From NCBI RefSeq assembly GCF_019793435.1, contig NZ_JAILYH010000018.1, positions 1-64,000 on the forward strand: a stretch of 64,000 nucleotides of DNA, in the 5' to 3' direction. The translations under genes were made by a program, and so were the position numbers. Positions 1-64,000 of this stretch are shown here, piece after piece. The DNA comes from Rhizobium redzepovicii (GTDB lineage Bacteria > Pseudomonadota > Alphaproteobacteria > Rhizobiales > Rhizobiaceae). The notes below the pieces were generated by a model. The model was not told the DNA's origin. It worked only from the letters and a program-made list of their open reading frames with translations, and did not search any database. Numbering within the stretch: the first letter of the stretch is position 1; every line of letters starts with the position of its first letter.

Positions 1-13
1 CACAATAAGCATC

Positions 14-48
14 CAAACAAAAAGCCTCCGATGAAACCGGAGGCTGTT
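14..48 (-). terminator. Rho-independent terminator hairpin
   Basis: An 8-bp perfect stem (AGCCTCCG at 23-30, CGGAGGCT at 38-45) with a 7-nt loop. Read on the minus strand it is followed by a run of five T then GTTT, the form of an intrinsic terminator. It would stop transcription arriving from the right, leftwards out of the window. No gene ending here is visible inside the window. Confidence 0.6.
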
Positions 49-52
49 GTAA

Positions 53-126
53 CCCCATCGCAGATGGGGGTCCCGTTTGGACGCCGATCACCCCAAATGC
101 GGGGTCCTTATTCCATGCCTAATCAC
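53..126. mobile_element. IS21-like element end (remnant or junction)
   Basis: Two imperfect direct repeats begin GGGGTCC and end near ATCA (67-90 and 101-125), each with a GCC a few bases before the end. A small inverted repeat (CCCCATC 53-59, GATGGGG 63-69) precedes them. Multiple terminal repeats of this GGGGTCC...GCCGATCA type are familiar from the ends of IS21-family elements in rhizobia. The second repeat stops right where homology to DnaE2 begins, so this is probably the junction of an insertion. The transposase genes, if present, lie left of the window. IS family assignment is from memory of typical ends, not from a search. Confidence 0.5.
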
Positions 127-1644
127 ATGTTGCCCCGGCTCAAGCCACGGACATTTTACGATTTGGTCATACAGGTCGCGATCGTGCGGCCTGGTCCGAT
201 CCAGGGCGATATGGTGCATCCCTATCTCCGTCGCCGGGAGGGCAAGGAGGCGGTCGTCTATCCGACGCCGGAACTGGAGGCCGTTCTCGGCAAGACCCTC
301 GGCGTGCCACTCTTCCAGGAGTCAGCGATGAAGGTCGCGATGGTCTGTGCGGGCTTCACCGGCGGCGAGGCCGACCAGCTTCGAAAATCGATGGCGACCT
401 TCAAGTTCACGGGCGGCGTTTCGCGCTTCAAGGACAAGCTCGTGTCCGGCATGATCAAGAACGGGTACACGGCCGAGTTTGCCGAGAAGACCTTCAGCCA
501 GCTCGAAGGATTCGGCAGCTATGGCTTCCCGGAATCCCATGCGGCGTCGTTCGCCTTGATCGCCTATGCCTCCAACTATGTGAAATGCCACCACCCGGAC
601 GTCTTCTGCGCGGCGCTGCTGAATTCGCAGCCGATGGGATTTTACGCGCCGGCCCAAATCGTCGGCTGCGCCAGGAACCACGACGTCGAGATTCGGCCCG
701 TCTGCGTCAACAATTCCCGGTGGGACTGCACGCTCGAGCGTATCGGCGATACCGATCACCACGCCGTCCGCCTCGGGATGCGTATGGTGCGCGGCCTCGC
801 CGCTGCCGACACCGCTCGTATCGTGGCTGCCCGTATGGACCAACCGTTCGAAAGCGTTGACGATATGTGGCGACGGTCCGGAGTCCCAGCGGCTTCTCTG
901 GTCGAGCTCGCCGAGGCCGACGCCTTCCTGCCGTCGCTGGGACTTCAGCGCCGAGACGCCTTGTGGGCGATCAAGGCCCTGCGTGACGAACCCCTTCCGC
1001 TCTTCGCAGCCGCTTCCGAACGCGAGGCGAGGGCGGTCGCCGAACAGCAGGAACCCGAGGTCGCCCTCCGTCAGATGACGGAAGGGCACAACGTTGTCCA
1101 GGATTACAGTCATATCGGGCTGACGCTGCGCGAACACCCTGTCACCTTCCTTCGGACGGCCTTTACGGAGCGCCGGATCGTCACCTGCGCGGAAGCCATG
1201 AACGCGCGGGATGGTCGCTGGTTGATGACCGCTGGCCTAATCCTCGTCCGGCAGAGACCCGGTAGCGCCAAGGGCGTCATCTTCATGACGATCGAGGATG
1301 AGACCGGGCCGGCCAACGTCGTCGTCTGGCCCAAGCTTTTCGAGCAACGCCGTCGCGTCGTCCTCGGCGCATCGATGATCGCGATCAATGGGAGAATTCA
1401 GCGTGAAGGCGACGTCGTTCATCTCGTGGCCCAGCAAGCCTTCGACCTGTCTGGCGATCTCTCCGGGCTGGCCGACCGCGACGCAGAGTTCCGGCTGCCA
1501 ACTGGACGCGGTGACGAGTTCGCGCACGGCCCGCCGGGAGCTCCGGATTCGCGCGACAGCGTGGCGGCCGCAAAGCCGAGGGACATCTTCGTTCCGGATC
1601 TTCATATTGATCAGCTCAAGGTGAAGAGCCGAAGCTTCCATTAA
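127..1644 (+). pseudogene. dnaE2: DnaE2/ImuC error-prone DNA polymerase, C-terminal fragment
   Basis: About 505 residues match the C-terminal half of DnaE2, the alternative DNA polymerase III alpha subunit of the ImuA-ImuB-DnaE2 mutasome used in SOS mutagenesis. Landmarks are [12 protein letters not shown] at the start, [20 protein letters not shown], the [19 protein letters not shown] segment, an OB-fold near the end ([12 protein letters not shown]) and the typical ending [14 protein letters not shown]. Full DnaE2 is about 1,080 residues, so the PHP domain and much of the polymerase core are missing. The reading frame continues upstream to an ATG at 31, but those 32 residues come from IS-like sequence. 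It is probably non-functional; any transcription would start in the insertion. The natural stop codon is intact. Confidence 0.85.
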
Positions 1645-2550
1645 GACGCTGCGCGAGGCCTGCCCGTCAGTGAGATACTGCTTTTCCAAGCTCTCTTGAG
1701 TGGGAGGAGCCGCCCCCTAAGAACGGTAAGCGGCGCTGAGGTTCTGTCCGCGACGACCGACGCGATTTGAGATTGACTCATTCGATAAGAAGAAAAAAAT
1801 GGGAACATGCCAGCAGCAATCATTCCGGCTTGGAGCATTTGGCATGCCCACCATTTTGTACAAAAACGATCATAATATTTCACCCGACGATGTCATGAAG
1901 GTTGCGGTCGAGCCAAGTCAACGAACCTTGTTTCCACCCGGAGAGGACGAAGAAGGTTCTCGGTCTTCACACCATGGTCTCTGGCATGTGCTTTGATAGG
2001 TTCGACGAGCGCGTCCATATGGGCAAGTCGATGGACCTGCTCAAAATGGCCCAGGACGTGGACGATGTGCTCGACAAGCTCGTCATCTACCACCTTTTAC
2101 CGGAAGAGTTTGAAGAGGCCGAGGCCGATTGGGCGCATGAAGGTCAATTCTTCCCCAAGGATAATACCCGCGGTGACGACACGGACACCCGCGAAGACGC
2201 TCGCCCGGCCGCTGCCGAACCACCAGATCGTAGTGACGTCACGGGAGCCCTACGGTTCGACCATCGTGGCCACCTCAGGGGAGCCGGGGTCACAGCCAGC
2301 CTTGCTCTAAGCGAAGAAGGCTGCGCGTTCAATTTATCCATCCAAAAGGAAGTTAGCGCGTGCCATACACAGAGTTCCGCGACATCCGATCGTCCGGTCG
2401 CCAGGTGCCCTGTCGCCAATTCTGTCCGGCAAGCCTCACCAATCGAGGAGAAAGTTCATCGCGCCGGAACGGCTGCGGATTTCCGTCTCGCGATGACATC
2501 ATCGATGTCTTTGATTTCTCGAGCGCCAGCCTTCCTAGCTTTGCATCAAA
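1645..2550. other. 900-bp stretch without a confident gene
   Basis: Several open frames overlap on both strands and none has a family I recognise. The best-looking stretch is plus-strand 1989 to about 2160, whose product is acidic and helical (MDLLKMAQDVDDVLDKLVIY) and lies in a frame open to 2618. A minus-strand frame over 1893-2093 is about equally plausible. Neither has a clear ribosome binding site. This may be degenerated sequence downstream of the truncated dnaE2. Confidence 0.4.
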
Positions 2551-3576
2551 TTATTCCTCGGCGTCGGAATAGTTCTTATATTGTAGCTTTTGAAGCGGGG
2601 CATCCAGCCTCAGGATGAGCCCGGTCGGGGCGTAATCAAGAGAAACCTCTCCGAAAGCAGACAGGCTGGAGCTGACGAGTCGTGTGCCGAACCCCTTCTT
2701 GCTGGGAGCTTCCACCGGCGGACCTCCACCCTCCTGCCAAGTGAAGTTCAGGCTCGGGGCGCCCACCTCGTTTCGCACGGACCATTCGATTTCGACCGTC
2801 CCTGTATCTGCCGAAAGAGCACCATACTTGCTGGCGTTGGTGACGAGCTCGTGCAGCACGAGGCAGAAGCAAAGGGCCGCCTGTGGACCCAATTCAACTG
2901 CAGGACCGCTCGCTTTGAAACGTCCTGACGTCTCAAGTCCGAGATTGATCGCGGTAGCCTCGACGATGGTCGCCATGCTCGTGCCCAGCCAGTTCTGCTG
3001 AAGTAAAATGTCGTGCGCTTTCGAGTAAGCACTGATGCGGGCCGAGATCGACTGCTCCGCATCTTCCATAGAAGTAGCGTTTCGGAAGGATTGGCTGGTG
3101 ATAGCCTGAACGACGGCGAGCGTATTCTTCATGCGGTGCGAGAGTTCATGCATGAGAACACGCTGTCGCTCCTCATTCTCTCGCTGCTCGGTGCGATCTC
3201 TCAGAATCTTTACAAAGCCCTCGACTTCGCCGTCGTCCGACGTCAACGCCATCATCTGGCCAGAGGCCCAGAACAACGATCCGTCCTTGCGAACGTGCCA
3301 GCGCTCATCATTGCCATGGCCTTCCGCTAAAGCGGCGGTCATCTCCCGTTGGACAATCCCCGCCTGCAGGTCTTCCTGCGTGAAAATTACGGCGGCGGGT
3401 TTGCCGATAATCTCAGCCTCGTCCCATCCAAGGATCCGTCGCGCGCCCTCATTCCACGTGGTCACCAAGCCATCCAGATCTGTCGAGATGATCGCATACT
3501 CGATCGCGCTCTGCAGGATCGCTTCGAGAAAGCGCTCTCGCGAGCGGCTGGAACTGGAAAAGAATTTCATCATCAT
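2551..3576 (-). CDS. PAS-domain HWE-family sensor histidine kinase
   Basis: A soluble sensor kinase with an N-terminal PAS domain (AIEYAIISTDLDGLVTTWN through GFVKILRDRT) and a C-terminal HWE/HisKA_2 kinase domain. The phospho-acceptor box is HELSHRMKN, the N-box HELVTNASKYGAL, the family WxE motif is WQEGGGPP, and a GFGTRL motif follows. No transmembrane segment is seen, so it should sense an internal or diffusible signal. Three consecutive ATG codons occur at 3576, 3573 and 3570 with AAGGA upstream; a longer frame to 3654 lacks such support. It diverges from the LOV kinase at 3756. No response regulator is adjacent, so its partner is unknown. HWE kinases are common in Rhizobiales and often act in general stress signalling. 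Confidence 0.88.
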   Translation of the reverse strand: MMMKFFSSSSRSRERFLEAILQSAIEYAIISTDLDGLVTTWNEGARRILGWDEAEIIGKPAAVIFTQEDLQAGIVQREMTAALAEGHGNDERWHVRKDGSLFWASGQMMALTSDDGEVEGFVKILRDRTEQRENEERQRVLMHELSHRMKNTLAVVQAITSQSFRNATSMEDAEQSISARISAYSKAHDILLQQNWLGTSMATIVEATAINLGLETSGRFKASGPAVELGPQAALCFCLVLHELVTNASKYGALSADTGTVEIEWSVRNEVGAPSLNFTWQEGGGPPVEAPSKKGFGTRLVSSSLSAFGEVSLDYAPTGLILRLDAPLQKLQYKNYSDAEE

Positions 3577-3755
3577 TGGGTGTGTCTGATCCTTGCACGG
3601 CCCACAAGGCTGAAAGGCCATCCTGATATATACCGGACGCCGTCGCGTTGGCAAAGGCTGCAGCCGAGAGCCCTGGAGGAGCGATCATAACCTTCTCGGA
3701 AACAAAGATACGCGAGCCACGTTATCAGCCGACGTCTTACAGTGAGCGTGGAAGC

Positions 3756-4793
3756 ATGACAGGCCATCCAAGAGAAAAACTCCACGGGGATTTGCCTTCC
3801 GCATCTTCAAAAGCAGCTTTAGCCGATCGCAAGGAGTTGGCAGCGATCGCATTTGAACGCACCCGGATGCCGATGGTTGTCACTGACGCCCGTAAGCCCG
3901 ACGTGCCGATCGTTCTTGCAAACAAGGCATTCCTTGAACTGACAGGTTACGAACCCCAAGAAGTGCTAGGCCGCAACTGTCGTTTCCTGCAGGGTCCCGC
4001 GACGTCTCCGATCGCCGTCGCCGAAATTCGTGCGGCTATCGCCGGCGAGCGCGAGTGTAGGGTCGAGATTCTCAATTATAAGAAGAGCGGTGAGCAGTTC
4101 TGGAACCGCTTGCATCTAAGTCCTATCCATGGGGATGACGGAAGGATCCTGTATTTCTTTGGATCTCAAATCGACATGACGGAATACCGGCGCATTGAGG
4201 CACTGGAGGCGTCCGAGCACCGCCTGCTGATGGAAGTCGACCACCGATCCAAGAACGTCATGGCGATCGTCGACAGCATCGTCCGCCTGAGCAATGCCGA
4301 TGATCCCGCCCTTTATGCCGCTGCTATTCAACATCGCGTGCAGGCGCTAGCCCGTGCCCATACCTTGCTGGCTGCACGAAGCTGGACAAGCATTTCTCTT
4401 GAGGAACTCATTCGCCAACAGGTAGCGCCGTTCGCGGCCACTCGCACCTTCTTTAGCGGGCCGGATATAAGAATGCCTGCACCGGTCGTCCAGCCCCTTG
4501 CGCTCGTGCTCCATGAGCTCGCTGTCAATGCAGCTCATCACGGTGCGCTTGCCACCGCGCAAGGCAAGCTGTCAATCAGTTGGAAACCTGGACCGTCCGG
4601 GGCGGGCTTTAACATCCGATGGCAAGAGGTGGGCGTCGACGCTCCTCCTAAATCAGCCAAACGAGGTTTTGGCACTGTGATCGTCGGCGCCATGGTCGAA
4701 AAGCAGCTTAAAGGGCGTCTCGAGAAAACCTGGTCGGAGGAAGGACTGCTTATCGACATTGAGGTTCCATCTGGCGCTTCTACCTCCGTCTAA
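3756..4793 (+). CDS. LOV-domain HWE-family histidine kinase (probable blue-light sensor)
   Basis: The N-terminal PAS/LOV domain contains GRNCRFLQGP with the cysteine near residue 75. This is the conserved flavin-adduct cysteine of blue-light LOV photoreceptors (GxNCRFLQ). The LOV core ends around GSQIDMTEYRR. The kinase half has an H-box (VDHRSKN, about residue 163), N-box (HELAVNAAHHGAL), WQEVGVDAPP and GFGTVI motifs of HWE kinases. The start at 3756 leaves a compact protein of about 345 residues; the frame stays open further upstream to 3648. This layout resembles the LOV-HKs of Brucella, Rhizobium and Agrobacterium. It diverges from a PAS-HWE kinase across about 180 bp. A short inverted repeat follows the stop (CACCTT 4797-4802, AAGGTG 4811-4816). 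Confidence 0.9.
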   Translation: MTGHPREKLHGDLPSASSKAALADRKELAAIAFERTRMPMVVTDARKPDVPIVLANKAFLELTGYEPQEVLGRNCRFLQGPATSPIAVAEIRAAIAGERECRVEILNYKKSGEQFWNRLHLSPIHGDDGRILYFFGSQIDMTEYRRIEALEASEHRLLMEVDHRSKNVMAIVDSIVRLSNADDPALYAAAIQHRVQALARAHTLLAARSWTSISLEELIRQQVAPFAATRTFFSGPDIRMPAPVVQPLALVLHELAVNAAHHGALATAQGKLSISWKPGPSGAGFNIRWQEVGVDAPPKSAKRGFGTVIVGAMVEKQLKGRLEKTWSEEGLLIDIEVPSGASTSV

Positions 4794-5028
4794 AGGCACC
4801 TTGGCGGCGCAAGGTGGAAACGGTCCGGTGATCGCCAAGGCGATTTGTCTGACCTTGAACAATTGGGGACCCCTACAATATCATTTTCATCAGGACCATT
4901 GGTGGCACGAAAGGAGGACGGCCGGAATCACACATGCTTGTCTTGGCCGGTTCCAGGGATGTCGAACTCGCCGTGGAACATATGCGCGGCCTGACCGTTG
5001 CACAGATCAGTTTGAAGGGCTGTGTGAA

Positions 5029-5253
5029 ATGCCAAATGAGCGTGCCAACCATGATCATGAGCTTCGCGGCATTGTCGATCACAAACTGACCGCACTCATT
5101 CGGGAAATGGAAGATGCGGATTGGAGCGCCGAGGACGTCGCTTTTGCGATCAACGATGTCCTCAAAAGCAAGTGGCTTGATCGGATCACGGCGCTTCAAG
5201 ACGCACGCGAAGCGGTTCCAAAGGGTTTTCTATCAGACGGGAACGAAGGCTAG
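5029..5253 (+). CDS. Small conserved hypothetical protein (74 aa)
   Basis: This 74-residue acidic protein has the core KLTALIREMEDADWSAEDVA followed by FAINDVLKSKWLDRI. It resembles the 75-residue product at 7156 in having an aromatic/acidic AxW-x-x-[EQ]-[DH]-[VI]-A-x-A-[IV] helix, so the two may belong to one family of small rhizobial proteins. The function is unknown. The ATG at 5029 was chosen because the sequence upstream in this frame does not look coding. A second frame overlaps it (ATG 4934, preceded by AGGAGG), which might be a small upstream ORF. Confidence 0.5.
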   Translation: MPNERANHDHELRGIVDHKLTALIREMEDADWSAEDVAFAINDVLKSKWLDRITALQDAREAVPKGFLSDGNEG

Positions 5254-5289
5254 CGGTCTGTTATCCCGGCGTGAAAAAGGAAACATTTT

Positions 5290-5496
5290 ATGGCCGCGAC
5301 ATTCCAGGTCATCGCCATCAGCTCGCTCGACCCGGAGGGTAGCGACACCTGTAATGAGCCGATGCTCCTTTACCCCGATGCGCTAAAGACTGCGCGGCAA
5401 TTCAAAGCTGATGGCAAAGCGTTTCGGGTGATTGCTAAGGGCGAGCAGTCGGAACAACAGTTGCAGTCGTTCCTGGCGCTCGGCGCGCTCGTATAG
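5290..5496 (+). CDS. Small hypothetical protein (68 aa)
   Basis: The product of 68 residues begins MAATFQVIAISSLDPEGSDT and contains YPDALKTARQFKADGKAFRV. A good ribosome binding site (AAGGA, 8 nt before the ATG) supports translation. No family is recognised. It lies 36 nt after the 74-residue gene in the same direction and could be co-transcribed with it. Confidence 0.5.
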   Translation: MAATFQVIAISSLDPEGSDTCNEPMLLYPDALKTARQFKADGKAFRVIAKGEQSEQQLQSFLALGALV

Positions 5497-5814
5497 TCGG
5501 ATGAGGAAGACGTTGTGGCCGGCTGATTTCGAAGCGGTCGACGCAGGAAACGCCGAAGGTATCGGCTGCTGAGAGGCATCGGACTCAGGACTGTTCACTG
5601 ACCCTTTGTCTCAAGAGCGGGCGCATCAAGCCCGAGGGTATCGCAGACCTACGCGGGCTCGGCGAAGATCAGTCTTTGGTCGGCTTTGCAGGATCGCGTC
5701 CGCGCATCGGGACTCATCCTGGCGATGTCAAGATGCTGATCGTCAACCAGTAAACCCGGCACCGTGTGCTTACGTTGCGGGTTAAGTCGAGACCGGGACG
5801 GGGAGGATCGATTG

Positions 5815-6696
5815 GTGGACCGCACTGCTGAAGATAACGCGGCCCGCCGAGCACGCCGCGCTGAGCGCCGGCAGACGCAGCGCGACGCCAATGTCAATCG
5901 GGCCGCCAAAATGCGTCAGGTACGGCTAGCCGATCCGCAGGCCAACAAATCGACCGAGGATCGAACGGCTGGTCGTATCCACATCGGATGTTCGGGGTGG
6001 TACTATTGGCATTGGAAGGGAAAGTTCTATCCTGCGGATGTTCCGTCGAGTCAATATTTCTCGATCTATCAGAGCAGCTTCAAGACGGTCGAGCTGAACG
6101 CCCCGTTCTATTCGTGGCCGACAATCGGAGCCGTGAAGGCCTGGATCCGCCAGGCCGCGCCGGGTTTCGTCTACACCATCAAGGTCTGCGAGCTGATTAC
6201 CCATATCAAGCGGTTCGAGCACGCGGAAAGTCTGATCCAGGATTTCGGCTATATCGCCGACCTTCTCGGCCCGCAGATGGGCTGCTTTCTCTTCCAGCTG
6301 CCGCCGAGCGTTCGCTACACTCCGCAAATGCTGCAATCTATTTTATCGCAGCTCGATTGCCGCCGCAGGAACGTTGTCGAGTTTCGCCACAAGAGCTGGT
6401 GGAATGAGGAGGTTTTCGAGGCTTTCAAAGCCGCCGGGGCGATTTTCTGCTCTTGCAGCGGGCCCCGGTTACCGGATGAGCTGGTGCGGACCGCCGATGA
6501 CATCTATGTTCGGTTCCACGGAACCAAGCAATGGTATCGCCACGATTACAGCGACGCGGAATTGCTCGAGTGGGTCGAGCGCATTAGGCAAAGCCGGGCG
6601 AAGACGGTATGGGTCTACTTCAACAACGATCGCGACGGACATTCGATCAAGAATGCCAATCGGTTGTCGGAGCTAATGAACATGCCAGCCACGTAG
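5815..6696 (+). CDS. DUF72 family protein (YecE-like)
   Basis: The body from RIHIGCSGWYYWHWKGKFYP to the end matches the DUF72/YecE family, which adopts a TIM-barrel fold of unknown function. Recognisable segments are GCSGWYYWHWKGKFYP near the start, VELNAPFYSWP, a central FLFQLPPSV and the C-terminal YVRFHGT and VWVYFNNDRDGHS. Before the domain there is a basic, Arg/Ala-rich extension not typical of the family. I place the start at GTG 5815 because GGGGAGG lies 8 nt upstream; the frame also allows GTG 5764 and ATG 5911. The gene stands alone. The molecular role of DUF72 proteins is not established. Confidence 0.8.
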   Translation: MDRTAEDNAARRARRAERRQTQRDANVNRAAKMRQVRLADPQANKSTEDRTAGRIHIGCSGWYYWHWKGKFYPADVPSSQYFSIYQSSFKTVELNAPFYSWPTIGAVKAWIRQAAPGFVYTIKVCELITHIKRFEHAESLIQDFGYIADLLGPQMGCFLFQLPPSVRYTPQMLQSILSQLDCRRRNVVEFRHKSWWNEEVFEAFKAAGAIFCSCSGPRLPDELVRTADDIYVRFHGTKQWYRHDYSDAELLEWVERIRQSRAKTVWVYFNNDRDGHSIKNANRLSELMNMPAT

Positions 6697-7155
6697 GACA
6701 AGTGCGCGGGACAAGGCGGCGATCGGGCACAGAAATCGCTCGGCGATCCTTGCGGCCTCGCGAAGCCCCGACGATCAGGCCTCCGGCATTGTAACATCAA
6801 GAGACGTGATCGTTTGACATTCCAACAATTCTCTCCCGCCGGACCTTCCGGCGATCCCTTATGGTCCTTCTAGCCTGATCCCTAGCTCTGGACACATTTG
6901 CTCATGTGTCCGGCTAGACCGACTGCCTTCGAGCCACATCTCTCAGATCAGCGGCTTCAGCCGCTTGACCAGCCACTCCCGCAGAAATGCTGCGCATCTC
7001 GCACAATCGAGCGGCGTAGCCGATGCACTTGGTTTGGAAACAATTCGTAAAACGCGGAAACTTTCTGAGCATGATCGTGCCATGAACCGGTGAATTACTA
7101 TCAGGACGTCCTTCGAAGATTCACCGCCGATTAAACGAAGCAAAGGCGCTAACTC
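6697..7155. other. Intergenic region with one stable hairpin
   Basis: No convincing gene. A strong hairpin lies at 6883-6917: an 8-bp perfect stem (GGACACAT 6890-6897, ATGTGTCC 6904-6911) with a 6-nt loop, flanked by a second pairing of CTAGC with GCTAG. There is no T-run after it, so it is not an obvious intrinsic terminator. An 89-codon minus-strand frame (6943-7212) has no ribosome binding site or recognisable family. Confidence 0.4.
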
Positions 7156-7383
7156 GTGGCTGACATCAATATACCGTCTTCTCCGATCCGAACAAATGAC
7201 AGCGCCTATCAAATCGAATGCAAATTCGCACTCGAGCCTTCACTTACCAGGCTTTTCGAAAAGGCACGCTCCGCCGGCTGGGACCCACAGCACATTGCAC
7301 TCGCAGTCGCCACGCTCGGTTGGGAGCTGCTGCTCGATCCGCGCCATAGCATGCAGCGCGAAGGATTCGGCATTGAACATTAG
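7156..7383 (+). CDS. Small conserved hypothetical protein (75 aa)
   Basis: A GTG-started product of 75 residues with the core FEKARSAGWDPQHIALAVAT followed by LGWELL. It shares the pattern of a Trp-containing acidic helix with the 74-residue protein at 5029, suggesting a small paralogous family. The upstream AAGG is 11 nt from the start, which is weak. Function unknown. Confidence 0.45.
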   Translation: MADINIPSSPIRTNDSAYQIECKFALEPSLTRLFEKARSAGWDPQHIALAVATLGWELLLDPRHSMQREGFGIEH

Positions 7384-7914
7384 ATACCGCGCACGACGGC
7401 TTTAGAGAGGTCCTCGGTCCGTGCGGATTATGCATACGGTTCTCCTGCTTCCCGGCCGAATATATTGGTTATCTCGGAATAGTTCGCCCTGTCGCAGCAC
7501 AGGATGCGCCTCAGAGACTCCTAACCGGATCAACAAGCTCTACGGCAACGGCAAGACCTTGGAACCGCCGACGCAATATCACCGGACCGCGGGCTTCATA
7601 GGCAAGTGACCCTTGCTGATTTTTGCCTTCCGGAACTCCCGACCTGTTATTCATCAACCCGCTTGCTTCGGCCCGTCCGTTAGCATGCCGGTGGGAGGAG
7701 CCCCGTTGGTATGCTGGACAAGCGGGACGCTCGCCGCTTTTCCAAGCCGTTGATCTCGCTCCCGCACCGCACGTCAGAGGCGGCACCAGCAGGAACGACC
7801 TGTCGACCGTTGTCCGGAGCGGCCCCACTCGTCTGTTTTTACACAATTTTACCCAGCCTTTACGCTGCTTAACATTAGACCCGCTACCTTTGGCGATGTA
7901 GTGGGGAACCCGTC
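7384..7914. other. 530-bp stretch without a supported gene
   Basis: Open frames exist on both strands (for example 7623-7901 plus and 7511-7846 minus), but none shows a recognisable domain, a good ribosome binding site or a clear coding bias. I see no repeat or mobile element. Confidence 0.4.
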
Positions 7915-8271
7915 ATGAACATCGAACTGAACGACGGTATATCGCGTAAGTCCCTCCCACCGTGTCGCAGCGTGGAGCATCCACTCAGGACGCCGTTGCT
8001 TTGTCTGATCGCCGGCCTGGTCGCCTCCAGTTCGTCGTCGTCCACCTTTGCCGACGACAGCTCGACCTCCCACACGTCGCTGTTTACTGTCGGGTCCAGC
8101 ATAGCTGACACAGGAACCGGATACTCGTTGTTTCGCGGACCCGAGCATAGCTCCAAAGACTATTGGATTGAATGCTCTTGTTCGAACGGCGCATTGGCGA
8201 TCGGATCTTGTCCTTTCTTGAGATACAAATGCTATTGCGCAGATAAGCCCTCGATCTCCTGCAACCAATGA
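7915..8271 (+). CDS. Hypothetical exported Cys-rich protein (118 aa)
   Basis: A hydrophobic stretch (PLLCLIAGLVA) followed by a Ser-rich segment and an alanine (STFADD) looks like a signal peptide. The C-terminal 35 residues contain seven cysteines (YWIECSCSNG, SCPFLRYKCYC, ISCNQ), which would suit a small disulfide-bonded periplasmic or secreted protein. GGGGA lies 7 nt before the ATG. No family is recognised. It converges on the IalB-like gene. An overlapping minus-strand frame makes this call uncertain. Confidence 0.4.
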   Translation: MNIELNDGISRKSLPPCRSVEHPLRTPLLCLIAGLVASSSSSSTFADDSSTSHTSLFTVGSSIADTGTGYSLFRGPEHSSKDYWIECSCSNGALAIGSCPFLRYKCYCADKPSISCNQ

Positions 8272-8398
8272 TCCGCTCGCCCCGCAACCCAGCCACGCTC
8301 GATTCTGAGCGCTCCGAGCGCTGCGGCTCAACGGTGTCGGCCGGAAGTCCGTCGATCGTTTGGAGAAATGAACGACAACCGCGATGGGAGCGTCGCGA

Positions 8399-9007
8399 TC
8401 ATTGCAGTTCTTCCAGCCGTTCGAGGGAACGAGGAAACCCCTTCAGAGAGATCCGAAAGGTCAACTTTCCACCTGAAGCAAACGAAATGGCGCTGACGGT
8501 TAGCACCTGCGCAGCTTTCATGATGTCTATGGTTCCCTCGGACATGATGAGAAGAACGACGCAACCTTCGGGCAGGCACGTCGCAACATCTGCATGTTGT
8601 TCTGAGGGTTGCGTATCGAGTTCCAGGCGCACGCCTTCCGACAACCTCAGTCCGAGTGGCATCCTGATGAGGACTCTCGTACCCAGTTGTTCAGAAGGGT
8701 AGACCTGTATTGCGAACACAATCAAGCCGCTCTTTGGATCTGCATAAAACTGACCTGCGGCACATTGCTTTCCGACATCGCCGTTCGTGCATTCAACGCC
8801 CCAGTCATCATATTTCTCCTTTATCCCATCGGCACCGACGAGGAGATGTTCGATCGGCGCAGCAGTGCTCGGGGCCAACCATCCGGCGTGGTTGTATCCA
8901 GGCTCCGATTTCCATGAGGGCTCATCGGGTGTTTTTGGTTCGGCCGCTTCTGTCGCAGTCAAACCCGACAAGAACAACGCGAACACGCTCGCCAGTCTCA
9001 GCCGCAA
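8399..9007 (-). CDS. IalB-like invasion-associated locus B family protein
   Basis: The C-terminal 150 residues match the IalB family: DDWGVECTNG, a Cys in KQCAAGQFY, then VLIRMPLGLRLSEGVRLELD, a CLPEGCVVLL segment with paired cysteines, and a final KLTFRISLKGF. These are small exported proteins of alphaproteobacteria first named for Bartonella erythrocyte invasion; their biochemical role is not settled. I prefer a TTG start at 9007, which has GGGAGG 7 nt upstream and yields a good signal peptide (RLRLASVFALFLSGLTATEA). A longer TTG-started frame to 9118 would bury that signal. Confidence 0.75.
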   Translation of the reverse strand: MRLRLASVFALFLSGLTATEAAEPKTPDEPSWKSEPGYNHAGWLAPSTAAPIEHLLVGADGIKEKYDDWGVECTNGDVGKQCAAGQFYADPKSGLIVFAIQVYPSEQLGTRVLIRMPLGLRLSEGVRLELDTQPSEQHADVATCLPEGCVVLLIMSEGTIDIMKAAQVLTVSAISFASGGKLTFRISLKGFPRSLERLEELQ

Positions 9008-9240
9008 ACTCAAACCTCCCGACGGTGTTCGCTCGCCATCTGCAACAACCCCATCCCCAAACCCTGCGTCGATCGTTGGCGATCTCGCACTCTCGCAGTG
9101 CTGGGGAGGAGTTTTCAATGCAATGGCTCTAGCAGCTTAAATTTCTCGGCGATGTCGGGATGTTTCTGGAGATTTCCCACAGACGAAAACGAGAATCGGA
9201 AGCCGGAATGGAAGAAGAAATTAATCACCGAGGTTGGCCA

Positions 9241-10005
9241 ATGGACCACATACTAATAGTTGATGGCGATCCGGAGATTCGCCGGCAGCTGGCGCGTTAC
9301 CTTGTCGAGCAAGGTTTTCGTGTAACGGTTGTTGCGAGTCGGCAGGAATGTGAGAGGTGGATCGATTCCAGCAGGCCTGACCTGATCGTGCTCGACGTCC
9401 AGCTTCCGGATGGTTCAGGCCTTGATATCTGCAGGAACCTGCGCGCTAGGGGGTCTCGAATTCCTGTTATTCTGCTGACCGCATTGAAGGAGGAGGTGGA
9501 TCGTATCATCGGCCTGGAATTCGGAGCGGACGATTATCTTGGCAAGCCATTCAATCCGCGAGAACTCGTGGCAAGGATCAGGGCAGTCTTGCGACGAGCC
9601 GCTGACGCTGAGGACGCTGACAGCGACGTCAAGGTCTTCAATTTCGCAGAATTCGTCGCTGACACAAGCACCCGGCGGGTTTGTAAGTTGCTTGGCCCGG
9701 AGATCGAGTTGACCGCGGCCGAGTTCGACCTTTTGGTGGTCTTTCTTGAGAGACCGGGCCGACTGTTGTCACGAGACCGACTGCTTGATCTGACGCAGGG
9801 GCGCAAGAGCGAGCCTATGGACCGATCAATAGACGTCTTGATGAGCAGGCTGCGACGCAAGCTTGGTCAAACTCAAAGCGGCCCCCTTTTTCGGACGATC
9901 CGAAATGGCGGTTATCAGTTCACGGTTCCGGTCAAGGCAGGCATGTCTGACGGGGCAGCGACCATTGCGGCTCTCACCGGGAACCACAATGTTGCCTCCA
10001 TGTGA
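9241..10005 (+). CDS. OmpR/PhoB-family response regulator
   Basis: An N-terminal receiver domain with the conserved features intact: the acidic pocket in LIVDGDPEI, the phospho-acceptor Asp in LIVLDVQLPDGSG, and the Lys in YLGKPFNPRE. The C-terminal winged helix includes LTAAEFDLLVVFLERPGR, SIDVLMSRLRRKLG and TIRNGGYQF. It should therefore be a phosphorylation-controlled transcription factor. The ATG at 9241 is the natural domain start (MDHILIVDG) with AGG 8 nt upstream; the frame is open to 9160. No cognate kinase is adjacent. In contrast to the two regulators near traR, this receiver looks fully functional. Confidence 0.88.
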   Translation: MDHILIVDGDPEIRRQLARYLVEQGFRVTVVASRQECERWIDSSRPDLIVLDVQLPDGSGLDICRNLRARGSRIPVILLTALKEEVDRIIGLEFGADDYLGKPFNPRELVARIRAVLRRAADAEDADSDVKVFNFAEFVADTSTRRVCKLLGPEIELTAAEFDLLVVFLERPGRLLSRDRLLDLTQGRKSEPMDRSIDVLMSRLRRKLGQTQSGPLFRTIRNGGYQFTVPVKAGMSDGAATIAALTGNHNVASM

Positions 10006-10154
10006 GCGGCTGGAGACTTTCATCGTCCGAGTTCCCATAGCCCAGGTGTCGCCGGGGGTATGGACCGCCGGCGCAACAGTCGTTATTTGCAGCACATGTT
10101 GCGATGCTGAAAGCGTCGCTGAAAAAATCACTGCTGACATCGAAGGCTTCTTAA

Positions 10155-10814
10155 GTGAAAAAAGTACAACGCAGCTTTGCCGTCGAATACAGATCTGATC
10201 GGCGAAGAGTCAATTCCAAGCCGAACTCGATCTGGGGAGACATGGATCTCAAGTCCGTCGCGCAAGAACTGCAAGACGAGGGAATGCCATTTCTTTCAGT
10301 AGCGCCTCGCACGAGCGGCAGCGAGAAGCTTTTAGCGGGAGAACAGTCCGGGCCGTTGTTGACACCGCCGATCGGGCAGGAGACAAATGCATCGGCTTTA
10401 CAGGAGACCATGATGGCCGACGAAAACAATACAATGACCAGTGCTGACACGCCGGCCGCTGCCGTGCCCGATGTAGCGAAGAAGATGCGCAGACCTCGCG
10501 CCAAGAAGGCGGTGCCTGAAACCGCCTCAGCCGCCGTTTCTGTGCAACCGGCGGCGGCTTTGGGTGCCAAAGCCGCAAAGCAGACGAGAGGACGCAAAGC
10601 AAAACCTGACGAAGGGGCGACGAGTGCGAGGCGTGCGCCTGTCAAACGTGCTCCGAAGGCTGTGTCGGTAGCGCCTGCACCGTCGGTGGCGGCAGTTGAT
10701 GAGATCGCGGATCTTCTGCAGCTCGAAGAGGAAAACCAGAGACTGCGTAAGCTGCTGGCGGAGAAGCTCCGCGCTGAAAATGCCGATCTGCGAAAGCGAC
10801 TCAACCTCGGTTGA
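10155..10814 (+). CDS. syrB: SyrB-like regulator
   Basis: This 219-residue protein has the layout of rhizobial SyrB proteins. A short conserved N-terminus (FAVEYRSDRRR, SIWGDMDLKS) is followed by a long Ala/Lys/Arg/Pro-rich disordered middle with AT-hook-like basic patches (KKMRRPRAKKA, KQTRGRKAKP). It ends in a leucine-zipper-like coil (LLQLEEENQRLRKLLAEKLR, NADLRKRLNL). SyrB in Sinorhizobium meliloti negatively affects syrM, a regulator of nodulation and exopolysaccharide genes. GTG start with AAGG 10 nt upstream; an internal MMADENN could be the start of a shorter form. A second, related gene follows at 10944. Confidence 0.75.
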   Translation: MKKVQRSFAVEYRSDRRRVNSKPNSIWGDMDLKSVAQELQDEGMPFLSVAPRTSGSEKLLAGEQSGPLLTPPIGQETNASALQETMMADENNTMTSADTPAAAVPDVAKKMRRPRAKKAVPETASAAVSVQPAAALGAKAAKQTRGRKAKPDEGATSARRAPVKRAPKAVSVAPAPSVAAVDEIADLLQLEEENQRLRKLLAEKLRAENADLRKRLNLG

Positions 10815-10943
10815 TCCGCAGAACGGCCAATCGCTGGCCGCATTCTCATGCTTATTGACGTGAAGATTTTGGCGGCGGTTCGTTCTGCCGCCAACGTTTT
10901 CGCGCGCAGTTTGCATACTAAGTAGAATTCGAGGTCGATTAAT

Positions 10944-11486
10944 ATGGCGTCTCCATGGAAACTTCTTGCTGGGCTGGTGTCACGGCGACGCCAGCAAAAG
11001 CAAGAACACGGCTCGACCGATGACGTGAAGCCGGACGCATCAGCCATCACAGAGCCGACTGAAACGGCGGCCAACAACCGGTTGGCCAACGAAAAACCAG
11101 TCATTCACAAAGCACGCGAGGCGGTGTCAGCAGAGCCGGATCATGCCGAAGGAGCGGCAAGCAGTGTTCACGACACGACAGATGGCGAAAGCGCCACGCT
11201 CGCGAAAGTCGTTGACCCGGCCTTATCCAATCAGGCCGACGTAGCCGCGCACGCCGCACCAAAGGCGTTGCCGGTAGGCGAAGGTCCTACGCGAAAGCGC
11301 GGCAGGGGGAGCAAGAAAGCGAAAACGATTACTGTCGTTGTTTCACCTTCTCCAGGCGTTACCGCCGTTGCTGACGACGCAGTGAGCCTCGATGGAGAAA
11401 TCAGGCTGCTCCGCGATCAACTGGCGACGAAGCTTAGACTGCAAAACGCACAACTGAAGAGGATGCTGGATCGGTTCGAGCGCTGA
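10944..11486 (+). CDS. SyrB-related protein with C-terminal coil
   Basis: A 180-residue protein with a basic N-terminus (MASPWKLLAGLVSRRRQQKQ), a low-complexity middle, a basic patch (RKRGRGSKKAK) and a C-terminal coiled coil (LDGEIRLLRDQLATKLRLQN then LKRMLDRFER). That coil parallels the last 30 residues of the preceding SyrB-like protein (LAEKLRAENADLRKRL), so the two may be distant paralogues or hetero-oligomer partners. GAGG lies 9 nt before the ATG. The gap to the upstream gene is 129 bp, and a common transcript is possible. The DNA-binding role is inferred, not shown. Confidence 0.65.
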   Translation: MASPWKLLAGLVSRRRQQKQEHGSTDDVKPDASAITEPTETAANNRLANEKPVIHKAREAVSAEPDHAEGAASSVHDTTDGESATLAKVVDPALSNQADVAAHAAPKALPVGEGPTRKRGRGSKKAKTITVVVSPSPGVTAVADDAVSLDGEIRLLRDQLATKLRLQNAQLKRMLDRFER

Positions 11487-11940
11487 AATTGTCATTTCCG
11501 ATCGTACCCGACCGCTACCAATGTGCCTTTTGAAATTACGAGCTCCGTTGCTCGCGAACTGGATAAGGTTAGCTGGCCTGCCGCCGGAGTGAGAGGGAGT
11601 TAGCGGCGGGCTTTCATATGGCGCAATTCCGCTTCCACCTGCCTTTGCCGAAATAAGTAGGCGGTCCCTCCGTCTCCACCATCAGCCCGGCTTACGGTTG
11701 GCAGTAAGGAGCGCGATCGACCGCTGCCATCCGACCGTCGAGCTCATGCTCGCGCCATGCCTGGATGTTCATCGCTCAGGATGATGATCTTGATCGGCGC
11801 GTGATGTTGTATTGCCTGTGGTTGATCCGTGACGTGAGCGACATGATGCCGCCTCGCGATTCTGCCATGTCCGCCTCCGTCTGAACCTCCCCCTTTGATT
11901 ACGGCCATCGCGTCCTGCCCCGGCTTTTGGTCCTGCCAGG
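11487..11940. other. Intergenic region between the SyrB-like pair and the ardC leader
   Basis: No supported gene. An imperfect stem (CCGCCG near 11580, CGGCGG near 11605) followed by GCTTTC could be a weak terminator for the SyrB-like genes. Minus-strand frames here run antisense into ardC and look like shadows. Confidence 0.35.
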
Positions 11941-12074
11941 CTCGCGCCGCCGGCAACGGCTTTGCCGTCCTCCACTTCGTTGCGGCCCTGCGGGTGCAGG
12001 CAGCGCTTGCAGCCCGGCTTTCGGACCGCCGTAGCAGGTCGCGATGGCCGCGACCTCGAAACGGAGGTTCCAAC
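11941..12074 (+). promoter_or_regulatory. ardC leader with palindrome shared with the DUF736 gene
   Basis: The leader contains a perfect 7-bp inverted repeat, GGTCGCG (12037-12043), ATGGC, CGCGACC (12049-12055), ending 19 nt before the ardC ATG. The DUF736 leader carries GGCCGCG, ATGGG, CGCGGCC at 24461-24479. Further upstream both leaders share a TTGCCGyCCTCCAyTTC block. Two unlinked genes with related leaders suggest a common operator or RNA element. Confidence 0.55.
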
Positions 12075-12995
12075 ATGAGCAGCCAGCAATCCAATCAACG
12101 ATCCGATATCTACAGCCGCATCACCAACACGATCATCGCCGATCTCAAACAGGGCGTGCGGCCATGGACCAGACCCTGGACGACGGGACATGCGACGGCC
12201 GAGGTCAGCCGGCCACTGCGCCACAACGGCCAACCCTACACCGGGATCAACGTCCTGCTGCTGTGGTCGGAAGCCATCGCCCGCGGCTTTGCCTCATCAC
12301 GCTGGATGACGTTTCGCCAGGCAATCGAGCTCGGCGGCGCCGTTCGCAAGGGCGAAACCGGCACGACCGTGGTCTTCGCCAGTTCGTTCATCCGCACCGA
12401 GACGACCGAGACGGGGACCGAGATCGAACAGGACATTCCATTCCTCAAAGCCTACATGGTGTTCAATACCGATCAGATCGCCGGTCTTGATGGCCGCTTT
12501 GACGACGGCGCACCTCACCAGGATCCGATGAGCCGCATCGGCGATGCCGGCCGCTTCCTTGCCAATACCGGGGCGCTGATCCGCCACGGAGGATCGGCTG
12601 CCTATTATGCCGCTCAGCGTGATTACATCCAGATGCCATGCCCAGATGCCTTCCGGGACGATGCTTCCTATGTCGCCGTCCTCAGCCACGAGATCACGCA
12701 TTGGACCGGCGCACCGCAAAGGCTTGATCGCGATCTCAGCCGCTACGCCAAAGATAGGAGCGATCGTGCCCGCGAGGAACTGATTGCCGAACTCGGCAGC
12801 GCGTTTCTCTGCGCCGATCTCGGCATTGTCCCAGAGCTCGAACCACGCCCCGACCACGCATGCTATCTCGATGGCTGGCTGAAGGTTCTGGGCAACGACA
12901 AGCGTGCCATCTTCTCGGCGGCAGCACATGCCCAGCGCGCGCTCGACTACCTGCATTCCCTGCAGCCGGAACTCGACGAGGAGGAGGCGGCGTGA
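12075..12995 (+). CDS. ardC: ArdC-family antirestriction / zincin-like metallopeptidase protein
   Basis: A protein of 306 residues with an N-terminal ssDNA-binding domain (SDIYSRITNTIIADLKQGVR then PWTRPW, and GQPYTGINVLLLW) and a C-terminal zincin-like domain with the zinc motif HEITHW plus a downstream EELIAELGSAFL helix. This is the ArdC/DUF1738 layout. ArdC proteins are carried by conjugative plasmids, bind single-stranded DNA and help entering plasmid DNA survive restriction. The start at 12075 has GGAGG at ideal spacing. The gene is 17 kb from oriT. A small hairpin at 13021-13038 follows. It probably works on the same problem as the DUF736 protein, with which it shares its leader. Confidence 0.88.
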   Translation: MSSQQSNQRSDIYSRITNTIIADLKQGVRPWTRPWTTGHATAEVSRPLRHNGQPYTGINVLLLWSEAIARGFASSRWMTFRQAIELGGAVRKGETGTTVVFASSFIRTETTETGTEIEQDIPFLKAYMVFNTDQIAGLDGRFDDGAPHQDPMSRIGDAGRFLANTGALIRHGGSAAYYAAQRDYIQMPCPDAFRDDASYVAVLSHEITHWTGAPQRLDRDLSRYAKDRSDRAREELIAELGSAFLCADLGIVPELEPRPDHACYLDGWLKVLGNDKRAIFSAAAHAQRALDYLHSLQPELDEEEAA

Positions 12996-13020
12996 GCCGT
13001 CTCTTCTTTAACTGATGAAG

Positions 13021-13038
13021 AGCCTGCATGATCAGGCT
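13021..13038 (+). terminator. Possible hairpin terminator after ardC
   Basis: AGCCTG (13021-13026) and CAGGCT (13033-13038) form a perfect 6-bp stem 26 bp after the ardC stop. No T-run follows, so this is a weak call; it lies in the convergent space between ardC and the LysR gene. Confidence 0.3.
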
Positions 13039-13175
13039 GCCCCGCAGGTTTTCCAGTGCCTCCTCGATGAAGCCAACGCGACGCTCCGCAGCCGGTCGCA
13101 CCGTCGACGAGATCCTTGGTCAGACCGAACCTGAAACGGGCGCCAACGGCCCGCGGCAGGTTTCTCGGATATTGC

Positions 13176-14126
13176 TTATGAGCCCCAGACCACTGACTGC
13201 TCATGCCGCTTGATCAGGTGCTTGAGGTTATCGAAGCCCGCGCGGATGTGGCGCGCGAAGTGATCGGCGGCGGGCGTGCGGGGTGCGTCTGAACGCTTTA
13301 GCAAACCGAGCGCGCGTTCCGGATGGGAGATGGGGACGGGCAGGGCGGTGATGGATTTTTCGTTGCGCAATGCGAAGACGACGCTGTGCGGCATGATGGT
13401 CAACGCATCGGCCGCCTTCATGTAGTGGACGACGCTCATAAGGGAGCCGCCGGAATAGCGGATCTTGACTTCAGTTGCGCCGAAAGACAGGAGCATGCTG
13501 CGCAGGTCGGTGAGCAGCGGGCTGCCTGGCGGGGGCGCCACCCAGGGGAAATCGAGCAGGTGCGCCGGCTGAGGCCGCCGCTTCAGCAGCAATGGATGGG
13601 TTACCCGGCAGGCGATGACATTGCGGCCGGGCAGGATCTGCTGAAACTCGAGGCCGGAGCCCTCGTCGAGAATATCGATCGGACAGATGGCAAGGTCGAT
13701 CTGGTCGGCATTGAGCGCGGCGCGGAGGTCTGGGAAATAACCATAGGTCTGCTCGATGCGTACGTCGGGATGCAGGTTCTGGAACTCGGCAATCATGCCT
13801 GCGATCAGCGCATCCATGAAAAAGGGCGTGCCGCCGACGCGCACGACGCCGCTCTTGCCGACCCGGAAACTCTCGACGACATCGGACGCCTTGCGCGATG
13901 CCGACAGCATGGTCTGGCCGTGGTCAGCTAAGGCGCGGCCGAGTGGCGTCGGCTGCAGCGGACGGCGGCCCTTGATGAAGAGCGGCTCGCCGATCCGCGC
14001 TTCCAGCATGGAAAGCGTGCGCGATACGGCTGGTTGGGATAGACCAAGCAGGGCAGCGCCTTCTGTGACGCCGCCGGTTTTGACAACCGCGGCCAGTTGG
14101 ACAAGGTGTCGTTCATCTATCTTCAT
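13176..14126 (-). CDS. LysR-family transcriptional regulator of the aromatic operon
   Basis: The N-terminal winged helix-turn-helix (LVQLAAVVKTGGVTEGAALL then GLSQPAVSRTLSMLEARIGE) is followed by a substrate-binding domain of the LysR type (VVRVGGTPFFMDALIAGMI, LDFPWVAPPPGSPLLTDL). At 316 residues the length is normal. It diverges from the catabolic operon with only 94 bp between its start and the first enzyme gene. That is the classical arrangement for a LysR activator responding to a pathway substrate or intermediate (compare the CatR/ClcR type). The likely effector is a hydroxylated aromatic or a ring-cleavage product, which is inference. Confidence 0.9.
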   Translation of the reverse strand: MKIDERHLVQLAAVVKTGGVTEGAALLGLSQPAVSRTLSMLEARIGEPLFIKGRRPLQPTPLGRALADHGQTMLSASRKASDVVESFRVGKSGVVRVGGTPFFMDALIAGMIAEFQNLHPDVRIEQTYGYFPDLRAALNADQIDLAICPIDILDEGSGLEFQQILPGRNVIACRVTHPLLLKRRPQPAHLLDFPWVAPPPGSPLLTDLRSMLLSFGATEVKIRYSGGSLMSVVHYMKAADALTIMPHSVVFALRNEKSITALPVPISHPERALGLLKRSDAPRTPAADHFARHIRAGFDNLKHLIKRHEQSVVWGS

Positions 14127-14220
14127 AACGATATGATATATAGAATTGGAATAAAATCATCATAGGCAACGTGATATCGCGCTAATTTATCTCTACCAGC
14201 CAATGCTCTGGAGGAGACGC
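14127..14220. promoter_or_regulatory. Divergent promoter region lysR / aromatic operon
   Basis: An AT-rich block (GATATGATATATAG and AATTGGAATAAAATCATCAT) stands out against the GC-rich flanks. It contains a short ATAT-GAT-ATAT dyad and paired ATGAT/ATCAT repeats that could be LysR sites. The -10/-35 assignment is uncertain. GGAGGAG sits 5 nt before the ATG at 14221. Confidence 0.5.
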
Positions 14221-15084
14221 ATGATGCCGGGTCCGACGGCGCTGAATTTCAGCGAGGCCACCTCGCACGACATGTTCGCGCAACGACTTCCGCAATCGAA
14301 GGACGACAGCCTGCCGCAAGTTCTGGCGGCTGCGGTGACGCATCTTCATGCCCTTATCCGGGAATTGCGGCCGACCCAGGCGGACTGGCGTAAGGTGATC
14401 GAATTCCTCACCGACGTCGGCCATGCCAGCGACGAGCGGCGCCAGGAGTGGGTGCTGCTGTCGGATTTGCTCGGCGCGTCGGCGCTGGTCGAGGAGATCA
14501 ATTCGCGCCGTCCGAAGACGGCCACACCCAACACCGTGCGCGGACCTTTCTTCCGCGCCGACGTTCCGCAACTGCCGCTTGGCGGCAATATATCGCTCGA
14601 TGGCATCGGCGAGACGCTGGACGTTTTCGGCCGCGTGCAGGATCTCGATGGTGATCCCATCGCAAATGCCGAGATCATCACTTGGCAGGCCAATGCGCAA
14701 GGGTTCTACGAAAACCAGCAACCGGACCTGCAGCCAGAATTCAACCTGCGCGGCTGTTTTCGCACGGATACGGACGGACGGTTCCACTATCGGACCATCA
14801 AGCCATGCGGCTATGGCGTGCCCGATGATGGTCCCGTGGGAAAGCTCCTACGGCAGGCGGGCTATCCGTTGTGCCGCCCCGCGCATCTTCATTTCATGAT
14901 CAAGGCGCCGGAGTTCGAGACGGTCACCACGCATATCTATGACGGCAGCGATCCGCATCTGGCCGAAGACGCGATCTTCGCCGTCAAACCCGAGTTGGTG
15001 CGAACCTTCGAGCAGCAGGGCAAGGGATGGTTGTTGAAACTGACTTTCATCATGGTCCGCGCCAGGAGGGGAGCCGGGACATGA
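14221..15084 (+). CDS. Intradiol dioxygenase, hydroxyquinol 1,2-dioxygenase type (copy 1)
   Basis: A non-heme Fe(III) ring-cleaving enzyme of the catechol/hydroxyquinol 1,2-dioxygenase family. The N-terminal helical linker domain (PQVLAAAVTHLHALIREL, EFLTDVGHASDERRQEW) is followed by the catalytic domain. Iron ligands expected for the family are present: Tyr in QGFYENQ, Tyr in GYGVPDDGPVG, and two His in RPAHLHF. In the hydroxyquinol pathway it would open benzene-1,2,4-triol to maleylacetate. The ATG at 14221 has GGAGGAG at 5 nt. It overlaps the next gene by ATGA. A second dioxygenase closes the operon at 22662; the two are clearly different sequences, so they may have different ring-substituent preferences. 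Confidence 0.88.
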   Translation: MMPGPTALNFSEATSHDMFAQRLPQSKDDSLPQVLAAAVTHLHALIRELRPTQADWRKVIEFLTDVGHASDERRQEWVLLSDLLGASALVEEINSRRPKTATPNTVRGPFFRADVPQLPLGGNISLDGIGETLDVFGRVQDLDGDPIANAEIITWQANAQGFYENQQPDLQPEFNLRGCFRTDTDGRFHYRTIKPCGYGVPDDGPVGKLLRQAGYPLCRPAHLHFMIKAPEFETVTTHIYDGSDPHLAEDAIFAVKPELVRTFEQQGKGWLLKLTFIMVRARRGAGT

Positions 15085-16139
15085 GCCGGACTTTCATCTA
15101 CAGTGGCAGCCCTGCCCATATCGTCTTCGGCGAAGGCCAGTGCGCTGCCGCCGGCGAGTGGGTGGAAAAGCTCGGATGCGCCAAGGCGCTCGTCCTCTCG
15201 ACGCCCCAACAAAAGGCCGATGCCGAAGCGCTGGCCGCGCGGCTGGGCTCTCTCGCCGTCGGCGTCTTTGGCGGGGCCGTCATGCACACTCCAGTCGATG
15301 TCACCGAAGAGGCGATGGATGTGGTTCTCCGTACGCAGGCCGATTGCGTCGTTTCGCTCGGCGGCGGCTCGACCACCGGGCTTGGCAAGGCAATCGCCTA
15401 TCGCACGGATCTTCCGCAAATCGTCATCCCGACGACCTATGCCGGATCTGAGGTGACGCCAATCCTCGGCCAAACGGAGGGCGGGCGAAAGACCACCGTG
15501 CGCCATGCGAGCATCCTGCCTGAGGTGGTGATCTACGACCCGGCGCTGACGCTTGGCCTGCCTGTTAGCATGAGCATCACCTCTGGGCTGAATGCCATGG
15601 CCCATGCGGTCGAAGCGCTCTACGCGCAGGATCGCAATCCAATTTCAACACTGATGGCGGCCGAGGGGCTGCGGGCGTTCAAGAGCAGCCTGCCTGACAT
15701 CGTTGCTGTGCCGCGGGCTGCCGATGTCCGCGCCGATGCGCTCTACGGCGCCTGGCTCTGCGGCACCGTGCTCGGCACGGTCGGCATGGCACTGCACCAC
15801 AAGATCTGCCACACGCTGGGCGGCGCTTTCGATACGCCGCATGCCGAGACGCATGCGATCATGCTGCCGCACACCGCCGCCTACAATGCCGCAGCCGTGC
15901 CGGAGCTTCTGGCGCAGGTCGCCGATATCTTCGGCGGCTCGGTCGGCGGCGGGCTTTGGGATTTCGCCAGGCAGATCGGTTCACCGCTGGCGCTGAAGGG
16001 TCTGGGCCTCAGCGAAGCCGATCTCGATCGCGCAGCCGAGATGGCTACCGAAAATCCCTACTGGAATCCAAGGCCGATCGACCGGAAGTCCATTCGTGCC
16101 CTTCTGCAGGATGCCTGGGAGGGCAAACGGCCGGCATGA
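15081..16139 (+). CDS. Maleylacetate reductase (iron-containing alcohol dehydrogenase family)
   Basis: This 352-residue protein matches maleylacetate reductases, which reduce maleylacetate to 3-oxoadipate with NAD(P)H. It has the nucleotide loop SLGGGSTTGLGKA, a PTTYAGSEVTPI segment, and the His-rich region HHKICHTLGGAFDTPHAETH characteristic of the family. The ATG at 15081 overlaps the dioxygenase stop (ATGA), with GGAGGGGAG upstream, so translation is probably coupled. Together with an intradiol dioxygenase this defines the hydroxyquinol branch of aromatic catabolism. Its 3-oxoadipate product would be finished by chromosomal pca genes, which are not in this window. Confidence 0.93.
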   Translation: MSRTFIYSGSPAHIVFGEGQCAAAGEWVEKLGCAKALVLSTPQQKADAEALAARLGSLAVGVFGGAVMHTPVDVTEEAMDVVLRTQADCVVSLGGGSTTGLGKAIAYRTDLPQIVIPTTYAGSEVTPILGQTEGGRKTTVRHASILPEVVIYDPALTLGLPVSMSITSGLNAMAHAVEALYAQDRNPISTLMAAEGLRAFKSSLPDIVAVPRAADVRADALYGAWLCGTVLGTVGMALHHKICHTLGGAFDTPHAETHAIMLPHTAAYNAAAVPELLAQVADIFGGSVGGGLWDFARQIGSPLALKGLGLSEADLDRAAEMATENPYWNPRPIDRKSIRALLQDAWEGKRPA

Positions 16140-16193
16140 GTCGACGGCAGACATCACGCTCTCTGGGAGGAGAGAAAAATGGGAGGAGGAAAC

Positions 16194-17474
16194 ATGTTTA
16201 CGAGACGCGATTTTCTGAAGACGACGGCCGCCACCGGGGCACTGGTGGCGACATCCGGGCTTGCCGCCCCCGCGATCGCACAGAATGCTGCGATCAAGCT
16301 TGGTTATGTCAGCCCGCAGACGGGGCCGCTTGCCGCCTTCGGTGAGGCCGACAAATTCATCATCGACAGTTTTCTGGCAGTCACCAAATCGAAGGGGCTC
16401 AATTATGAGGTTGTGGTCAAGGACAGCCAATCCAATCCGAACCGGGCGGCCGAAGTCGCCAAGGAACTGATCGTCACCGATGAGGTGAACCTGATCCTCG
16501 TTGCGTCGACGCCGGAGACCACCAATCCGGTGGCGACCACCTGCGAGGCCGAGGAAATGCCCTGCATTTCGACGGTCGCGCCCTGGCAACCGTGGTTCAT
16601 CGGCCAGCAGGGCAATCCCGGTGACCCCACGTCCTGGAAACCGTTCAACTACGCCTATCACTTCTTCTGGGGTCTCGAGGACGTCATCTCGGTCTTCACC
16701 AACATGTGGGCGCAGATCGAAACCAACAAGAAGGTTGGCGGTCTCTTCCCAAATGACGGCGACGGCAATGCCTGGGGAGACAAGGTCGTTGGCTTCCCGC
16801 CGGTGCTGGAAAAGATGGGCTATGGCCTGATCGACCCCGGCCGCTACCAGAATATGACGGATGATTTCTCCGCACAGATCAACGCCTTCAAGTCGGGCCA
16901 GTGCGAAATCATCACCGGCGTGGTGATTCCGCCTGATTTCACCACCTTCTGGAACCAGGCCAAGCAGCAGGGTTTCGCACCGAAGATCGCCTCGATCGGC
17001 AAGGCGCTGCTTTTCCCGCAGACCGTCGAGGCGCTCGGCAGTGCGGGGCATAATCTGTCGTCTGAAGTCTGGTGGACGCCGAGCCATCCGTTCAAGTCGT
17101 CCTTGACGGGGGAAAGTACAGCACAGGTGGCAGACGCCTTCACCAAGGCGACCAACAGGCCCTGGACGCAGCCGATCGGCTTTGCCCGTGCGCTGTTCGA
17201 ACTGGCGGTGGATGCGATGAAGCGGGCCGGAGATCCGACAGACGGGGATGCCGTCGCGCAGGCGATTGCCGCGACCAAGCTCGATACACTGGTCGGGCCG
17301 ATCGCCTGGGACGGCAGGGGTCTGCCTCCCTTTGCCGCCAAGAACATCGCCAAGACGCCGCTCGTCGGCGGACAGTGGCGGCTCAAAGACGGCGGCGGCT
17401 ACGATCTCGTCATCACCGACAACAAGACGGCGCCGAACATTCCGGTCGGTGGTAAGATGGAAGCAATCGCCTGA
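16194..17474 (+). CDS. Periplasmic substrate-binding protein, Liv-type ABC importer
   Basis: A Tat-type signal (TRRDFLKTTAATGALVATSG, then APAIAQ) leads into a branched-chain-amino-acid-type binding protein (Peripla_BP_6): IKLGYVSPQTGPLAAFGEAD, VAKELIVTDEVNLILV, then YAYHFFWGLEDV. Such proteins in aromatic operons often bind aromatic acids or phenols rather than amino acids, so the ligand here is probably the pathway substrate. The start at 16194 follows GGGAGGAGGAAAC. A perfect 18-bp palindrome after the stop may protect this message, giving more binding protein than transporter. Confidence 0.88.
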   Translation: MFTRRDFLKTTAATGALVATSGLAAPAIAQNAAIKLGYVSPQTGPLAAFGEADKFIIDSFLAVTKSKGLNYEVVVKDSQSNPNRAAEVAKELIVTDEVNLILVASTPETTNPVATTCEAEEMPCISTVAPWQPWFIGQQGNPGDPTSWKPFNYAYHFFWGLEDVISVFTNMWAQIETNKKVGGLFPNDGDGNAWGDKVVGFPPVLEKMGYGLIDPGRYQNMTDDFSAQINAFKSGQCEIITGVVIPPDFTTFWNQAKQQGFAPKIASIGKALLFPQTVEALGSAGHNLSSEVWWTPSHPFKSSLTGESTAQVADAFTKATNRPWTQPIGFARALFELAVDAMKRAGDPTDGDAVAQAIAATKLDTLVGPIAWDGRGLPPFAAKNIAKTPLVGGQWRLKDGGGYDLVITDNKTAPNIPVGGKMEAIA

Positions 17475-17485
17475 TTTTGGGCGCG

Positions 17486-17503
17486 GGGGCCTCTAGAGGC
17501 CCC
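17486..17503 (+). promoter_or_regulatory. 18-bp perfect palindrome between binding protein and ATPase genes
   Basis: GGGGCCTCT and AGAGGCCCC form a perfect 9-bp self-complementary site 12 nt after the binding-protein stop and 24 nt before the LivG start. As RNA it would form a GC-rich stem. Such stem-loops after binding-protein genes are known to stabilise the upstream message. There is no T-run, so full termination is unlikely. Confidence 0.5.
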
Positions 17504-17526
17504 GCCTGTTTCTGGGAGGAATGGGT

Positions 17527-18246
17527 TTGGCAATTCTCGAACTCGATGGGGTCTCGAAGAAGTTCGGCGCATTGACAGTCGCCAAGCAGATTTCCTTTGC
17601 CGTCGGCGAAGGCGAGGCGCTGGGGATTATCGGGCCGAACGGCGCCGGCAAGTCGACGCTGTTCAATCTGACCACCGGCAATATCCCCGCCGACAGCGGA
17701 AGCATCCGCTTTCTCGGCGAAGATGTGACGCGCACGCCGCCGATGGCGCGCTGCCTTGCGGGAATGGGCCGCACCTTCCAGATCCCGCAGCCGTTCGAAA
17801 AGCTGACGGTTTTCGAAAACCTCCTGGTCGCCGGCGCCTTCGGCTCGCGGCGACGCGAGGCCGAGGTGTCGGACCGCTGCGCCGAAATCCTGGTGGATAC
17901 CGGGCTGATCGATCAGGCGAATGTGCTGGCCGGAAGCCTGTCGCTGCTGCAACGCAAGCGGCTGGAACTGGCCCGGGCACTGGCGACGGAACCGAAGCTG
18001 CTGTTGCTCGATGAAATCGCCGGTGGACTGACCGAGGGCGAGTGCCGGTCGCTGGTGGCCACCATCCGCGCCATTCACGCGCGCGGCGTTGCCGTCATCT
18101 GGATCGAGCACGTGCTGCACGCGCTGAATTCCGTCGTCGAGCGGCTGCTGGTGCTGCATTTCGGCAAGGTCATCGGCATCGGCAAGCCCGAGGACATCAT
18201 GGCGTCGCGCGATGTGCGTGAAATTTATCTGGGGATCGAGATCTGA
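17527..18246 (+). CDS. ABC transporter ATPase, LivG type
   Basis: One of the two ATPases of the Liv-type importer. Walker A is GPNGAGKST, Walker B LLLLDEIAGGL and the switch region VIWIEHV. The signature region reads SLSLLQRKRLELARAL, where many LivG proteins have a more canonical motif; this variant occurs in relatives. I favour a TTG start at 17527: GGGAGG is 7 nt upstream of it, whereas an ATG at 17521 would sit only 1 nt from that site. The stop overlaps the next start by one base (TGATG). Confidence 0.9.
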   Translation: MAILELDGVSKKFGALTVAKQISFAVGEGEALGIIGPNGAGKSTLFNLTTGNIPADSGSIRFLGEDVTRTPPMARCLAGMGRTFQIPQPFEKLTVFENLLVAGAFGSRRREAEVSDRCAEILVDTGLIDQANVLAGSLSLLQRKRLELARALATEPKLLLLDEIAGGLTEGECRSLVATIRAIHARGVAVIWIEHVLHALNSVVERLLVLHFGKVIGIGKPEDIMASRDVREIYLGIEI

Positions 18247-18965
18247 TGGCGCTTCTCGAAACCAGAGGCTTGACCGCCTCCTACGGCGATTTCCAGGCGC
18301 TATTTGGCATCGATATCATCGTCGGCGCCGGCGAGACCATCGCCATCATTGGCGCCAACGGGGCCGGCAAGACGACACTGATGCGCTCTGTCTCAGGCGA
18401 GCTCACCAATGCGCCGGCGTCGATCCTTTATCGCGACGAACCGATCGGCGCACTGCCGGCACCGGACATTCTGGCGCGCGGCGTCGCCATGGTGCCGGAA
18501 GGTCGGAAACTCTTCCCGTCGTTAAGCGTCGAGGAAAACCTGCTGATCGGCAATTATGGCCGCAAGGTCGACGGCCCGTGGACTCTCGAAAGCATCTTCG
18601 TGCTTTTCCCGATCCTGAAGGAGCGGCGCAATAATCCGGCAACGGCACTTTCCGGCGGGCAACAGCAAATGGTGGCGATCGGTCGCGGGCTGATGTCCAA
18701 TCCGGCGCTACTGCTCTGCGACGAGATCAGCCTCGGCCTCGCCCCGGTCGTGGTCCGCGATATATACGCCGCCTTTCCCAGGATCCGCGAGACCGGCGCT
18801 TCGATCGTCATCGTCGAACAGGATATTGCTCAGGCGCTGAAGGTGGCCGACCGCGTCTACTGCATGATGGAGGGGCGCGTGACGCTTTCCGGCCGCGCCT
18901 CAGACCTCAGCCGCGACGACATCCACAGGGCCTATTTCGGGACGGATCACCATGAACTGGCTTGA
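18246..18965 (+). CDS. ABC transporter ATPase, LivF type
   Basis: Second ATPase of the importer. Walker A is GANGAGKTT, the signature LSGGQQQMVAIGRGL, Walker B LLLCDEISLGLAPVV, and the His switch is replaced by the family-typical VIVEQDI. Translation is coupled to the preceding gene through a TGATG overlap, and it overlaps the permease start downstream by 14 bp. The length of 239 residues is typical for LivF. Confidence 0.92.
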   Translation: MALLETRGLTASYGDFQALFGIDIIVGAGETIAIIGANGAGKTTLMRSVSGELTNAPASILYRDEPIGALPAPDILARGVAMVPEGRKLFPSLSVEENLLIGNYGRKVDGPWTLESIFVLFPILKERRNNPATALSGGQQQMVAIGRGLMSNPALLLCDEISLGLAPVVVRDIYAAFPRIRETGASIVIVEQDIAQALKVADRVYCMMEGRVTLSGRASDLSRDDIHRAYFGTDHHELA

Positions 18966-19815
18966 TACCATTCTCCAGGGCGTGCTGCTCGGCGGGCTTT
19001 ACGCGCTGTTTGCGGCCGGCTTGAGCCTCGTCTTCGGCATCATGCGGCTGGTCAACCTCGCCCATGGCGACCTGATCGTGCTTGCTGCCTTCTTGATCTT
19101 GATCCTGGTGACGACGCTCGGGCTCAATCCCTTCGTGGCTGCCGCAATCGCGGCGCCATTGATGTTTGCCATCGGCTGGGGCCTGCAATATTTCCTGCTC
19201 AACCGCACGCTCGGCAAGGATATCCTGCCTCCGCTGCTCGTCACCTTCGGGCTGTCGGTCGTGATCCAGAACGCCCTGCTCGAGGGATTTTCCGCCGATA
19301 GCCGCCGCGTCTTTGCCGGCAGCCTAGAAAGCGCCTCCGTCAATCTCGGCCCGGTCACCGCCGGCATCATGCCGCTGATGACCTTCATTTCGGCCGTCGC
19401 CGTCATCATCTGCCTCAATCAGCTGATCTATCGCACATCCGTTGGCCGCGCCTTCCGGGCGACCTCGGACGATCCGGTGACGGCAGGGCTGATGGGAATT
19501 CGGCCGCAACGCATCTTCGCCATGGCGACGGGGCTTGCCATGGTCGTGGTGACGATCGCCGCCCTCTATCTCGGGACGCGCGCCAATTTCGATCCGACCT
19601 CCGGGCCGGCGCGGCTGATCTATGCCTTCGAAGTGGTAATCATCGGCGGGCTTGGGTCGCTCTGGGGCACGCTTGCCGGCGGCATCATCCTGGGCGTTGC
19701 CCAGACGGTGGGTGCCGCAATCAATCCGGAGTGGCAGATCCTTGCCGGTCATCTGGCATTCCTCGCCGTTCTCCTGTTCAGACCGCGCGGCCTTTTCCCG
19801 CGCGCAGTGGATTGA
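18952..19815 (+). CDS. ABC transporter permease, LivH type
   Basis: An integral inner-membrane subunit with about eight hydrophobic segments, beginning LDTILQGVLLGGLYALFAAG. The conserved LivH segment GLSLVFGIMRLVNLAHGDLI and the coupling region YAFEVVIIGGLGSLWGTLAG are present. At 287 residues it is of normal length. It overlaps the end of the LivF-type gene and is followed 9 nt later by the LivM-type gene. Confidence 0.92.
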   Translation: MNWLDTILQGVLLGGLYALFAAGLSLVFGIMRLVNLAHGDLIVLAAFLILILVTTLGLNPFVAAAIAAPLMFAIGWGLQYFLLNRTLGKDILPPLLVTFGLSVVIQNALLEGFSADSRRVFAGSLESASVNLGPVTAGIMPLMTFISAVAVIICLNQLIYRTSVGRAFRATSDDPVTAGLMGIRPQRIFAMATGLAMVVVTIAALYLGTRANFDPTSGPARLIYAFEVVIIGGLGSLWGTLAGGIILGVAQTVGAAINPEWQILAGHLAFLAVLLFRPRGLFPRAVD

Positions 19816-19824
19816 GGTGCATCG

Positions 19825-20910
19825 ATGACCATGGCCATTCCATCCTTCACCGTCGAGACACGCACCAGGGCATCAGCATTGTCCGCCGTGGCAGTGATTG
19901 CTCTCTTGCTGCTTGCCTTCGCCGCACCCTTCATTGTCTCGCGCGGCGTCATTCAGGACCTGTTCTTCATCCTCACCATGCTGGTGCTGGCGCAGAACTG
20001 GAACCTGCTTGCCGGTTATGCCGGGCTGATCTCGGTCGGCCAGCAGGCCTTCGTCGGCTTCGGCGCCTACACTATGTTCGGCTGCGTCATCCTGTTCGGC
20101 TTCGATCCGATCGCGGCCATCCTGATTGCCGGCGTGTTTTCGGTTGCCCTTGCCATTCCCACGGCCTTCTTCACCTTCCGTCTCTACGGTCCCTATTTTG
20201 CCATCGGCACCTGGGTGGTGGCCGAGGTCGTGCGGCTGCTGCTGGCCCAGTGGAAGGCGCTCGGCGGCGGCACCGGCACCTCGCTGCCGCGCGATGCGAC
20301 GCGTGAGATGATGGGTGTCGGCGCGATGCGCGACCTCTTCGGCATGAAAGCTTCTGAGGCGGGCGATGCGCTGACTTACTGGATGGCGCTGATCCTCGTT
20401 GTCGCCACAATCGGCTTCATCTATGGACTTCTGCGCAGCAAGCAGGGCCTCGGTCTCGCGGCCGTCCGTGACAACGAACAGGCCGCCCGCGCCGTCGGCG
20501 TCGATGCGCGGCGGACGAAGATGTTGGTTTATCTCGCCACCGCCTTCATGACGGGCATTGCCGGGGCGTTGATCTACGTGCAGAAGGCCCGCATCTCGCC
20601 GGACGCAGCCTTCTCGGTCACCGACTGGACGGCCTATGTCATCTTCATCGTCGTGATCGGCGGTATCGGGACGATCGAGGGACCGATCCTCGGCGTCATC
20701 ATCTTCTTTCTCTTACAGAACCTGTTGGCCGACTACGGCTCCTGGTACCTGCTGGTGCTCGGCCTTCTCGGCATCGCCACTATGCTTCTCGCGCCGCGCG
20801 GCCTCTGGGGTTTGTTCTCCGAGCGCACCGATATCCAGCTTTTTCCGGTTCGCCGCGTCCTGAAGGGCGGGCCGCTCAATCTCACGCATAGGGGAGGGCC
20901 TCATGGCTGA
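19825..20910 (+). CDS. ABC transporter permease, LivM type
   Basis: The partner permease of 361 residues, with hydrophobic segments throughout, the LivM segment NLLAGYAGLISVGQQAFVGF and the coupling loop IVVIGGIGTIEGPILG. It completes a five-part Liv-type importer placed between two sets of ring-cleavage enzymes. Its last bases overlap the start of the monooxygenase gene by 8 nt, so transport and ring hydroxylation are translated together. Confidence 0.92.
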   Translation: MTMAIPSFTVETRTRASALSAVAVIALLLLAFAAPFIVSRGVIQDLFFILTMLVLAQNWNLLAGYAGLISVGQQAFVGFGAYTMFGCVILFGFDPIAAILIAGVFSVALAIPTAFFTFRLYGPYFAIGTWVVAEVVRLLLAQWKALGGGTGTSLPRDATREMMGVGAMRDLFGMKASEAGDALTYWMALILVVATIGFIYGLLRSKQGLGLAAVRDNEQAARAVGVDARRTKMLVYLATAFMTGIAGALIYVQKARISPDAAFSVTDWTAYVIFIVVIGGIGTIEGPILGVIIFFLLQNLLADYGSWYLLVLGLLGIATMLLAPRGLWGLFSERTDIQLFPVRRVLKGGPLNLTHRGGPHG

Positions 20911-22669
20911 CATTACCACTGACGTACTCATCATCGGCACCGGCCCGGCAGTCTCCGCCACCGCCGCACTGCTCTCGTCCTACGGGGTCGAGAACCTGGT
21001 GATCAACCGCTACCGCTGGCTCGCCAGCACGCCGCGCGCCCACATCACCAACCAGCGCACCATGGAAGTGCTGCGTGATCTCGGTCGCGATGTGGAGGAC
21101 GAGGCTTATATGTTCGCGGCTGAGCAAGACCTGATGGGCGAGAACGTGTTCTGCACCTCGCTCACCGGGGAGGAGATTGGCCGGATGAAGAGCTGGGGCA
21201 AACATCCGCTATCGCGCGCCGAGCACCAGCTGTCATCGCCGGCTCATATGAACGATCTGCCGCAGACCTTCATGGAGCCGCTGCTGTTCAAGACGGCCTG
21301 TTCGCGTGGCAGCCAATCGCGCATGTCGACGGAATATCTGAGCCATGCGCAGGACGAAGACGGGGTCATGACAACCTGTCTCGACCGGCTGACCGGCAAG
21401 GAATTTACCGTCCGATCAAAGTATCTGGTCGGTGCCGATGGCGGCAATTCCAAGGTTGCGGAACATGCGGGCCTCACATTCGAAGGCAAGATGGGTGTTG
21501 CCGGTTCGATGAACATTCTGTTCAAGGCCGATCTGTCGCGACTGGTCGCCCATCGTCCCTCGGTGCTTTATTGGGTGCTGCAGCCGGGTGCTGATGTCGG
21601 CGGCATCGGCATGGGGCTGGTGCGTATGGTCAGGCCCTGGGACGAATGGCTGATCGTCTGGGGTTACGATATCAATCAGCCACCCCCTTCGGTGGATGAA
21701 GCGCATGCGAAGAAGGTCGTGCGCGACCTGGTCGGCGATCCCGATCTCGAGATGACCATCAAGTCGGTCTCGACCTGGACCGTCAACAATATGTACGCCA
21801 CGTCAATGTCGAATGGCCGCGTCTTCTGCATGGGCGACGCCACCCACCGCCATCCGCCGTCAAACGGGCTCGGCTCGAACACCTCGATCCAGGATGCATT
21901 CAACCTCGCATGGAAGCTGGCTTTCGTCCTCAAGGGCACCGCTGACCCGAGGCTTCTCGATAGCTATCAGGATGAGCGAGCGCCTGTCGCCAAGCAGATC
22001 GTCACCCGCGCCAACAAGTCGATCGAAGAGTTCGGGCCGATTTTCAAGGCGCTTGGTCTGCTTGATTCGATTGATCCGGTGAAGATGCAACAGAACATGG
22101 ATGCCCGCTGCAACAACACTGTCGCGGCCGAGGAGCAACGGGCCGCGATCCGCAAGGCGATTGCCGACAAGGTCTACGAGTTCGATTGCCATGGCGTCGA
22201 GATGAACCAGCGCTATCGATCCGGCGCGATCGTAACGGATGGCCAGGCGGAACCGGCCTTCGCCAGGGATCCGGAACTGCACTGCCAGCAGACGAGCTGG
22301 CCAGGGGCAAGGCTGCCGCATGCCTGGGTATATTCGGCGACAGGTGAAACGCTGTCGACGCTGGACCTTGCCGGACATGGCAAGTTTACCGTGCTCACCG
22401 GCATTGGCGGGCAGGGCTGGATCGAGGCCGCCCGAACCCTTGGGAAGGAACTGGGCATCGATATTGCCGCACACCTGATCGGTCCACGTCAACCCTGGCA
22501 GGACTTCGCCGGCGACTGGGCGAATATGCGCGAAATTCGAGACAGCGGCGTCCTCCTCGTGCGTCCCGACCATCATGTCGCCTGGCGAAGTGAAGCGATC
22601 GTTGAAGATCCGTCAGCCGAGCTGCGACGCGTGATGACCACGGTTTTGGGGAGACACGGCAATGATTGA
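20903..22669 (+). CDS. FAD-dependent aromatic monooxygenase (phenol/resorcinol hydroxylase type)
   Basis: A 588-residue flavoprotein hydroxylase of the TfdB/PheA/MhpA family. The N-terminal dinucleotide fold is TDVLIIGTGPAVSATAALL, the middle motif is YLVGADGGNSKVAEHAG, and the FAD-phosphate site is FCMGDATHRHPPSNGLGSNT. A thioredoxin-like C-terminal domain follows (TVLTGIGGQGW). In this operon it would hydroxylate resorcinol or a related phenol to hydroxyquinol using NAD(P)H and O2. One oddity is that the first motif is GTGPAV where relatives normally have GxGPAG. The ATG overlaps livM and the gene overlaps the next dioxygenase by 8 nt. Confidence 0.88.
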   Translation: MADITTDVLIIGTGPAVSATAALLSSYGVENLVINRYRWLASTPRAHITNQRTMEVLRDLGRDVEDEAYMFAAEQDLMGENVFCTSLTGEEIGRMKSWGKHPLSRAEHQLSSPAHMNDLPQTFMEPLLFKTACSRGSQSRMSTEYLSHAQDEDGVMTTCLDRLTGKEFTVRSKYLVGADGGNSKVAEHAGLTFEGKMGVAGSMNILFKADLSRLVAHRPSVLYWVLQPGADVGGIGMGLVRMVRPWDEWLIVWGYDINQPPPSVDEAHAKKVVRDLVGDPDLEMTIKSVSTWTVNNMYATSMSNGRVFCMGDATHRHPPSNGLGSNTSIQDAFNLAWKLAFVLKGTADPRLLDSYQDERAPVAKQIVTRANKSIEEFGPIFKALGLLDSIDPVKMQQNMDARCNNTVAAEEQRAAIRKAIADKVYEFDCHGVEMNQRYRSGAIVTDGQAEPAFARDPELHCQQTSWPGARLPHAWVYSATGETLSTLDLAGHGKFTVLTGIGGQGWIEAARTLGKELGIDIAAHLIGPRQPWQDFAGDWANMREIRDSGVLLVRPDHHVAWRSEAIVEDPSAELRRVMTTVLGRHGND

Positions 22670-23549
22670 CGCACATGAAAAGGGTTTCTTCACAGAAGAG
22701 AACTCTGTCGAGGTGGTCACGAGCCGTAACGCCACCGCCAAAGACCAGCGCCTGAAGCGCGTGATGGAGGTCGTGACACGCAAGCTGCACGAGGCGGTGA
22801 AGGAGCTTGAGCCGACGCAGGACGAATGGATGGAGGCAATCCTCTTTCTCACCCGCACAGGGCACACATGCAACGAATGGCGACAGGAATTTATCCTGCT
22901 GTCGGACGTGCTCGGCGTATCGATGCTGGTCGACGCCATCAATAACCGCAAGCCCTCAGGCGCCTCCGAAAGCACTGTTCTTGGCCCGTTTCACGTTGCC
23001 GACGCGCCGGAACTGCCGATGGGTACCAATATCTGCCTCGATCAGAAGGGCGAGGACATGGTGATTGGCGGCCGCATCCTCGGCACGGACGGCAAGCCGG
23101 TTGCCGGCGCTGTTATCGACGTCTGGCAGGCTAACGACGAAGGCTTCTACGACGTGCAGCAGAAGGGGATCCAACCAGACTTCAACCTTCGCGGCATCTT
23201 CCGCACCGGCGCGGATGGCCGCTATTGGTTTCGAGCCGTCAAGCCCAAATATTACCCGATCCCGGACGATGGACCGGTTGGTAAGCTGCTCGGCGCGCTC
23301 GGTCGTCATCCCTACAGGCCCGCTCACCTGCACTACATTATCAAGGCCGACGGCTTCGAGACACTGACGACGCATATTTTTGATCCGGACGACCCGTACA
23401 TACACTCTGACGCCGTCTTTGGTGTGAAGGAGAGCTTGCTTGCCAAGTTCCAGCACGTCGAAAATTCGGTGCGCGCTAAAGACTTCGGTTTCTCTGGCAA
23501 GTTCTGGCAGATAGAGCACGATTTCGTGCTGGCCCGGACCGAGGAGTAG
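22662..23549 (+). CDS. Intradiol dioxygenase, hydroxyquinol 1,2-dioxygenase type (copy 2)
   Basis: A 295-residue Fe(III) intradiol dioxygenase with the N-terminal linker domain (VMEVVTRKLHEAVKELEPTQ) and ligand motifs DEGFYDVQQ, KYYPIPDDGPVG and RPAHLHY. It is the better match to the canonical YPIPDDGPVG form. It should convert hydroxyquinol to maleylacetate. It overlaps the monooxygenase gene by 8 nt, pairing hydroxylation with ring opening, while the first dioxygenase is paired with maleylacetate reductase. Two such enzymes in one operon is redundant unless their substrates differ. Confidence 0.92.
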   Translation: MIDAHEKGFFTEENSVEVVTSRNATAKDQRLKRVMEVVTRKLHEAVKELEPTQDEWMEAILFLTRTGHTCNEWRQEFILLSDVLGVSMLVDAINNRKPSGASESTVLGPFHVADAPELPMGTNICLDQKGEDMVIGGRILGTDGKPVAGAVIDVWQANDEGFYDVQQKGIQPDFNLRGIFRTGADGRYWFRAVKPKYYPIPDDGPVGKLLGALGRHPYRPAHLHYIIKADGFETLTTHIFDPDDPYIHSDAVFGVKESLLAKFQHVENSVRAKDFGFSGKFWQIEHDFVLARTEE

Positions 23550-23559
23550 CATTGCTCGC

Positions 23560-23743
23560 CAGCCGGCGTTCTGACGAAGAAGGCCGTAATGGCCAATGCA
23601 ATGGAGATGATCGCGCCGCAAGGGAACGCGGCTCGAGTTCCGTCAATCATAGCCGCAGCAGCATCAGCGCCAGCCAACGCGTCATTTGAGCTGGTCTTTG
23701 CGGTTGCATGCGTCCAAATGGTATGCCCATACACAAGTTCCAT
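23560..23743 (-). pseudogene. Possible C-terminal remnant of an MFS transporter
   Basis: Read on the minus strand, this stretch gives a short linker (ALAGADAAAAMIDGTRAAFP) and a hydrophobic helix (GAIISIALAITAFFVRTPA). That is the typical last linker and final transmembrane helix of DHA2-type drug/aromatic exporters. The frame then runs on antisense into the dioxygenase gene without the expected stop, and nothing upstream continues the protein. It is most likely a decayed fragment. An alternative 60-codon plus-strand frame at 23589-23771 is less protein-like. Confidence 0.4.
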
Positions 23744-24379
23744 AACGTTGATTACGCCGCAAAATATGTAGCCGGCTACCTCAATCTACAGGTACCCCGT
23801 CGTTTGACAACGATGACGCCACGCATCTGCGGGGCGAAGAGCAACCTTCGACTAACTGCACGCGACGATGGCATATGTGCAGCGACGGGCAGCCCCCTGG
23901 CATCGAGAGCCGTCATCCGTGCCTCGGCCATTTTGCGTGCGCCCGACTGGTTTGGGTAATCGCCCCAGCGGTCGAAAGCTTCCGGGTTTCGCCGATCGGT
24001 GGCCACAACTTTCTGGGGCGGCCTGATTTCGACGATAGACGGCTTGGCGCGACGCATGGATCTCCGGGCGGCGAACCGCAGCTCGGCAAACCACATTGAT
24101 GACAAAGGGCAACTGCCCGGCCGGGTGAACTCGTCGCATCCGGGTTCGACTCTATGACTTGAGGACAGAGCACGGGCTTGCCGTTGCAGTGTATCGGTAC
24201 GGCAATATCGAGACGCTGGCCCCATGTCCAGTACCTCCCATTGCTGTCGTGGGCCGCTCCTCCGCGGGCTCGATGAGGCATGTCTGACCGGAGACCGGCT
24301 GCGCCTCGATCGTCTTACCGCAACGGCCATTCGCAGATTTCTTACCCCGGACGTCACGTCCTCCTCTCCCGCTAACAAA
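23744..24379. other. 640-bp stretch without a confident gene
   Basis: All six frames have long open stretches because of high GC, but none gives a recognisable domain. The longest minus-strand frame (23776-24378) is Arg/Pro/Ser-rich in the way of a spurious frame. No repeat is evident before the DUF736 leader. Confidence 0.4.
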
Positions 24380-24504
24380 TCTGCGTCTTGCCGCCCTCCA
24401 TTTCATTTTGGCCTTATCAGGTGCGGTCCGATCGTCACCGGTCTTTGCGACAGCCATCGAGGCCGCGATGGGCGCGGCCCGATACACACGAAAGGAACTT
24501 GAAC
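24380..24504 (+). promoter_or_regulatory. DUF736 leader with palindrome shared with ardC
   Basis: Contains the perfect inverted repeat GGCCGCG (24461-24467), ATGGG, CGCGGCC (24473-24479), 25 nt before the ATG at 24505. It has the same form and position as the ardC leader palindrome at 12037-12055. The TTGCCGyCCTCCAyTTC block is also shared. AAAGGAA precedes the start codon. Confidence 0.55.
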
Positions 24505-24816
24505 ATGGCTACCATCGGCATCTTCACCGCAAACGAAAACGGCTTCACCGGCTCGATCCGCACTCTCGCGCTCAACGTCAAGGCCCGCATCGCCCGCGTC
24601 GAAAATCCATCCGACAAGGGTCCGCACTTCCGTATCTACGCTGGCAACGTCGAGCTCGGTGCGGCCTGGCAGAAGCGTTCCAACGAGAGCGACCGCGACT
24701 ACCTCTCGGTCAAGCTGGACGACCCGAGCTTCCCGGCCCCGATCTACGCGACGCTTTCGGTGGTCGAAGGCGAGGACGACTACCAGTTGATCTGGTCCCG
24801 CCAAAACCGAGACTGA
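24505..24816 (+). CDS. DUF736 family protein
   Basis: A 103-residue protein matching the DUF736 family throughout: [18 protein letters not shown], then [18 protein letters not shown] and [19 protein letters not shown]. Members are frequent on rhizobial and agrobacterial plasmids beside conjugation and antirestriction genes; no biochemical function is established. A strong 14-bp hairpin follows the stop. Its leader resembles that of ardC, which suggests that the two are expressed under the same conditions, possibly after plasmid entry. Confidence 0.92.
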
Positions 24817-24820
24817 GATC

Positions 24821-24854
24821 CCGCTGGCCCCGCCGCTTGAGGCGGGGCCAGCGG
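24821..24854 (+). terminator. Strong hairpin after the DUF736 gene
   Basis: A perfect 14-bp GC-rich stem (24821-24834 with 24841-24854) around a 6-nt loop GCTTGA, 4 nt after the stop codon. No U-run follows, but the stem strength and position fit a terminator or 3-prime protecting hairpin. Confidence 0.6.
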
Positions 24855-25104
24855 CCCGCTTAGAGAAAGCCGACAATCGGCCTCGAGGCCGCCCACGACC
24901 CTTTAGAGCGGATACCAGTGATGAGCGCACTTAAATGGAAGACATCACGCAACAATTCGCCAACTCCATACCGCGACTGGCCGATATCGTTCCTCAGCGA
25001 GGTCGGCGCGGCACTCTTGAGACCTACTGGAACCGGCGGCAGTGATGTGCCAGCAGGGGCCGTTTCGGCGGTCGTGGTAATGCTTCAAGACCGAGGCGAT
25101 CGGA

Positions 25105-25371
25105 TCATCCCTGCAAATATCGGAGAGTTGATCTTGGCTGATAGCCGCGGGCACGTTTTTGCTTCACCAGGGCGAGGAACAGGCGAACCGCTTCCTCCTC
25201 CCGTTCGAAGACGTGCTGTTTCTCCTGGCCATGCTGGCCGATGCGTCCCCATCGCCGGATCAGGCAGGCTTCTCCAAACATTGTCTGCCCGATTTCCATG
25301 GCGTAGTAGCGCGCCATGTTCTTTGCCGGATCAGCGCGTTCGATATAGAGGTGGTAGGGCTGTGCAAGCAT
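25105..25371 (-). CDS. WGR-domain protein
   Basis: This 88-residue protein carries one WGR domain: YHLYIERADPAKNMARYYAM, then LIRRWGRIGQHGQEKQHVFE. WGR domains bind nucleic acid and in bacteria occur in small free-standing proteins or fused to helicase- and ligase-like modules. I place the start at the ATG at 25371 just before the domain (MLAQPYHLY); the frame remains open to 25554. It is transcribed opposite to DUF736. The role is unknown; plasmid location next to DUF736 suggests DNA transfer or processing, which is inference. Confidence 0.8.
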   Translation of the reverse strand: MLAQPYHLYIERADPAKNMARYYAMEIGQTMFGEACLIRRWGRIGQHGQEKQHVFEREEEAVRLFLALVKQKRARGYQPRSTLRYLQG

Positions 25372-25851
25372 GCTGCCATGATCGCCAAACAGTATTGCGA
25401 CGTCCAACGACACATTTGAATCAATCACATGCGACCGATTCAAGTTTGTGATGGATGGCACCGGGGCGAGGCGCCATTGGCGCACGGCTCTCATCGCATC
25501 GCGACCGAGGCCAGCTGGCGGTCTTCGCCGGATCCGGTCAAGATCCTCTTGCAACGCAAAGCAGACTGTGCACGAAATCGTCGTGTCGAGCTTGCCGAAC
25601 CGTCTAATGTGGCCAGCAATGCTGGCAGGCGGTCGCGTCCTTTCAGGACGCGGTTTTATCTCTCTGACTGCCCATTGTGCACCCGCCGCTCCGGCGTCAA
25701 GGACATCGCGGCCCCTCCAATTTTCCGCACCGCAGGCGGCACAGAAAATCGGTTCCTCCGCTCGCCGCGTGGCGGCCGCGTTCCGCAGTCCCTGACCCCT
25801 CGCGAGCTACGATGCGGCCCCCTTTCGTCAGAAAACGAAAAGGAGACTCTG

Positions 25852-26169
25852 ATGACAAGGCATGAAATCAATCAAATGGATGGAGAAGTCCCCAAGCTGC
25901 GGCCTCAACAGTCGGACTTGCTTGAAAATTTGCGTCATAATTTCGATGCGGAAGTCCATCTTCCAGCCGATATCCCACGCGAATTTCTGTCGGCAGCGTT
26001 ACTCTTTGCGATCGACAAAAAGGTGGATTTCGGCTTGTTCCATCAGGCCGACCGGATCATCATCGCATATTTCGGCGGCGACGAAATTTACCTTCCGTCC
26101 CGGTGGTCCGATAAGCGCTGGCATATCGGTGTCGAGGATAGAGAGCCGTTCTTCGATCCCGCGGGTTGA
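25852..26169 (+). CDS. Conserved hypothetical protein (105 aa)
   Basis: A 105-residue acidic protein with DLLENLRHNFDAEVHLPADI followed by FLSAALLFAIDKKVDFGLFH and a C-terminal FGGDEIYLPSRWSDKRWHIG. No known domain is recognised. Translation is well supported by AGGAG 6 nt before the ATG, and a strong hairpin terminator follows 5 nt after the stop. It stands between the WGR gene and traG. Confidence 0.65.
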   Translation: MTRHEINQMDGEVPKLRPQQSDLLENLRHNFDAEVHLPADIPREFLSAALLFAIDKKVDFGLFHQADRIIIAYFGGDEIYLPSRWSDKRWHIGVEDREPFFDPAG

Positions 26170-26174
26170 GACCC

Positions 26175-26210
26175 AGACCAGAGGCGGCCGCCGCCTCTGG
26201 TCTTTGCCTT
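26175..26210 (+). terminator. Intrinsic terminator
   Basis: A perfect 13-bp stem (26175-26187 with 26191-26203) around a CCG loop, followed by TTGCCTTG. It starts 5 nt after the hypothetical gene and could also end traG transcription read from the other side. Confidence 0.7.
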
Positions 26211-26542
26211 GCCTTATGACCCGGTTCGGCCGGATCGACCGACCGGCTCGGCTGCGAAAGGGGGGCTGCGCCGCCCCTCTCAAGCTCACCCCATGACGGA
26301 AGGGCAAGCCCCTCCTTCAAACTTTCTCCCATGGGGATAGAGGACGGTTCACTCCTCCCTTTCCCCAAACCCCTATTCCTCTCCCGTCGGATGGAGGCAC
26401 AGCAAATTGGCGACGCCGATCACCGCCGCCCAGACGACGAGTGTTGGAATGCTGCGCCGCAAGCGGCCCGACGACGACCCCACCGTTTTCCGAACGGCGT
26501 TACGATTCGTCGCCAAACAACTCCCCTAAATCCTGGCAGACG
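26211..26542. other. Intergenic region downstream of traG
   Basis: No supported gene. A GC-rich imperfect hairpin lies near 26259-26281 (AGGGGGGC against GCCGCCCCTC). Traffic from traG would converge here with the preceding gene. Confidence 0.35.
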
Positions 26543-28510
26543 CTACCGGCGTAGTTTCATCGGAGTTTTAGGATCTATCGCATTCTTGTCGCCGCTGACC
26601 GGTGAATGAAACCGGTTCTCGCCGACGCAAGCCCTCATATCGTCACGACGGAACCAGATCGCACGACCGCATCGAAGCGGCGCATTACCTGCCGTGAACA
26701 CGATCTGCTCGTCGGCCCGCATGCGCAGAACTTCGTGCGGCTGGATGAGCGGTCTGGCGGCAAGTTGTTTCGAACGCGTGTGCGATGAACCCTTCGACTG
26801 GACACTGCGACTGACCTGATCGATCTCGACCGTCGTCATGCCGCAACGCCGCGAGATGTAGTCGGCCGTTTCAGGATCGTTGATGGCAGCAAACGAGATC
26901 CAGCTCGCACTCTCAAACCATTTGCTCGCCGCGTCGCGGCCGCCATAGGTTTCTCGCATCTGGCCGATCGACTGGTAGATCATTGTCAGCGTGATGCCGT
27001 ATTTTCGGCCGGCGTCACGAGCCGTCTCCAGAATCCGCATGTAGCCCAGGCGTGCCACCTCGTCCAAAAGGAACAGCGCCCTCCCGTTCAACGCTCCATC
27101 ACGATTGTAGATCGCGTTCAGGAAGGACCCGATGATGACGCGAGCAAGACCCGAATGCGTCTCCAGCGTCTTCAGGTCGATGTTGATGAAGACATCCGTG
27201 TTTCCCGCGGAAATGTCCTTGGTCGAAAAAGTCGACTCCGAGACAAGCGCCGCATAATTCGGATAGGATAGCCAGTGCGTCTCCTTCACCGCATTCGCGT
27301 AAACCCCGCTAAACGTTTCTGGGGTCATATTGACGAAGGCGGCGACGTTCTCCTTTACGAAGTCGGATATCGAATTGTCGTAGATCGACTGCAATCGCGC
27401 GCGCAGCTTGGGTTCGGGCTCGGACAGATTTTTGCGGACCTGACGGAGTGTCTGGTCGTCCTCTTCGGTGCGGCCGGATAGACAGACGTCGGCGATCAAT
27501 GCGGTCAACAGCTGCAGCGCCGATGCGCGAAAGAAATCGTCGCGCACGCCGCGAGCGCCGCCGCTGTCGCTCATGATCCATGAGGCAACGGCGGCAATAT
27601 CCTCTTCCTTCGTGCGGCCATGAAGCCCGATCCAGTCCAGCGCATTGAAGCCTGTGTCGGGCGTTTTTGGATCGAGGATACGGACGTCGCGTCCTGCATT
27701 TGTCCGATGCTCGATCACCATGGGCGCGACTTCGTTTGACGGATCCAGCAAGACCAATGTACCGCCCCATTTAAGGGCGGTCGGGATCGTCACCGACGTC
27801 GTCTTGAAACCGCCTGAACCGGCAAAGACGATACCGTGCGAGGACCCGAACGAGCCGTCGAAGCAGAGAAGCGGCGACTTGCCGCCAGCACCCCACGTCT
27901 CCACGCTGTCCGCCCGGAACGACTGCTTCGCCGTAATGTCCTTGTCGACGCGGTAGCGCTCGCCGATGACGATGCCGCCGGTATCTGGAAAAAGCTTTTC
28001 GGCCTCCGCCGATTTCATCAACTCGGCTTCGCCATGCAGTGCGCGCCTTCCTCGAATGCGGCGTGGCTCAGAGCGCGCGAACGCCGCATTGCCGACAAGT
28101 GCTACGCGAAGTGCAAAGCCGGCAGACGTCAGCGCCGCCCCAGCCCCGATCATCGTTGCCGGGTCTGCATAGGAGAGCGCCGATCGAACTGCCGGAAAGT
28201 GGTCGAAAATTGCGGAAAGTCGCACGGTCTCGCGCAGCGCAGCGATCACGATCGTCGCACTGCTGCCGCCGACAACGCCCCATCCGGCAAGCTTGATGTT
28301 CGTTGAGCCGGTGCTCGCGAACAGAAAGATGATGCCGGCGGCGCCTGACGCGATATAGGGCAAGGCGATTCCAGTCCGACCGAGGATCAGTCGAGCTGTC
28401 TCGGTTTTCCCGAATTCGGAAAGCCATTGTTCGAAACCCGTCATGCCGATGGTGACCAGCATCATCAGTGCTATGGGTACGCTGACCAGCGCGATCTTAT
28501 TCGTCGTCAT
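26543..28510 (-). CDS. traG: TraG, type IV coupling protein (VirD4 family)
   Basis: The inner-membrane ATPase that links the relaxosome to the mating channel. Two N-terminal hydrophobic segments ([36 protein letters not shown]) are followed by the NTPase core. The Walker A is GSGGFKTTS, a variant usual in TraG/VirD4, near residue 225, and Walker B is [11 protein letters not shown] near residue 480. At 655 residues it matches pTi TraG. The ATG at 28510 overlaps the end of traD by 14 bp, giving the classic traC-traD-traG order on the strand leaving oriT. Confidence 0.95.
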
Positions 28511-28712
28511 TGCCGAAGGCCTCCGCTCCGATCGCCGTGAGCCGGGATCGCTCGCCCTCATCGCTCCTGATGCGTCGTGCTGTTTCGACCAGTGCCCCGA
28601 GCAGCAGCGCGCGCTTTTCGTATCGTAGGCCCGCCTTGACGATCAGCCCGCCAAGTTCGATCTTTTCGCGTGTATCCTTCTTGCGGGCCTCGAATGTCCT
28701 CGTCCTCGCCAT
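28497..28712 (-). CDS. traD: TraD conjugation protein
   Basis: A 71-residue basic protein beginning [20 protein letters not shown] and containing [16 protein letters not shown]. This is the size and sequence type of TraD of Ti and symbiotic plasmids (not the F-plasmid TraD ATPase). The ATG at 28712 lies 4 nt after the traC stop, with GAGG 8 nt upstream; longer in-frame starts would overlap traC heavily. Its exact role in the relaxosome is not defined. Confidence 0.88.
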
Positions 28713-28716
28713 CCGT

Positions 28717-29013
28717 TCAAGCCTCGCTATCGCCGCCCGCAGCCGTGCCAGACGCGACCGGTATGGCATGTGCCCCTTTGCGACTATGCTCGTTTGCCCC
28801 CTTTTCTTCGGTCGGAAGGACTTCGCCCCTGCGAAACCGTTCGGCCAGGTGCTCAAACGCTGCCTGCAGCTCGTTTTCGTCAACCTCGATCTCGCCAAGG
28901 CCAGCCTTGAGCGCGATCCGCCCGATTCGCTTCGCTTCGAGAGTCTCGGCGGTTTTAAGTTGCTCTTGCAGTTTGGCGATTTCGTCGCGGATTTTCGAGG
29001 AGTGTTTCTTCAT
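28717..29013 (-). CDS. traC: TraC conjugation protein
   Basis: A 98-residue protein with a conserved N-terminal helix ([20 protein letters not shown]) and [20 protein letters not shown]. This matches TraC of pTi-type plasmids in length and in position as the first gene leftward from oriT. TraC belongs to the group of small proteins thought to help the TraA relaxase at oriT. It is probably transcribed together with traD and traG. Confidence 0.9.
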
Positions 29014-29268
29014 TCCGGATGGTCCCGTGTCTGTCGTTTCGTCTTCGAACCTTTGTGAGGTTCCTCCAGACCGGCTTGCCGATCTACCGACACTAATGCG
29101 AGTAGGCGCAACCTGCGCTTCCGGTCATGATCCCGGCCGTTCCGGAGGAGCGGCTTCCAAGGGCGCAATTATACGTCGCTGACGCGACGCCCTTGCTCGA
29201 GGCCGATCTGGCCCGCCGCTTTCGACGAACTTCGATGAACTCGTTCGCAACCGGGAAAGTATCGCGCC
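29014..29268. other. oriT: oriT region between traC and traA
   Basis: The intergenic region holds a nested inverted repeat: outer arms CAAGGGCG (29158-29165) and CGCCCTTG (29188-29195), inner arms CGTCGC (29174-29179) and GCGACG (29184-29189). The GGGCGC sequence resembles the nick region of RSF1010/Q-type and pTi oriTs, and the relaxase gene traA starts 74 bp away. A separate 17-bp dyad, GAACCT (29047-29052) with AGGTTC (29058-29063), may serve the divergent tra promoters. The precise nick site was not determined. Confidence 0.75.
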
Positions 29269-32200
29269 GTGGCCGTCCCGCATTTCTCCGTCAGCATCGT
29301 CGCCCGTGGCTCCGGCCGCAGCGCCGTGCTGTCGGCGGCCTACCGTCACTGCGCGAAGATGGACTTCGAGCGGGAAGCCCGGACGATCGACTACACGCGC
29401 AAGCGTGGTCTCCTGCATGAGGAGTTCGTCATTCCGGCGGGGGCTCCCACATGGCTGCATGCCATGATCGCCGACAGGTCGGTGTCAGGAGCGTCCGAAG
29501 CCTTCTGGAACAAGGTCGAGGCGTTCGAAAAGCGATCGGACGCGCAGCTTGCCAAAGACGTCACCATTGCCCTTCCGATCGAGCTCTCTGCCGAGCAGAA
29601 CGTTGCTCTCGTCCGGGATTTTGTGGAGCGGCACATCACGTCGAAGGGCATGGTCGCCGACTGGGTCTATCATGACGCACCGGGCAATCCGCATGTCCAT
29701 CTGATGACGACGCTCAGGCCGCTGACAGAGTATGGGTTCGGCGCAAAGAAGGTCGCGGTGACCAGTCCGGACGGTAACCCGATGCGCAACGATGCCGGCA
29801 AGATCGTCTATGAACTCTGGGCCGGAAGCGCGGACGATTTTAATGCGGTTCGCGATGGTTGGTTCGCCTGTCAGAATAGGCATCTTGCCCTTGCGGGTCT
29901 CGACATCCGCGTCGACGGGCGGTCCTTCGAGAAGCAGTGCATCGAACTGACCCCGACCATCCATCTTGGTGTCGCCACCAAGGCGATCGACCGCAAGGCG
30001 GACCAAGCCGACGCAAGGTCGTCGGCATGGTCGCCAAAGCTCGAACGCGTTGAACTGCAGGAAGACCGCCGCGCGGAAAATGCCCGACGCATACAGCGCC
30101 GTCCGGAAATCGTTCTCGACCTCATCACGCGGGAGAAGAGCGTCTTCGACGAACGCGACGTGGCGAAGATCCTGCACCGCTATATCGACGATGCCGCTTT
30201 GTTTCAGCACCTGATGATGAGGGTTCTGCAGAGCCCGGAGGCGCTGCGTCTCGAACGTGACCGGATCGACTTTGCGACGGGTATCCGGACAACAGCCAAG
30301 TACACGATGCGGGAGATGATCCGGCTTGAAGCCGAGATGGTCAACCGGGCGATCTTGCTGTCCGAGCGCGCCTCTCATGGCGTAGGCGAGGCGCTGCTGG
30401 AGGTGACGTTTGCGCGCCATGCCCGTCTGTCGGATGAACAGCGGACGGCGATCGAACGTGTGGTTGGCCGCGAACGGATCGCCGCCGTCATCGGCCGCGC
30501 CGGCGCCGGTAAGACGACGATGATGAAGGCGGCCCGCGAAGCCTGGGAAGCGGCTGGCTATCGTGTCGTCGGCGGTGCGCTTGCCGGCAAAGCAGCCGAG
30601 GGCCTGGAGAAGGAAGCCGGCATTCAGTCCCGCACACTGTCGTCGTGGGAGCTGCGCTGGAACCGGGGCCGCGACCGGATCGACGCGAGAACCGTTTTCG
30701 TGCTGGACGAGGCCGGCATGGTGTCGTCCCGACAGATGGCGCTCTTCGTCGAGGCCGTCGTCGAGGCCGGTGCGAAACTGGTTCTGGTCGGCGACCCCGA
30801 ACAGCTGCAGCCGATCGAGGCGGGAGCTGCCTTCCGGGCGATCGCCGACCGGATCGGCTATGCCGAACTCGAGACGATCTATCGTCAGCGCCAGCAATGG
30901 ATGCGCGACGCATCGCGCGATCTGGCGCGCGGCAATGTCAGCCAAGCGGTCGATGCCTATCGTGACCATGGGCATGTCAGGGGATTGGACCTCAAGGCGC
31001 AGGCAATCGAAAGCCTGATCGCCGATTGGGATCGCGACTACGATCCTTCGAAGAGCAGCCTGATCCTCGCACACCTTCGGCGCGATGTTCGGATGTTGAA
31101 CGATATGGCTCGCGCCAAGCTGGTCGAGCGCGGCATCGTCGCAGTCGGCTTTGCCTTCAAGACCGATGACGGAACCCGCATGTTCGCGGCCGGCGACCAG
31201 ATGGTGTTCCTGAAGAACGAGGGTAGCCTTGGCGTCAAGAACGGCATGTTGGCCAAGGTCATCGAGGCTGCACCTGGACGGCTCGTGGTGGCGCTTGGCG
31301 AAGGGGACCATCGCCGTCTGGTCACGATCGAGCAGCGCTTCTACAACAAGCTCGATCACGGCTATGCGACGACGATCCACAAGAGCCAAGGCGCGACCGT
31401 CGACTGCGTCAAGGTGCTTGCATCCCTCTCGTTGGACCGTCACCTCACCTATGTGGCCATGACGCGCCATCGCGAGGATCTCGCCGTCTATTACGGCCGA
31501 CGCTCTTTCGGCAAGTCCGGTGGCCTTATCCCGATCCTGTCGCGCCGCAACGCCAAGGAGACGGCGCTCGACTACCAGAAGAGCTCTTTGTACGGCCAAG
31601 CCTTGCGCTTTGCCGAGGCGCGAGGCCTGCACCTCATGAACGTCGCCCGCACGATCGCCCATGATCGCCTCCACTGGGTCGTCCGGCAGAAGCAGAAACT
31701 CGCCGATCTCGGCGCCCGCCTGGCGGCGATTGGCGTGAAACTCGGACGCGCCGCCAGCGCCAAGACATCACCCAAACCGACCGCCAAGGAGTCGAAGCCC
31801 ATGGTATCTGGCATTTCTACTTTCCCGAAATCCATCGATCAGTCCGTCGAGGACAAGCTCGCAGCGGATCCAGGTCTCAAAAAACAATGGGAGGATGTCT
31901 CCACCAGGTTCCATCTCGTCTACGCCCAGCCGGAAAGCGCCTTCAAGGCGGTCAATGTCAACGCGATGCTCAAGGATCCGACGATCGCCAAAACCACGCT
32001 GGCGAAGATCGCCGGCGAACCCGAGCGCTTCGGTGCATTGAGGGGTAAGACGGGCGTGTTTGCCAACCGGGGCGACAAGAAGGACCGCGAACGGGCGATC
32101 GCCAACGTGCCGGCCCTGGCCCGTAATCTCGAACGCTATCTTCGCCAGCGTGCCGAGATCGAACGCAAGCATGAGACGGAGGAACGCGCGGTTCGCCGGC

Positions 32201-32592
32201 AAGTCTCGGTCGACATCCCCGCGCTCTCTGCGCCCGCAAAGCAAACGCTCGAGCGCGTGCGTGATGCGATCGACCGCAATGATCTTCCCGCCGGTCTCGA
32301 ATATGCACTTGCCGACACAATGGTGAAGGCCGAACTCGATCGGTTCGCCAAGGCCGTCTCGGAACGGTTCGGCGAACGCACCTTCCTCGGCATCGCGTCG
32401 AAGGATCCGAGCGGAGAAACTTTCAAGTCCGTCACGGCAGGGATGAACCCCGCGCAAAAGGCGGAGGTACAAACCGCCTGGAATTCGATGCGTACCATCC
32501 AGCAGCTCTCCGCTCATGAGAAAACGACCGAAGCGCTGAAGCAGGCCGAGACCTTGCGGCAGACCAGGAGCCAGGGACTTTCGCTGAAATGA
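29269..32592 (+). CDS. traA: TraA relaxase-helicase
   Basis: The conjugative relaxase of 1,107 residues. The N-terminal MobA/MobL domain carries a candidate catalytic Tyr (SAAYRH, residue 25) and the His-rich metal motif PGNPHVHLMTT. The middle is a RecD/TraI-type helicase with Walker A GRAGAGKTT (about residue 410), Walker B VFVLDEAGMVSS (about 477) and a final TIHKSQGATVD motif. A long C-terminal tail follows. It nicks oriT, stays bound to the 5-prime end and unwinds the transferred strand. GTG start at 29269. The end overlaps traF by ATGA. Confidence 0.96.
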   Translation: MAVPHFSVSIVARGSGRSAVLSAAYRHCAKMDFEREARTIDYTRKRGLLHEEFVIPAGAPTWLHAMIADRSVSGASEAFWNKVEAFEKRSDAQLAKDVTIALPIELSAEQNVALVRDFVERHITSKGMVADWVYHDAPGNPHVHLMTTLRPLTEYGFGAKKVAVTSPDGNPMRNDAGKIVYELWAGSADDFNAVRDGWFACQNRHLALAGLDIRVDGRSFEKQCIELTPTIHLGVATKAIDRKADQADARSSAWSPKLERVELQEDRRAENARRIQRRPEIVLDLITREKSVFDERDVAKILHRYIDDAALFQHLMMRVLQSPEALRLERDRIDFATGIRTTAKYTMREMIRLEAEMVNRAILLSERASHGVGEALLEVTFARHARLSDEQRTAIERVVGRERIAAVIGRAGAGKTTMMKAAREAWEAAGYRVVGGALAGKAAEGLEKEAGIQSRTLSSWELRWNRGRDRIDARTVFVLDEAGMVSSRQMALFVEAVVEAGAKLVLVGDPEQLQPIEAGAAFRAIADRIGYAELETIYRQRQQWMRDASRDLARGNVSQAVDAYRDHGHVRGLDLKAQAIESLIADWDRDYDPSKSSLILAHLRRDVRMLNDMARAKLVERGIVAVGFAFKTDDGTRMFAAGDQMVFLKNEGSLGVKNGMLAKVIEAAPGRLVVALGEGDHRRLVTIEQRFYNKLDHGYATTIHKSQGATVDCVKVLASLSLDRHLTYVAMTRHREDLAVYYGRRSFGKSGGLIPILSRRNAKETALDYQKSSLYGQALRFAEARGLHLMNVARTIAHDRLHWVVRQKQKLADLGARLAAIGVKLGRAASAKTSPKPTAKESKPMVSGISTFPKSIDQSVEDKLAADPGLKKQWEDVSTRFHLVYAQPESAFKAVNVNAMLKDPTIAKTTLAKIAGEPERFGALRGKTGVFANRGDKKDRERAIANVPALARNLERYLRQRAEIERKHETEERAVRRQVSVDIPALSAPAKQTLERVRDAIDRNDLPAGLEYALADTMVKAELDRFAKAVSERFGERTFLGIASKDPSGETFKSVTAGMNPAQKAEVQTAWNSMRTIQQLSAHEKTTEALKQAETLRQTRSQGLSLK

Positions 32593-33155
32593 TTCCGACA
32601 ATCACGCGCCAGCGCCCGACATACGAGAAAATACGCCCCGCCGCGGCGCTATTATTGGCCACGGCCTTGCTCGCCCTTGGCTTGTTCGTCGCCGCCACGG
32701 TCGGCGGGTTCCGCATCAATTTGACGCCGAGCGAACCGCTCGGCCTCTGGCGCGTCGCGGGACTCGATCGGCCCCCCGCCGTCGGCGATGTCGTCTTCAT
32801 CTGCCCGCCGGAAAACGACAGGATGCGCGAGGCCCGACAGCGCGGCTATCTGCGCTCCGGTTCGTGCCCGGGCGATTTTGCCCCACTGATCAAAACGGTG
32901 ATCGCCACCGAGGGTCAAAGGGTGGACATCAGGTCAGCCATGTTCGTCGATGGCATCACCGTGACAAATTCGGCAGTTGCCAAAGCAGATGGAAAAGGTC
33001 GACCGCTTTCGGCTTTTGCGAGTGGCGCCGTGCCAGCGGGACACGTCTTTCTGCATTCCGGTTTCGCGGGCTCCTACGATTCCCGCTATTTCGGTCCACT
33101 GCCCGTGTCCGGCATCCTCGGCCTGGCGCAAAAGGTGCTCACCTATGCGCCGTGA
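32589..33155 (+). CDS. traF: TraF, pilin-maturation peptidase
   Basis: A 188-residue membrane protein related to the S26 signal peptidases. An N-terminal hydrophobic segment (AAALLLATALLALGLFVAAT) precedes the Ser motif TPSEPLGLWR and the Lys motif in PLIKTVIATEG. The C-terminal HVFLHSGFAGSYDSRYFGPL is typical of the family. In RP4 the homologue cyclises and processes the pilin TrbC. It overlaps traA by 4 nt and traB by 11 nt. Confidence 0.94.
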   Translation: MIPTITRQRPTYEKIRPAAALLLATALLALGLFVAATVGGFRINLTPSEPLGLWRVAGLDRPPAVGDVVFICPPENDRMREARQRGYLRSGSCPGDFAPLIKTVIATEGQRVDIRSAMFVDGITVTNSAVAKADGKGRPLSAFASGAVPAGHVFLHSGFAGSYDSRYFGPLPVSGILGLAQKVLTYAP

Positions 33156-34299
33156 CCACGTGGGTACCGCGGCGCTGATCGGCCTTGCCATCGCGGCCGC
33201 CTCGATCGGATGGAGCGGCCAGGTGCTTCTCCTGCCAACCGCCCTCGCCTTTCCTGTATTATGGACACATGCACCCAATCGGATGGCGGCGGGGCTGGTC
33301 TCTGCGGCATATTTCCTCGCGGCCTCACATGGGCTGCCGCAAGGGGTAGCCACCTTCTATTCGTCCGACCTTTGGCCAGGACTGCTGCTCTGGCTCGCGG
33401 CATCGGTCAGTTTTTTCGGGGTCCACACGGTGCTTTGGACATCGGTTCGCACCAAGAGACCCCATCGGTACGTGGCCGCTGGCATCATGATGGGGCTACC
33501 CCCTTTCGGCATAACCGGGTGGGCGCATCCGATCATGGCGGCGGGCGTTCTTTTTCCGGGATGGGGGTGGTGGGGACTGGCAGCCACGACAGCCGGCCTG
33601 ATCGGCCTCGTAACCCGGATCTGGCCGGCTGTCGCGATCGCCTTGGCAGGCGCGTGGGCTTGGTCCGCCGCAACCTGGACCGATCCAGAGGTGCCTCACT
33701 CATGGCGCGGCGTCGATTGGCAAATGGGCGCTTCGCTCGGACGCGAGGCCGGACTTCAGCGACAGCGTGACCTGATCGCAACGGTGCAAAAGGAGGCGAG
33801 CGATGGTGTTGGCTATATCGTCCTGCCGGAAAGTGCGCTCGGCTTCTGGACGCCCACCGTCGAACGGTTATGGACCAGGGCCCTGGCCGGCAGTCCCGTG
33901 ACGGTGATCGCCGGCGCGTCCGTTATTGGCGCGGATGGCTATGACAATGTTTTGGTGGCAGTGTCGGCCGGAGGCGGCCGCGTCCTTTATCGTCAGCGCA
34001 TGCCTGTCCCCGGCTCGATGTGGCAGCCGTGGTGGGGCGATAGCAAAGGCGCGCCGGCAGACTTTTTTGCAAACCCGGTGGTCGTCCTTAACGGCTACAA
34101 GGTCGCGCCGCTGATCTGCTACGAACAGCTCGTTGCCTGGCCCGCCCTGCAATCCATGTTGCACGATCCCGATGTCATCGTCGCCGTCGGTAATGGTTGG
34201 TGGACCGCGAATACCTCGATCGTCGCGATCCAGCGGGCCAGTGCCGGGGCCTTCGCGCGCCTCTTCGACAAACCGCTCGTCATTTCATTCAACACCTGA
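33145..34299 (+). CDS. traB: TraB conjugation protein
   Basis: A 384-residue protein with several N-terminal hydrophobic segments (ALIGLAIAAASIGW, GLLLWLAASVSFFGVHTVLW) and a C-terminal nitrilase/apolipoprotein N-acyltransferase-like domain (YIVLPESALGFW, LICYEQLVAWPAL, GNGWW). This matches TraB of Ti plasmids, which improves conjugation without being essential. The ATG at 33145 overlaps the end of traF. The Glu and Cys of the nitrilase-like triad are visible. Confidence 0.92.
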   Translation: MRRDHVGTAALIGLAIAAASIGWSGQVLLLPTALAFPVLWTHAPNRMAAGLVSAAYFLAASHGLPQGVATFYSSDLWPGLLLWLAASVSFFGVHTVLWTSVRTKRPHRYVAAGIMMGLPPFGITGWAHPIMAAGVLFPGWGWWGLAATTAGLIGLVTRIWPAVAIALAGAWAWSAATWTDPEVPHSWRGVDWQMGASLGREAGLQRQRDLIATVQKEASDGVGYIVLPESALGFWTPTVERLWTRALAGSPVTVIAGASVIGADGYDNVLVAVSAGGGRVLYRQRMPVPGSMWQPWWGDSKGAPADFFANPVVVLNGYKVAPLICYEQLVAWPALQSMLHDPDVIVAVGNGWWTANTSIVAIQRASAGAFARLFDKPLVISFNT

Positions 34300-34314
34300 A
34301 CTCGGGAGGCAGTC

Positions 34315-34926
34315 ATGCTCGATACCGCGATGATACAAAAATGCGCCGATCCCTCACTGACGCCTGCCATTGTCGAGCAGTTCGTCCAGAGGGCTGGCTC
34401 CTCGGACCCGTTGGCGGTTACCGTCAAAGCCGGTGAGCGGCTGATCCTCGTCCCGAAGGTGAAAACGCCGGACGAGGCGATGGAGCTTATCCGTAGATAT
34501 GTCGGCCAGGCCGTGGTCCGCGTCGGGATCACCCAGGTCCCGGCTGGCATCGGCGTCAAGGATGTCTCTGAGCTCAAGTCTGATCTTCTACAGGCTTGTG
34601 AAAATCTGCGCCTCGGAACGGGGATGTTCGCCAAAGTGGTGAGGATCGTCGCCAAGTGGTACGGCAATCCCACCGACAGGCAAGTCTTTCCGCAAATATT
34701 CGAGGATGCCGTCTATGCCTGGAAGACCGGCGAGTTCGAGGGCGTGAGCGTGTTTCGGGCCGATGATCCCGGCTTATCTGTGAAATTGACCGTCCCACCC
34801 GTGGCCGAACAAGACCCCCACACCGATAGCGCGCCACCCTTTTCGAAGCTCAAGGAGAGCGAGAATAGCGGTGGTGTCGGAGCAGCGGAAATGCGGATCG
34901 ATCTGTCCCGGATTGGCGCTAAATAA
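34315..34926 (+). CDS. traH: TraH conjugation protein
   Basis: A 203-residue protein in the last position of the traAFBH operon, 15 nt after traB, with GGGAGG upstream of the ATG. It includes MIQKCADPSLTPAIVEQFVQ, RYVGQAVVRVGITQVPAGIG and ENLRLGTGMFAKVVRIVAKW, which fits TraH of pTi-type plasmids. Its role in transfer is accessory and not well defined. The C-terminal 40 residues are low complexity. Confidence 0.88.
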   Translation: MLDTAMIQKCADPSLTPAIVEQFVQRAGSSDPLAVTVKAGERLILVPKVKTPDEAMELIRRYVGQAVVRVGITQVPAGIGVKDVSELKSDLLQACENLRLGTGMFAKVVRIVAKWYGNPTDRQVFPQIFEDAVYAWKTGEFEGVSVFRADDPGLSVKLTVPPVAEQDPHTDSAPPFSKLKESENSGGVGAAEMRIDLSRIGAK

Positions 34927-34940
34927 GCTTTGGAAAGCGT

Positions 34941-35318
34941 CTAGGTTTCCGGCAGCAGATAGCGCGTCAGAACGGCGGTATCCTCTTCGATGGTCACTTC
35001 CAGCACCTCGTTGACGAGATATTGCACCCCTGCCAGTTCCCGCAGAATAAGAATAAACAGTTCCCGTTGAAGCGCAGGTAGGACTTGCGGCACGATAATC
35101 ACGAGACCCGCGTGTAGCTGTTCGTTGGCGTGGAGCTTGCGAAAGTCGCGAGCGTTGTTCGTCACGAAGGTGAAATCTTCCGCGTCGATCCGAGGCATCA
35201 GGTCCCAGTCGGTCTCGCCGCTTAACCCCAACCAGTTGACATGAAAACAATCGTGGCCGTGGTCTTGAGCCACGGCCACGAGTGATGTGTGGAGGCATTC
35301 GTCGATCAGAAATTTCAA
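34941..35318 (-). CDS. PIN-like toxin (DUF5615 family)
   Basis: A 125-residue protein starting MKFLIDECLHTSLVAVAQDH, with DFTFVTNNARDFRKLH in the middle. The conserved acidic residues (D6 and E7 in the first strand, then a D in NNARD) fit the PIN-like nuclease fold of the DUF5615 family. It is encoded 5 nt downstream of a DUF433-type antitoxin, so the pair forms a type II toxin-antitoxin module likely to help plasmid maintenance. Toxic activity is inferred from the family. Confidence 0.82.
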   Translation of the reverse strand: MKFLIDECLHTSLVAVAQDHGHDCFHVNWLGLSGETDWDLMPRIDAEDFTFVTNNARDFRKLHANEQLHAGLVIIVPQVLPALQRELFILILRELAGVQYLVNEVLEVTIEEDTAVLTRYLLPET

Positions 35319-35323
35319 GAGGA

Positions 35324-35953
35324 CTAATCCGACGATTGTGGAAGGCGCTCATTTCCGAGCCGAAGACGCTTTTCCGACTTCACCTTCAAGCCCAGCTCCG
35401 AAAGTTTGCGTGGCCGTCCCCGAACGGGATGTGCTGCTGTCCAGATGTCAGCAAGCTCCACCATTCGGCCCGTCAGCGAAGGATAGCCTTCGACGATTTC
35501 CTCGGTGCTCGCGCCTTGGGCCTTCATCGCGGCGATTGTTCGCACGGGAACGCGGGTTCCCTTAAAAACCGGTTCGCCGCCGACAACCCCTTTGACGCTC
35601 TGGATCAATTTTTCAGCCTCTCGAAGCGCCTCGGCGCGCGCGGCCAATTGCTCTCTTGCCCGCGCGACGTCGATGATAAGGTAATCGTCGGCCCTTACGG
35701 TATCGGCTCCGGGGTTCTCATCGATGGTATCGAACAGTCGTTTACGGCGCTCGGCAGATAGGATCGATCCAACGCCGTACCAGAGCTTCAAGCGAAGCAG
35801 ATCCTCTTCGGTGAGGGCTCGGCCCTCGGTGCTGGACGGACGATTGGCGACGATCCGCTTGTCGATCGCGTTGTGCACCGACTTTATCGCAATCTCGCTG
35901 ACAGCGGCGGCCTCGGCAGGCGTGTAGGCGTGTGAGACAGTGACCATAATCAT
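35324..35953 (-). CDS. DUF433-family antitoxin
   Basis: A 209-residue protein. The N-terminal half has a helix-turn-helix-like segment (AYTPAEAAAVSEIAIKSVHN) and the C-terminal part is a DUF433 domain (GEPVFKGTRVPVRTIAAMKA, IVEGYPSLTGRMVELADIW). DUF433 proteins pair with DUF5615 PIN-like toxins. The gene precedes the toxin gene with 5 nt between them, the usual antitoxin-first order. It probably also represses its own promoter. Confidence 0.85.
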   Translation of the reverse strand: MIMVTVSHAYTPAEAAAVSEIAIKSVHNAIDKRIVANRPSSTEGRALTEEDLLRLKLWYGVGSILSAERRKRLFDTIDENPGADTVRADDYLIIDVARAREQLAARAEALREAEKLIQSVKGVVGGEPVFKGTRVPVRTIAAMKAQGASTEEIVEGYPSLTGRMVELADIWTAAHPVRGRPRKLSELGLKVKSEKRLRLGNERLPQSSD

Positions 35954-36432
35954 TCTCCTTGAGAAGAATATATAAGGCAGCTGATGGTCGCAGTAAAGCG
36001 ATGATGTTGCTGGCCACGAATTGCGGCATCGACATCGCGCGTGAGCGTTTTGCGGGCTTCATCGAGATGGTGCCGCACGGTTCCGCCTCTGGTATCGGCG
36101 ACTATCGCCGTTCCGAAGCCCGGCCTTCCTCGTCTTGCCCACGCCAGGCATAGCACCGCGCGCGGCGAGAGCACGGGCCCTGGGGCGGGCAGCCGACCAT
36201 GTTCATTCGACCGAAAGCGATCCGCGGGAAGACAACGCCGAACAGGATGCGGCGCCAAGCTTCGAGACACTACCCTGTGAATGCGAAATCGTCATCGCTG
36301 CCACTGTCGGGAGAAAACCGCGATAGCCCCGATTGATAGCTGCGGAGCAATAATCTTCGACGATCATTATTGGACCCTCGGCCGCCGGCTGTCCACCATC
36401 CCCACCGCAACAACAAAAAAGCGAGACGAGCC
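35954..36432. other. 480-bp divergent intergenic region
   Basis: Separates the toxin-antitoxin operon from the second catabolic cluster. Short frames on both strands lack known domains. It must hold promoters for both sides: an AT-rich stretch (GAATATATAAGG, about 35965) lies just upstream of the antitoxin gene. Confidence 0.4.
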
Positions 36433-37476
36433 ATGGGAACAAAGCAAAGCCGGATTCTCCTTTCGGCGATCATGACAGCGATCCTGTCCACCCCTTTGCG
36501 AGCAGAAACGCTCGTGGTCAACAGCTACGGCGGCCCCTACGAGGAGATCATAGAACAAGCGATTATCGAACCGTTCGAGGCCAAGTTCGGTATCGATGTC
36601 ATTTATGATCCAGTCGGCTCGGCGTCGCAGGACTATGCGAAAATCAAGGCGACCGGGGGCCGACCGGAGTTCGATGTCGTCGTCATGACCGCTTCGCAGT
36701 CGCTGCAGGGCTGCCGTGACGGCGTGCTGGAGAAACTTGACGCGGCTGCGATCCCGAACCTTGCCAAACTCATGCCGAGATTGTCAGCCGCGGCCGGTCC
36801 CTGCGGTGCGGTGCACGAAGTGCAGTACATGTCGCTCCTCTACCGGAAGGACAAGCTTGCCACGCCGTCGTCCTGGTCGGCGCTCCTCGCCCCCGAGCTG
36901 AAGGGGAGGATCGTGCTGCCGACGTTTCAAAACATCATGGCCATCTACCTCGTGGAGATGATGTCCGTGATCAATGGTGGCGACCTTGTCGACAATCTCG
37001 ATCCGGGATTCAAGGCGATGGAAGCCGTCGCCAGGCAATCCATCGGATTCGAACAGTCATCTGCCATTCTCGAAAGCTACATCAAGGACGGCACGGTCTG
37101 GGCCATGCCTTTCTGGAACGGCCGCGCTCAACTCCTCGTCGATGCCGGCTTACCGGTTGACTACATCCGTCCCAAGGAAGGCACCATTCCCCTCATCGCC
37201 ACGCTCAACGTGCCCGTGGGTGCGCAAAACAAGCAATCGGCCATGAAGTTCATCGATTTCTTCTTGGAAAAGACAAGTCAGGAAGCCTGGATCGGCGGCT
37301 ATAAGGTCGGGAGCGCGCGAACCGACGTAGAGGTCCCGGAGGCGATTCGCGCGCGGCAGATCACCTCGGAAGCTGACCTTGAGACCCTGCTCCTTCCGGA
37401 CCTGTCGCTCGTCGCCGAGCGCCTGCCGCGCTGGGCCGAGCAGTGGGACCGCGATGTCGTTCCCCAGGCAGACTGA
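36433..37476 (+). CDS. Polyamine-type ABC importer, substrate-binding protein
   Basis: A 347-residue exported binding protein of the spermidine/putrescine (PotD/PotF, SBP_bac) type. After a signal peptide (RILLSAIMTAILSTPLRAE) come TLVVNSYGGPYEEIIEQAI, FDVVVMTASQ, and YMSLLYRKDKLATPSSWSAL. Many such importers in rhizobia carry small organic nitrogen compounds other than polyamines, so the ligand is unknown. It opens an operon with two permeases and an ATPase, followed by six enzyme genes. The start at 36433 has only a weak ribosome binding site. Confidence 0.85.
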   Translation: MGTKQSRILLSAIMTAILSTPLRAETLVVNSYGGPYEEIIEQAIIEPFEAKFGIDVIYDPVGSASQDYAKIKATGGRPEFDVVVMTASQSLQGCRDGVLEKLDAAAIPNLAKLMPRLSAAAGPCGAVHEVQYMSLLYRKDKLATPSSWSALLAPELKGRIVLPTFQNIMAIYLVEMMSVINGGDLVDNLDPGFKAMEAVARQSIGFEQSSAILESYIKDGTVWAMPFWNGRAQLLVDAGLPVDYIRPKEGTIPLIATLNVPVGAQNKQSAMKFIDFFLEKTSQEAWIGGYKVGSARTDVEVPEAIRARQITSEADLETLLLPDLSLVAERLPRWAEQWDRDVVPQAD

Positions 37477-37485
37477 GAGATCGCG

Positions 37486-38385
37486 ATGAACACCATCACA
37501 GTTGCGGTTCCGGCGGCGTCTCTTTCTCCAATCCGAAGATCCTACAGTTTTATGGCTTTGACGCCAGCTGCCCTATTCCTGAGCGTCTTCTTCGCGCTTC
37601 CGATGGGAATGATGATCGGCATCAGCTTTTCACAAGAGGAGGTCGGTGGATTTTCCGTCGAGAGCTACCGACGGTTTTTCACCGATGGGCTTTCGGTTGC
37701 AGGATTCTGTCGCACGGCCGTCATGTCCGGACTGGTCGCGATCGCGGTTACCGTGCTGGGGTATCCGGTCGCCTATTTTCTGGCTCGTTCCAGAAGCCGG
37801 TGGCGCGCTCTCGTCTTTGCCCTTGCGCTTGCACCGGAACTTGCGGGCGTGGTGCTGCGGACCTACGGATGGCTGATCATTCTGGAAGACCGCGGCTTCA
37901 TCAACGATGTTCTCCTTGACCTCGGTCTCATTTCGTCGCCGCTTCCGCTTTCGAAGAATCTCTTTGCGGTCGTGGTCGGCCTGACGCACGTCGTGTTGCC
38001 GTTCGGCATTCTCTCGCTGATGACGAGCATTCAGGGCATCGACGAAAGTCTGGAGCGCGCGGCTCAGATGCTCGGAGCCTCGCGCGTCTCCGTCGTCCGC
38101 CACGTCATCGTCCCGCTTTCCGTTCCGGGACTTGTCAGCTCGCTGCTGCTTTCGTTCACCATGGCCGCGAGCGCCTACGCGACACCCGCACTCCTTGGCG
38201 GCGCCGGTTTCAAAGTCCTGGCGACGATGATCTCCGAGCAGGTCCTCTTCTACGTCGACTGGCCCTTTGCCGCCGTCATGGCCAACGCGCTTCTCCTTCT
38301 GATGCTGGTGATCTCGTTCGTTGGCGTGCGGTTTGAAGCGCGGCACCGTACCAAACGAAGCGGCGCCGGGGGGGCCACGTCATGA
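37486..38385 (+). CDS. ABC transporter permease, PotB/PotH type
   Basis: An inner-membrane permease of 299 residues with six or more hydrophobic segments (SFMALTPAALFLSVFFALPM at the start) and the coupling-loop EAA region (ERAAQMLGASRVSVVRHVIV). It follows the binding-protein gene by 9 nt and overlaps the next permease by ATGA, so the two permeases form the heterodimeric channel. Confidence 0.9.
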   Translation: MNTITVAVPAASLSPIRRSYSFMALTPAALFLSVFFALPMGMMIGISFSQEEVGGFSVESYRRFFTDGLSVAGFCRTAVMSGLVAIAVTVLGYPVAYFLARSRSRWRALVFALALAPELAGVVLRTYGWLIILEDRGFINDVLLDLGLISSPLPLSKNLFAVVVGLTHVVLPFGILSLMTSIQGIDESLERAAQMLGASRVSVVRHVIVPLSVPGLVSSLLLSFTMAASAYATPALLGGAGFKVLATMISEQVLFYVDWPFAAVMANALLLLMLVISFVGVRFEARHRTKRSGAGGATS

Positions 38386-39185
38386 ACTGGCTACTCTCGG
38401 TCCTCTTCCGGCTCATGCTAGCCGGCGTCCTCACCTTCATCACGCTGCCACTTGCCGTCGTAATAGCGGCCTCATTCAGCCCGACCTCCGCAGTCACGTT
38501 CCGGCCGTGGGAGTGGACGGCGCGGTGGTACGGCGACCTTGTCTCGGAGCGCTGGCTTCTGCCCTTTCTGCTCAGCGTCAAGATTGCGGTGATCGTCTCT
38601 ATCGTCAGCGGCATCATCGGCGTCATGGCAGCCTATGCCGTCTTCTATGAAAAGATACGTGGCAGTGAGGCGGCGATGTCGGCGCTTCTCTCGCCGCTGT
38701 CGGTGCCGCAGATCGTCAAAGGCGTCGCGATCGTCCTATTCCTGTCACTTGTCGGGCTGCAGTCCTTCCTTGGCACGCCTGCGCTCATCGCCGCCCACAT
38801 CGTCCTCGCCCTACCCTTCGTCGTGAGAATGGTGGCGACGTCTATTGCGAACTTCGACCGCAATCTGGATCGGGCGGGTCAGATCCTGGGGGCGAACAAG
38901 CGTCAGCGGGTGCAGTACATTCTTTTGCCAGCGATCAGGCCTGGTGTGCTGTCAGGCATGACCTTCGCCTTCATCATCTCCTTCAATAACATTCCGCTGT
39001 CGGTGTTCCTGGTTCGACCAGGCGATACGACGCTGCCGATCACCGTCATCAACTACCTCGAATACAGCCTCGATCCGGTGATGGCGGCAGTCAATGTCGC
39101 GTCGATGATTTTCATCCTCGCGGTGATCTTCCTTTTTGAAAAGATCGGCGGATTTTCCGTCAAACTCCATGGTGGCAGCAAATGA
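38382..39185 (+). CDS. ABC transporter permease, PotC/PotI type
   Basis: A second permease of 267 residues with typical hydrophobic segments (LMLAGVLTFITLPLAVVIAA) and the EAA-like loop (DRAGQILGANKRQRVQYILL). Overlaps at both ends (ATGA with the upstream permease and ATGA with the ATPase) show translational coupling of the importer genes. Confidence 0.9.
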   Translation: MNWLLSVLFRLMLAGVLTFITLPLAVVIAASFSPTSAVTFRPWEWTARWYGDLVSERWLLPFLLSVKIAVIVSIVSGIIGVMAAYAVFYEKIRGSEAAMSALLSPLSVPQIVKGVAIVLFLSLVGLQSFLGTPALIAAHIVLALPFVVRMVATSIANFDRNLDRAGQILGANKRQRVQYILLPAIRPGVLSGMTFAFIISFNNIPLSVFLVRPGDTTLPITVINYLEYSLDPVMAAVNVASMIFILAVIFLFEKIGGFSVKLHGGSK

Positions 39186-40270
39186 GCAGCGTCGATATTG
39201 AACTCGTCTCCGTCAGCAAGTCCTTCGGGGCGGTCTCCGTCGTGAAGGACATTAGCCTGCAGATCCCGCAGGGTGAGTTCGTCAGTATTCTCGGACCTTC
39301 CGGCTGCGGGAAGACGACAACGCTCAACATGATCGCCGGCTTCAACCAGCCGTCGGTCGGCGATATCAGGATCCGCGGGAGGAGCCAGGGCCGCATTCCA
39401 CCAGAACGGCGAAATATCGGCTTGGTGTTTCAGAACTACGCGCTCTTTCCGCACATGACGGTCGCCGACAACGTCGGCTTCGGCCTCAAGATGAAAGGCA
39501 CGGCGAGATCGGAGATCGAGACGAGCGTGGCATCGGCACTGCGAAGTGTTCATCTTGACGACTACGGCGCGCGCTATCCGAGGGAATTGTCGGGCGGACA
39601 ACAGCAACGCGTGGCACTGGCGCGTGCCATCGCGCCACGCCCATCCGTCCTGCTCCTCGACGAGCCGCTCTCGAATCTCGATCTGAAGCTTCGAGAGGCC
39701 ATGCGGCTCGAACTCAAGGAGCTCCAGCAGCAGCTCGGCATGACGTTCGTCTACGTGACGCACGACCAGGAAGAAGCGATGGCGATGTCCGACCGGATCG
39801 TGGTGATGTGGCAGGGGGTCATTGCCCAAACGGGCGGGCCCGCTTCGATCTACCGTCATCCGGCGAGCTCATTCGTGGCGGATTTCATCGGGAAATCGAA
39901 CATCCTCACCATCGAAGGGACGAGCGAGCAGGAAACCACCCTCGACCTTCACCTGTCCGGGAGCGCGATCAGCTTGCGGGCAAAGCGCCCGCCGAACCGT
40001 CAGCAAGCCCGCTTCTGCTGCATCCGGCCCGAAGACATCGCGGTGCTGAACAACACTGGTGACGCCGGCGGGTGCAGCGTCAATCGTCTGTCCGGAACCG
40101 TGCGCCGAGTCATCAACCTCGGTCCGTCGCTGGAGCTCGCGGTCGAGATCGATCCGCATGTCGTCTTGACGGTGCTAACACGCTCATCGCTGTCGGCCTC
40201 ACTTCCGGTTATGGGCGACGTCGTCGCGCTTTCCATCGACCCGGACGACATCCAGGTCCTGCCGGAATAG
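39182..40270 (+). CDS. ABC transporter ATPase, PotA/PotG type
   Basis: A 362-residue ATPase. Walker A is GPSGCGKTT, the signature is LSGGQQQRVALARA, Walker B is VLLLDEPLSNLD, and the His switch is VTHDQEEAM. A C-terminal TOBE regulatory domain follows (FCCIRPEDIAVL). It powers the importer encoded by the three preceding genes. A gap of 120 bp separates it from the enzyme genes. Confidence 0.93.
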   Translation: MSSVDIELVSVSKSFGAVSVVKDISLQIPQGEFVSILGPSGCGKTTTLNMIAGFNQPSVGDIRIRGRSQGRIPPERRNIGLVFQNYALFPHMTVADNVGFGLKMKGTARSEIETSVASALRSVHLDDYGARYPRELSGGQQQRVALARAIAPRPSVLLLDEPLSNLDLKLREAMRLELKELQQQLGMTFVYVTHDQEEAMAMSDRIVVMWQGVIAQTGGPASIYRHPASSFVADFIGKSNILTIEGTSEQETTLDLHLSGSAISLRAKRPPNRQQARFCCIRPEDIAVLNNTGDAGGCSVNRLSGTVRRVINLGPSLELAVEIDPHVVLTVLTRSSLSASLPVMGDVVALSIDPDDIQVLPE

Positions 40271-40390
40271 CCGATGGCGATCGATACGCCACGCCTATCA
40301 ATCCGATCCAATCGATATTGGCGATGCTTCCCTCGCCCGCCCTACGATCATCGCGACCTTAGAGGAAGGTCAGCAACAGGAGTTTTAGGA

Positions 40391-41257
40391 ATGCTCACCA
40401 AAATCAGGCTTCGCGCCGTTCAGCATGCCAGCAATGTCTGCGGCGATATCGAGGGTTTCGACTTCAATGACTATGACGCCGACGACATCGCCGCGGTGCG
40501 AAAGTTCTGGCTGCAATATGGCGTCGTCCGTTTCAAGAAGGCGGGCATCACCGACGCCCAGCAGGTGCAGTTCTCGCATCACTTCGGCGAGTTCGTCATC
40601 CATCCCAAGCAGCTGCAGGAAGGCGGGCATCCGACCCACCCGGAAATCCTGGTCATCAGCAATGCGATGAAGGACGGCAAGCCAAGCGGCGCGATGGGCA
40701 ATAGCGAGGCGACGTGGCACACCGATACGTGGTTCTACGAACGCCCGCCGGCGGGCGCGATCCTGCGTGCCGTCGCTGTTCCGCCTTCAGGCGGCGACAC
40801 CTATTTCCTCTCGACCTATATCGCTTACGACACGCTACCGGCGCCTCTCAAGAACGCCGTCGATGGGCGCCAGATCTTCTTCCAGAACGTCTACGACAAG
40901 ACGGGCAAACTCAGACTTGGCAAGTCCACGCCGAAAAGCCAGGACTTCCGCGAATGGAGCGGCATCGTGCATCCGTTGGTGCGCACACATGGTGAGACCG
41001 GCCGCAAGGCACTTTACCTCGGTGGAACGACGGAAGGCGCTTGGATCGTTGGCATGAGCCGCGATGAGAGCGACGCGCTGCTCGCCGAACTGTGGGATCA
41101 CACGACGAACACGAAGCATATCTTCGTGCAGCAATGGGATGAGGGCGACATCATGATGTGGGACAATCGTTGCACCATGCACCGCCGCGACTCCTTCGAT
41201 CCCGCGTCGATCCGGATCATGCATCGCACCACCACTTCCGGCGAGCGGCCGGTCTGA
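40391..41257 (+). CDS. TauD/TfdA-family 2-oxoglutarate-dependent dioxygenase
   Basis: A 288-residue Fe(II)/2-oxoglutarate oxygenase. The iron-binding HxD lies in WHTDTWFYERP and the distal His and 2-oxoglutarate-binding Arg in the C-terminal MWDNRCTMHRRDSFDP and RIMHRTT. Enzymes of this family hydroxylate next to heteroatoms and release sulfite, phenols, amines or similar groups (taurine, 2,4-D, choline-like substrates). The start at 40391 has AGGAG 8 nt upstream. As the first enzyme after the importer it probably attacks the imported compound. The substrate cannot be told from sequence. Confidence 0.9.
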   Translation: MLTKIRLRAVQHASNVCGDIEGFDFNDYDADDIAAVRKFWLQYGVVRFKKAGITDAQQVQFSHHFGEFVIHPKQLQEGGHPTHPEILVISNAMKDGKPSGAMGNSEATWHTDTWFYERPPAGAILRAVAVPPSGGDTYFLSTYIAYDTLPAPLKNAVDGRQIFFQNVYDKTGKLRLGKSTPKSQDFREWSGIVHPLVRTHGETGRKALYLGGTTEGAWIVGMSRDESDALLAELWDHTTNTKHIFVQQWDEGDIMMWDNRCTMHRRDSFDPASIRIMHRTTTSGERPV

Positions 41258-41298
41258 GCCGATCAGGCACCACTGACCGAACAGAGAAAGCCCAATCG

Positions 41299-41952
41299 AT
41301 GACAGCGTTCTATCAGATGATCGACAGAAGCCCTCCCCTGCCCGCTGACCTGATCGAGCGACTGTCATTGGTTGATACGGCGACCATCGGCCATGTCGAG
41401 CACCTGGGATTTGTCGGCGGTGATATCCGACCCCTATTTCCTGCCCGCGTGGCCGGTGCCGCCTTCACCGTCGCCGCTCCCGGCCGTGACGGCGTCATCA
41501 TCTACAAGGCGATCGATCTCCTGTTGCCCGGTGACATCCTGGTGATCTCGCGCGTCGATCGCGACGACATCGCCTGCGTCGGTGGCGGTGTTGTTGCCGC
41601 CGCAAAGGCCAAGGGGGCTGCGGGCATCGTCATCGATGGTCCGTGCACGGATGTCGATGAGATCATCGCCACCGGCGTTCCCGTGTGGTGTCGCGGCGTC
41701 TCCGCCAAAACCACGAACCGCCAGTTTCAGATTGGCGGCTCGCTCAATGTTCCAATTGCCTGCGGCGTGGCCGCGGTTCTGCCTGGCTATGGGGTGCTTG
41801 CCGACAATGAAGGTGTGTTCGTGGCCGATCGCGACCGCATGCGGATCCTCGCTGACGCGGCATTGGAGCGCCAGAAGCGCTCGGTGGCTGTCCGGTGTCA
41901 TTTGGCCTCCGGCCGGTCGATCTTCGATTTTGACAAGGAGCCGAGGTCTTGA
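41299..41952 (+). CDS. RraA-like / HMG-aldolase family protein
   Basis: A 217-residue protein of the RraA/dimethylmenaquinone-methyltransferase-like family: VDTATIGHVEHLGF, GRDGVIIYKAIDLLLPGDIL, GGGVVAAAKAKGAAGIVIDG. Catalytic family members are class II aldolases (4-hydroxy-4-methyl-2-oxoglutarate or 4-carboxy-4-hydroxy-2-oxoadipate aldolase) or oxaloacetate decarboxylases, using a metal held near an Arg-Asp pair. Here that site reads DGPCTDVDE, so the Asp is kept but the Arg is replaced. It might cleave or decarboxylate an intermediate, or have changed function. Confidence 0.8.
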   Translation: MTAFYQMIDRSPPLPADLIERLSLVDTATIGHVEHLGFVGGDIRPLFPARVAGAAFTVAAPGRDGVIIYKAIDLLLPGDILVISRVDRDDIACVGGGVVAAAKAKGAAGIVIDGPCTDVDEIIATGVPVWCRGVSAKTTNRQFQIGGSLNVPIACGVAAVLPGYGVLADNEGVFVADRDRMRILADAALERQKRSVAVRCHLASGRSIFDFDKEPRS

Positions 41953-42812
41953 AAATCGCCCTCGTTCAAATGAGTTCGCAGCCCGATCGTGCCCATAATC
42001 TTGCCGAAGCCGCGCGACTGATGCGCGAGGCTATGATCGGCAGACCCGACCTGATCGTGCTGCCGGAACATTTCGACTGGCTTGGCGGGACGGTCGCGGA
42101 CAAGAGGCGCGCGGCGGACCGCGTACCAGGTGGCGAAGCATATGACCTCGTTCAGCAGTTCGCAAAGGATAACGCTGTCTGGGTCCATGCCGGTAGCCTG
42201 ATGGAGCGCCGCGGCCAGGATCACCGTGTTTACAACACCACCGTGGTGTTCAACGCCACGGGCGAGCAGGTCGGCCTCTACCGAAAGATCCACCTCTTCG
42301 ACATTACCGCACCCGATGGAAAGACCTATTCCGAGTCTGCCGCGGTGGCGCCGGGGCGCGACCTGTTCATCTATGAACTCGACGGCCATCGGATCGGCTG
42401 TGTAATCTGCTACGACCTTCGTTTTTCGCGCCTGTTCGATCGCCTCGCGGAGGAAGAGGTCGATATCTTCGTCCTGCCCGCCGCTTTCACCCAGCAGACC
42501 GGGCAGGCTCATTGGGAGGTGCTGTGTCGGGCACGCGCGATCGAATTCCAAGCCTATTTCGCGGCCTGCGGACAGTGCGGAAGCTATGCGATGCCGGACG
42601 GAGAGCTCCGCCGGACCTTCGGTCATTCCATGGTGTGCGATCCGTGGGGGCAGATTGTCGCGCGCGCCGAAAACGACGTCTGCGTGCTTGTGGCGGAAAT
42701 CGACCCCGCTCGACTGCCTGAGGTTCGGCGCCTGATCCCGATGGCCGAGCACCGCGTTTTGCTCGCGGATAGGCAGGTTCGCCTGTCCCCTGGGACCAAG
42801 CCAAGGCGTTGA
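41949..42812 (+). CDS. Nitrilase-superfamily carbon-nitrogen hydrolase
   Basis: A 287-residue hydrolase with the full catalytic triad: Glu in LPEHFDW, Lys in YRKIHLFD and Cys in VICYDLRFSRLF. This resembles the omega-amidase/Nit branch, which hydrolyses small amides to acids and ammonia. A TTG start at 41949 overlaps the previous stop (TTGA), with GAGG just upstream, so translation is coupled. The presence of an amidase implies that the pathway intermediate is an amide or similar C-N compound. Confidence 0.9.
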   Translation: MKIALVQMSSQPDRAHNLAEAARLMREAMIGRPDLIVLPEHFDWLGGTVADKRRAADRVPGGEAYDLVQQFAKDNAVWVHAGSLMERRGQDHRVYNTTVVFNATGEQVGLYRKIHLFDITAPDGKTYSESAAVAPGRDLFIYELDGHRIGCVICYDLRFSRLFDRLAEEEVDIFVLPAAFTQQTGQAHWEVLCRARAIEFQAYFAACGQCGSYAMPDGELRRTFGHSMVCDPWGQIVARAENDVCVLVAEIDPARLPEVRRLIPMAEHRVLLADRQVRLSPGTKPRR

Positions 42813-42817
42813 GATAT

Positions 42818-43017
42818 CATCCCTGCCGCGGCTCGTCGATGCGGCCAAATTCGACGTGACCGACCTCGAGCGCCCGGGCCAGTTCGTGGAACATCACGAT
42901 CGTTGGATAGCGCTTTCCTCTTTCCAGATCGCTCAAAGACTGCTGGCTGAAGCCTGGCCGCGGGCCGACCAGCTCCGGCGGACGTGCCTCCTCCGTCGCC
43001 GAAACTTTGCCTTCTCT
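42818..43017 (-). pseudogene. Remnant of an XRE-family (Cro/CI-type) HTH regulator
   Basis: Read on the minus strand, the 200 bp give FSQQSLSDLERGKRYPTIVM followed by FHELARALEVGHVEF and a stop at 42818-42820. This is the recognition-helix half of a helix-turn-helix domain, with the hallmark LSxLERGKRxPT motif. There is no start codon in frame: an in-frame stop lies at 43018-43020 and the first helices are missing or frameshifted. It lies antisense in the 295-bp gap before the ornithine-cyclodeaminase-like gene. It is probably a decayed regulator of this cluster. Confidence 0.5.
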
Positions 43018-43107
43018 TTATCGACAATGCGGAAGCTTGATCTAGCGGCCCGCAGGCAGGTGCTAGGTTCTGCCTCGAGGAACGACGTCTTGTCGTTGGA
43101 GGAAACA

Positions 43108-44172
43108 ATGTTCGACACTAGCACGGACGGCGATGTCCGCTTTCTCACCCGCCAGGATTTGCAGTCGGCTGGCGCGGAGCTCACGATCGCGGAAATCCAT
43201 GCAGCCATAGATGCTGCATGGGCGGATATCAACAGCGGGCTGGCTTTCGGGGGAAAGGCCGTCCTCTCGCTTCCAGAGGAGGAGTTCTGGCAGCGGGAGA
43301 GCGTCGCCCCATTCAGGCGCGACTTCGTCGACGAGCGCCTCGGCTGGAAGCTGTCGGCTCTCTATTGCGTCAATCCGACCCATGGCGGCGTCAAGATCAT
43401 CGGCGCAAACGCCTTCAATCGGCATCTTGGCCTGCCTCGCTCGACGTCGACTGTCGTCCTTTTGGAAAAACGGACGCTTCGGCCCTTGGCGATACTCGAC
43501 GGGACGGCGATTTCCGCGCTGAGAACGGGCACCTATGCGTCGAAGGTGGCTCAGCTGTTTGTTCGCAGCCAGGCACCTGTATCGGGCTTCATTTTCGGAT
43601 CGGGACCCGTCGCCCGAAGTGTGGTCGAATGCCTGAACCTCGCCTGTTCCGACTTGATTGGAGACATCTTCATCCGCAGCCGATCGATTGAAGGCGTGGA
43701 AAGACTTCTGTCGGACTTCGCCGATCGGACATCTTTTCGGCTTCACGCCGTAACCGACAACCAAAGGCTGAAGGAATGCGCCCTGCTGATTACCGCCACG
43801 AATGCCCGCCAGCCGCTGTTTGAGGACGAGGAGTTGAACAGGGATGCGGTGACGCTTCATCTTGGCGGAGACGAAGTGCCCGAAACCTATCTGCAGCGAG
43901 CCTTGAAAAGCGGGACCGTCGTCTGTGACGACATCCAGACGGTCTCGCGCAGAAACTCGCAAAGCATTGCCCTCCACTTCTCCCGAAAAGGGCTTTCTCT
44001 GGAGGAGATCGGTCCGTTGCTTGGCGTGCGGGAGCTCTCTGCGCCGATCGACTGGGTCCGAGAGGCGGACACGCCGGTTTGCGTAACCTGCGTCGGCCTG
44101 CCGATGCTCGACCTTTATGCCGTGCAAGCGACCTATGAGAAATACCTCGCTCGCACGCAGGAAAATGCCTGA
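43108..44172 (+). CDS. Ornithine cyclodeaminase / mu-crystallin family protein
   Basis: A 354-residue NAD(P)-dependent protein of the OCD family. It has the substrate-side segment GTAISALRTGTYASKVAQLF and the Rossmann motif GFIFGSGPVARS. Relatives include ornithine cyclodeaminase, alanine dehydrogenase, and imine reductases that act on cyclic imines or N-substituted amino acids (opine-like chemistry). The ATG at 43108 is well supported by GGAGG 6 nt upstream. In this operon it suggests that an imine or amino-acid intermediate is oxidised, reduced or deaminated. Confidence 0.88.
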   Translation: MFDTSTDGDVRFLTRQDLQSAGAELTIAEIHAAIDAAWADINSGLAFGGKAVLSLPEEEFWQRESVAPFRRDFVDERLGWKLSALYCVNPTHGGVKIIGANAFNRHLGLPRSTSTVVLLEKRTLRPLAILDGTAISALRTGTYASKVAQLFVRSQAPVSGFIFGSGPVARSVVECLNLACSDLIGDIFIRSRSIEGVERLLSDFADRTSFRLHAVTDNQRLKECALLITATNARQPLFEDEELNRDAVTLHLGGDEVPETYLQRALKSGTVVCDDIQTVSRRNSQSIALHFSRKGLSLEEIGPLLGVRELSAPIDWVREADTPVCVTCVGLPMLDLYAVQATYEKYLARTQENA

Positions 44173-44187
44173 AGGGCTGTCCGAGCG

Positions 44188-45549
44188 ATGAATACGCCCA
44201 CAAATTCCATGTACACCACGCACCTCCTCGCCGAGCACGTCCATTCGCTCTCCTCAGCTCCGCCTGCGGTCGGCACTCGTGACACTGCCTTGCGCTGTAT
44301 TCTCGATCTTGTCGGGGCGGCGGTTGCTGGTTCCGCCCTTCAGTGCAGTCGTGCGGCCCGTGATAGCGCTGCCGCGCTCTTCGGCAAAGGCGAGGCGGCC
44401 ATTTGGATGACGGATCGGACAGTGATGCCCATCGCGGCCGTGATCGCCAACGCGACCGCGGCGTCGGCGCTCGACCTGGACGACGGACACCGCGCAGCGC
44501 GAGGACATCCGGGCGCCTGCGTTGTTCCAACCGTCTTGACGTTAGCGCCGTTTGCCAGCGTCTCGGCCGATGACGTCCTGTCGGCAATCGTTTCGGGCTA
44601 TGATGTCGGCGTCAGAGTGGCGGCGGCCCAAAATGCCCAAGGAATTCAGACCCGGCAGTCGGGACGGTGGGCCGCTTTGGCCGCGGTTGCGGCAGCGGCG
44701 TCACTCTTCAAGGTCGAGCCGCCATTGATCGCGCAGGCGCTTTCGATCGCAGGCGTGCTTGCCCCCAACCAACAGGCCAATGGAAGTTCGGGCTACTCCC
44801 GGCTCACAGGCAATGACGTCAAGGAAGGGATTCCCTGGAGTGCCGCCACCGGTCTCATGGCTCTCGACCTCGCCCGCAAAGGCTATACTGGGCCGGAAGA
44901 TCTGCTCGATCATCCCGGCTACTACGACAGGCAGAGGATACTGGAAGGACTGGGGCAGCGTTTTGAAATTTGCGGCACCTATTTCAAGCCTTATGCCTGT
45001 TGCCGCTATATACACCCGGCGCTCGATCGCCTCTTCGATCTTGTGAAGGTTCACGAACTGAGGGCCGCGGACATTGTCTCGGTGGAGGTAGAGACCTTTG
45101 GCTGGGCGCTCAAGCTCGGCAACGTGCTTTCGCCCGCGAACCTTGTCGACATTCAATATAGTCTTCCCTATTGCGTCGCCATTGCAGCGATCGATGGCCG
45201 CGGCGCCCTTGCTCCCGTCAGCGACAGCCTTCTTCATCGGCGGGACCTCACTGAACTCGCGCGACAGGTGAAGATCACCGTCAATCCCGAGATCGACGCG
45301 CTCTTTCCCGCCGAGACGCTGGCGAAGGTGACTGTCGAGACACGACGGCACAAGTACGTCTCGGTACTGGATGGCCCCACCGGCGATCCCCAGCGTCCGA
45401 TGGACTGGCACGCGATCGAAGAGAAGTTTTTGCGCGTCACGCGGCATGTCCTGTCGCCTTCCAAGCAAGAGGCGATCATCGATGGCGTTCTCGGCCTCGC
45501 GGGTGGAGAGCTAGACCCATTTCTACGGCTTCTGCGCTTTCCAGGGTAG
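44188..45549 (+). CDS. MmgE/PrpD family protein
   Basis: A 453-residue protein of the MmgE/PrpD family, which includes 2-methylcitrate dehydratase, cis-aconitate decarboxylase and iminodisuccinate epimerase. Typical segments are ALDLDDGHRAARGHPGACVV, YDVGVRVAAAQN and FKPYACCRYIHPALD. The first of these carries the Asp and His expected in the active site. It follows the OCD gene by 15 nt and ends the plus-strand operon. The known members act on substituted di- and tricarboxylates, which fits a pathway that feeds the TCA cycle. Confidence 0.88.
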   Translation: MNTPTNSMYTTHLLAEHVHSLSSAPPAVGTRDTALRCILDLVGAAVAGSALQCSRAARDSAAALFGKGEAAIWMTDRTVMPIAAVIANATAASALDLDDGHRAARGHPGACVVPTVLTLAPFASVSADDVLSAIVSGYDVGVRVAAAQNAQGIQTRQSGRWAALAAVAAAASLFKVEPPLIAQALSIAGVLAPNQQANGSSGYSRLTGNDVKEGIPWSAATGLMALDLARKGYTGPEDLLDHPGYYDRQRILEGLGQRFEICGTYFKPYACCRYIHPALDRLFDLVKVHELRAADIVSVEVETFGWALKLGNVLSPANLVDIQYSLPYCVAIAAIDGRGALAPVSDSLLHRRDLTELARQVKITVNPEIDALFPAETLAKVTVETRRHKYVSVLDGPTGDPQRPMDWHAIEEKFLRVTRHVLSPSKQEAIIDGVLGLAGGELDPFLRLLRFPG

Positions 45550-45685
45550 GACACGGTACCGAACCAATGCCGGCCACTATCCTTGCCGGCAGATGAAACT
45601 GACGCAATGACGGGCATCGCCTCGGGCGGTCGACACCTTATTGCGCACGCTGTCAGGGCCGCCGAGGTCGGCGTCCTACGCCCCG
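45550..45685. other. Short convergent intergenic region
   Basis: Separates the plus-strand operon from the amidohydrolase gene read from the other strand. I see no clear hairpin terminator and no gene. Confidence 0.35.
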
Positions 45686-47080
45686 CTAACGGCGCTCTCC
45701 CATGGCGTAAGCGTGCAAATCCCCAACCCCCATCGCCCCGTTGAACATCACAAGCTGCCCGTTTGCCACGACATGGCGGACACGACCGAGATTGTGGGTC
45801 TCAACGATGACCACGTCGGCGCGTTTGCCCTTTTCCAGCAAGCCACGATCGGCCGCAAGCTCCGGGAATGTTTTCGAGACGTTGCCGGTCGCAAGCGCGA
45901 TCGCGGCCGGCAGCAAAAGCTGGCTCTTTCGCACCATTCGCTGTATGGCCGATAGTATACTGTCCCAGTCGCCACCGGCAAAATCCGTCGATAGGGTATC
46001 GACGAGCCCCGCTTCGACCAGAGCATCGATATTTGCGGTGTCGTTGCGCCAGCGTGTTTCGATGCAATCGAGCGTCGAGACGTCGATTGTGACGCCGCGC
46101 CCCCTCAGTTGCTGGCCGAAACGCACTGCCTCTTGGGGAAGGAACATCGGGTGGTTCGAATGCCCGGCGATGATGCGGGCCTTTGGATATGTCTCCGCAA
46201 GCTTGAGCAGTGTCGCCGCGGTGGGTGCCGCATTGTGAAAGATTGCCGGAAAATCGAGGCGTTCAGACGCTGCCGCGATCTCGTCAAAACCCTTCAGTGA
46301 CAGCGCCACGGGTGGCATCACCGTGTCGCGGATCAGCTTTATGAGGTCGGACGCGCCAATCTTAGCGGCGAGACCGCATTCGATCAGAAGAGCATTGAGC
46401 CGCGGAAGATCGGGAAAGCCACGATCGAGATAGCGGCCGAGAACGGCTTCCTTGAGTGCGCGCGCCTCTTTCGGATGGATTGATATTCCGGTAGCGGCCT
46501 CGATAGCTGCGGGTATGAAGCGATAGTCCTGTGCCCCGCCACCGAGCGTCTGCCCGCCGCCTGCTTCTCCGAGTGCCTTTGCACCTTTGTCGACCATGTC
46601 ATCGATGCGCGCGATCTTGTGCCGCTTCGATAATCCGCCGCCATCAATCGCGATCGCCGCAGCCAGATTGCTCGCGGTATGCGCCGTCGTCAGATGGATA
46701 TCCATCGCATGGCGTCGGTTCGAGGGGCCATTGATCTCGTCCGGCAGCGCCAGGCCGCAGACGTTGAGCAGGGTTGTTGTCCCGGAGAGGAGATGTCTGT
46801 TTCTGAAGTAGTCGACATCCGTGGCCCGGAGGGGCACCGACCCGCTCGGCATGGACGGACCGTGGATGCACCCATGAGCATGCGCATTGACGATACCGGG
46901 AATGACCGTGCATCCGGTGGCGTTGAGGACGATAGCCTCGCTTCCGGCATCAGCCTCACCCCGAGCGACGTCGATGATTGTTGTCCCACGGATGCGCACG
47001 ACCCCACGGTCGTGGAGCGTCGTTCCATCGCCGGTGACAATTCGTCCGCCGACGATGACGATTTGAGTGTCAGGGGGCAT
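45686..47080 (-). CDS. Amidohydrolase-family protein
   Basis: A 464-residue metal-dependent hydrolase. It has the HxH motif in IPGIVNAHAHG, a later His in AGHSNHP, the Asp in LSTDFAGGDW, and the small N- and C-terminal beta domain typical of the imidazolonepropionase/dihydroorotase-like group (GKRADVVIVE). Such enzymes open cyclic amides, deaminate or hydrolyse. The ATG at 47080 has AGAGG 9 nt upstream. It overlaps the upstream response-regulator gene by 11 bp, so regulator and enzyme are co-translated. It probably belongs to the same pathway as the converging enzymes. Confidence 0.88.
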   Translation of the reverse strand: MPPDTQIVIVGGRIVTGDGTTLHDRGVVRIRGTTIIDVARGEADAGSEAIVLNATGCTVIPGIVNAHAHGCIHGPSMPSGSVPLRATDVDYFRNRHLLSGTTTLLNVCGLALPDEINGPSNRRHAMDIHLTTAHTASNLAAAIAIDGGGLSKRHKIARIDDMVDKGAKALGEAGGGQTLGGGAQDYRFIPAAIEAATGISIHPKEARALKEAVLGRYLDRGFPDLPRLNALLIECGLAAKIGASDLIKLIRDTVMPPVALSLKGFDEIAAASERLDFPAIFHNAAPTAATLLKLAETYPKARIIAGHSNHPMFLPQEAVRFGQQLRGRGVTIDVSTLDCIETRWRNDTANIDALVEAGLVDTLSTDFAGGDWDSILSAIQRMVRKSQLLLPAAIALATGNVSKTFPELAADRGLLEKGKRADVVIVETHNLGRVRHVVANGQLVMFNGAMGVGDLHAYAMGERR

Positions 47081-47780
47081 TCGACGGGACCTCTGTTTCC
47101 GACCAGCCGGTTGCCACCAGTCCATAGCCGACACCGCGAACCGTCCTGATCGGATCGGTGGGCGCGACCGCCGCCAAGGTCTCACGCAGCCGACCAATGT
47201 GAACGGTGATGGTTTTTGGATCGACGAAGACACCTGCCGGCCAGGCCGCCGACGCGAGCTCATGCCTCAGATAGATGCGCCCAGGATCTTTGAGCAGATG
47301 CAGCAGAATGGCGAACTCCAGACGCGGGAGGTGCAACTCGACGCCCCGCCTCCAGACCCGCCGCGCCAGCACATGCATTTCGATGTCGCCGCACGATAAT
47401 CGCTCCTGCGAAGCGCCTGACTGTGATGAAAGCGAGTTCAATGCGCGCAGGAGGTGGTCCGGGGAAATGGGCCGCACGAAGCTTTCGTCGGCGCCGGCAT
47501 TGAGGAAATCGGCATATTGCCGGGCGGAGTTGGCCTCGACCAGCGCGATGACCTTCAGTCCTGCCGTCGTCGCATCGCCTTTCAAGCTTCCGCAGGCGGA
47601 AACCGAATTCGCCACCCTGCCATCGATCACGACGCCCCGCACTCCGGCGGTCCTTGCCGCGGCGATCGCCTCGTTCGCGCTGGTCGTCAGGAGCGTCTCA
47701 AAGCCGGTCTGCCGAAGTATATGGCGGGCAAACAGGCAGAAATCCGCGTCCGTTGAACCGATGACAATGGTCGGCTTCAC
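47070..47780 (-). CDS. OmpR-family response regulator with degenerate receiver
   Basis: The C-terminal winged helix is well conserved (LPRLEFAILLHLLKDPGRIY, TITVHIGRLRETL, TVRGVGYGL). The receiver keeps a central Asp (GVVIDGRVANS), but the N-terminal acidic pocket reads VIGSTDAD, the Thr/Ser switch reads ALVEAN, and the invariant Lys is Arg (SFVRPIS). Normal phospho-switching is doubtful. I favour GTG 47780 (VKPTIVIG); the frame allows ATG 47828. It overlaps the amidohydrolase start and is the likely regulator of this cluster. Confidence 0.8.
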   Translation of the reverse strand: MKPTIVIGSTDADFCLFARHILRQTGFETLLTTSANEAIAAARTAGVRGVVIDGRVANSVSACGSLKGDATTAGLKVIALVEANSARQYADFLNAGADESFVRPISPDHLLRALNSLSSQSGASQERLSCGDIEMHVLARRVWRRGVELHLPRLEFAILLHLLKDPGRIYLRHELASAAWPAGVFVDPKTITVHIGRLRETLAAVAPTDPIRTVRGVGYGLVATGWSETEVPSNAP

Positions 47781-47828
47781 TGGGCTTTCACCGAGGGTTG
47801 TGCGGAGCGTGAGGCCGTACGATCCCAC

Positions 47829-48440
47829 GGTGTCTGAGGAAATTCAAATGCTGTCTGCGCCTTACGTATTAAGATTTATGTCCCGCGTTCCGCGCTGTTT
47901 CAGGCCGATTGATCGTGATTTCGCATGGATGCCGTTCGAGCAGAATTGGAAAGCCCAGGCGAACGCGCGCATCCTCTTTCCATCAGCGACAATCGGAGAT
48001 GAACATGAGTGTGGCGCGATCGGTCAGCATGAGGAGCTTGGATGATGCTTCTCCTTCACCGTCGAATGGCCCGCCCTCCCCGCGAGCAGGCGTCAGCGGC
48101 TCTGCCTGTCTTGACTGCGTTGCCTGCCGGCGGCGTCTTTCGGGGAATTGTCCGGTGCGCGCACTCCCAGAGCAGGAACTGTCACGGGCGGGCTCGGCTG
48201 GCGATTGACGAGGTCAGATCGCGTCATTGACGTCTGAAACACGCCTGTTGCCATCCTCGGCCTATGAGACGAGGCATGTCAATGCCCGCAGAATTGCAGG
48301 TTGGCATCGGGAAGCCAACCTGCGATTTGTTCAGCATCGGCGACGTCAACGCACGTTGCCGATAGCGCGCCAGCAAACCGTGGACGGCGGGAGTGGGATC
48401 GGGCACCGGGAAGCCGCATCGAGAGAAGAAAACGGAGATC
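47829..48440. other. 600-bp divergent region between two response-regulator genes
   Basis: No convincing gene; overlapping frames on the plus strand give low-complexity Arg/Ser-rich products. It must hold the promoters of the two divergently read regulator genes. No clear repeat or operator is seen. Confidence 0.35.
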
Positions 48441-49136
48441 ATGATCGCGGCTGCAGGCGGGGACGTCGGGCAGACGCTAGCGGACGCGGTCATCCACGAG
48501 GGCATGATGGCTACGACTGTCACTTTCGGTGCGCGGGCGCGTGCCCTCACCGGCAGGCACCGGTTTGATCTGATGATCCTCGATGCCGTCGTCCGGCCCG
48601 AAGATGCGCTTCATCTGTGCCGGCAAATCCGTACCCTCAGCACGATCCCGATCATCGCGGTCGTTGCGCAAGGGCGTGAGGACATCATCCTTGCCGCTTT
48701 CGAAAGCGGAGCTGATGATTGCGTCTCCAGTCCCTTCGGGACGAGGGAAATGATTGCCAGGATCCGCAGCGTGTTGCGACGGGCATCGCATGATCGCGCG
48801 ATGCACAGCCTGCCAAAGCCTTTCCGATTCAATGGGTGGCGCCTCGACACATGGCAACGCACGTTGCAGCGACCGGATGGGGCCGTGGTTAACGTGACGG
48901 CGGCCGAGTTCGACCTGCTCGTTGTCTTTTGTCAAAACCCCGGCAGGATACTCAGCCGGGAAGAATTGCTTAGCTCTACTCACGCAGGTCTGGCGGGTCC
49001 CATTGAACGGAGCATCGACGTTCACATCAGCCGATTGCGACACAAGATCGAGGACAATCCCCACAACCCAAGCCTCGTCAAGACCGTGCGGATGGGCGGC
49101 TATTTCTTTGCCGCGGTTGTTGAAACCGATGGATAG
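48441..49136 (+). CDS. OmpR-family response regulator with degenerate receiver (2)
   Basis: The winged-helix output domain is intact (VTAAEFDLLVVFCQNPGRIL, SIDVHISRLRHKIE, TVRMGGYFF) and resembles that of the regulator at 9241. The receiver retains the phospho-acceptor position (LMILDAVVRPED) but has GG in place of the acidic pair (AAAGGDVGQ), Ala instead of Thr (AVVAQG) and Ser instead of Lys (VSSPFG). It is probably controlled without phosphorylation. The ATG at 48441 is the natural domain start; the frame is open to 48393. It sits upstream of traR in the same direction. Confidence 0.82.
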   Translation: MIAAAGGDVGQTLADAVIHEGMMATTVTFGARARALTGRHRFDLMILDAVVRPEDALHLCRQIRTLSTIPIIAVVAQGREDIILAAFESGADDCVSSPFGTREMIARIRSVLRRASHDRAMHSLPKPFRFNGWRLDTWQRTLQRPDGAVVNVTAAEFDLLVVFCQNPGRILSREELLSSTHAGLAGPIERSIDVHISRLRHKIEDNPHNPSLVKTVRMGGYFFAAVVETDG

Positions 49137-49542
49137 CAAGCCGTAGCGGGGGTGTGAGCGCGGCTCTGTGAACGAGCTGAATTTGCGCGAACGTTTGAGT
49201 CTGCGACGCCTGGAGCCAATACCCTGCGTCGCCGAGCGCAGCGCCCGCGCCTGATCGTCAAGTGCGCCGCACGAAATGAGTGCCCGGAAGATATCCCACG
49301 GGGGCCGCAAGCTCGTCGCGGCCTCCTTGGGGCGCGAGAGAGCGACAATATTAAGTTTTGTTGCTCGGGGCGCCAACAGGTTGAAGGACATTTGTGACAC
49401 ATCTAAACCGATCAGCGCGGACGCCACGCAAACGCGTGCAGTTTGAGTTTAAAAATCACCAAGGGAGATCCTTATCGCTGAACGGCCATCGCCGATGCGT
49501 CGCCCGGGTCGCCAGCCAGATTTCCAGGGAGCAAGTGGTCCC
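49137..49542. other. Upstream region of traR
   Basis: No gene is supported. The region must hold the traR promoter. A long minus-strand frame here is antisense to the regulator gene and looks spurious. Confidence 0.35.
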
Positions 49543-50253
49543 ATGCATGGAAGTTCTCTTTTCGATCGATTGATCGACGCGACGGTCGCCGCCGCCAACG
49601 AACATTCCCTCAAGACGGCATTGAGCGACGTTGCTCGCGCGCATGGATTTGAGCGTTTTGCATACCTCAATCTCCATACCGCAAAGAGCTTTGCCGTCTC
49701 CACCTACCAGAAGGAATGGCAATCGCTTTATTTCTCCCGTTCGTATATGGCCATCGATCCTGTGGTGACGGCAGCCAAGCGACTGCGGCGGGCTTTCAGA
49801 TGGTCGGTCGATGTTGAACGCCGGCGCGCGGACGACAGCGTCAAGGAATTCTACGATGCCGCGGCTGAATTCGGAATCCGGTCAGGTCTGTCGATTCCCA
49901 TCTGGACGGGGTTTGGCCAGTTTGCCATCTTGACGCTGGCCTCAGCCAGGCATCTGGAGACCACGGGACCGGACGATCTCGACACGGTCGGCGCGGCTGG
50001 CGCGGCGGCACTGATACATGCCCGGCTCCAAGGCACGACTACGCCCACCCAAAGACCCGACTTCATTTTTTCCGATCGCGAGGCGCTATGCCTGCGATGG
50101 GCGGCCGAAGGCCTTCCGATGCACTCCATCGCCGATGTGACGGGCCTGACCTATCACACCGTCCGCTGGGACCTCGATCGAGTAAAGGCCAAGCTTGGCG
50201 TCTACACCCAGAAACAGGCCGTGGCGGTCGCAAGCCGGTTCGGGCTGATCTGA
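49543..50253 (+). CDS. traR: TraR, LuxR-family quorum-sensing activator of conjugation
   Basis: A 236-residue LuxR-type protein. The autoinducer-binding domain keeps the ligand-contact residues of TraR: Tyr and Trp in STYQKEWQSLYF, Asp in YMAIDPVV and Trp in FRWSVDVE, plus EFYDAAAEFGIRSGLSIPI. The C-terminal HTH is FSDREALCLRWAAEGLPMHS followed by TYHTVRWDLDRVKAKL. It would bind the acyl-homoserine lactone made by TraI and activate tra, trb and rep. It converges on trbI with 24 bp between them. No traM antiactivator gene is adjacent. Start chosen at MHGSSLFDRL. Confidence 0.9.
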   Translation: MHGSSLFDRLIDATVAAANEHSLKTALSDVARAHGFERFAYLNLHTAKSFAVSTYQKEWQSLYFSRSYMAIDPVVTAAKRLRRAFRWSVDVERRRADDSVKEFYDAAAEFGIRSGLSIPIWTGFGQFAILTLASARHLETTGPDDLDTVGAAGAAALIHARLQGTTTPTQRPDFIFSDREALCLRWAAEGLPMHSIADVTGLTYHTVRWDLDRVKAKLGVYTQKQAVAVASRFGLI

Positions 50254-50277
50254 CGGCCTAGCTGGCGCGCATATAGA

Positions 50278-51558
50278 TCAGTTGCGATAAGCCCCCGGGA
50301 AAACGACGTCCTGGTCGACCAGCACGTTGAACTTGTAGCCGGGCCTGATTTGAAGTGTCGGCTGGACGTCGAGGTTTTTGCCCACGCTCCGTTCGGCTAA
50401 CCGTCCGAACACATCCGCGAAATTCCGCCGGGCAGCGTCCGAGGCGGTATCCTCCGTCGAACTCTCCGGCATGGCCATGTCGACCCCTGTGCCGATAAGA
50501 GCGATGAGAACCGCCGAACCGAACGTTTGAAGGTAATGCCGATCGATTTGGTCCCGAAAGCCACCATAGCCTTCAGCGTCCGTCCCTGCCATGCCGCCGA
50601 GCTTTAGGGTCGAGCCGTTGGGAAAGATGATATCGGTCCAGACGACCAGCACGCGCGACTGACCGAAAGAGATCTTGTGATCGTAGCGGCCGAAGAGCTT
50701 GGCACCTTGCGGGACGAGCAACTGGTGGCCCGTGGCGCTGTCATAGACATTCTGGCTTGTCTGGGCGGTAATCCGCCCCGGAAGATCCGAGCTTATACCG
50801 GTCATCAGCGTGGCTGGGATGACCGAACCGCGTTTCAGCTCGTAGCGGGAAAGCTGAGGCACCACCTTGTTCGGCAGATAGCCGATATCCTTGATGTCCT
50901 GGTTGAAGAATGATTCTTTTGCTGACTGCATGTTGGGATCGCCGTTTTGCCCTGAAAGTCCCGCCTGCATCGCCGCGGCGTACAGGTTGGAGGCCCCCGC
51001 AGGTGTTTTTGCGCTTTGGGTATTCGCCTGGGACGTATCGGGGCCGGAAAGATCCTTTAGACTGACATCGATGGCAAGTGGTGAATCGAGCGCCGCGGCT
51101 TTGGCTTGAAGACGTGCCATTTGCTGGCGATGGCGCTCCCGCAGGAATTGCTCTCGCTGCTCGCGCCCGAGGCGGGCAAGCCATTCTTCTTCCGACTCGA
51201 GACCGGGTTTGTTGCGCGCCCTTTCGGTTTTTTCGGTTTCGACCGTCTGTTGCGGCTTCTCTTCTTGCCTGTTGCTGACAGGTGCCGGCTGATAGATCTG
51301 TGTCTGCTCGGGATCGCCGATGATGGCATCCTTGACGCCTCGCTTCAGCTGATCGGCATAAGTGGAGGCCGGCGCGTTCGAGGCCTGACCAATGCCATCC
51401 GCCCCTTGAAAATAAAACCCGCGCGACGAAAGACCATAGCTGATCACGCCGAGAAAGAGCACGATCAGGGCGATGGCGACGATGATCGGGATTCGGTTCA
51501 GCCGCCTGTTGCTGCTGTCCTTGTTTGAAGCGCCGCCAAGCTGAAGCGATTGGACCAC
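50278..51558 (-). CDS. trbI: TrbI, type IV secretion channel protein (VirB10 family)
   Basis: A 426-residue bitopic protein: one N-terminal transmembrane segment (IPIIVAIALIVLFLGVISYG), a Pro/Gln/charged periplasmic stretch, and the conserved VirB10 C-terminal domain (RYELKRGSVIPATLMTGI, PQGAKLFGRYDHKISFGQSR, FNVLVDQDVVFPGAY). It spans the envelope as part of the core complex. The GTG start at 51558 gives the usual MVQSLQLGG N-terminus and lies 13 nt after trbH. It is the last gene of the trb operon. Confidence 0.95.
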   Translation of the reverse strand: MVQSLQLGGASNKDSSNRRLNRIPIIVAIALIVLFLGVISYGLSSRGFYFQGADGIGQASNAPASTYADQLKRGVKDAIIGDPEQTQIYQPAPVSNRQEEKPQQTVETEKTERARNKPGLESEEEWLARLGREQREQFLRERHRQQMARLQAKAAALDSPLAIDVSLKDLSGPDTSQANTQSAKTPAGASNLYAAAMQAGLSGQNGDPNMQSAKESFFNQDIKDIGYLPNKVVPQLSRYELKRGSVIPATLMTGISSDLPGRITAQTSQNVYDSATGHQLLVPQGAKLFGRYDHKISFGQSRVLVVWTDIIFPNGSTLKLGGMAGTDAEGYGGFRDQIDRHYLQTFGSAVLIALIGTGVDMAMPESSTEDTASDAARRNFADVFGRLAERSVGKNLDVQPTLQIRPGYKFNVLVDQDVVFPGAYRN

Positions 51559-51571
51559 CCCCTCCCCTCCC

Positions 51572-52006
51572 CTAATTGCGCCTGACGGAGACGGGGCTGG
51601 CCGGCGATGCGCCGGTCGCGCTTGTGGCATAAGCCCGCGCGAGTTCAACCGAACCTGCCGATATCGAAACAAGCGCCTGGCCTTCAAGGTCGTCTACGCC
51701 ATAGGTTAGGGCAACCATGCGCTTCTTCTCGTCGATCCCCTGCGCCGTCACGACCTCATAGCCCCACGCCTTCAGGGCAGCTTCAATGGCTTGCCCGAAG
51801 GGCGTGGCGTCCCCATTCCATTTGACCCTGTTGATCCCCGGGTCGACCTGTTCTGCAAGCCGACCGACCATATCGCCTGCGATCGCGCTGGCGGCAGGGT
51901 CGGAGAGGTCTGGCGAGGCTGAGGTGGCGGTAGGGCCGTCCGCGGCGGTCGTGCAGCCTGACAGCAGGCACCCGATGAAAGAAAGTAGGAGGCTTCGCAT
52001 GGTCAC
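51572..52006 (-). CDS. trbH: TrbH, outer-membrane lipoprotein of the mating channel
   Basis: A 144-residue protein with a lipoprotein signal ([13 protein letters not shown], lipobox LSGC). Conserved parts include [13 protein letters not shown] and [17 protein letters not shown]. TrbH is the VirB7-like or accessory lipoprotein of the Trb system. It overlaps the end of trbG by ATGA and precedes trbI by 13 nt. Confidence 0.9.
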
Positions 52007-52824
52007 CCTCCCCTGCGAATGGTGATCTTCTGCTTGTGCTTTCCAACACCGGAGATGAGAACCGCGCGGTCGATATTATAGTCCACCACCATCATGTCGT
52101 TCTTCATTCGGTAGTTGACGACCCGATTTTGGCCGCCTGAGACGACAAAAAGCACCGGCGCGTCCTGACCGGCGATCGAGCGGGGAAACTGGATGTAGGT
52201 CTTCATGCCGTCCGAATAGACGCGCATGGGCTTCCACGAGGCTTTGCCGCTCACCGAATAGGCGAAGGTCAATTGCTCCGACGGGACGCCTGCTCCCGGC
52301 GTCCTTCCAGCTTCGAGGCGGGCGTTGACATCGGCAAGCTTGCTCGACACATCTTCCGGATAGTCGAAGCCGACGCGCGCCATGTACTGGCTTGTGTGTG
52401 ATTTGAGCTGGATATGATAGGTCCGGCGCGAGGTCGTCACCACCATGGAGGTGACGAGGCCCGGTTCCGACGGTTTGACGATGAGATGGATCGCCTGGCC
52501 AGCCGCAGCACCGGACGTTGCCGGTTCGACCTTCCATCGGACAGTGTCACCGACAAGCACATCGCGAACGACCTCGCCGCCCTGAAGCTCGATGTCGCAG
52601 ACCTGCAGCGGCGAACACACCACCGACGGCTGAGTTTCTCCAAACAGGAAGATGACCTTTCCATCCTCCCCCTTGGTGACGAGCCCGGTGGCCCCGCGCC
52701 ACTTTCCCGAAAGGTTCGCGCCCTTTGCTTCGTTTGCGGTCATGCTCTGCGCCGTGGCTCCGTTCGTCGTAAGGACGACGATCCAAGCGCAGCCAAGGGC
52801 CGCGAGATATGTTGCTCTTCTCAT
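52003..52824 (-). CDS. trbG: TrbG, type IV secretion outer-membrane complex protein (VirB9 family)
   Basis: A 273-residue exported protein with a signal peptide ([19 protein letters not shown]). The VirB9-like body includes [38 protein letters not shown] and [20 protein letters not shown]. It forms the outer-membrane ring with TrbI and TrbH. It lies 15 nt downstream of trbF. Confidence 0.95.
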
Positions 52825-52839
52825 TGAAGTTCCCTGCCC

Positions 52840-53502
52840 TTAAAGCTGCGCGGTCCACTCGAAGTCTTTCAGATAAAGGCCGATCGGATTAAGCCTGATC
52901 ACGCCCTCGTCCTGTGGCGCCGTCAACGTAACGGTCGCAATTCCGCGGTATCGGCGTGTTCCGGTTTCCTTGCCCTTCCGATCGCGCTCGAATTCCGTCC
53001 AGTCGATTTGGTAGGACTGGTTGGAAAGGGCGACGATGTTGCTGACTTCGATCGCAACTGTCGCGTTCTTGGCTTTCTCGAATGGCGAATTGCCGCGGAA
53101 CCAGGCATTGATTTTCTCGGTGGACGGGTCGGATGTCCGCAGCAGCGCATAGGTCCGATCGATGTATTGCTTCTGAACGACGGCGTCTGGCGTCACCGAC
53201 CGGAAGCTTGTGACGAACCCACCGAGCGTGGCGCGAACCACCCGTGGGTCGGCATATTCGATCTGCTGGGGAAAGCCCGCGCTGACCGAGGTCCCAAGCT
53301 TGTCGACTTCGACGATATAGGGGACGAGTTTGACCTGCGTGCTCAAATATAGCGCATAGACGAAGCCGATTACGGCCATTGCCAGTGCGATCATGCCGAC
53401 AACGCGCCACGCTGCCGCCGCCCTGACATAGGAACCATATCGTTCGTTCCATTCCTGCCTGGCGGCGAGATATGGGTTCTCAGGGGCGCGTTGCATTGCC
53501 AT
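52840..53502 (-). CDS. trbF: TrbF, type IV secretion protein (VirB8 family)
   Basis: A 220-residue inner-membrane protein with a single N-terminal transmembrane segment ([20 protein letters not shown]) and the VirB8 periplasmic domain ([34 protein letters not shown]). The ATG at 53502 has AAGGA 7 nt upstream. It nucleates assembly of the mating channel. It follows trbL by 19 nt. Confidence 0.95.
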
Positions 53503-53521
53503 CGACCGATCCTTGCAGTGA

Positions 53522-54703
53522 TTATTTTTTGTCGTCGCGAGGCGGCGACGGGCGCAAACCGCCGCGTGCCTGGGCCTGATCGAGTTTCGCATTGGCAAGT
53601 CCAAGTAGAGAGCCGGCATGGGCGCCGGGTGAGCCGATCGCCTTTTCCTTGACCGCGGATCCGACCGCTTCGCCCGTCGCGCTCAATCCCGCACCGATGC
53701 CGCGCAAGGTAGCGCCCGTCATGGACGCACCCTCGGCACGCGCAGCACGCGCGGCGGCAAAGCCCGCGCTGGCGCCACCGCCGGCTAGAAGCCCCGCGCC
53801 CAGTGCGAATGATGCCGCCTGCCCGCCGTGGCGAATCACCTCCATGCCGCCGCTGACGGAGACGCCTTGGACGACACCCTGCAGAATGCTTGGGACGTAG
53901 ATTGATATGATGAAGACGACAACTGATAGGCCGGCGATCGCCAGGCTGGTGATGAGTTGCTGCTCCGCCGCGACTGATGCCTCGGCCAAGCCGATGAGAA
54001 CCTCCGAGCCGATGCGCGCGATCATTACCAGTGCCATCAACTTCATACCGACTGAAAACGCATAGACGAGATATTTGACTGCGAAGTCCTTGGTGAAGGA
54101 TGAACCACCTAAGCCAAGCATGATCATGCCGGCCAACAAGCCCACATACATCTCGACGATGACAGCGATGAACACCGCAGCGACGAGCGAGAACGCGATG
54201 ACGACAACAACCATGGCGAAGACGGCGGCAATAGCCAGAGAGTTGTCCTCAAAGAGGCCGAACTGAACCTGTTCGGACATTTTGTCCGCGACCTCTATGC
54301 CTGCGTCGAAGATCGCGGCCGGAGAAGCGGAGCCACCTTCCGCGCCTAACTGGTATAGGCTGTCCACCACCGCTTTGGCGAGGGCTGGTCCCCGATCCAG
54401 GATAAAGGCAAAGAGACCGACGAACATGATCCGGCGAACGAGTTCTGCGAACCAACTATCCAGTGACGCAGCTTGGAGCGCTAGCCATACTGCTGCTATT
54501 CCAATTTCTATCCCGGCCAGGATCCAAAAGAGCGACTGAGCTGCCCGTGACACCGTCGACTCCCAATCCTTCGCAGCATTAACCACCTGGTTTTCCAGGG
54601 TCGAGAGCGCCGATCCTTGCTGGGCGAAGGCTGGCCCTACCGCCACGATCGCAAGGCCGATCGCAAGCATGATCAATCCGAGCGTCCGTCGTGAGCTTAC
54701 CAC
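53522..54703 (-). CDS. trbL: TrbL, polytopic inner-membrane channel protein (VirB6 family)
   Basis: A 393-residue protein with a signal-like N-terminus ([20 protein letters not shown]) and about six membrane segments ([40 protein letters not shown] and [18 protein letters not shown] among them). The tail is Ala/Gly-rich and cytoplasmic. GTG start, overlapping trbK by 7 bp. It forms the inner-membrane translocation pore. Confidence 0.94.
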
Positions 54704-54894
54704 CTTGTCCGCATCTCCTGTCCGTGCCTCAGATACCGCTTCGTCAACGGCTTAAAGAATTCCCTCAGGCGTTGTTCGGCGGCTGTCGCGGTCGTCGAGG
54801 GAGGATAGAAATGCGTGTCGACCACGATGAGGATCGTTGCGGTGGCTACTCCAACCGTACCCACGCGGAAAGCAATGATCGCGAAAGGGCTCAC
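54697..54894 (-). CDS. trbK: TrbK, entry-exclusion-type protein
   Basis: A 65-residue protein in the trbK position, with one hydrophobic N-terminal segment (FRVGTVGVATATILIVV) and a charged tail (EQRLREFFKPLTKRYLRHGQ). TrbK of RP4 is a lipoprotein that blocks entry of like plasmids. This protein contains no cysteine, so it cannot be lipidated in that way. The GTG start overlaps the trbJ stop (GTGA). Confidence 0.82.
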   Translation of the reverse strand: MSPFAIIAFRVGTVGVATATILIVVDTHFYPPSTTATAAEQRLREFFKPLTKRYLRHGQEMRTRW

Positions 54895-55691
54895 CAGCGC
54901 GGCTCCATCATTTGTCCATCGGGGATTCCTCTTCCCGCGGGAGCGAAAAACTTCTCTCTTCTCTTCTGCGCCAGGTCCCTGTCGGTCTGGTTTGCCTGAA
55001 ACCAGGTGCCCATCATCGTCATTTGCTGGGAAAGTAGACCGCGCAGCTTCTGCAGCTGGGCGACCTGCTGCGCCGCGATCTGGTGGCCGACCTGCAGGGC
55101 CTTCATCTGCCCGTCCGCGCTTTGCGACATCGAGCGGAGCGAGGCCATGGTGGATTCTTCGGTCTCGAACTGATCCGCCGTCAGGCTTGCGGCCTCCAAA
55201 CTGCCCGCGATCGTGTCACGGTTGGTGTCGGACCAGGACTGATAGGTCGAGGAGTAGCTCGTCCCGTCCGACAGGTTGGTCTTGAGATCCGCATAGCTCG
55301 GGAAACGCTGGTTGAGGATATCGTCGGCGTTGCCCATGGAAAAGGCGATCCCCTGCCCCTGCGAGACGACACTCTGCAGGCGCTTGAGGTCACTCTCGAC
55401 TTCGCCCCAGATGTGGTTGGGAAGCTGCGCTGTATTCTGCAGCATGTTTTGGTAGATTTTCAGCTGGTTCTGGATCTGCTCGGCGAGCTGGCTGATCTGG
55501 GTAAGCTGGTTTTCGACCTGGACGCCGGAGCTTTCGAGCAGCTTGATCAGCTCGGCATTGTTGGCAAGCTGTGTCCATTCCGTTGCCGCGCCCGTCGCGC
55601 TGCCGGCGTTTGCAGGATCTGGCTGAACGAGTGCGCTTGACACGGCTGCGACCAGCAGAAGCCTATGCGTCTTCGAGAAGCGATGCAGCAT
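54891..55691 (-). CDS. trbJ: TrbJ, periplasmic mating-pair protein (VirB5 family)
   Basis: A 266-residue exported protein. The signal peptide is HRLLLVAAVSSALVQPDPAN, and a long coiled-coil follows (LTQISQLAEQIQNQLKIYQN) with the family segment SYADLKTNLSDGTSYSSTYQ. It is thought to sit at the pilus tip or base. I place the start at ATG 55691, just before the signal; it overlaps trbE by 29 bp. Confidence 0.93.
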   Translation of the reverse strand: MLHRFSKTHRLLLVAAVSSALVQPDPANAGSATGAATEWTQLANNAELIKLLESSGVQVENQLTQISQLAEQIQNQLKIYQNMLQNTAQLPNHIWGEVESDLKRLQSVVSQGQGIAFSMGNADDILNQRFPSYADLKTNLSDGTSYSSTYQSWSDTNRDTIAGSLEAASLTADQFETEESTMASLRSMSQSADGQMKALQVGHQIAAQQVAQLQKLRGLLSQQMTMMGTWFQANQTDRDLAQKRREKFFAPAGRGIPDGQMMEPRW

Positions 55692-58110
55692 CCTTGATCC
55701 CTCTCTTTTGGAGCCAGTGAAGCGGCCATTCAGGGCCATGTTCGTGATGAAGCGCACGGATATGCTTCAAGTCGTCCTTGCTCGACGCGCCGACGAAAGA
55801 GAGCGTCAGCGGGCCAAGGGCCATGTCGAACAGGCGGCGCCCTTCGGGGGACGCGACGTAGTATTCCCGCTTCGGTATGGCGGTCGCTACGATCTCGATC
55901 TGCCGTTCGTTGAAGCCGATCCGTTCGTAGAAATCCCGGGTGCCGGCCTCGCGGGCTGCACCGTTCGGCAGGCAGATTTTCGTTGGGCAGCTCTCTTTCA
56001 GGACATCGATGATGCCAGAGCGTTCGGCATCCGAGATCGACTGGGTTGCAAGCAACACCGCGCAATTGGCTTTGCGCAGCACCTTGAGCCATTCCCGGAT
56101 TTTGTCGCGGAATACCGGATGACCGAGCATCAGCCAGGCTTCGTCGATGACGATGAGGCTTGGTGCGCCGGTGAGGCGCTTTTCAATGCGCCGGAAGAGA
56201 TAGGTGAGCACCGGCACGAGGTTTCGCTCGCCCATGTTCATGACTTGCTCGATTTCAAACGTCTGAAAAAGGCCCAGTTCGAGGCCGTCGCTCTCGGCGT
56301 CCAGCAACTGGCCCATCGGGCCGTCGACGGTGTAGTGATGGAGAGCATCCTTGATCTCGCGCATCTGAACGCCACTGACGAAATCCGAGATCGAACGACC
56401 GGGAGCCCCGTCCATCAGACCGATCTGGCGGGAGATGGCGTTGCGGTGATCCGGCGTGATCGTGATTCCCTGCATCGCAACCAGGCTTTCGATCCACTCC
56501 GACGCCCAGGCACGATCGCCGTCCGATGACAGTTCGGAGAGCGGGCAAAAGGAAAGCCCGGTGTCTTCGTCGGCGCCGATCTCGTAGTGATCGCCGCCGC
56601 AAGCAAGTGTCAGCGGCAGCATTGAACGGCCTTTGTCGAAGGCGAAGATCTGGGCGTTCTCGTAGCGGCGGAACTGTGCTGCGATCAACGCAAGGAGCGT
56701 CGACTTTCCTGAGCCTGTCGGACCGAACACCAGGGTATGGCCGACGTCATCGACGTGAAGGTTGAGCCGAAAGGGCGTGGATCCAGTCGCGACCTGCATG
56801 AGCGGTGGTGAATCGGGTGGGTAAAACGGGCAAGGTGCCTGCGGATTCCCGGACCAGACGGAGTTGAGCGGGATGAGATCGGAGAGATTGCGCGTGTTGA
56901 TCAGCGGCTCGCGAATGTTGCAGTACCAGCTTCCAGGCAGACTGCCCAGATAGGCGTCGGTCGCATTCAGTGTCTCGATCCGTGCGCCAAAGCCCTCGGC
57001 TTGGATGAGACGCCGGATCGCCTCGGTCTTGTCGTTAAGTCGTTCGGCATCGTTGTCGAACAGCACGACGACTGGTGTGTAATATCCATAAGCGACGAGC
57101 TGTGACGACGCTTGTGCGATTGCATCCTCGGTCTCGGCGACCATCGATATTGCGTCTTGGTCGACCGAGCGACTTTGCGTCTGGAAAAGTTGGTCGAAGA
57201 AAGGTCGAACTTTCTGCTGCCACTTTTTGCGGGTGCGCTCGAGACGCACCCTCGCCTCCTCGGCGTCGAGGAAAATGAAACGCGACGACCATCGATAGCC
57301 AAGCGGCAAAGAATCCAGGCTGTTCAGGATGCCCGGCCAGCTCTCGGACGGAAGGCCGTCGATTGCCACCACGCCGAGAAAACGGTTCTCCACCTTGGGA
57401 GCAAGTCCGTGCTGAAGCTCGGCGGTCACGATCCAGTCGAGGTACATCGGAATGTCGGGGACCCTGACAGGGTGGTTGTCGCCTGTGACGCAAAAGCGGA
57501 TGAACTGCAGCAGTTCGTCATAGCGAGCAACGCGCGTGCCGTCGCGCTCGGCGGTCTCCCGCGTCAGCATTCGCCTGATGGAAATGATGTTGGCGAGATA
57601 CTGTTCGACTTCCCGGATCGCATTGCGGAAGATGAAGAGCACGGTGTCGGCATAGGATTGCTTTCGACTGTCTTCGTCGGAATAGATGTACTTGCTGAGC
57701 CTCGATCGACGCTGCTCGGTCGGCCGATAGGTCGCAATGATGGCGTGGCGGCTTTCGAAATGCCCCTGCTCGCGTTCGAAGTGGGCTCGTCGTTCCTCGT
57801 CGATCGCCAGAGTCACCGGATCGGGGAAATGTGATTTTCGAGCCGAGGCATAGTCGACCGTCGCGAGCCGGACCGCCTCTACCTGGATCATCCAACCGGA
57901 ACCGAGACGGGACAATATGGCATTGATCTGGCGCGACACCTCGTTCCGCTCGAAATCGGTGGAGCTTTCGGAGTCAGGTCCGGCAAAATACCAGCCGGCC
58001 ATCAGTGAGCCATCCTTGAGCAGAAGGACGCCGTTGTCGACAAGACCTGCGTAGGGGACGAGATCCGCGAAGGACGGCGCCGTGTGACGGAAAGCGCGAA
58101 GGGATACCAT
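55663..58110 (-). CDS. trbE: TrbE, type IV secretion ATPase (VirB4 family)
   Basis: An 815-residue ATPase, normal length for TrbE. The N-terminal half is CagE/TrbE-like (YAGLVDNGVLLLKDGSLMAG). The motor domain has Walker A FGPTGSGKST (about residue 460) and Walker B PSLIVIDEAWLML. It energises pilus assembly and DNA export at the inner membrane. It lies 9 nt after trbD. Confidence 0.96.
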   Translation of the reverse strand: MVSLRAFRHTAPSFADLVPYAGLVDNGVLLLKDGSLMAGWYFAGPDSESSTDFERNEVSRQINAILSRLGSGWMIQVEAVRLATVDYASARKSHFPDPVTLAIDEERRAHFEREQGHFESRHAIIATYRPTEQRRSRLSKYIYSDEDSRKQSYADTVLFIFRNAIREVEQYLANIISIRRMLTRETAERDGTRVARYDELLQFIRFCVTGDNHPVRVPDIPMYLDWIVTAELQHGLAPKVENRFLGVVAIDGLPSESWPGILNSLDSLPLGYRWSSRFIFLDAEEARVRLERTRKKWQQKVRPFFDQLFQTQSRSVDQDAISMVAETEDAIAQASSQLVAYGYYTPVVVLFDNDAERLNDKTEAIRRLIQAEGFGARIETLNATDAYLGSLPGSWYCNIREPLINTRNLSDLIPLNSVWSGNPQAPCPFYPPDSPPLMQVATGSTPFRLNLHVDDVGHTLVFGPTGSGKSTLLALIAAQFRRYENAQIFAFDKGRSMLPLTLACGGDHYEIGADEDTGLSFCPLSELSSDGDRAWASEWIESLVAMQGITITPDHRNAISRQIGLMDGAPGRSISDFVSGVQMREIKDALHHYTVDGPMGQLLDAESDGLELGLFQTFEIEQVMNMGERNLVPVLTYLFRRIEKRLTGAPSLIVIDEAWLMLGHPVFRDKIREWLKVLRKANCAVLLATQSISDAERSGIIDVLKESCPTKICLPNGAAREAGTRDFYERIGFNERQIEIVATAIPKREYYVASPEGRRLFDMALGPLTLSFVGASSKDDLKHIRALHHEHGPEWPLHWLQKRGIKDAASLLEDA

Positions 58111-58119
58111 CTTTGCCTC

Positions 58120-58419
58120 TCAGTAGCGTCGCCAAGGGGAGGACGTGGCCCGGTACGAGGGTCTGTAGGCCATGTGACGGATATACACGCGTCTCATCAG
58201 TGGATCGGCTTTTGCCATCATCCTCAACGCCGCGACGATGACGATCCACAGCGTCGCTCCGAACAGCGCGGAATAGATCGTCAGGACGACAAAGATCAGG
58301 ATGATCGCCGCAAGTCCCGTGATCAGTACCAGTTCCCGGTCCGCGCCCATCAGGAGGTTGGGGCGAGAAAGCGCGCGATGTATGGAATTGCGCTGCAAGG
58401 TGGTCGCCTCAACCGCCAT
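58120..58419 (-). CDS. trbD: TrbD, inner-membrane protein (VirB3 family)
   Basis: A 99-residue protein with two adjacent hydrophobic segments ([35 protein letters not shown]) and the conserved start [20 protein letters not shown]. The ATG at 58419 has GGAGGGCAGG just upstream. It overlaps trbC by 11 bp. VirB3-type proteins work closely with the VirB4 ATPase, here TrbE. Confidence 0.94.
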
Positions 58420-58789
58420 TACCTGCCCTCCCCTCTTCGCCATTACGGGTCTTCAGGTTGTGATCGGCAATGCCGATAGAGGCGCCCGTCGCGCCGAACA
58501 GGCCGACGATCTGGGTTGCGCCGAGCAGAATGCCGGCAACGAGCACCACATACATAAGCCGGCGGGCGAAGTCGTTGAGTTCTCCGCCGAAGATCAACAT
58601 GCCGCCTGCGATTGCGACAGCAGCAAGTGCGATGAACCCGGCAACCGGACCGGTGATCGACTCTTGGATTTGTTGAAGAGGATCTTCCCAAGGCAGGCCG
58701 CCGCCCGAACTTGCCCAAGCCGGATCAATTAGGATGAAGGCCAACGCAAGCGCGACGGCGGCGAGGTCTATCGAGCGTTCAAGCCGCAT
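58409..58789 (-). CDS. trbC: TrbC, conjugative pilin (VirB2 family)
   Basis: A 126-residue prepilin. The signal region ([20 protein letters not shown]) is followed by two hydrophobic helices ([39 protein letters not shown]). In RP4 the TraF peptidase trims and cyclises TrbC, and traF is present here. I chose ATG 58789 with GGAG 9 nt upstream; it overlaps the trbB end by 11 bp. Confidence 0.93.
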
Positions 58790-59744
58790 GCTGCATGTCT
58801 CCATAAGTCTCGAGCTGATACTCGCCACCTATAAATCCGTGAACGCGCAGGATATCGCTGACGCGGCGGCCTTTTGGGGTTCGATCGATCGAGATGATCA
58901 GGTCAACTGCCTCGCCTATGACTGCTTGAATCGGTTGTCTGCTGACCTCTGCGGTCAGTTGTTCCAGCCGTCGAAGCGCCGATTGCGCGGTGTTTGAGTG
59001 AATGGTCGCCACTCCGCCCGGGTGGCCCGTGTTCCAGGCCTTAAGGAGTGTGAGCGCCGCGCCGTCGCGAACCTCGCCGACGATGATTCTGTCCGGCCGC
59101 AACCTCATGGTGCTCTTCAGCAGCTGCGCCATGTCGACACGATCGCTCGTGCGCAATGCGACCGCGTTGCTGGCGACGCATTGGATCTCGACCGTGTCCT
59201 CGAGAATGACCAATCGGTCGTTCGGAGTCTGCTCGGCGATCGCAGCGACAACCGCATTGGTCAGGGTCGTCTTGCCCGATCCTGTCCCCCCGCAGATGAC
59301 CATGTTCCACCTCCTATCTATCGCCTGGCGGATTATGAGGGCTTGGCCGGCCGTCATAACGCTGCTTGTCAGATAGTCTTCGAGCCGGATGCGCTGCGAC
59401 GCTCGCCGGCGGATCGAAAAACACGGCGCGGGGACGATCGGGGGCAGCAGGCCCTCGAAACGATGGCCGCCAAGGGGCAATTCACCAGAGACGATCGGCT
59501 TTCGGTCGCCCACCTCGGTATTCAACACGTGGGCAACGCAGCCGATGGCGACCTCGGCTGCGCGCTTTTCCATCTGGCCGGCATGGGCGATCCCGCGTCC
59601 AAAACGCTCCACAAACAGATTTCCGTCGGGGTTCAGCATGATTTCGACGACGCTCGGATCGTTGAGGGCAAGGCAAAGCTCCTCGCCAAGAGCGTCCTCG
59701 AGTTTGCGGATGAGGCGCGGCAGCGCCAGGGTCGGTATCGACAT
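58779..59744 (-). CDS. trbB: TrbB, type IV secretion ATPase (VirB11 family)
   Basis: A hexameric traffic ATPase of 321 residues: Walker [11 protein letters not shown] (about residue 153), the Asp box [11 protein letters not shown], Walker B region [16 protein letters not shown] and the His box [12 protein letters not shown]. The ATG at 59744 gives the usual length; upstream in-frame ATGs overlap traI. It follows traI by 13 nt. Confidence 0.95.
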
Positions 59745-59757
59745 CGCGGCTGCCTGC

Positions 59758-60381
59758 TTATGCCGCATGCTGGCGCCGCGCACCGAATGCGGAACGATAG
59801 GCGTGCGGTCTGACCCGTTCGAAGTTCTCCCAGCTGACCGGCAGGATGCCGGCCACGCTCAGCGTCTCATTGATCATGATCGGCTGACCAAGGCGCAGCA
59901 TCGGCCAGCCGGCGCGCCGCAGGATTCGCTCGAAGCGAACATCCGTGGCTGTTGCGATTTCGCGGTAACCCTGATTTAGGCACCATTCGAGGATGCCTGC
60001 GAACATGCCGAACGTGACGTCGCTCAGGCCCCCTTCCCCGGCCCCACGGGACCGCGCGGTATCGACGCAGAAACGAGAGCTTTCGATCATGGACGGATCG
60101 GCGTCGAGCCGTCCTGCCGAAAGAAGCTGCGGGAAGACTTGCTGCAGCATGGTCGGACCGATGGCTGGCAGCAGCCGTGCGCAGCCGATCACCACGCCAT
60201 CCGATAAGGCTAGAACATAGGTCGGTTCGAATTCGTCGAACTGATCGCGCTCCCGCCCGTTGGACCTGGAAACGTTCCAGGCGAGCCGGTCAGCGAAAAC
60301 CCGCGACCGCAGCCTGTACATTTGATCGAGAAGGGCCGCGTCCTTGCGCGATTTCGTCGTCTTGAGTGCTATCAGCTTCAT
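59758..60381 (-). CDS. traI: TraI, acyl-homoserine-lactone synthase (LuxI family)
   Basis: A 207-residue LuxI-type synthase with the conserved residues: Arg and Phe in YRLRSRVFADRLAW, the acidic pair in ERDQFDEFEPTYV, and the E-S-S-R-F motif followed by CVDTAR. On Ti plasmids TraI makes 3-oxo-C8-homoserine lactone, which TraR senses. It heads the trb operon. The chosen start is ATG 60381 (MKLIALKTTK); an ATG at 60396 is also in frame. Its product length and side chain cannot be read from sequence. Confidence 0.92.
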   Translation of the reverse strand: MKLIALKTTKSRKDAALLDQMYRLRSRVFADRLAWNVSRSNGRERDQFDEFEPTYVLALSDGVVIGCARLLPAIGPTMLQQVFPQLLSAGRLDADPSMIESSRFCVDTARSRGAGEGGLSDVTFGMFAGILEWCLNQGYREIATATDVRFERILRRAGWPMLRLGQPIMINETLSVAGILPVSWENFERVRPHAYRSAFGARRQHAA

Positions 60382-60745
60382 GATCCCGCTCCGCAATTAG
60401 GCTGGTCTGCGGATCCTGGTTTGCGGAAAGCGGCGGGTTGGTTCCAGTCGCAAATCTGTGAGTCGCGCATGGTTCAGGGCCGATGGCGACGCTGCGTTGC
60501 GCGCCGGGGCGACCGGCCGACACTGGGTCCCACTCGCAAAACTGCGGGTAAAGCGACAGGGGCTGAAGGCCACTTGATCATCTTAAGCATATGAAAAATA
60601 TGGTGAAGGCCTGCAACACATTGCAGGCAACAGGTCATTCGTTAAGTTTTCGTTAACCAAAGAACGTTTGACGACTCACGCGATAACTGCAACCTTTGCG
60701 ACGGAAAATGCGCGATGATCGGTGAAAAACCGTCGCGAGGTGAAA
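60382..60745. promoter_or_regulatory. traI-repA divergent intergenic region
   Basis: This 364-bp region separates two divergent operons, trb and rep. It holds a 20-bp perfect dyad (60609-60628), described separately, within an AT-rich stretch at about 60590-60690. On Ti plasmids the equivalent region carries the TraR-dependent promoters for traI and repABC. Confidence 0.6.
60609..60628. promoter_or_regulatory. Candidate lux/tra box for TraR
   Basis: GCCTGCAA and TTGCAGGC form a perfect 8-bp inverted repeat around CACA, a 20-bp site of the right size and symmetry for a LuxR-family operator. TATGCT lies about 18 nt beyond it toward traI and TTAAGT about 14 nt beyond it toward repA, both plausible -10 elements for promoters activated from the box. 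It differs from the pTi tra box (core TGCAGATCTGCA), so the match is by form rather than sequence. Confidence 0.55.
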
Positions 60746-61963
60746 ATGGATCAGATGACGACACGCAAGCCAACGAGCGAATCCTCCGCTGTGAAGATTA
60801 CACGCCAATCGCAGATGTTGTCAGCGCAGTTGCAGTCTCTTCGCACCCATATGTATCCGCCGGAGGCGATGAAATCGTTGCGCACGTTTACCTCGCGTGA
60901 CGTGGCCACCATGCTTGGGATCGCCGAATCGACCCTCCGACAGATGTCGTTGGACGGTGAAGGTGCAATGCCCGAGCGGCTGGAGAATGGCCGCAGGAGC
61001 TACACGCTCGCCCAGGTCAATGAGATCCGTCGATACCTGGCGGTGAAGCGGCCCATGGAAGCTTTGGATTTCTTGCCGCGCCGGCGTCCCGGTGAGAAGC
61101 TGCAGGTTATCGCGGTTGCGAACTTCAAGGGCGGATCGGCCAAAACGACGACGACCGTTCATCTCGCCCATTATCTCGCTCTGACGGGTTTGCGGGTGCT
61201 CGCGATCGATCTTGATCCGCAGGCATCCTTGTCGGCCATGTTCGGCTACCAGCCGGAGTTCGATGTCAGCGACAATGAGACGATATATGCGGCCATTCGC
61301 TATGACGACGACAACCGCCGGCCGCTGCGCGACGTCATCCGTAATACCTATTTTGACGGAATTGATCTCATACCCGGCAACCTGGAGCTCATGGAATACG
61401 AGCATGAGACGCCGCAGGCGATCGCAAGCGGCGGCGGGCGCGGCGACGGGATCTTCTTTCGACGTCTCGGCGCCGTCATAAACAGCGTCGAGGAAGACTA
61501 TGATGTCGTCGTGATCGATGCGCCGCCGCAACTGGGTTATCTGACCCTGGGCGCGCTTTGTGCTGCGACCTCACTGCTGATTACCGTTCATCCGGCGATG
61601 ATCGACGTTGCCAGCATGAACCAGTTCCTGGCGATGATGAGCGATGTCATGCACGTCATCGAGGAGCGTGGCGGTGTTCTGGAACACGATTTCATTCGAT
61701 ATGTCATCACCAGGCACAATCCGAACGACGTGCCGCAGGTGAACGTCGTCGCGCTCCTGCGCTCCCTGTTCGGCGAGGACGTGCTGGCGCCAGCGGTGGT
61801 GGACACGACCGCAATCGCCAGTGCCGGCCTTGAGAAGAAGAGCCTTTACGAAATGGCGCGTGGTTCGGTTGGTCGAGATACGCTCACGCGTGCCCTGGAT
61901 TCCGTCGACGCGGTCAATCTCGAGATCTTCAACCACCTCAAATCGGTATGGGGACGGTCATGA
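60746..61963 (+). CDS. repA: RepA, ParA-type partition ATPase
   Basis: A 405-residue partition ATPase. The N-terminal HTH-like region (FTSRDVATMLGIAESTLRQM) precedes the deviant Walker A FKGGSAKTTTT, the A-prime motif AIDLDPQASLS and Walker B VVIDAPPQL. RepA with RepB segregates the plasmid and represses the repABC promoter. The start at ATG 60746 has GAGG 6 nt upstream. It overlaps repB by ATGA. Confidence 0.96.
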   Translation: MDQMTTRKPTSESSAVKITRQSQMLSAQLQSLRTHMYPPEAMKSLRTFTSRDVATMLGIAESTLRQMSLDGEGAMPERLENGRRSYTLAQVNEIRRYLAVKRPMEALDFLPRRRPGEKLQVIAVANFKGGSAKTTTTVHLAHYLALTGLRVLAIDLDPQASLSAMFGYQPEFDVSDNETIYAAIRYDDDNRRPLRDVIRNTYFDGIDLIPGNLELMEYEHETPQAIASGGGRGDGIFFRRLGAVINSVEEDYDVVVIDAPPQLGYLTLGALCAATSLLITVHPAMIDVASMNQFLAMMSDVMHVIEERGGVLEHDFIRYVITRHNPNDVPQVNVVALLRSLFGEDVLAPAVVDTTAIASAGLEKKSLYEMARGSVGRDTLTRALDSVDAVNLEIFNHLKSVWGRS

Positions 61964-62988
61964 CGAATGCCAAAGAACGCTCCAGTCGGATGAAAAGTCT
62001 TTTTGCGAATGTCGATTCCGCGGAGCTTGCCAAGCAAATTTCAGCTGGGCCCGCGGTCAAAGTCGGATCTGGAGCCGTCAAGTCGATGGACCGGGCCTTC
62101 GTTGCCGTCGAAGAGGAGAATGAACGCCTCCGCCTGCAATTGAGCAGTTCTGAGGCCATCGTCGAAATTGACTCCGCTCTTGTCGTTCCTTCCTTTGTCA
62201 GGGACCGCCTTGATATTGAGGGAGATCCGCAGTTCCAGGGTTTCGTCGAGGGCATTCGGGAAAACGGCCAGAGACTTCCCATCCTCGTTCGCCCCTCCCC
62301 CGACAGGCAGGGCTACTTTCAGGTCGCGTACGGGCACAGGCGCTTGCGCGCCTGTCAGATCCTTGAACGGCCGGTGAGAGCGATCGTGCGCGATCTCTCC
62401 GACGATGAACTGGTGGTCGCTCAAGGTATCGAGAATACCGAACGCGCCAATCTCTCCTTCATCGAGCAGGCGTTCTTTGCCGCGACCCTCAAGGCGCGCG
62501 GCTTCCGGCGGGAGACGATCGCCGCCGCGCTCGGCAGGGCGGATGGCAAGCTGACCTACGTTTCGATGCTGATTGGAATCGCAGAACAGGTCCCCGCGGA
62601 ACTGATCGGCAGAATTGGTCCGGCTCCATCGATCGGCCGCCCCAAGTGGGAAAAGCTCGCCGCCCATTTCAAGGATGGCAAGGCTCCGGCCGCGGCCCAG
62701 GCGATCATCGATAAGGTGACCTCGACGGCTGTATGGGCCGCTGCCACGAGCGATCACCGCTTCGCCGCGCTGATGAGCGCGCTCGAACACAAGGCGGCGC
62801 GAGGAAGTCAGGGCGAAGAGGTCGACGTCGGTGGCGGCGCCGTAATCACTGCGAAATCCTCGCGTTCTTCAACGCTTATCACGATTCCGGAAAGCAAGGT
62901 GCCGGGCCTCTCGGCTTGGCTCGTCGAAAGGCTTCCGGCGCTGGTGGAGGAGTACCGAAAGCAAACGGGAGAGGCGCCGATGGGGTAG
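61960..62988 (+). CDS. repB: RepB, ParB-type centromere-binding protein
   Basis: A 342-residue ParB-family protein. The NTPase-like ParB domain includes LPILVRPSPDRQGYFQVAYG, HRRLRAC, and the GIENTERANLSFIEQAFFAA stretch leading to a DNA-binding HTH (ETIAAALGRADGKLTYVSML). It binds parS sites and works with RepA. I found no clear parS palindrome in the window; these often lie near repC or beyond it. ATG 61960 overlaps the repA stop. Confidence 0.95.
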   Translation: MTNAKERSSRMKSLFANVDSAELAKQISAGPAVKVGSGAVKSMDRAFVAVEEENERLRLQLSSSEAIVEIDSALVVPSFVRDRLDIEGDPQFQGFVEGIRENGQRLPILVRPSPDRQGYFQVAYGHRRLRACQILERPVRAIVRDLSDDELVVAQGIENTERANLSFIEQAFFAATLKARGFRRETIAAALGRADGKLTYVSMLIGIAEQVPAELIGRIGPAPSIGRPKWEKLAAHFKDGKAPAAAQAIIDKVTSTAVWAAATSDHRFAALMSALEHKAARGSQGEEVDVGGGAVITAKSSRSSTLITIPESKVPGLSAWLVERLPALVEEYRKQTGEAPMG

Positions 62989-63225
62989 GCTAATTCAGAA
63001 ATAGGAAAGGGCTCACCGACGGCAATCGGCGAACCCTTGAATCCTAGCCGACAGTACGAAAACGTCCCATCGACATCAGCTCTTACAAACTGATTCTATG
63101 ACGGACCGCTGGCACAATCAACCCCTGCGTAACAGCCGGGAATGAAAAACTGTGCCCGTCTGCCGGCTTTCATCAACAAGAATCTCGATGGAGCCGCACG
63201 CCAAGGCGTTGCGGGCAGCTAGCCC
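62989..63225. other. repB-repC intergenic region (inc-alpha-like)
   Basis: A 237-bp gap typical of repABC plasmids. It carries the probable antisense RNA described separately and the repC leader, which this RNA would control. No protein gene is seen. Confidence 0.7.
62998..63086 (-). ncRNA. Antisense counter-transcribed RNA (ctRNA) controlling repC
   Basis: On the minus strand, TTGATT (63116-63121) and TAGAAT (63093-63098) form a sigma70-type promoter with 17-bp spacing. Transcription would start near 63086. It would end after the hairpin at 63007-63038 (paired AAGGG/CCCTT and CCGA/TCGG around a CGGCAA loop), which on the minus strand is followed by a T-rich tail. Location and structure match the small antisense RNA that sets incompatibility and copy number in repABC plasmids by acting on the repC leader. 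Confidence 0.65.
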
Positions 63226-64000
63226 ATGACAGAAGCAACGGCAATCGCATCGTTCAGGCGCGTCAGTCCGGCCATTCTCGCAAGCGCGCGTATGGCGATG
63301 GCCAACGACATACCGGACACCTCGAAGTCGGAGATCTCTCTCCTGCTGAAAAAGGCAGCGCCGATCCTTGGGATCGACGGCACGACCTATCATGTTTTGG
63401 ACATTCTCCTTGGCCTCTCGCGCGCTGATGACTGGAAAGGCGGCGGGCGACCGATCGTTGCCATCTCGAATGCCAAGCTTGCCGAATATACGCTGCGCTC
63501 CGAGCGCACAGTGACACGTTGCCTGCGCAGGATCGTCGAGGCTGGGATCGCCGCCTACCGTGACAGTCCGACGGGCCGGCGTTTCGTGTACCGCGACAGT
63601 GACGGGATAGTTGCCAGCGGCTTCGGGCTTGATTTCACGCCAGCGCGCGTACGGCTCGCCGAGATCAGGGAGAGCGTCGAGAACTATCAAAGGGAACTCA
63701 AGGCCAGCCAGGATGCACGTCGCGCGGTCACGAGGGTTTCCAGGGCAATCATCGATGCCTGCGAGGCGTTCCCGGAAAAGGCAGATATCTGGAGGAGCGC
63801 TGCGCAAGCAATCATCGACGGCGTTGCCGACAGGGCCGAACAGGCAAGCGGTCTCGAATCAATCCACGCAGAGGTTCTTGAGTACGCTGAACAACGTTTC
63901 CATGAGCATAGTATGTCATGCGCGGGTGACATCAGCGTCACCTCTATTATTAATACAACCCCTAAAAACCTTTCTGATAGTAATCAACGGACCCGCTCTC
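63226..64000 (+). CDS. repC: RepC, replication initiator (truncated by window end)
   Basis: The frame is open from ATG 63226 to the window end (258 codons) with no stop; RepC is usually about 400 residues. The N-terminus MTEATAIASFRRVSPAILAS and the winged-helix part KAAPILGIDGTTYHVLDILL, then KLAEYTLRSERTVTRCLRRI, are characteristic. RepC binds the origin located within its own gene. Its expression is controlled by the antisense RNA upstream. The middle part shows an AT-rich shift near 63930. Confidence 0.93.
   Translation, partial: MTEATAIASFRRVSPAILASARMAMANDIPDTSKSEISLLLKKAAPILGIDGTTYHVLDILLGLSRADDWKGGGRPIVAISNAKLAEYTLRSERTVTRCLRRIVEAGIAAYRDSPTGRRFVYRDSDGIVASGFGLDFTPARVRLAEIRESVENYQRELKASQDARRAVTRVSRAIIDACEAFPEKADIWRSAAQAIIDGVADRAEQASGLESIHAEVLEYAEQRFHEHSMSCAGDISVTSIINTTPKNLSDSNQRTRS
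63925..63985. other. oriV: Candidate replication origin (oriV) inside repC
   Basis: A dyad GGTGAC (63925-63930) with GTCACC (63937-63942) lies directly before an AT-rich block (TCTATTATTAATAC, AAAAACCTTTCTGATAG) within the repC coding sequence. RepABC origins are known to lie in an AT-rich part of repC. The exact borders are not determined. Confidence 0.45.

Follow-up and report, generated by a model that had tools for sequence, protein, structure and literature searches.

A candidate opine-type gene cluster in the conjugation region of a Rhizobium repABC plasmid

A gene cluster at positions 36433..47828 of a 64,000-nucleotide stretch of DNA from Rhizobium redzepovicii (hereafter the window) lies inside the conjugation region of a repABC plasmid, between traAFBH and trb and beside a TraR gene and trbI. 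It consists of two separable modules, importer-TauD-RraA-Nit (module 1) and OCD-MmgE-AHY-RR1 (module 2). The cluster is probably of the opine type and tied to conjugation, with module 1 serving import and breakdown and module 2 acting on the opine bond as part of a quorum regulon; we assign this reading a probability of roughly 60%. No description of the cluster was found in the literature searched.

Gene content and division of the cluster

Open reading frame and domain analysis confirmed the genes named in a preliminary description of this DNA, with their order and strands. Module 1 is encoded on the + strand. It starts with a periplasmic binding protein of the SBP_bac_8/PotD-like type (SBP, 36433..37476; domain search), two ABC permeases (PotB-like, 37486..38385; PotC-like, 38382..39185) and an ABC ATPase (PotA-like, 39182..40270), the last three identified by domain and family searches. 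A TauD family Fe(II)/2-oxoglutarate dioxygenase (40391..41257), an RraA/aldolase-like protein (41299..41952) and a nitrilase-superfamily amidase (Nit, 41949..42812), whose closest solved relatives are Nit2 proteins, complete the module. Module 2 comprises an OCD-family NAD(P)-type enzyme with an OCD/mu-crystallin domain (43108..44172, + strand), an MmgE/PrpD protein carrying both domains of this family (44188..45549, + strand), the amidohydrolase AHY (45686..47080, − strand) and RR1, an atypical, Msi287-like regulator of the OmpR/PhoB type (47070..47780, − strand). Gene starts were those annotated in the near-identical plasmid pRSpC104e wherever the gene is listed there, and longer reading frames were taken as upstream extensions. 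The pRSpC104e feature table lacks the SBP and the second permease.

The spacing on the + strand, previously called mostly short, consists for the most part of overlaps or gaps of at most 41 bp. Exceptions are the 120 bp that precede TauD and the 295 bp that precede OCD. The latter gap divides the gene set. In a survey of 79 MmgE loci (30 with OCD and AHY, 49 without AHY), SBP, TauD, RraA and Nit were absent from the fetched stretch in 8 of the 30 OCD+AHY loci, in which OCD-MmgE-AHY-RR1 were kept; RR1 was present in all 30. According to coordinate mapping, the N-acylhomoserine lactone (AHL)-induced block of plasmid pAtP4 (see below) also starts after the importer/TauD/RraA/Nit part. The single unit of the preliminary description is therefore replaced by two modules. 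Conservation shows that the gene set is no chance arrangement: 14 plasmid records contained at least 80% of the cluster in one place with 85–99.9% DNA identity, and the same gene order was found at more distant loci, with per-gene protein identities from approximately 33% (RR1) to 88% (TauD).

An HTD motif and a distal histidine are conserved in TauD (family alignment of 37 sequences). The RraA-like protein displays a DGPcTD motif, the Thr of which occurs in 37 of 37 aligned sequences. This position is occupied in HMG/CHA aldolases by the catalytic Arg of an Arg-Asp pair; the RraA-like protein has Thr-Asp in its place, which speaks against an assignment to these aldolases and weakens the C–C cleavage step proposed earlier. 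AHY belongs to a narrow family detected in 66 plasmid records, all from Hyphomicrobiales genera save one (Arthrobacter). Its HxH motif, E172, H282, H307 and D366 are invariant among 46 sequences, and its structure was predicted with a pLDDT of 91.4.

Canonical receiver domains carry an acidic pair, an Asp, a Thr/Ser and a Lys. RR1 retains only the Asp (Asp53), lacks the acidic pair, Thr and Lys and gave no Pfam receiver match, and was rejected as a canonical two-component response regulator. It shares 41% identity with a Sinorhizobium mexicanum regulator whose gene is nif-adjacent. RR1 homologues lie beside nif genes in the three regions inspected, where neither OCD nor AHY was listed or found (L129 was also searched); RR1 is thus not specific to the cluster. 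Msi287 is described as a PhoB/FixJ/MtrA-like regulator located downstream of nif genes on Mesorhizobium symbiosis ICEs (PMC9973854), and was likened to RR1 via the nif-adjacent regulator rather than by direct alignment. In contrast to Msi287 on the nif side, RR1 forms an operon-like pair with AHY.

Relatives among opine genes

The OCD protein is, by alignment, a full-length relative of a pTiBo542 T-DNA gene product (31% identity, 5e-44), with which it shares the blocks CDD..RN and FSRKG..L.EIGP..GV. The T-DNA gene is annotated as hypothetical in the records and was placed as les/susL by position only, since it follows ipt and a RolB family gene. Three such Ti-plasmid genes grouped with the cluster OCDs (97/98) in a tree with very long outgroup branches. 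The outgroups were one Arthrobacter OCD and two further OCD paralogues from the same genome as the window, whose reading frames were checked. Like the window OCD, les/susL, the T-DNA leucinopine/L,L-succinamopine synthase of pTiBo542 and pTiChry5, is an OCD-family enzyme. It is expressed in the plant, whereas the window OCD is encoded in a bacterial operon with MmgE.

The importer led to opine genes separately. Compared with the Ti plasmid stretch L131, identities amounted to 50% (SBP), 60% (PotB-like), 62% (PotC-like) and 59% (ATPase), and the L131 importer likewise lies beside an MmgE gene and trbI. The window importer is of the Pot type, its ATPase alone passing the Pot-family cut-off; its counterpart in L131 is the second importer there rather than the sac-side ABC genes. 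The two MmgE proteins share only 23% identity. The closest solved relative of the window MmgE is an iminodisuccinate (IDS) epimerase (2hp0, E 2e-18), a match that does not fix the reaction. MmgE relatives at loci without OCD were accompanied by DAO- plus Oox-type genes in 25 of 46 cases and by an opine-dehydrogenase-family gene in 12; in one such locus (L040), the Oox/DAO proteins are 67–70% identical to those of L131.

These three lines (OCD, importer and MmgE relatives) point to opines of the succinamopine/leucinopine class, as judged from homology, and make the opine-like or lactam nutrient the best supported part of the preliminary description. The gene order of L131 fits what has been described for the pTiEU6 succinamopine region (sac, AgrTiEU6_20-38; PMC6733357), which shares a Pot-type importer and mmgE with the window. 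The sac oxidase, oxoprolinase and asparaginase described for pTiEU6 have no counterpart among the window cluster proteins, which include TauD, RraA-like, Nit2-like, OCD and AHY proteins instead. No flavin opine oxidase or dehydrogenase of the SacEFGH/LecFGH type was detected among the ten cluster proteins. This absence counts against the preferred reading, as do the low identities of MmgE and OCD to their opine-region relatives and the missing Arg of the RraA-like protein.

Module 2 might instead be biosynthetic, with OCD as the synthase of an opine-like molecule made by the bacteria at quorum and then exported, sensed or eaten, and with module 1 recovering it. The placement of the Ti-plasmid OCD relatives in T-DNA, as synthases by position, agrees with this, as do the AHL induction of module 2 homologues and the 8 loci without module 1 nearby. 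In Roseibium, moreover, the gene of an OCD relative (41% identity) has an MFS transporter gene behind it and lies opposite an oxidase trio and a Pot-type importer. However, no exporter gene occurs among the cluster proteins, and most members of the MmgE and AHY families have hydrolytic or catabolic roles. Moreover, opine synthases and dehydrogenases work reversibly, and the homology of OCD does not tell synthesis from breakdown. We consider bacterial synthesis improbable. Just as speculative is the idea that rhizobial conjugative plasmids carry a quorum-controlled OCD opine synthase for a private opine-like compound, made by the donors at high AHL and imported by old and new carriers via module 1, and that T-DNA synthases of the les/susL type descend from such genes. 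If so, the Ti plasmid would have handed over to the plant the production of a compound that was originally a product of the plasmids.

Linkage to conjugation and quorum sensing

The link to conjugation was missing from the preliminary description. Upstream, the traAFBH genes end with traH (34315..34926, + strand). Downstream follow RR2, a second OmpR-type regulator (48393..49136, + strand; present in 20 of the 30 OCD+AHY loci), a TraR-type AHL-dependent activator (49495..50253, + strand), trbI at the end of the trb operon (50278..51687, − strand) and, at its head, the AHL synthase gene traI (59758..60396, − strand). A DUF5615/DUF433 pair shares the tra-trb slot. The traR gene lies 358 bp behind RR2. 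The convergent AHY-RR1 pair stands between traR and the genes for importer and enzymes, and by gene layout traR is outside any opine-type catabolic operon. The window TraR was identified by a family search, with a score (201.9) under the NCBIfam cut-off of 250, and by alignment to TraR 1h0m; it contains W57, Y61, D70 and W85, which we take to be the AHL-binding residues in TraR numbering. A near-perfect palindrome of 16–20 bases was not found at the cluster promoters, which also counts against the preferred reading. Putative opine-type genes, assigned by homology only, thus occur together with tra, trb, traI and traR on one repABC plasmid.

A LuxR/LuxI-type or tra/trb gene was present in the fetched stretch of 28 of the 30 OCD+AHY loci and of 0 of the 49 MmgE loci without AHY, a control of limited strength: stretches shorter than 15 kb account for 13 of the 46 loci without OCD, many loci belong to distant taxa, and the search for transfer genes used only the proteins of the window and of locus L082. 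The linkage was kept across different arrangements, namely on the trbI side, with traI upstream of RR1, on the traR-traG side and in a cinR-cinI-cinX-like setting.

The cluster could also be an ordinary catabolic passenger for another nitrogen compound (polyamine- or lactam-like) in an insertion-tolerant tra-trb slot, its linkage being inherited and devoid of regulatory meaning. Most loci belong to Rhizobiaceae related by descent and 28 of 30 are not 28 independent events; the DUF5615/DUF433 pair occupies the slot too, and the Pot-family match of the ATPase fits a polyamine-like substrate. Nevertheless, module 2 keeps its neighbours across at least four conjugation or quorum-sensing arrangements, its AHY homologue is AHL-induced in pAtP4, and importer, OCD and MmgE each lead to opine genes. 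In addition, on other rhizobial plasmids, hypothetical genes at this site were found to influence transfer (PMC9601222). A mere passenger appears unlikely, if less so than bacterial synthesis. RcgA/RcgR, encoded beside traR on group I-C plasmids, do not fit the cluster genes, as compared by published description only.

In a cinI mutant of pAtP4, expression was lost for the block cinR, cinI, cinX, "sus", "msi250", "msi287" and AGROTU_05920 (PMC4992315). AGROTU_05920, a "metal-dependent hydrolase", was confirmed as AHL-induced by RT-qPCR in the same study, and each of the two printed primers has a single mismatch to the AHY homologue of the related plasmid pAt2788a. The published block counts seven genes and the homologous stretch in L082 eight, so one gene may not be induced. 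The cinR-cinI-cinX block shares with the window an AHY homologue, as judged by these primers, RR1 and probably also OCD/MmgE homologues, all next to the LuxR-LuxI-LuxR set. AHL control of a homologous module has thus been published, the metabolic genes being left uninterpreted in the available text, and would by analogy extend to the window's own copy. Printed co-expression concerns module 2 homologues only, and the searches made retrieved no assigned pathway with the gene set of the cluster.

Proposed function and comparison with conjugal-opine plasmids

According to the preferred, opine-type reading, the binding protein and ABC importer would take up the compound, and TauD would oxidize a carbon adjacent to nitrogen. 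From the 2-oxo acid amide formed in this way, the Nit2-like amidase would then remove a terminal amide. OCD may use NAD(P)(H) to make or break the secondary amine of the opine bond, MmgE may epimerize or dehydrate an acidic alpha carbon, and AHY may act by opening a cyclic or amide form. In the quorum-sensing/conjugation regulon, to which module 2 would belong, RR1 and RR2 might help to couple the metabolite or density state to TraR/TraI.

In textbooks, plasmid transfer coupled to the use of opines, the nutrients of crown galls, is treated as a special feature of Ti plasmids. In the present cluster, genes related to an opine synthase, to an importer from an opine region and to enzymes linked with opines lie within the quorum-sensing core of conjugative rhizobial plasmids other than Ti plasmids. 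This suggests a tie between such nutrient chemistry and the spread of plasmids in bacteria that form no tumours, too. If this is true, opine-type chemistry would serve plasmid spread in the rhizosphere more widely, T-DNA opine synthases might have originated in bacteria, and it would become testable which small molecule controls the transfer of such R. leguminosarum plasmids.

As in conjugal-opine control on Ti plasmids (occ/TraR of pTiR10) and on pAoF64/95 (mannopine), the window plasmid combines putative genes for opine-type uptake and catabolism with repABC, traI-trb, tra and TraR (PMC6341043). It differs from the conjugal-opine Ti plasmids described there in its enzymes, in the position of traR outside a catabolic operon and in its adjacent OmpR-type regulators, one with a degenerate receiver. 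A traR gene outside the opine-inducible operon is likewise described for pAoF64/95 (PMC6341043). In pAtP4, the transfer system is of the avhB/tra type, not trb, whereas the window contains TraR/TraI/trb. The cin block genes of pAtP4 are AHL-induced along with the conjugation genes (PMC4992315), and, in contrast to the conjugal-opine Ti plasmids, it is the AHL that drives the module 2 homologues.

Gene layout and plasmid setting

The genes named in the preliminary description were all recovered, as described there, by ORF and family matching of the window, whose gene content identifies it as a portion of a repABC conjugative plasmid. Gene starts were taken, where listed, from pRSpC104e of Rhizobium sp. 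C104, which is 99.9% identical. Module 1 (36433-42812) encodes the Pot-type importer (binding protein SBP, two permeases, and ATPase), TauD, the RraA-like protein, and the amidase Nit. Module 2 (43108-47780) comprises the genes of the ornithine cyclodeaminase (OCD)-family enzyme, MmgE/PrpD (MmgE), and, on the minus strand, the amidohydrolase AHY and the atypical OmpR-type regulator RR1. The traG/traC and traAFBH genes lie on one side of the cluster, which is followed by the gene of a second OmpR-type regulator, RR2 (48393-49136, plus strand), a TraR-type gene (49495-50253, plus strand), the trb operon, traI, and repA. Distances between the cluster genes range from -4 to 41 bp, except for 120 bp ahead of the TauD gene, 295 bp ahead of the OCD gene, and 136 bp between the MmgE gene and the convergent AHY gene.

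The gap between Nit and OCD contains a sequence for an XRE-like peptide (42812-43010, minus strand) lacking an evident ATG start; small HTH genes occupy this gap in relatives. A DUF5615 (PIN-like) and DUF433 gene pair, presumably toxin-antitoxin-like, is located between traH and the importer (34941-35953). The divergent intergenic region of RR1 and RR2 includes a 17-nt inverted repeat with a 2-nt gap (48292-48327, 88% complementary), possibly a candidate operator or hairpin. The sequence TCGCARNNCTGYG occurs without mismatch only twice in the entire window (60448-60460 and 60534-60546), and both copies, between traI and repA, are candidate TraR sites.

Association of module 2 with transfer and quorum sensing genes

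The same gene order, which the preliminary description had proposed to look for in other genomes, recurs there: 35 plasmid records matched in megablast searches, 14 of them across at least 80% of the 11.5 kb. Cluster and transfer genes were mapped in each of 79 loci with an MmgE relative, obtained from GTDB species genomes (best 80 of 118 kept). OCD and AHY occur together in 30 of the 79, and RR1 is present in all 30. A LuxR- or LuxI-type gene was detected in 27 of these loci, a tra/trb gene in 24, and one or the other in 28. The exceptions are L017, in which the contig stops 173 bp beyond RR1, and L004, which has RR2 and shows neither a quorum sensing (QS) gene nor a transfer gene over the 6.5 kb past RR1. 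The remaining loci carry OCD without AHY (n = 3) or neither (n = 46). None of these 49 has a QS or tra/trb gene within the fetched window, a count that includes 13 stretches under 15 kb among the 46 and distant taxa whose transfer genes may escape the queries used. Fisher's test of the linkage gives 2e-19, which is not to be read as a probability, given these limits and the kinship of the loci by descent. In 8 of the 30 loci, SBP, TauD, RraA, and Nit are all missing from the fetched window; the tie to transfer genes therefore belongs to module 2. In the Agrobacterium fabrum plasmid pAt2788a (L082:6396-7790) and in 13 more of the aligned loci, Nit and OCD are separated by an extra MmgE/PrpD gene that was not detected in the window cluster.

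When 394 Rhizobiaceae genomes were searched for AHY, 154 showed a match of some kind. Among the matches listed, 10 genomes including the own one reach 57-100% identity, one more reaches 38%, and the others are short weak stretches. All nine other genomes with at least 57% (six apparently shared with the 79-locus set) carry OCD, MmgE, and RR1 and, past RR1, a TraR, TraI, or LuxR/LuxI-type gene. Four arrangements were found beyond RR1: RR2-traR-trbI; traI immediately upstream of RR1 on the same strand, then traA; traR, followed by traG-traA or a second traR and trbI; and a cinR-cinI-cinX-like set. The 38% relative, the sole one among the matches listed, belongs to a cluster with a TRAP transporter and is oriented divergently from a gene of the octopine-dehydrogenase family (L127), a further link to opine genes.

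Relatives in opine regions and properties of the encoded proteins

In a tblastn search of OCD against plasmids (60 of 87 records listed), cluster OCDs (43-100%) and a Roseibium protein (41%) were followed by Agrobacterium and R. rhizogenes plasmid genes annotated as hypothetical (30-37%). In pTiBo542 and pTiChry5, the relative, an OCD-family protein, comes after ipt and a RolB-family gene; in the Ti plasmid of C16/80 it adjoins RolB-family genes. The window OCD aligns end to end with the pTiBo542 protein (31%, 5e-44). In a maximum-likelihood tree of 20 sequences, the three Ti genes group with the cluster OCDs (97/98), separately from two further OCD paralogues of the own genome (ORFs spanning the family match) and one from Arthrobacter, the outgroup branches being very long. 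OCD retains the GxGPxA nucleotide motif and K96, R139, and D255, aligned with the Lys, Arg, and Asp positions that have functional roles in the family. The product of les, renamed susL, is described as the L,L-succinamopine/leucinopine maker in Bo542 and Chry5 tumours (PMC6733357), and other Ti plasmids are described as carrying les together with 4' and 6b (PMC10410297). A Roseibium plasmid (L139:7851-16978) carries its OCD relative and an MFS transporter gene opposite three oxidase genes and a Pot-type importer, possibly a locus for making, exporting, and reimporting an opine.

Plasmid relatives of the binding protein (a spread of 60 of 466 records) share 64-98% identity, then 50% on Ti plasmids, then at most 33%. 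Four importer genes on one Ti plasmid stretch (L131; 50, 60, 62, and 59% identical to those of the window) precede an MmgE gene and trbI; this MmgE shares 30% identity with the extra copy in pAt2788a and 23% with that of the window. The gene order of L131 resembles AgrTiEU6_34-38 of the succinamopine plasmid pTiEU6, as matched by description (PMC6733357). Among the 46 MmgE relatives without OCD, several of them close kin, 25 have both a DAO-type and an Oox-type gene, labelled glycine/sarcosine-oxidase-like by NCBIfam, and 12 an octopine-dehydrogenase-family gene. Three oxidase proteins of one locus (L040) are 67-70% identical to their counterparts in L131, and this type of region is assigned to succinamopine catabolism in pTiEU6 (PMC6733357). 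The closest solved relative of MmgE is iminodisuccinate epimerase, whose substrate is, by its name, an opine-like secondary amine. On a Sinorhizobium mexicanum plasmid with nif genes (L129:8920-17322), an RR1/Msi287-like regulator precedes genes for AraC, MmgE (29% to that of the window), and a class III aminotransferase plus an amidohydrolase, whose similarity to AHY is limited to end motifs.

AHY retains HxH, E172, H282, H307, and D366 across 46 aligned sequences; its structure is predicted with confidence (pLDDT 91.4), and its matches, at 12-22% identity, include isoaspartyl dipeptidase, dihydroorotase, and enamidase. Nit is most closely related to Nit2, an omega-amidase acting on 2-oxo acid amides. 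Cutting an Asn- or Gln-containing opine on the amino-acid side would be predicted to yield an amide of this kind. The C-C cleavage previously suggested for the enzyme set is weakened: all 37 aligned RraA-like sequences have Thr instead of the aldolase Arg, which makes a final aldol or decarboxylase step doubtful. The RR1 receiver retains the phospho-acceptor Asp and lacks the acidic pair, Thr, and Lys; it may be ligand-binding or phosphorylation-independent.

Published expression of homologues and comparison with known systems

In pAt2788a, the cluster is followed by LuxR, LuxI, and LuxR genes. The related plasmid pAtP4 carries a cinR-cinI-cinX set, and 32 genes were higher in the wild type than in a cinI mutant (Mhedbi-Hajri et al. 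2016, PMC4992315). One upregulated block (pAtP4 285182-294410) comprises cinR, cinI, cinX, 'sus', 'msi250', AGROTU_05920 ('metal-dependent hydrolase domain', confirmed by RT-qPCR), and 'msi287' ('phosphate regulatory protein'; PMC4992315). AGROTU_05920 is taken as the AHY homologue because both printed primers match pAt2788a within AHY, on opposite strands with one mismatch each. Judging by position and name, 'sus' would correspond to OCD and 'msi250' to an MmgE gene. According to PMC9973854, Msi287 is a PhoB/FixJ/MtrA-like regulator; this fits RR1, whose top NCBIfam match is PhoB, under the cut-off. The distance from the end of cinI to the block end is 707 bp, versus 707 bp from the end of LuxI to that of the second LuxR in pAt2788a. 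Scaled in this way, the block would begin close to where the extra MmgE gene starts, leaving the importer, TauD, RraA, and Nit genes outside the block induced by acyl-homoserine lactone. In the accessible part of that report, the metabolic genes of the block are given no interpretation, and the QS system of pAtP4 is without fitness effect in the tomato rhizosphere (PMC4992315).

We read the cluster as a metabolic island for opine-class compounds that is integrated into conjugation under quorum control. The opine-like nutrient is the best supported part of the earlier guess, in view of the OCD, importer, and MmgE relatives, and the single unit gives way to two modules. The relatives placed by position in the T-DNA and the Roseibium locus with its MFS transporter favour synthesis by module 2; the importer and the hydrolases favour breakdown. 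In the open-access literature searched, no paper describing the cluster or its opine affinity was found; Rhizobium QS contexts are the subject of PMC13133039. Ti and opine-catabolic plasmids are already known to couple opines to conjugation (PMC6341043), and the induction of a homologous module by QS has been published (PMC4992315).
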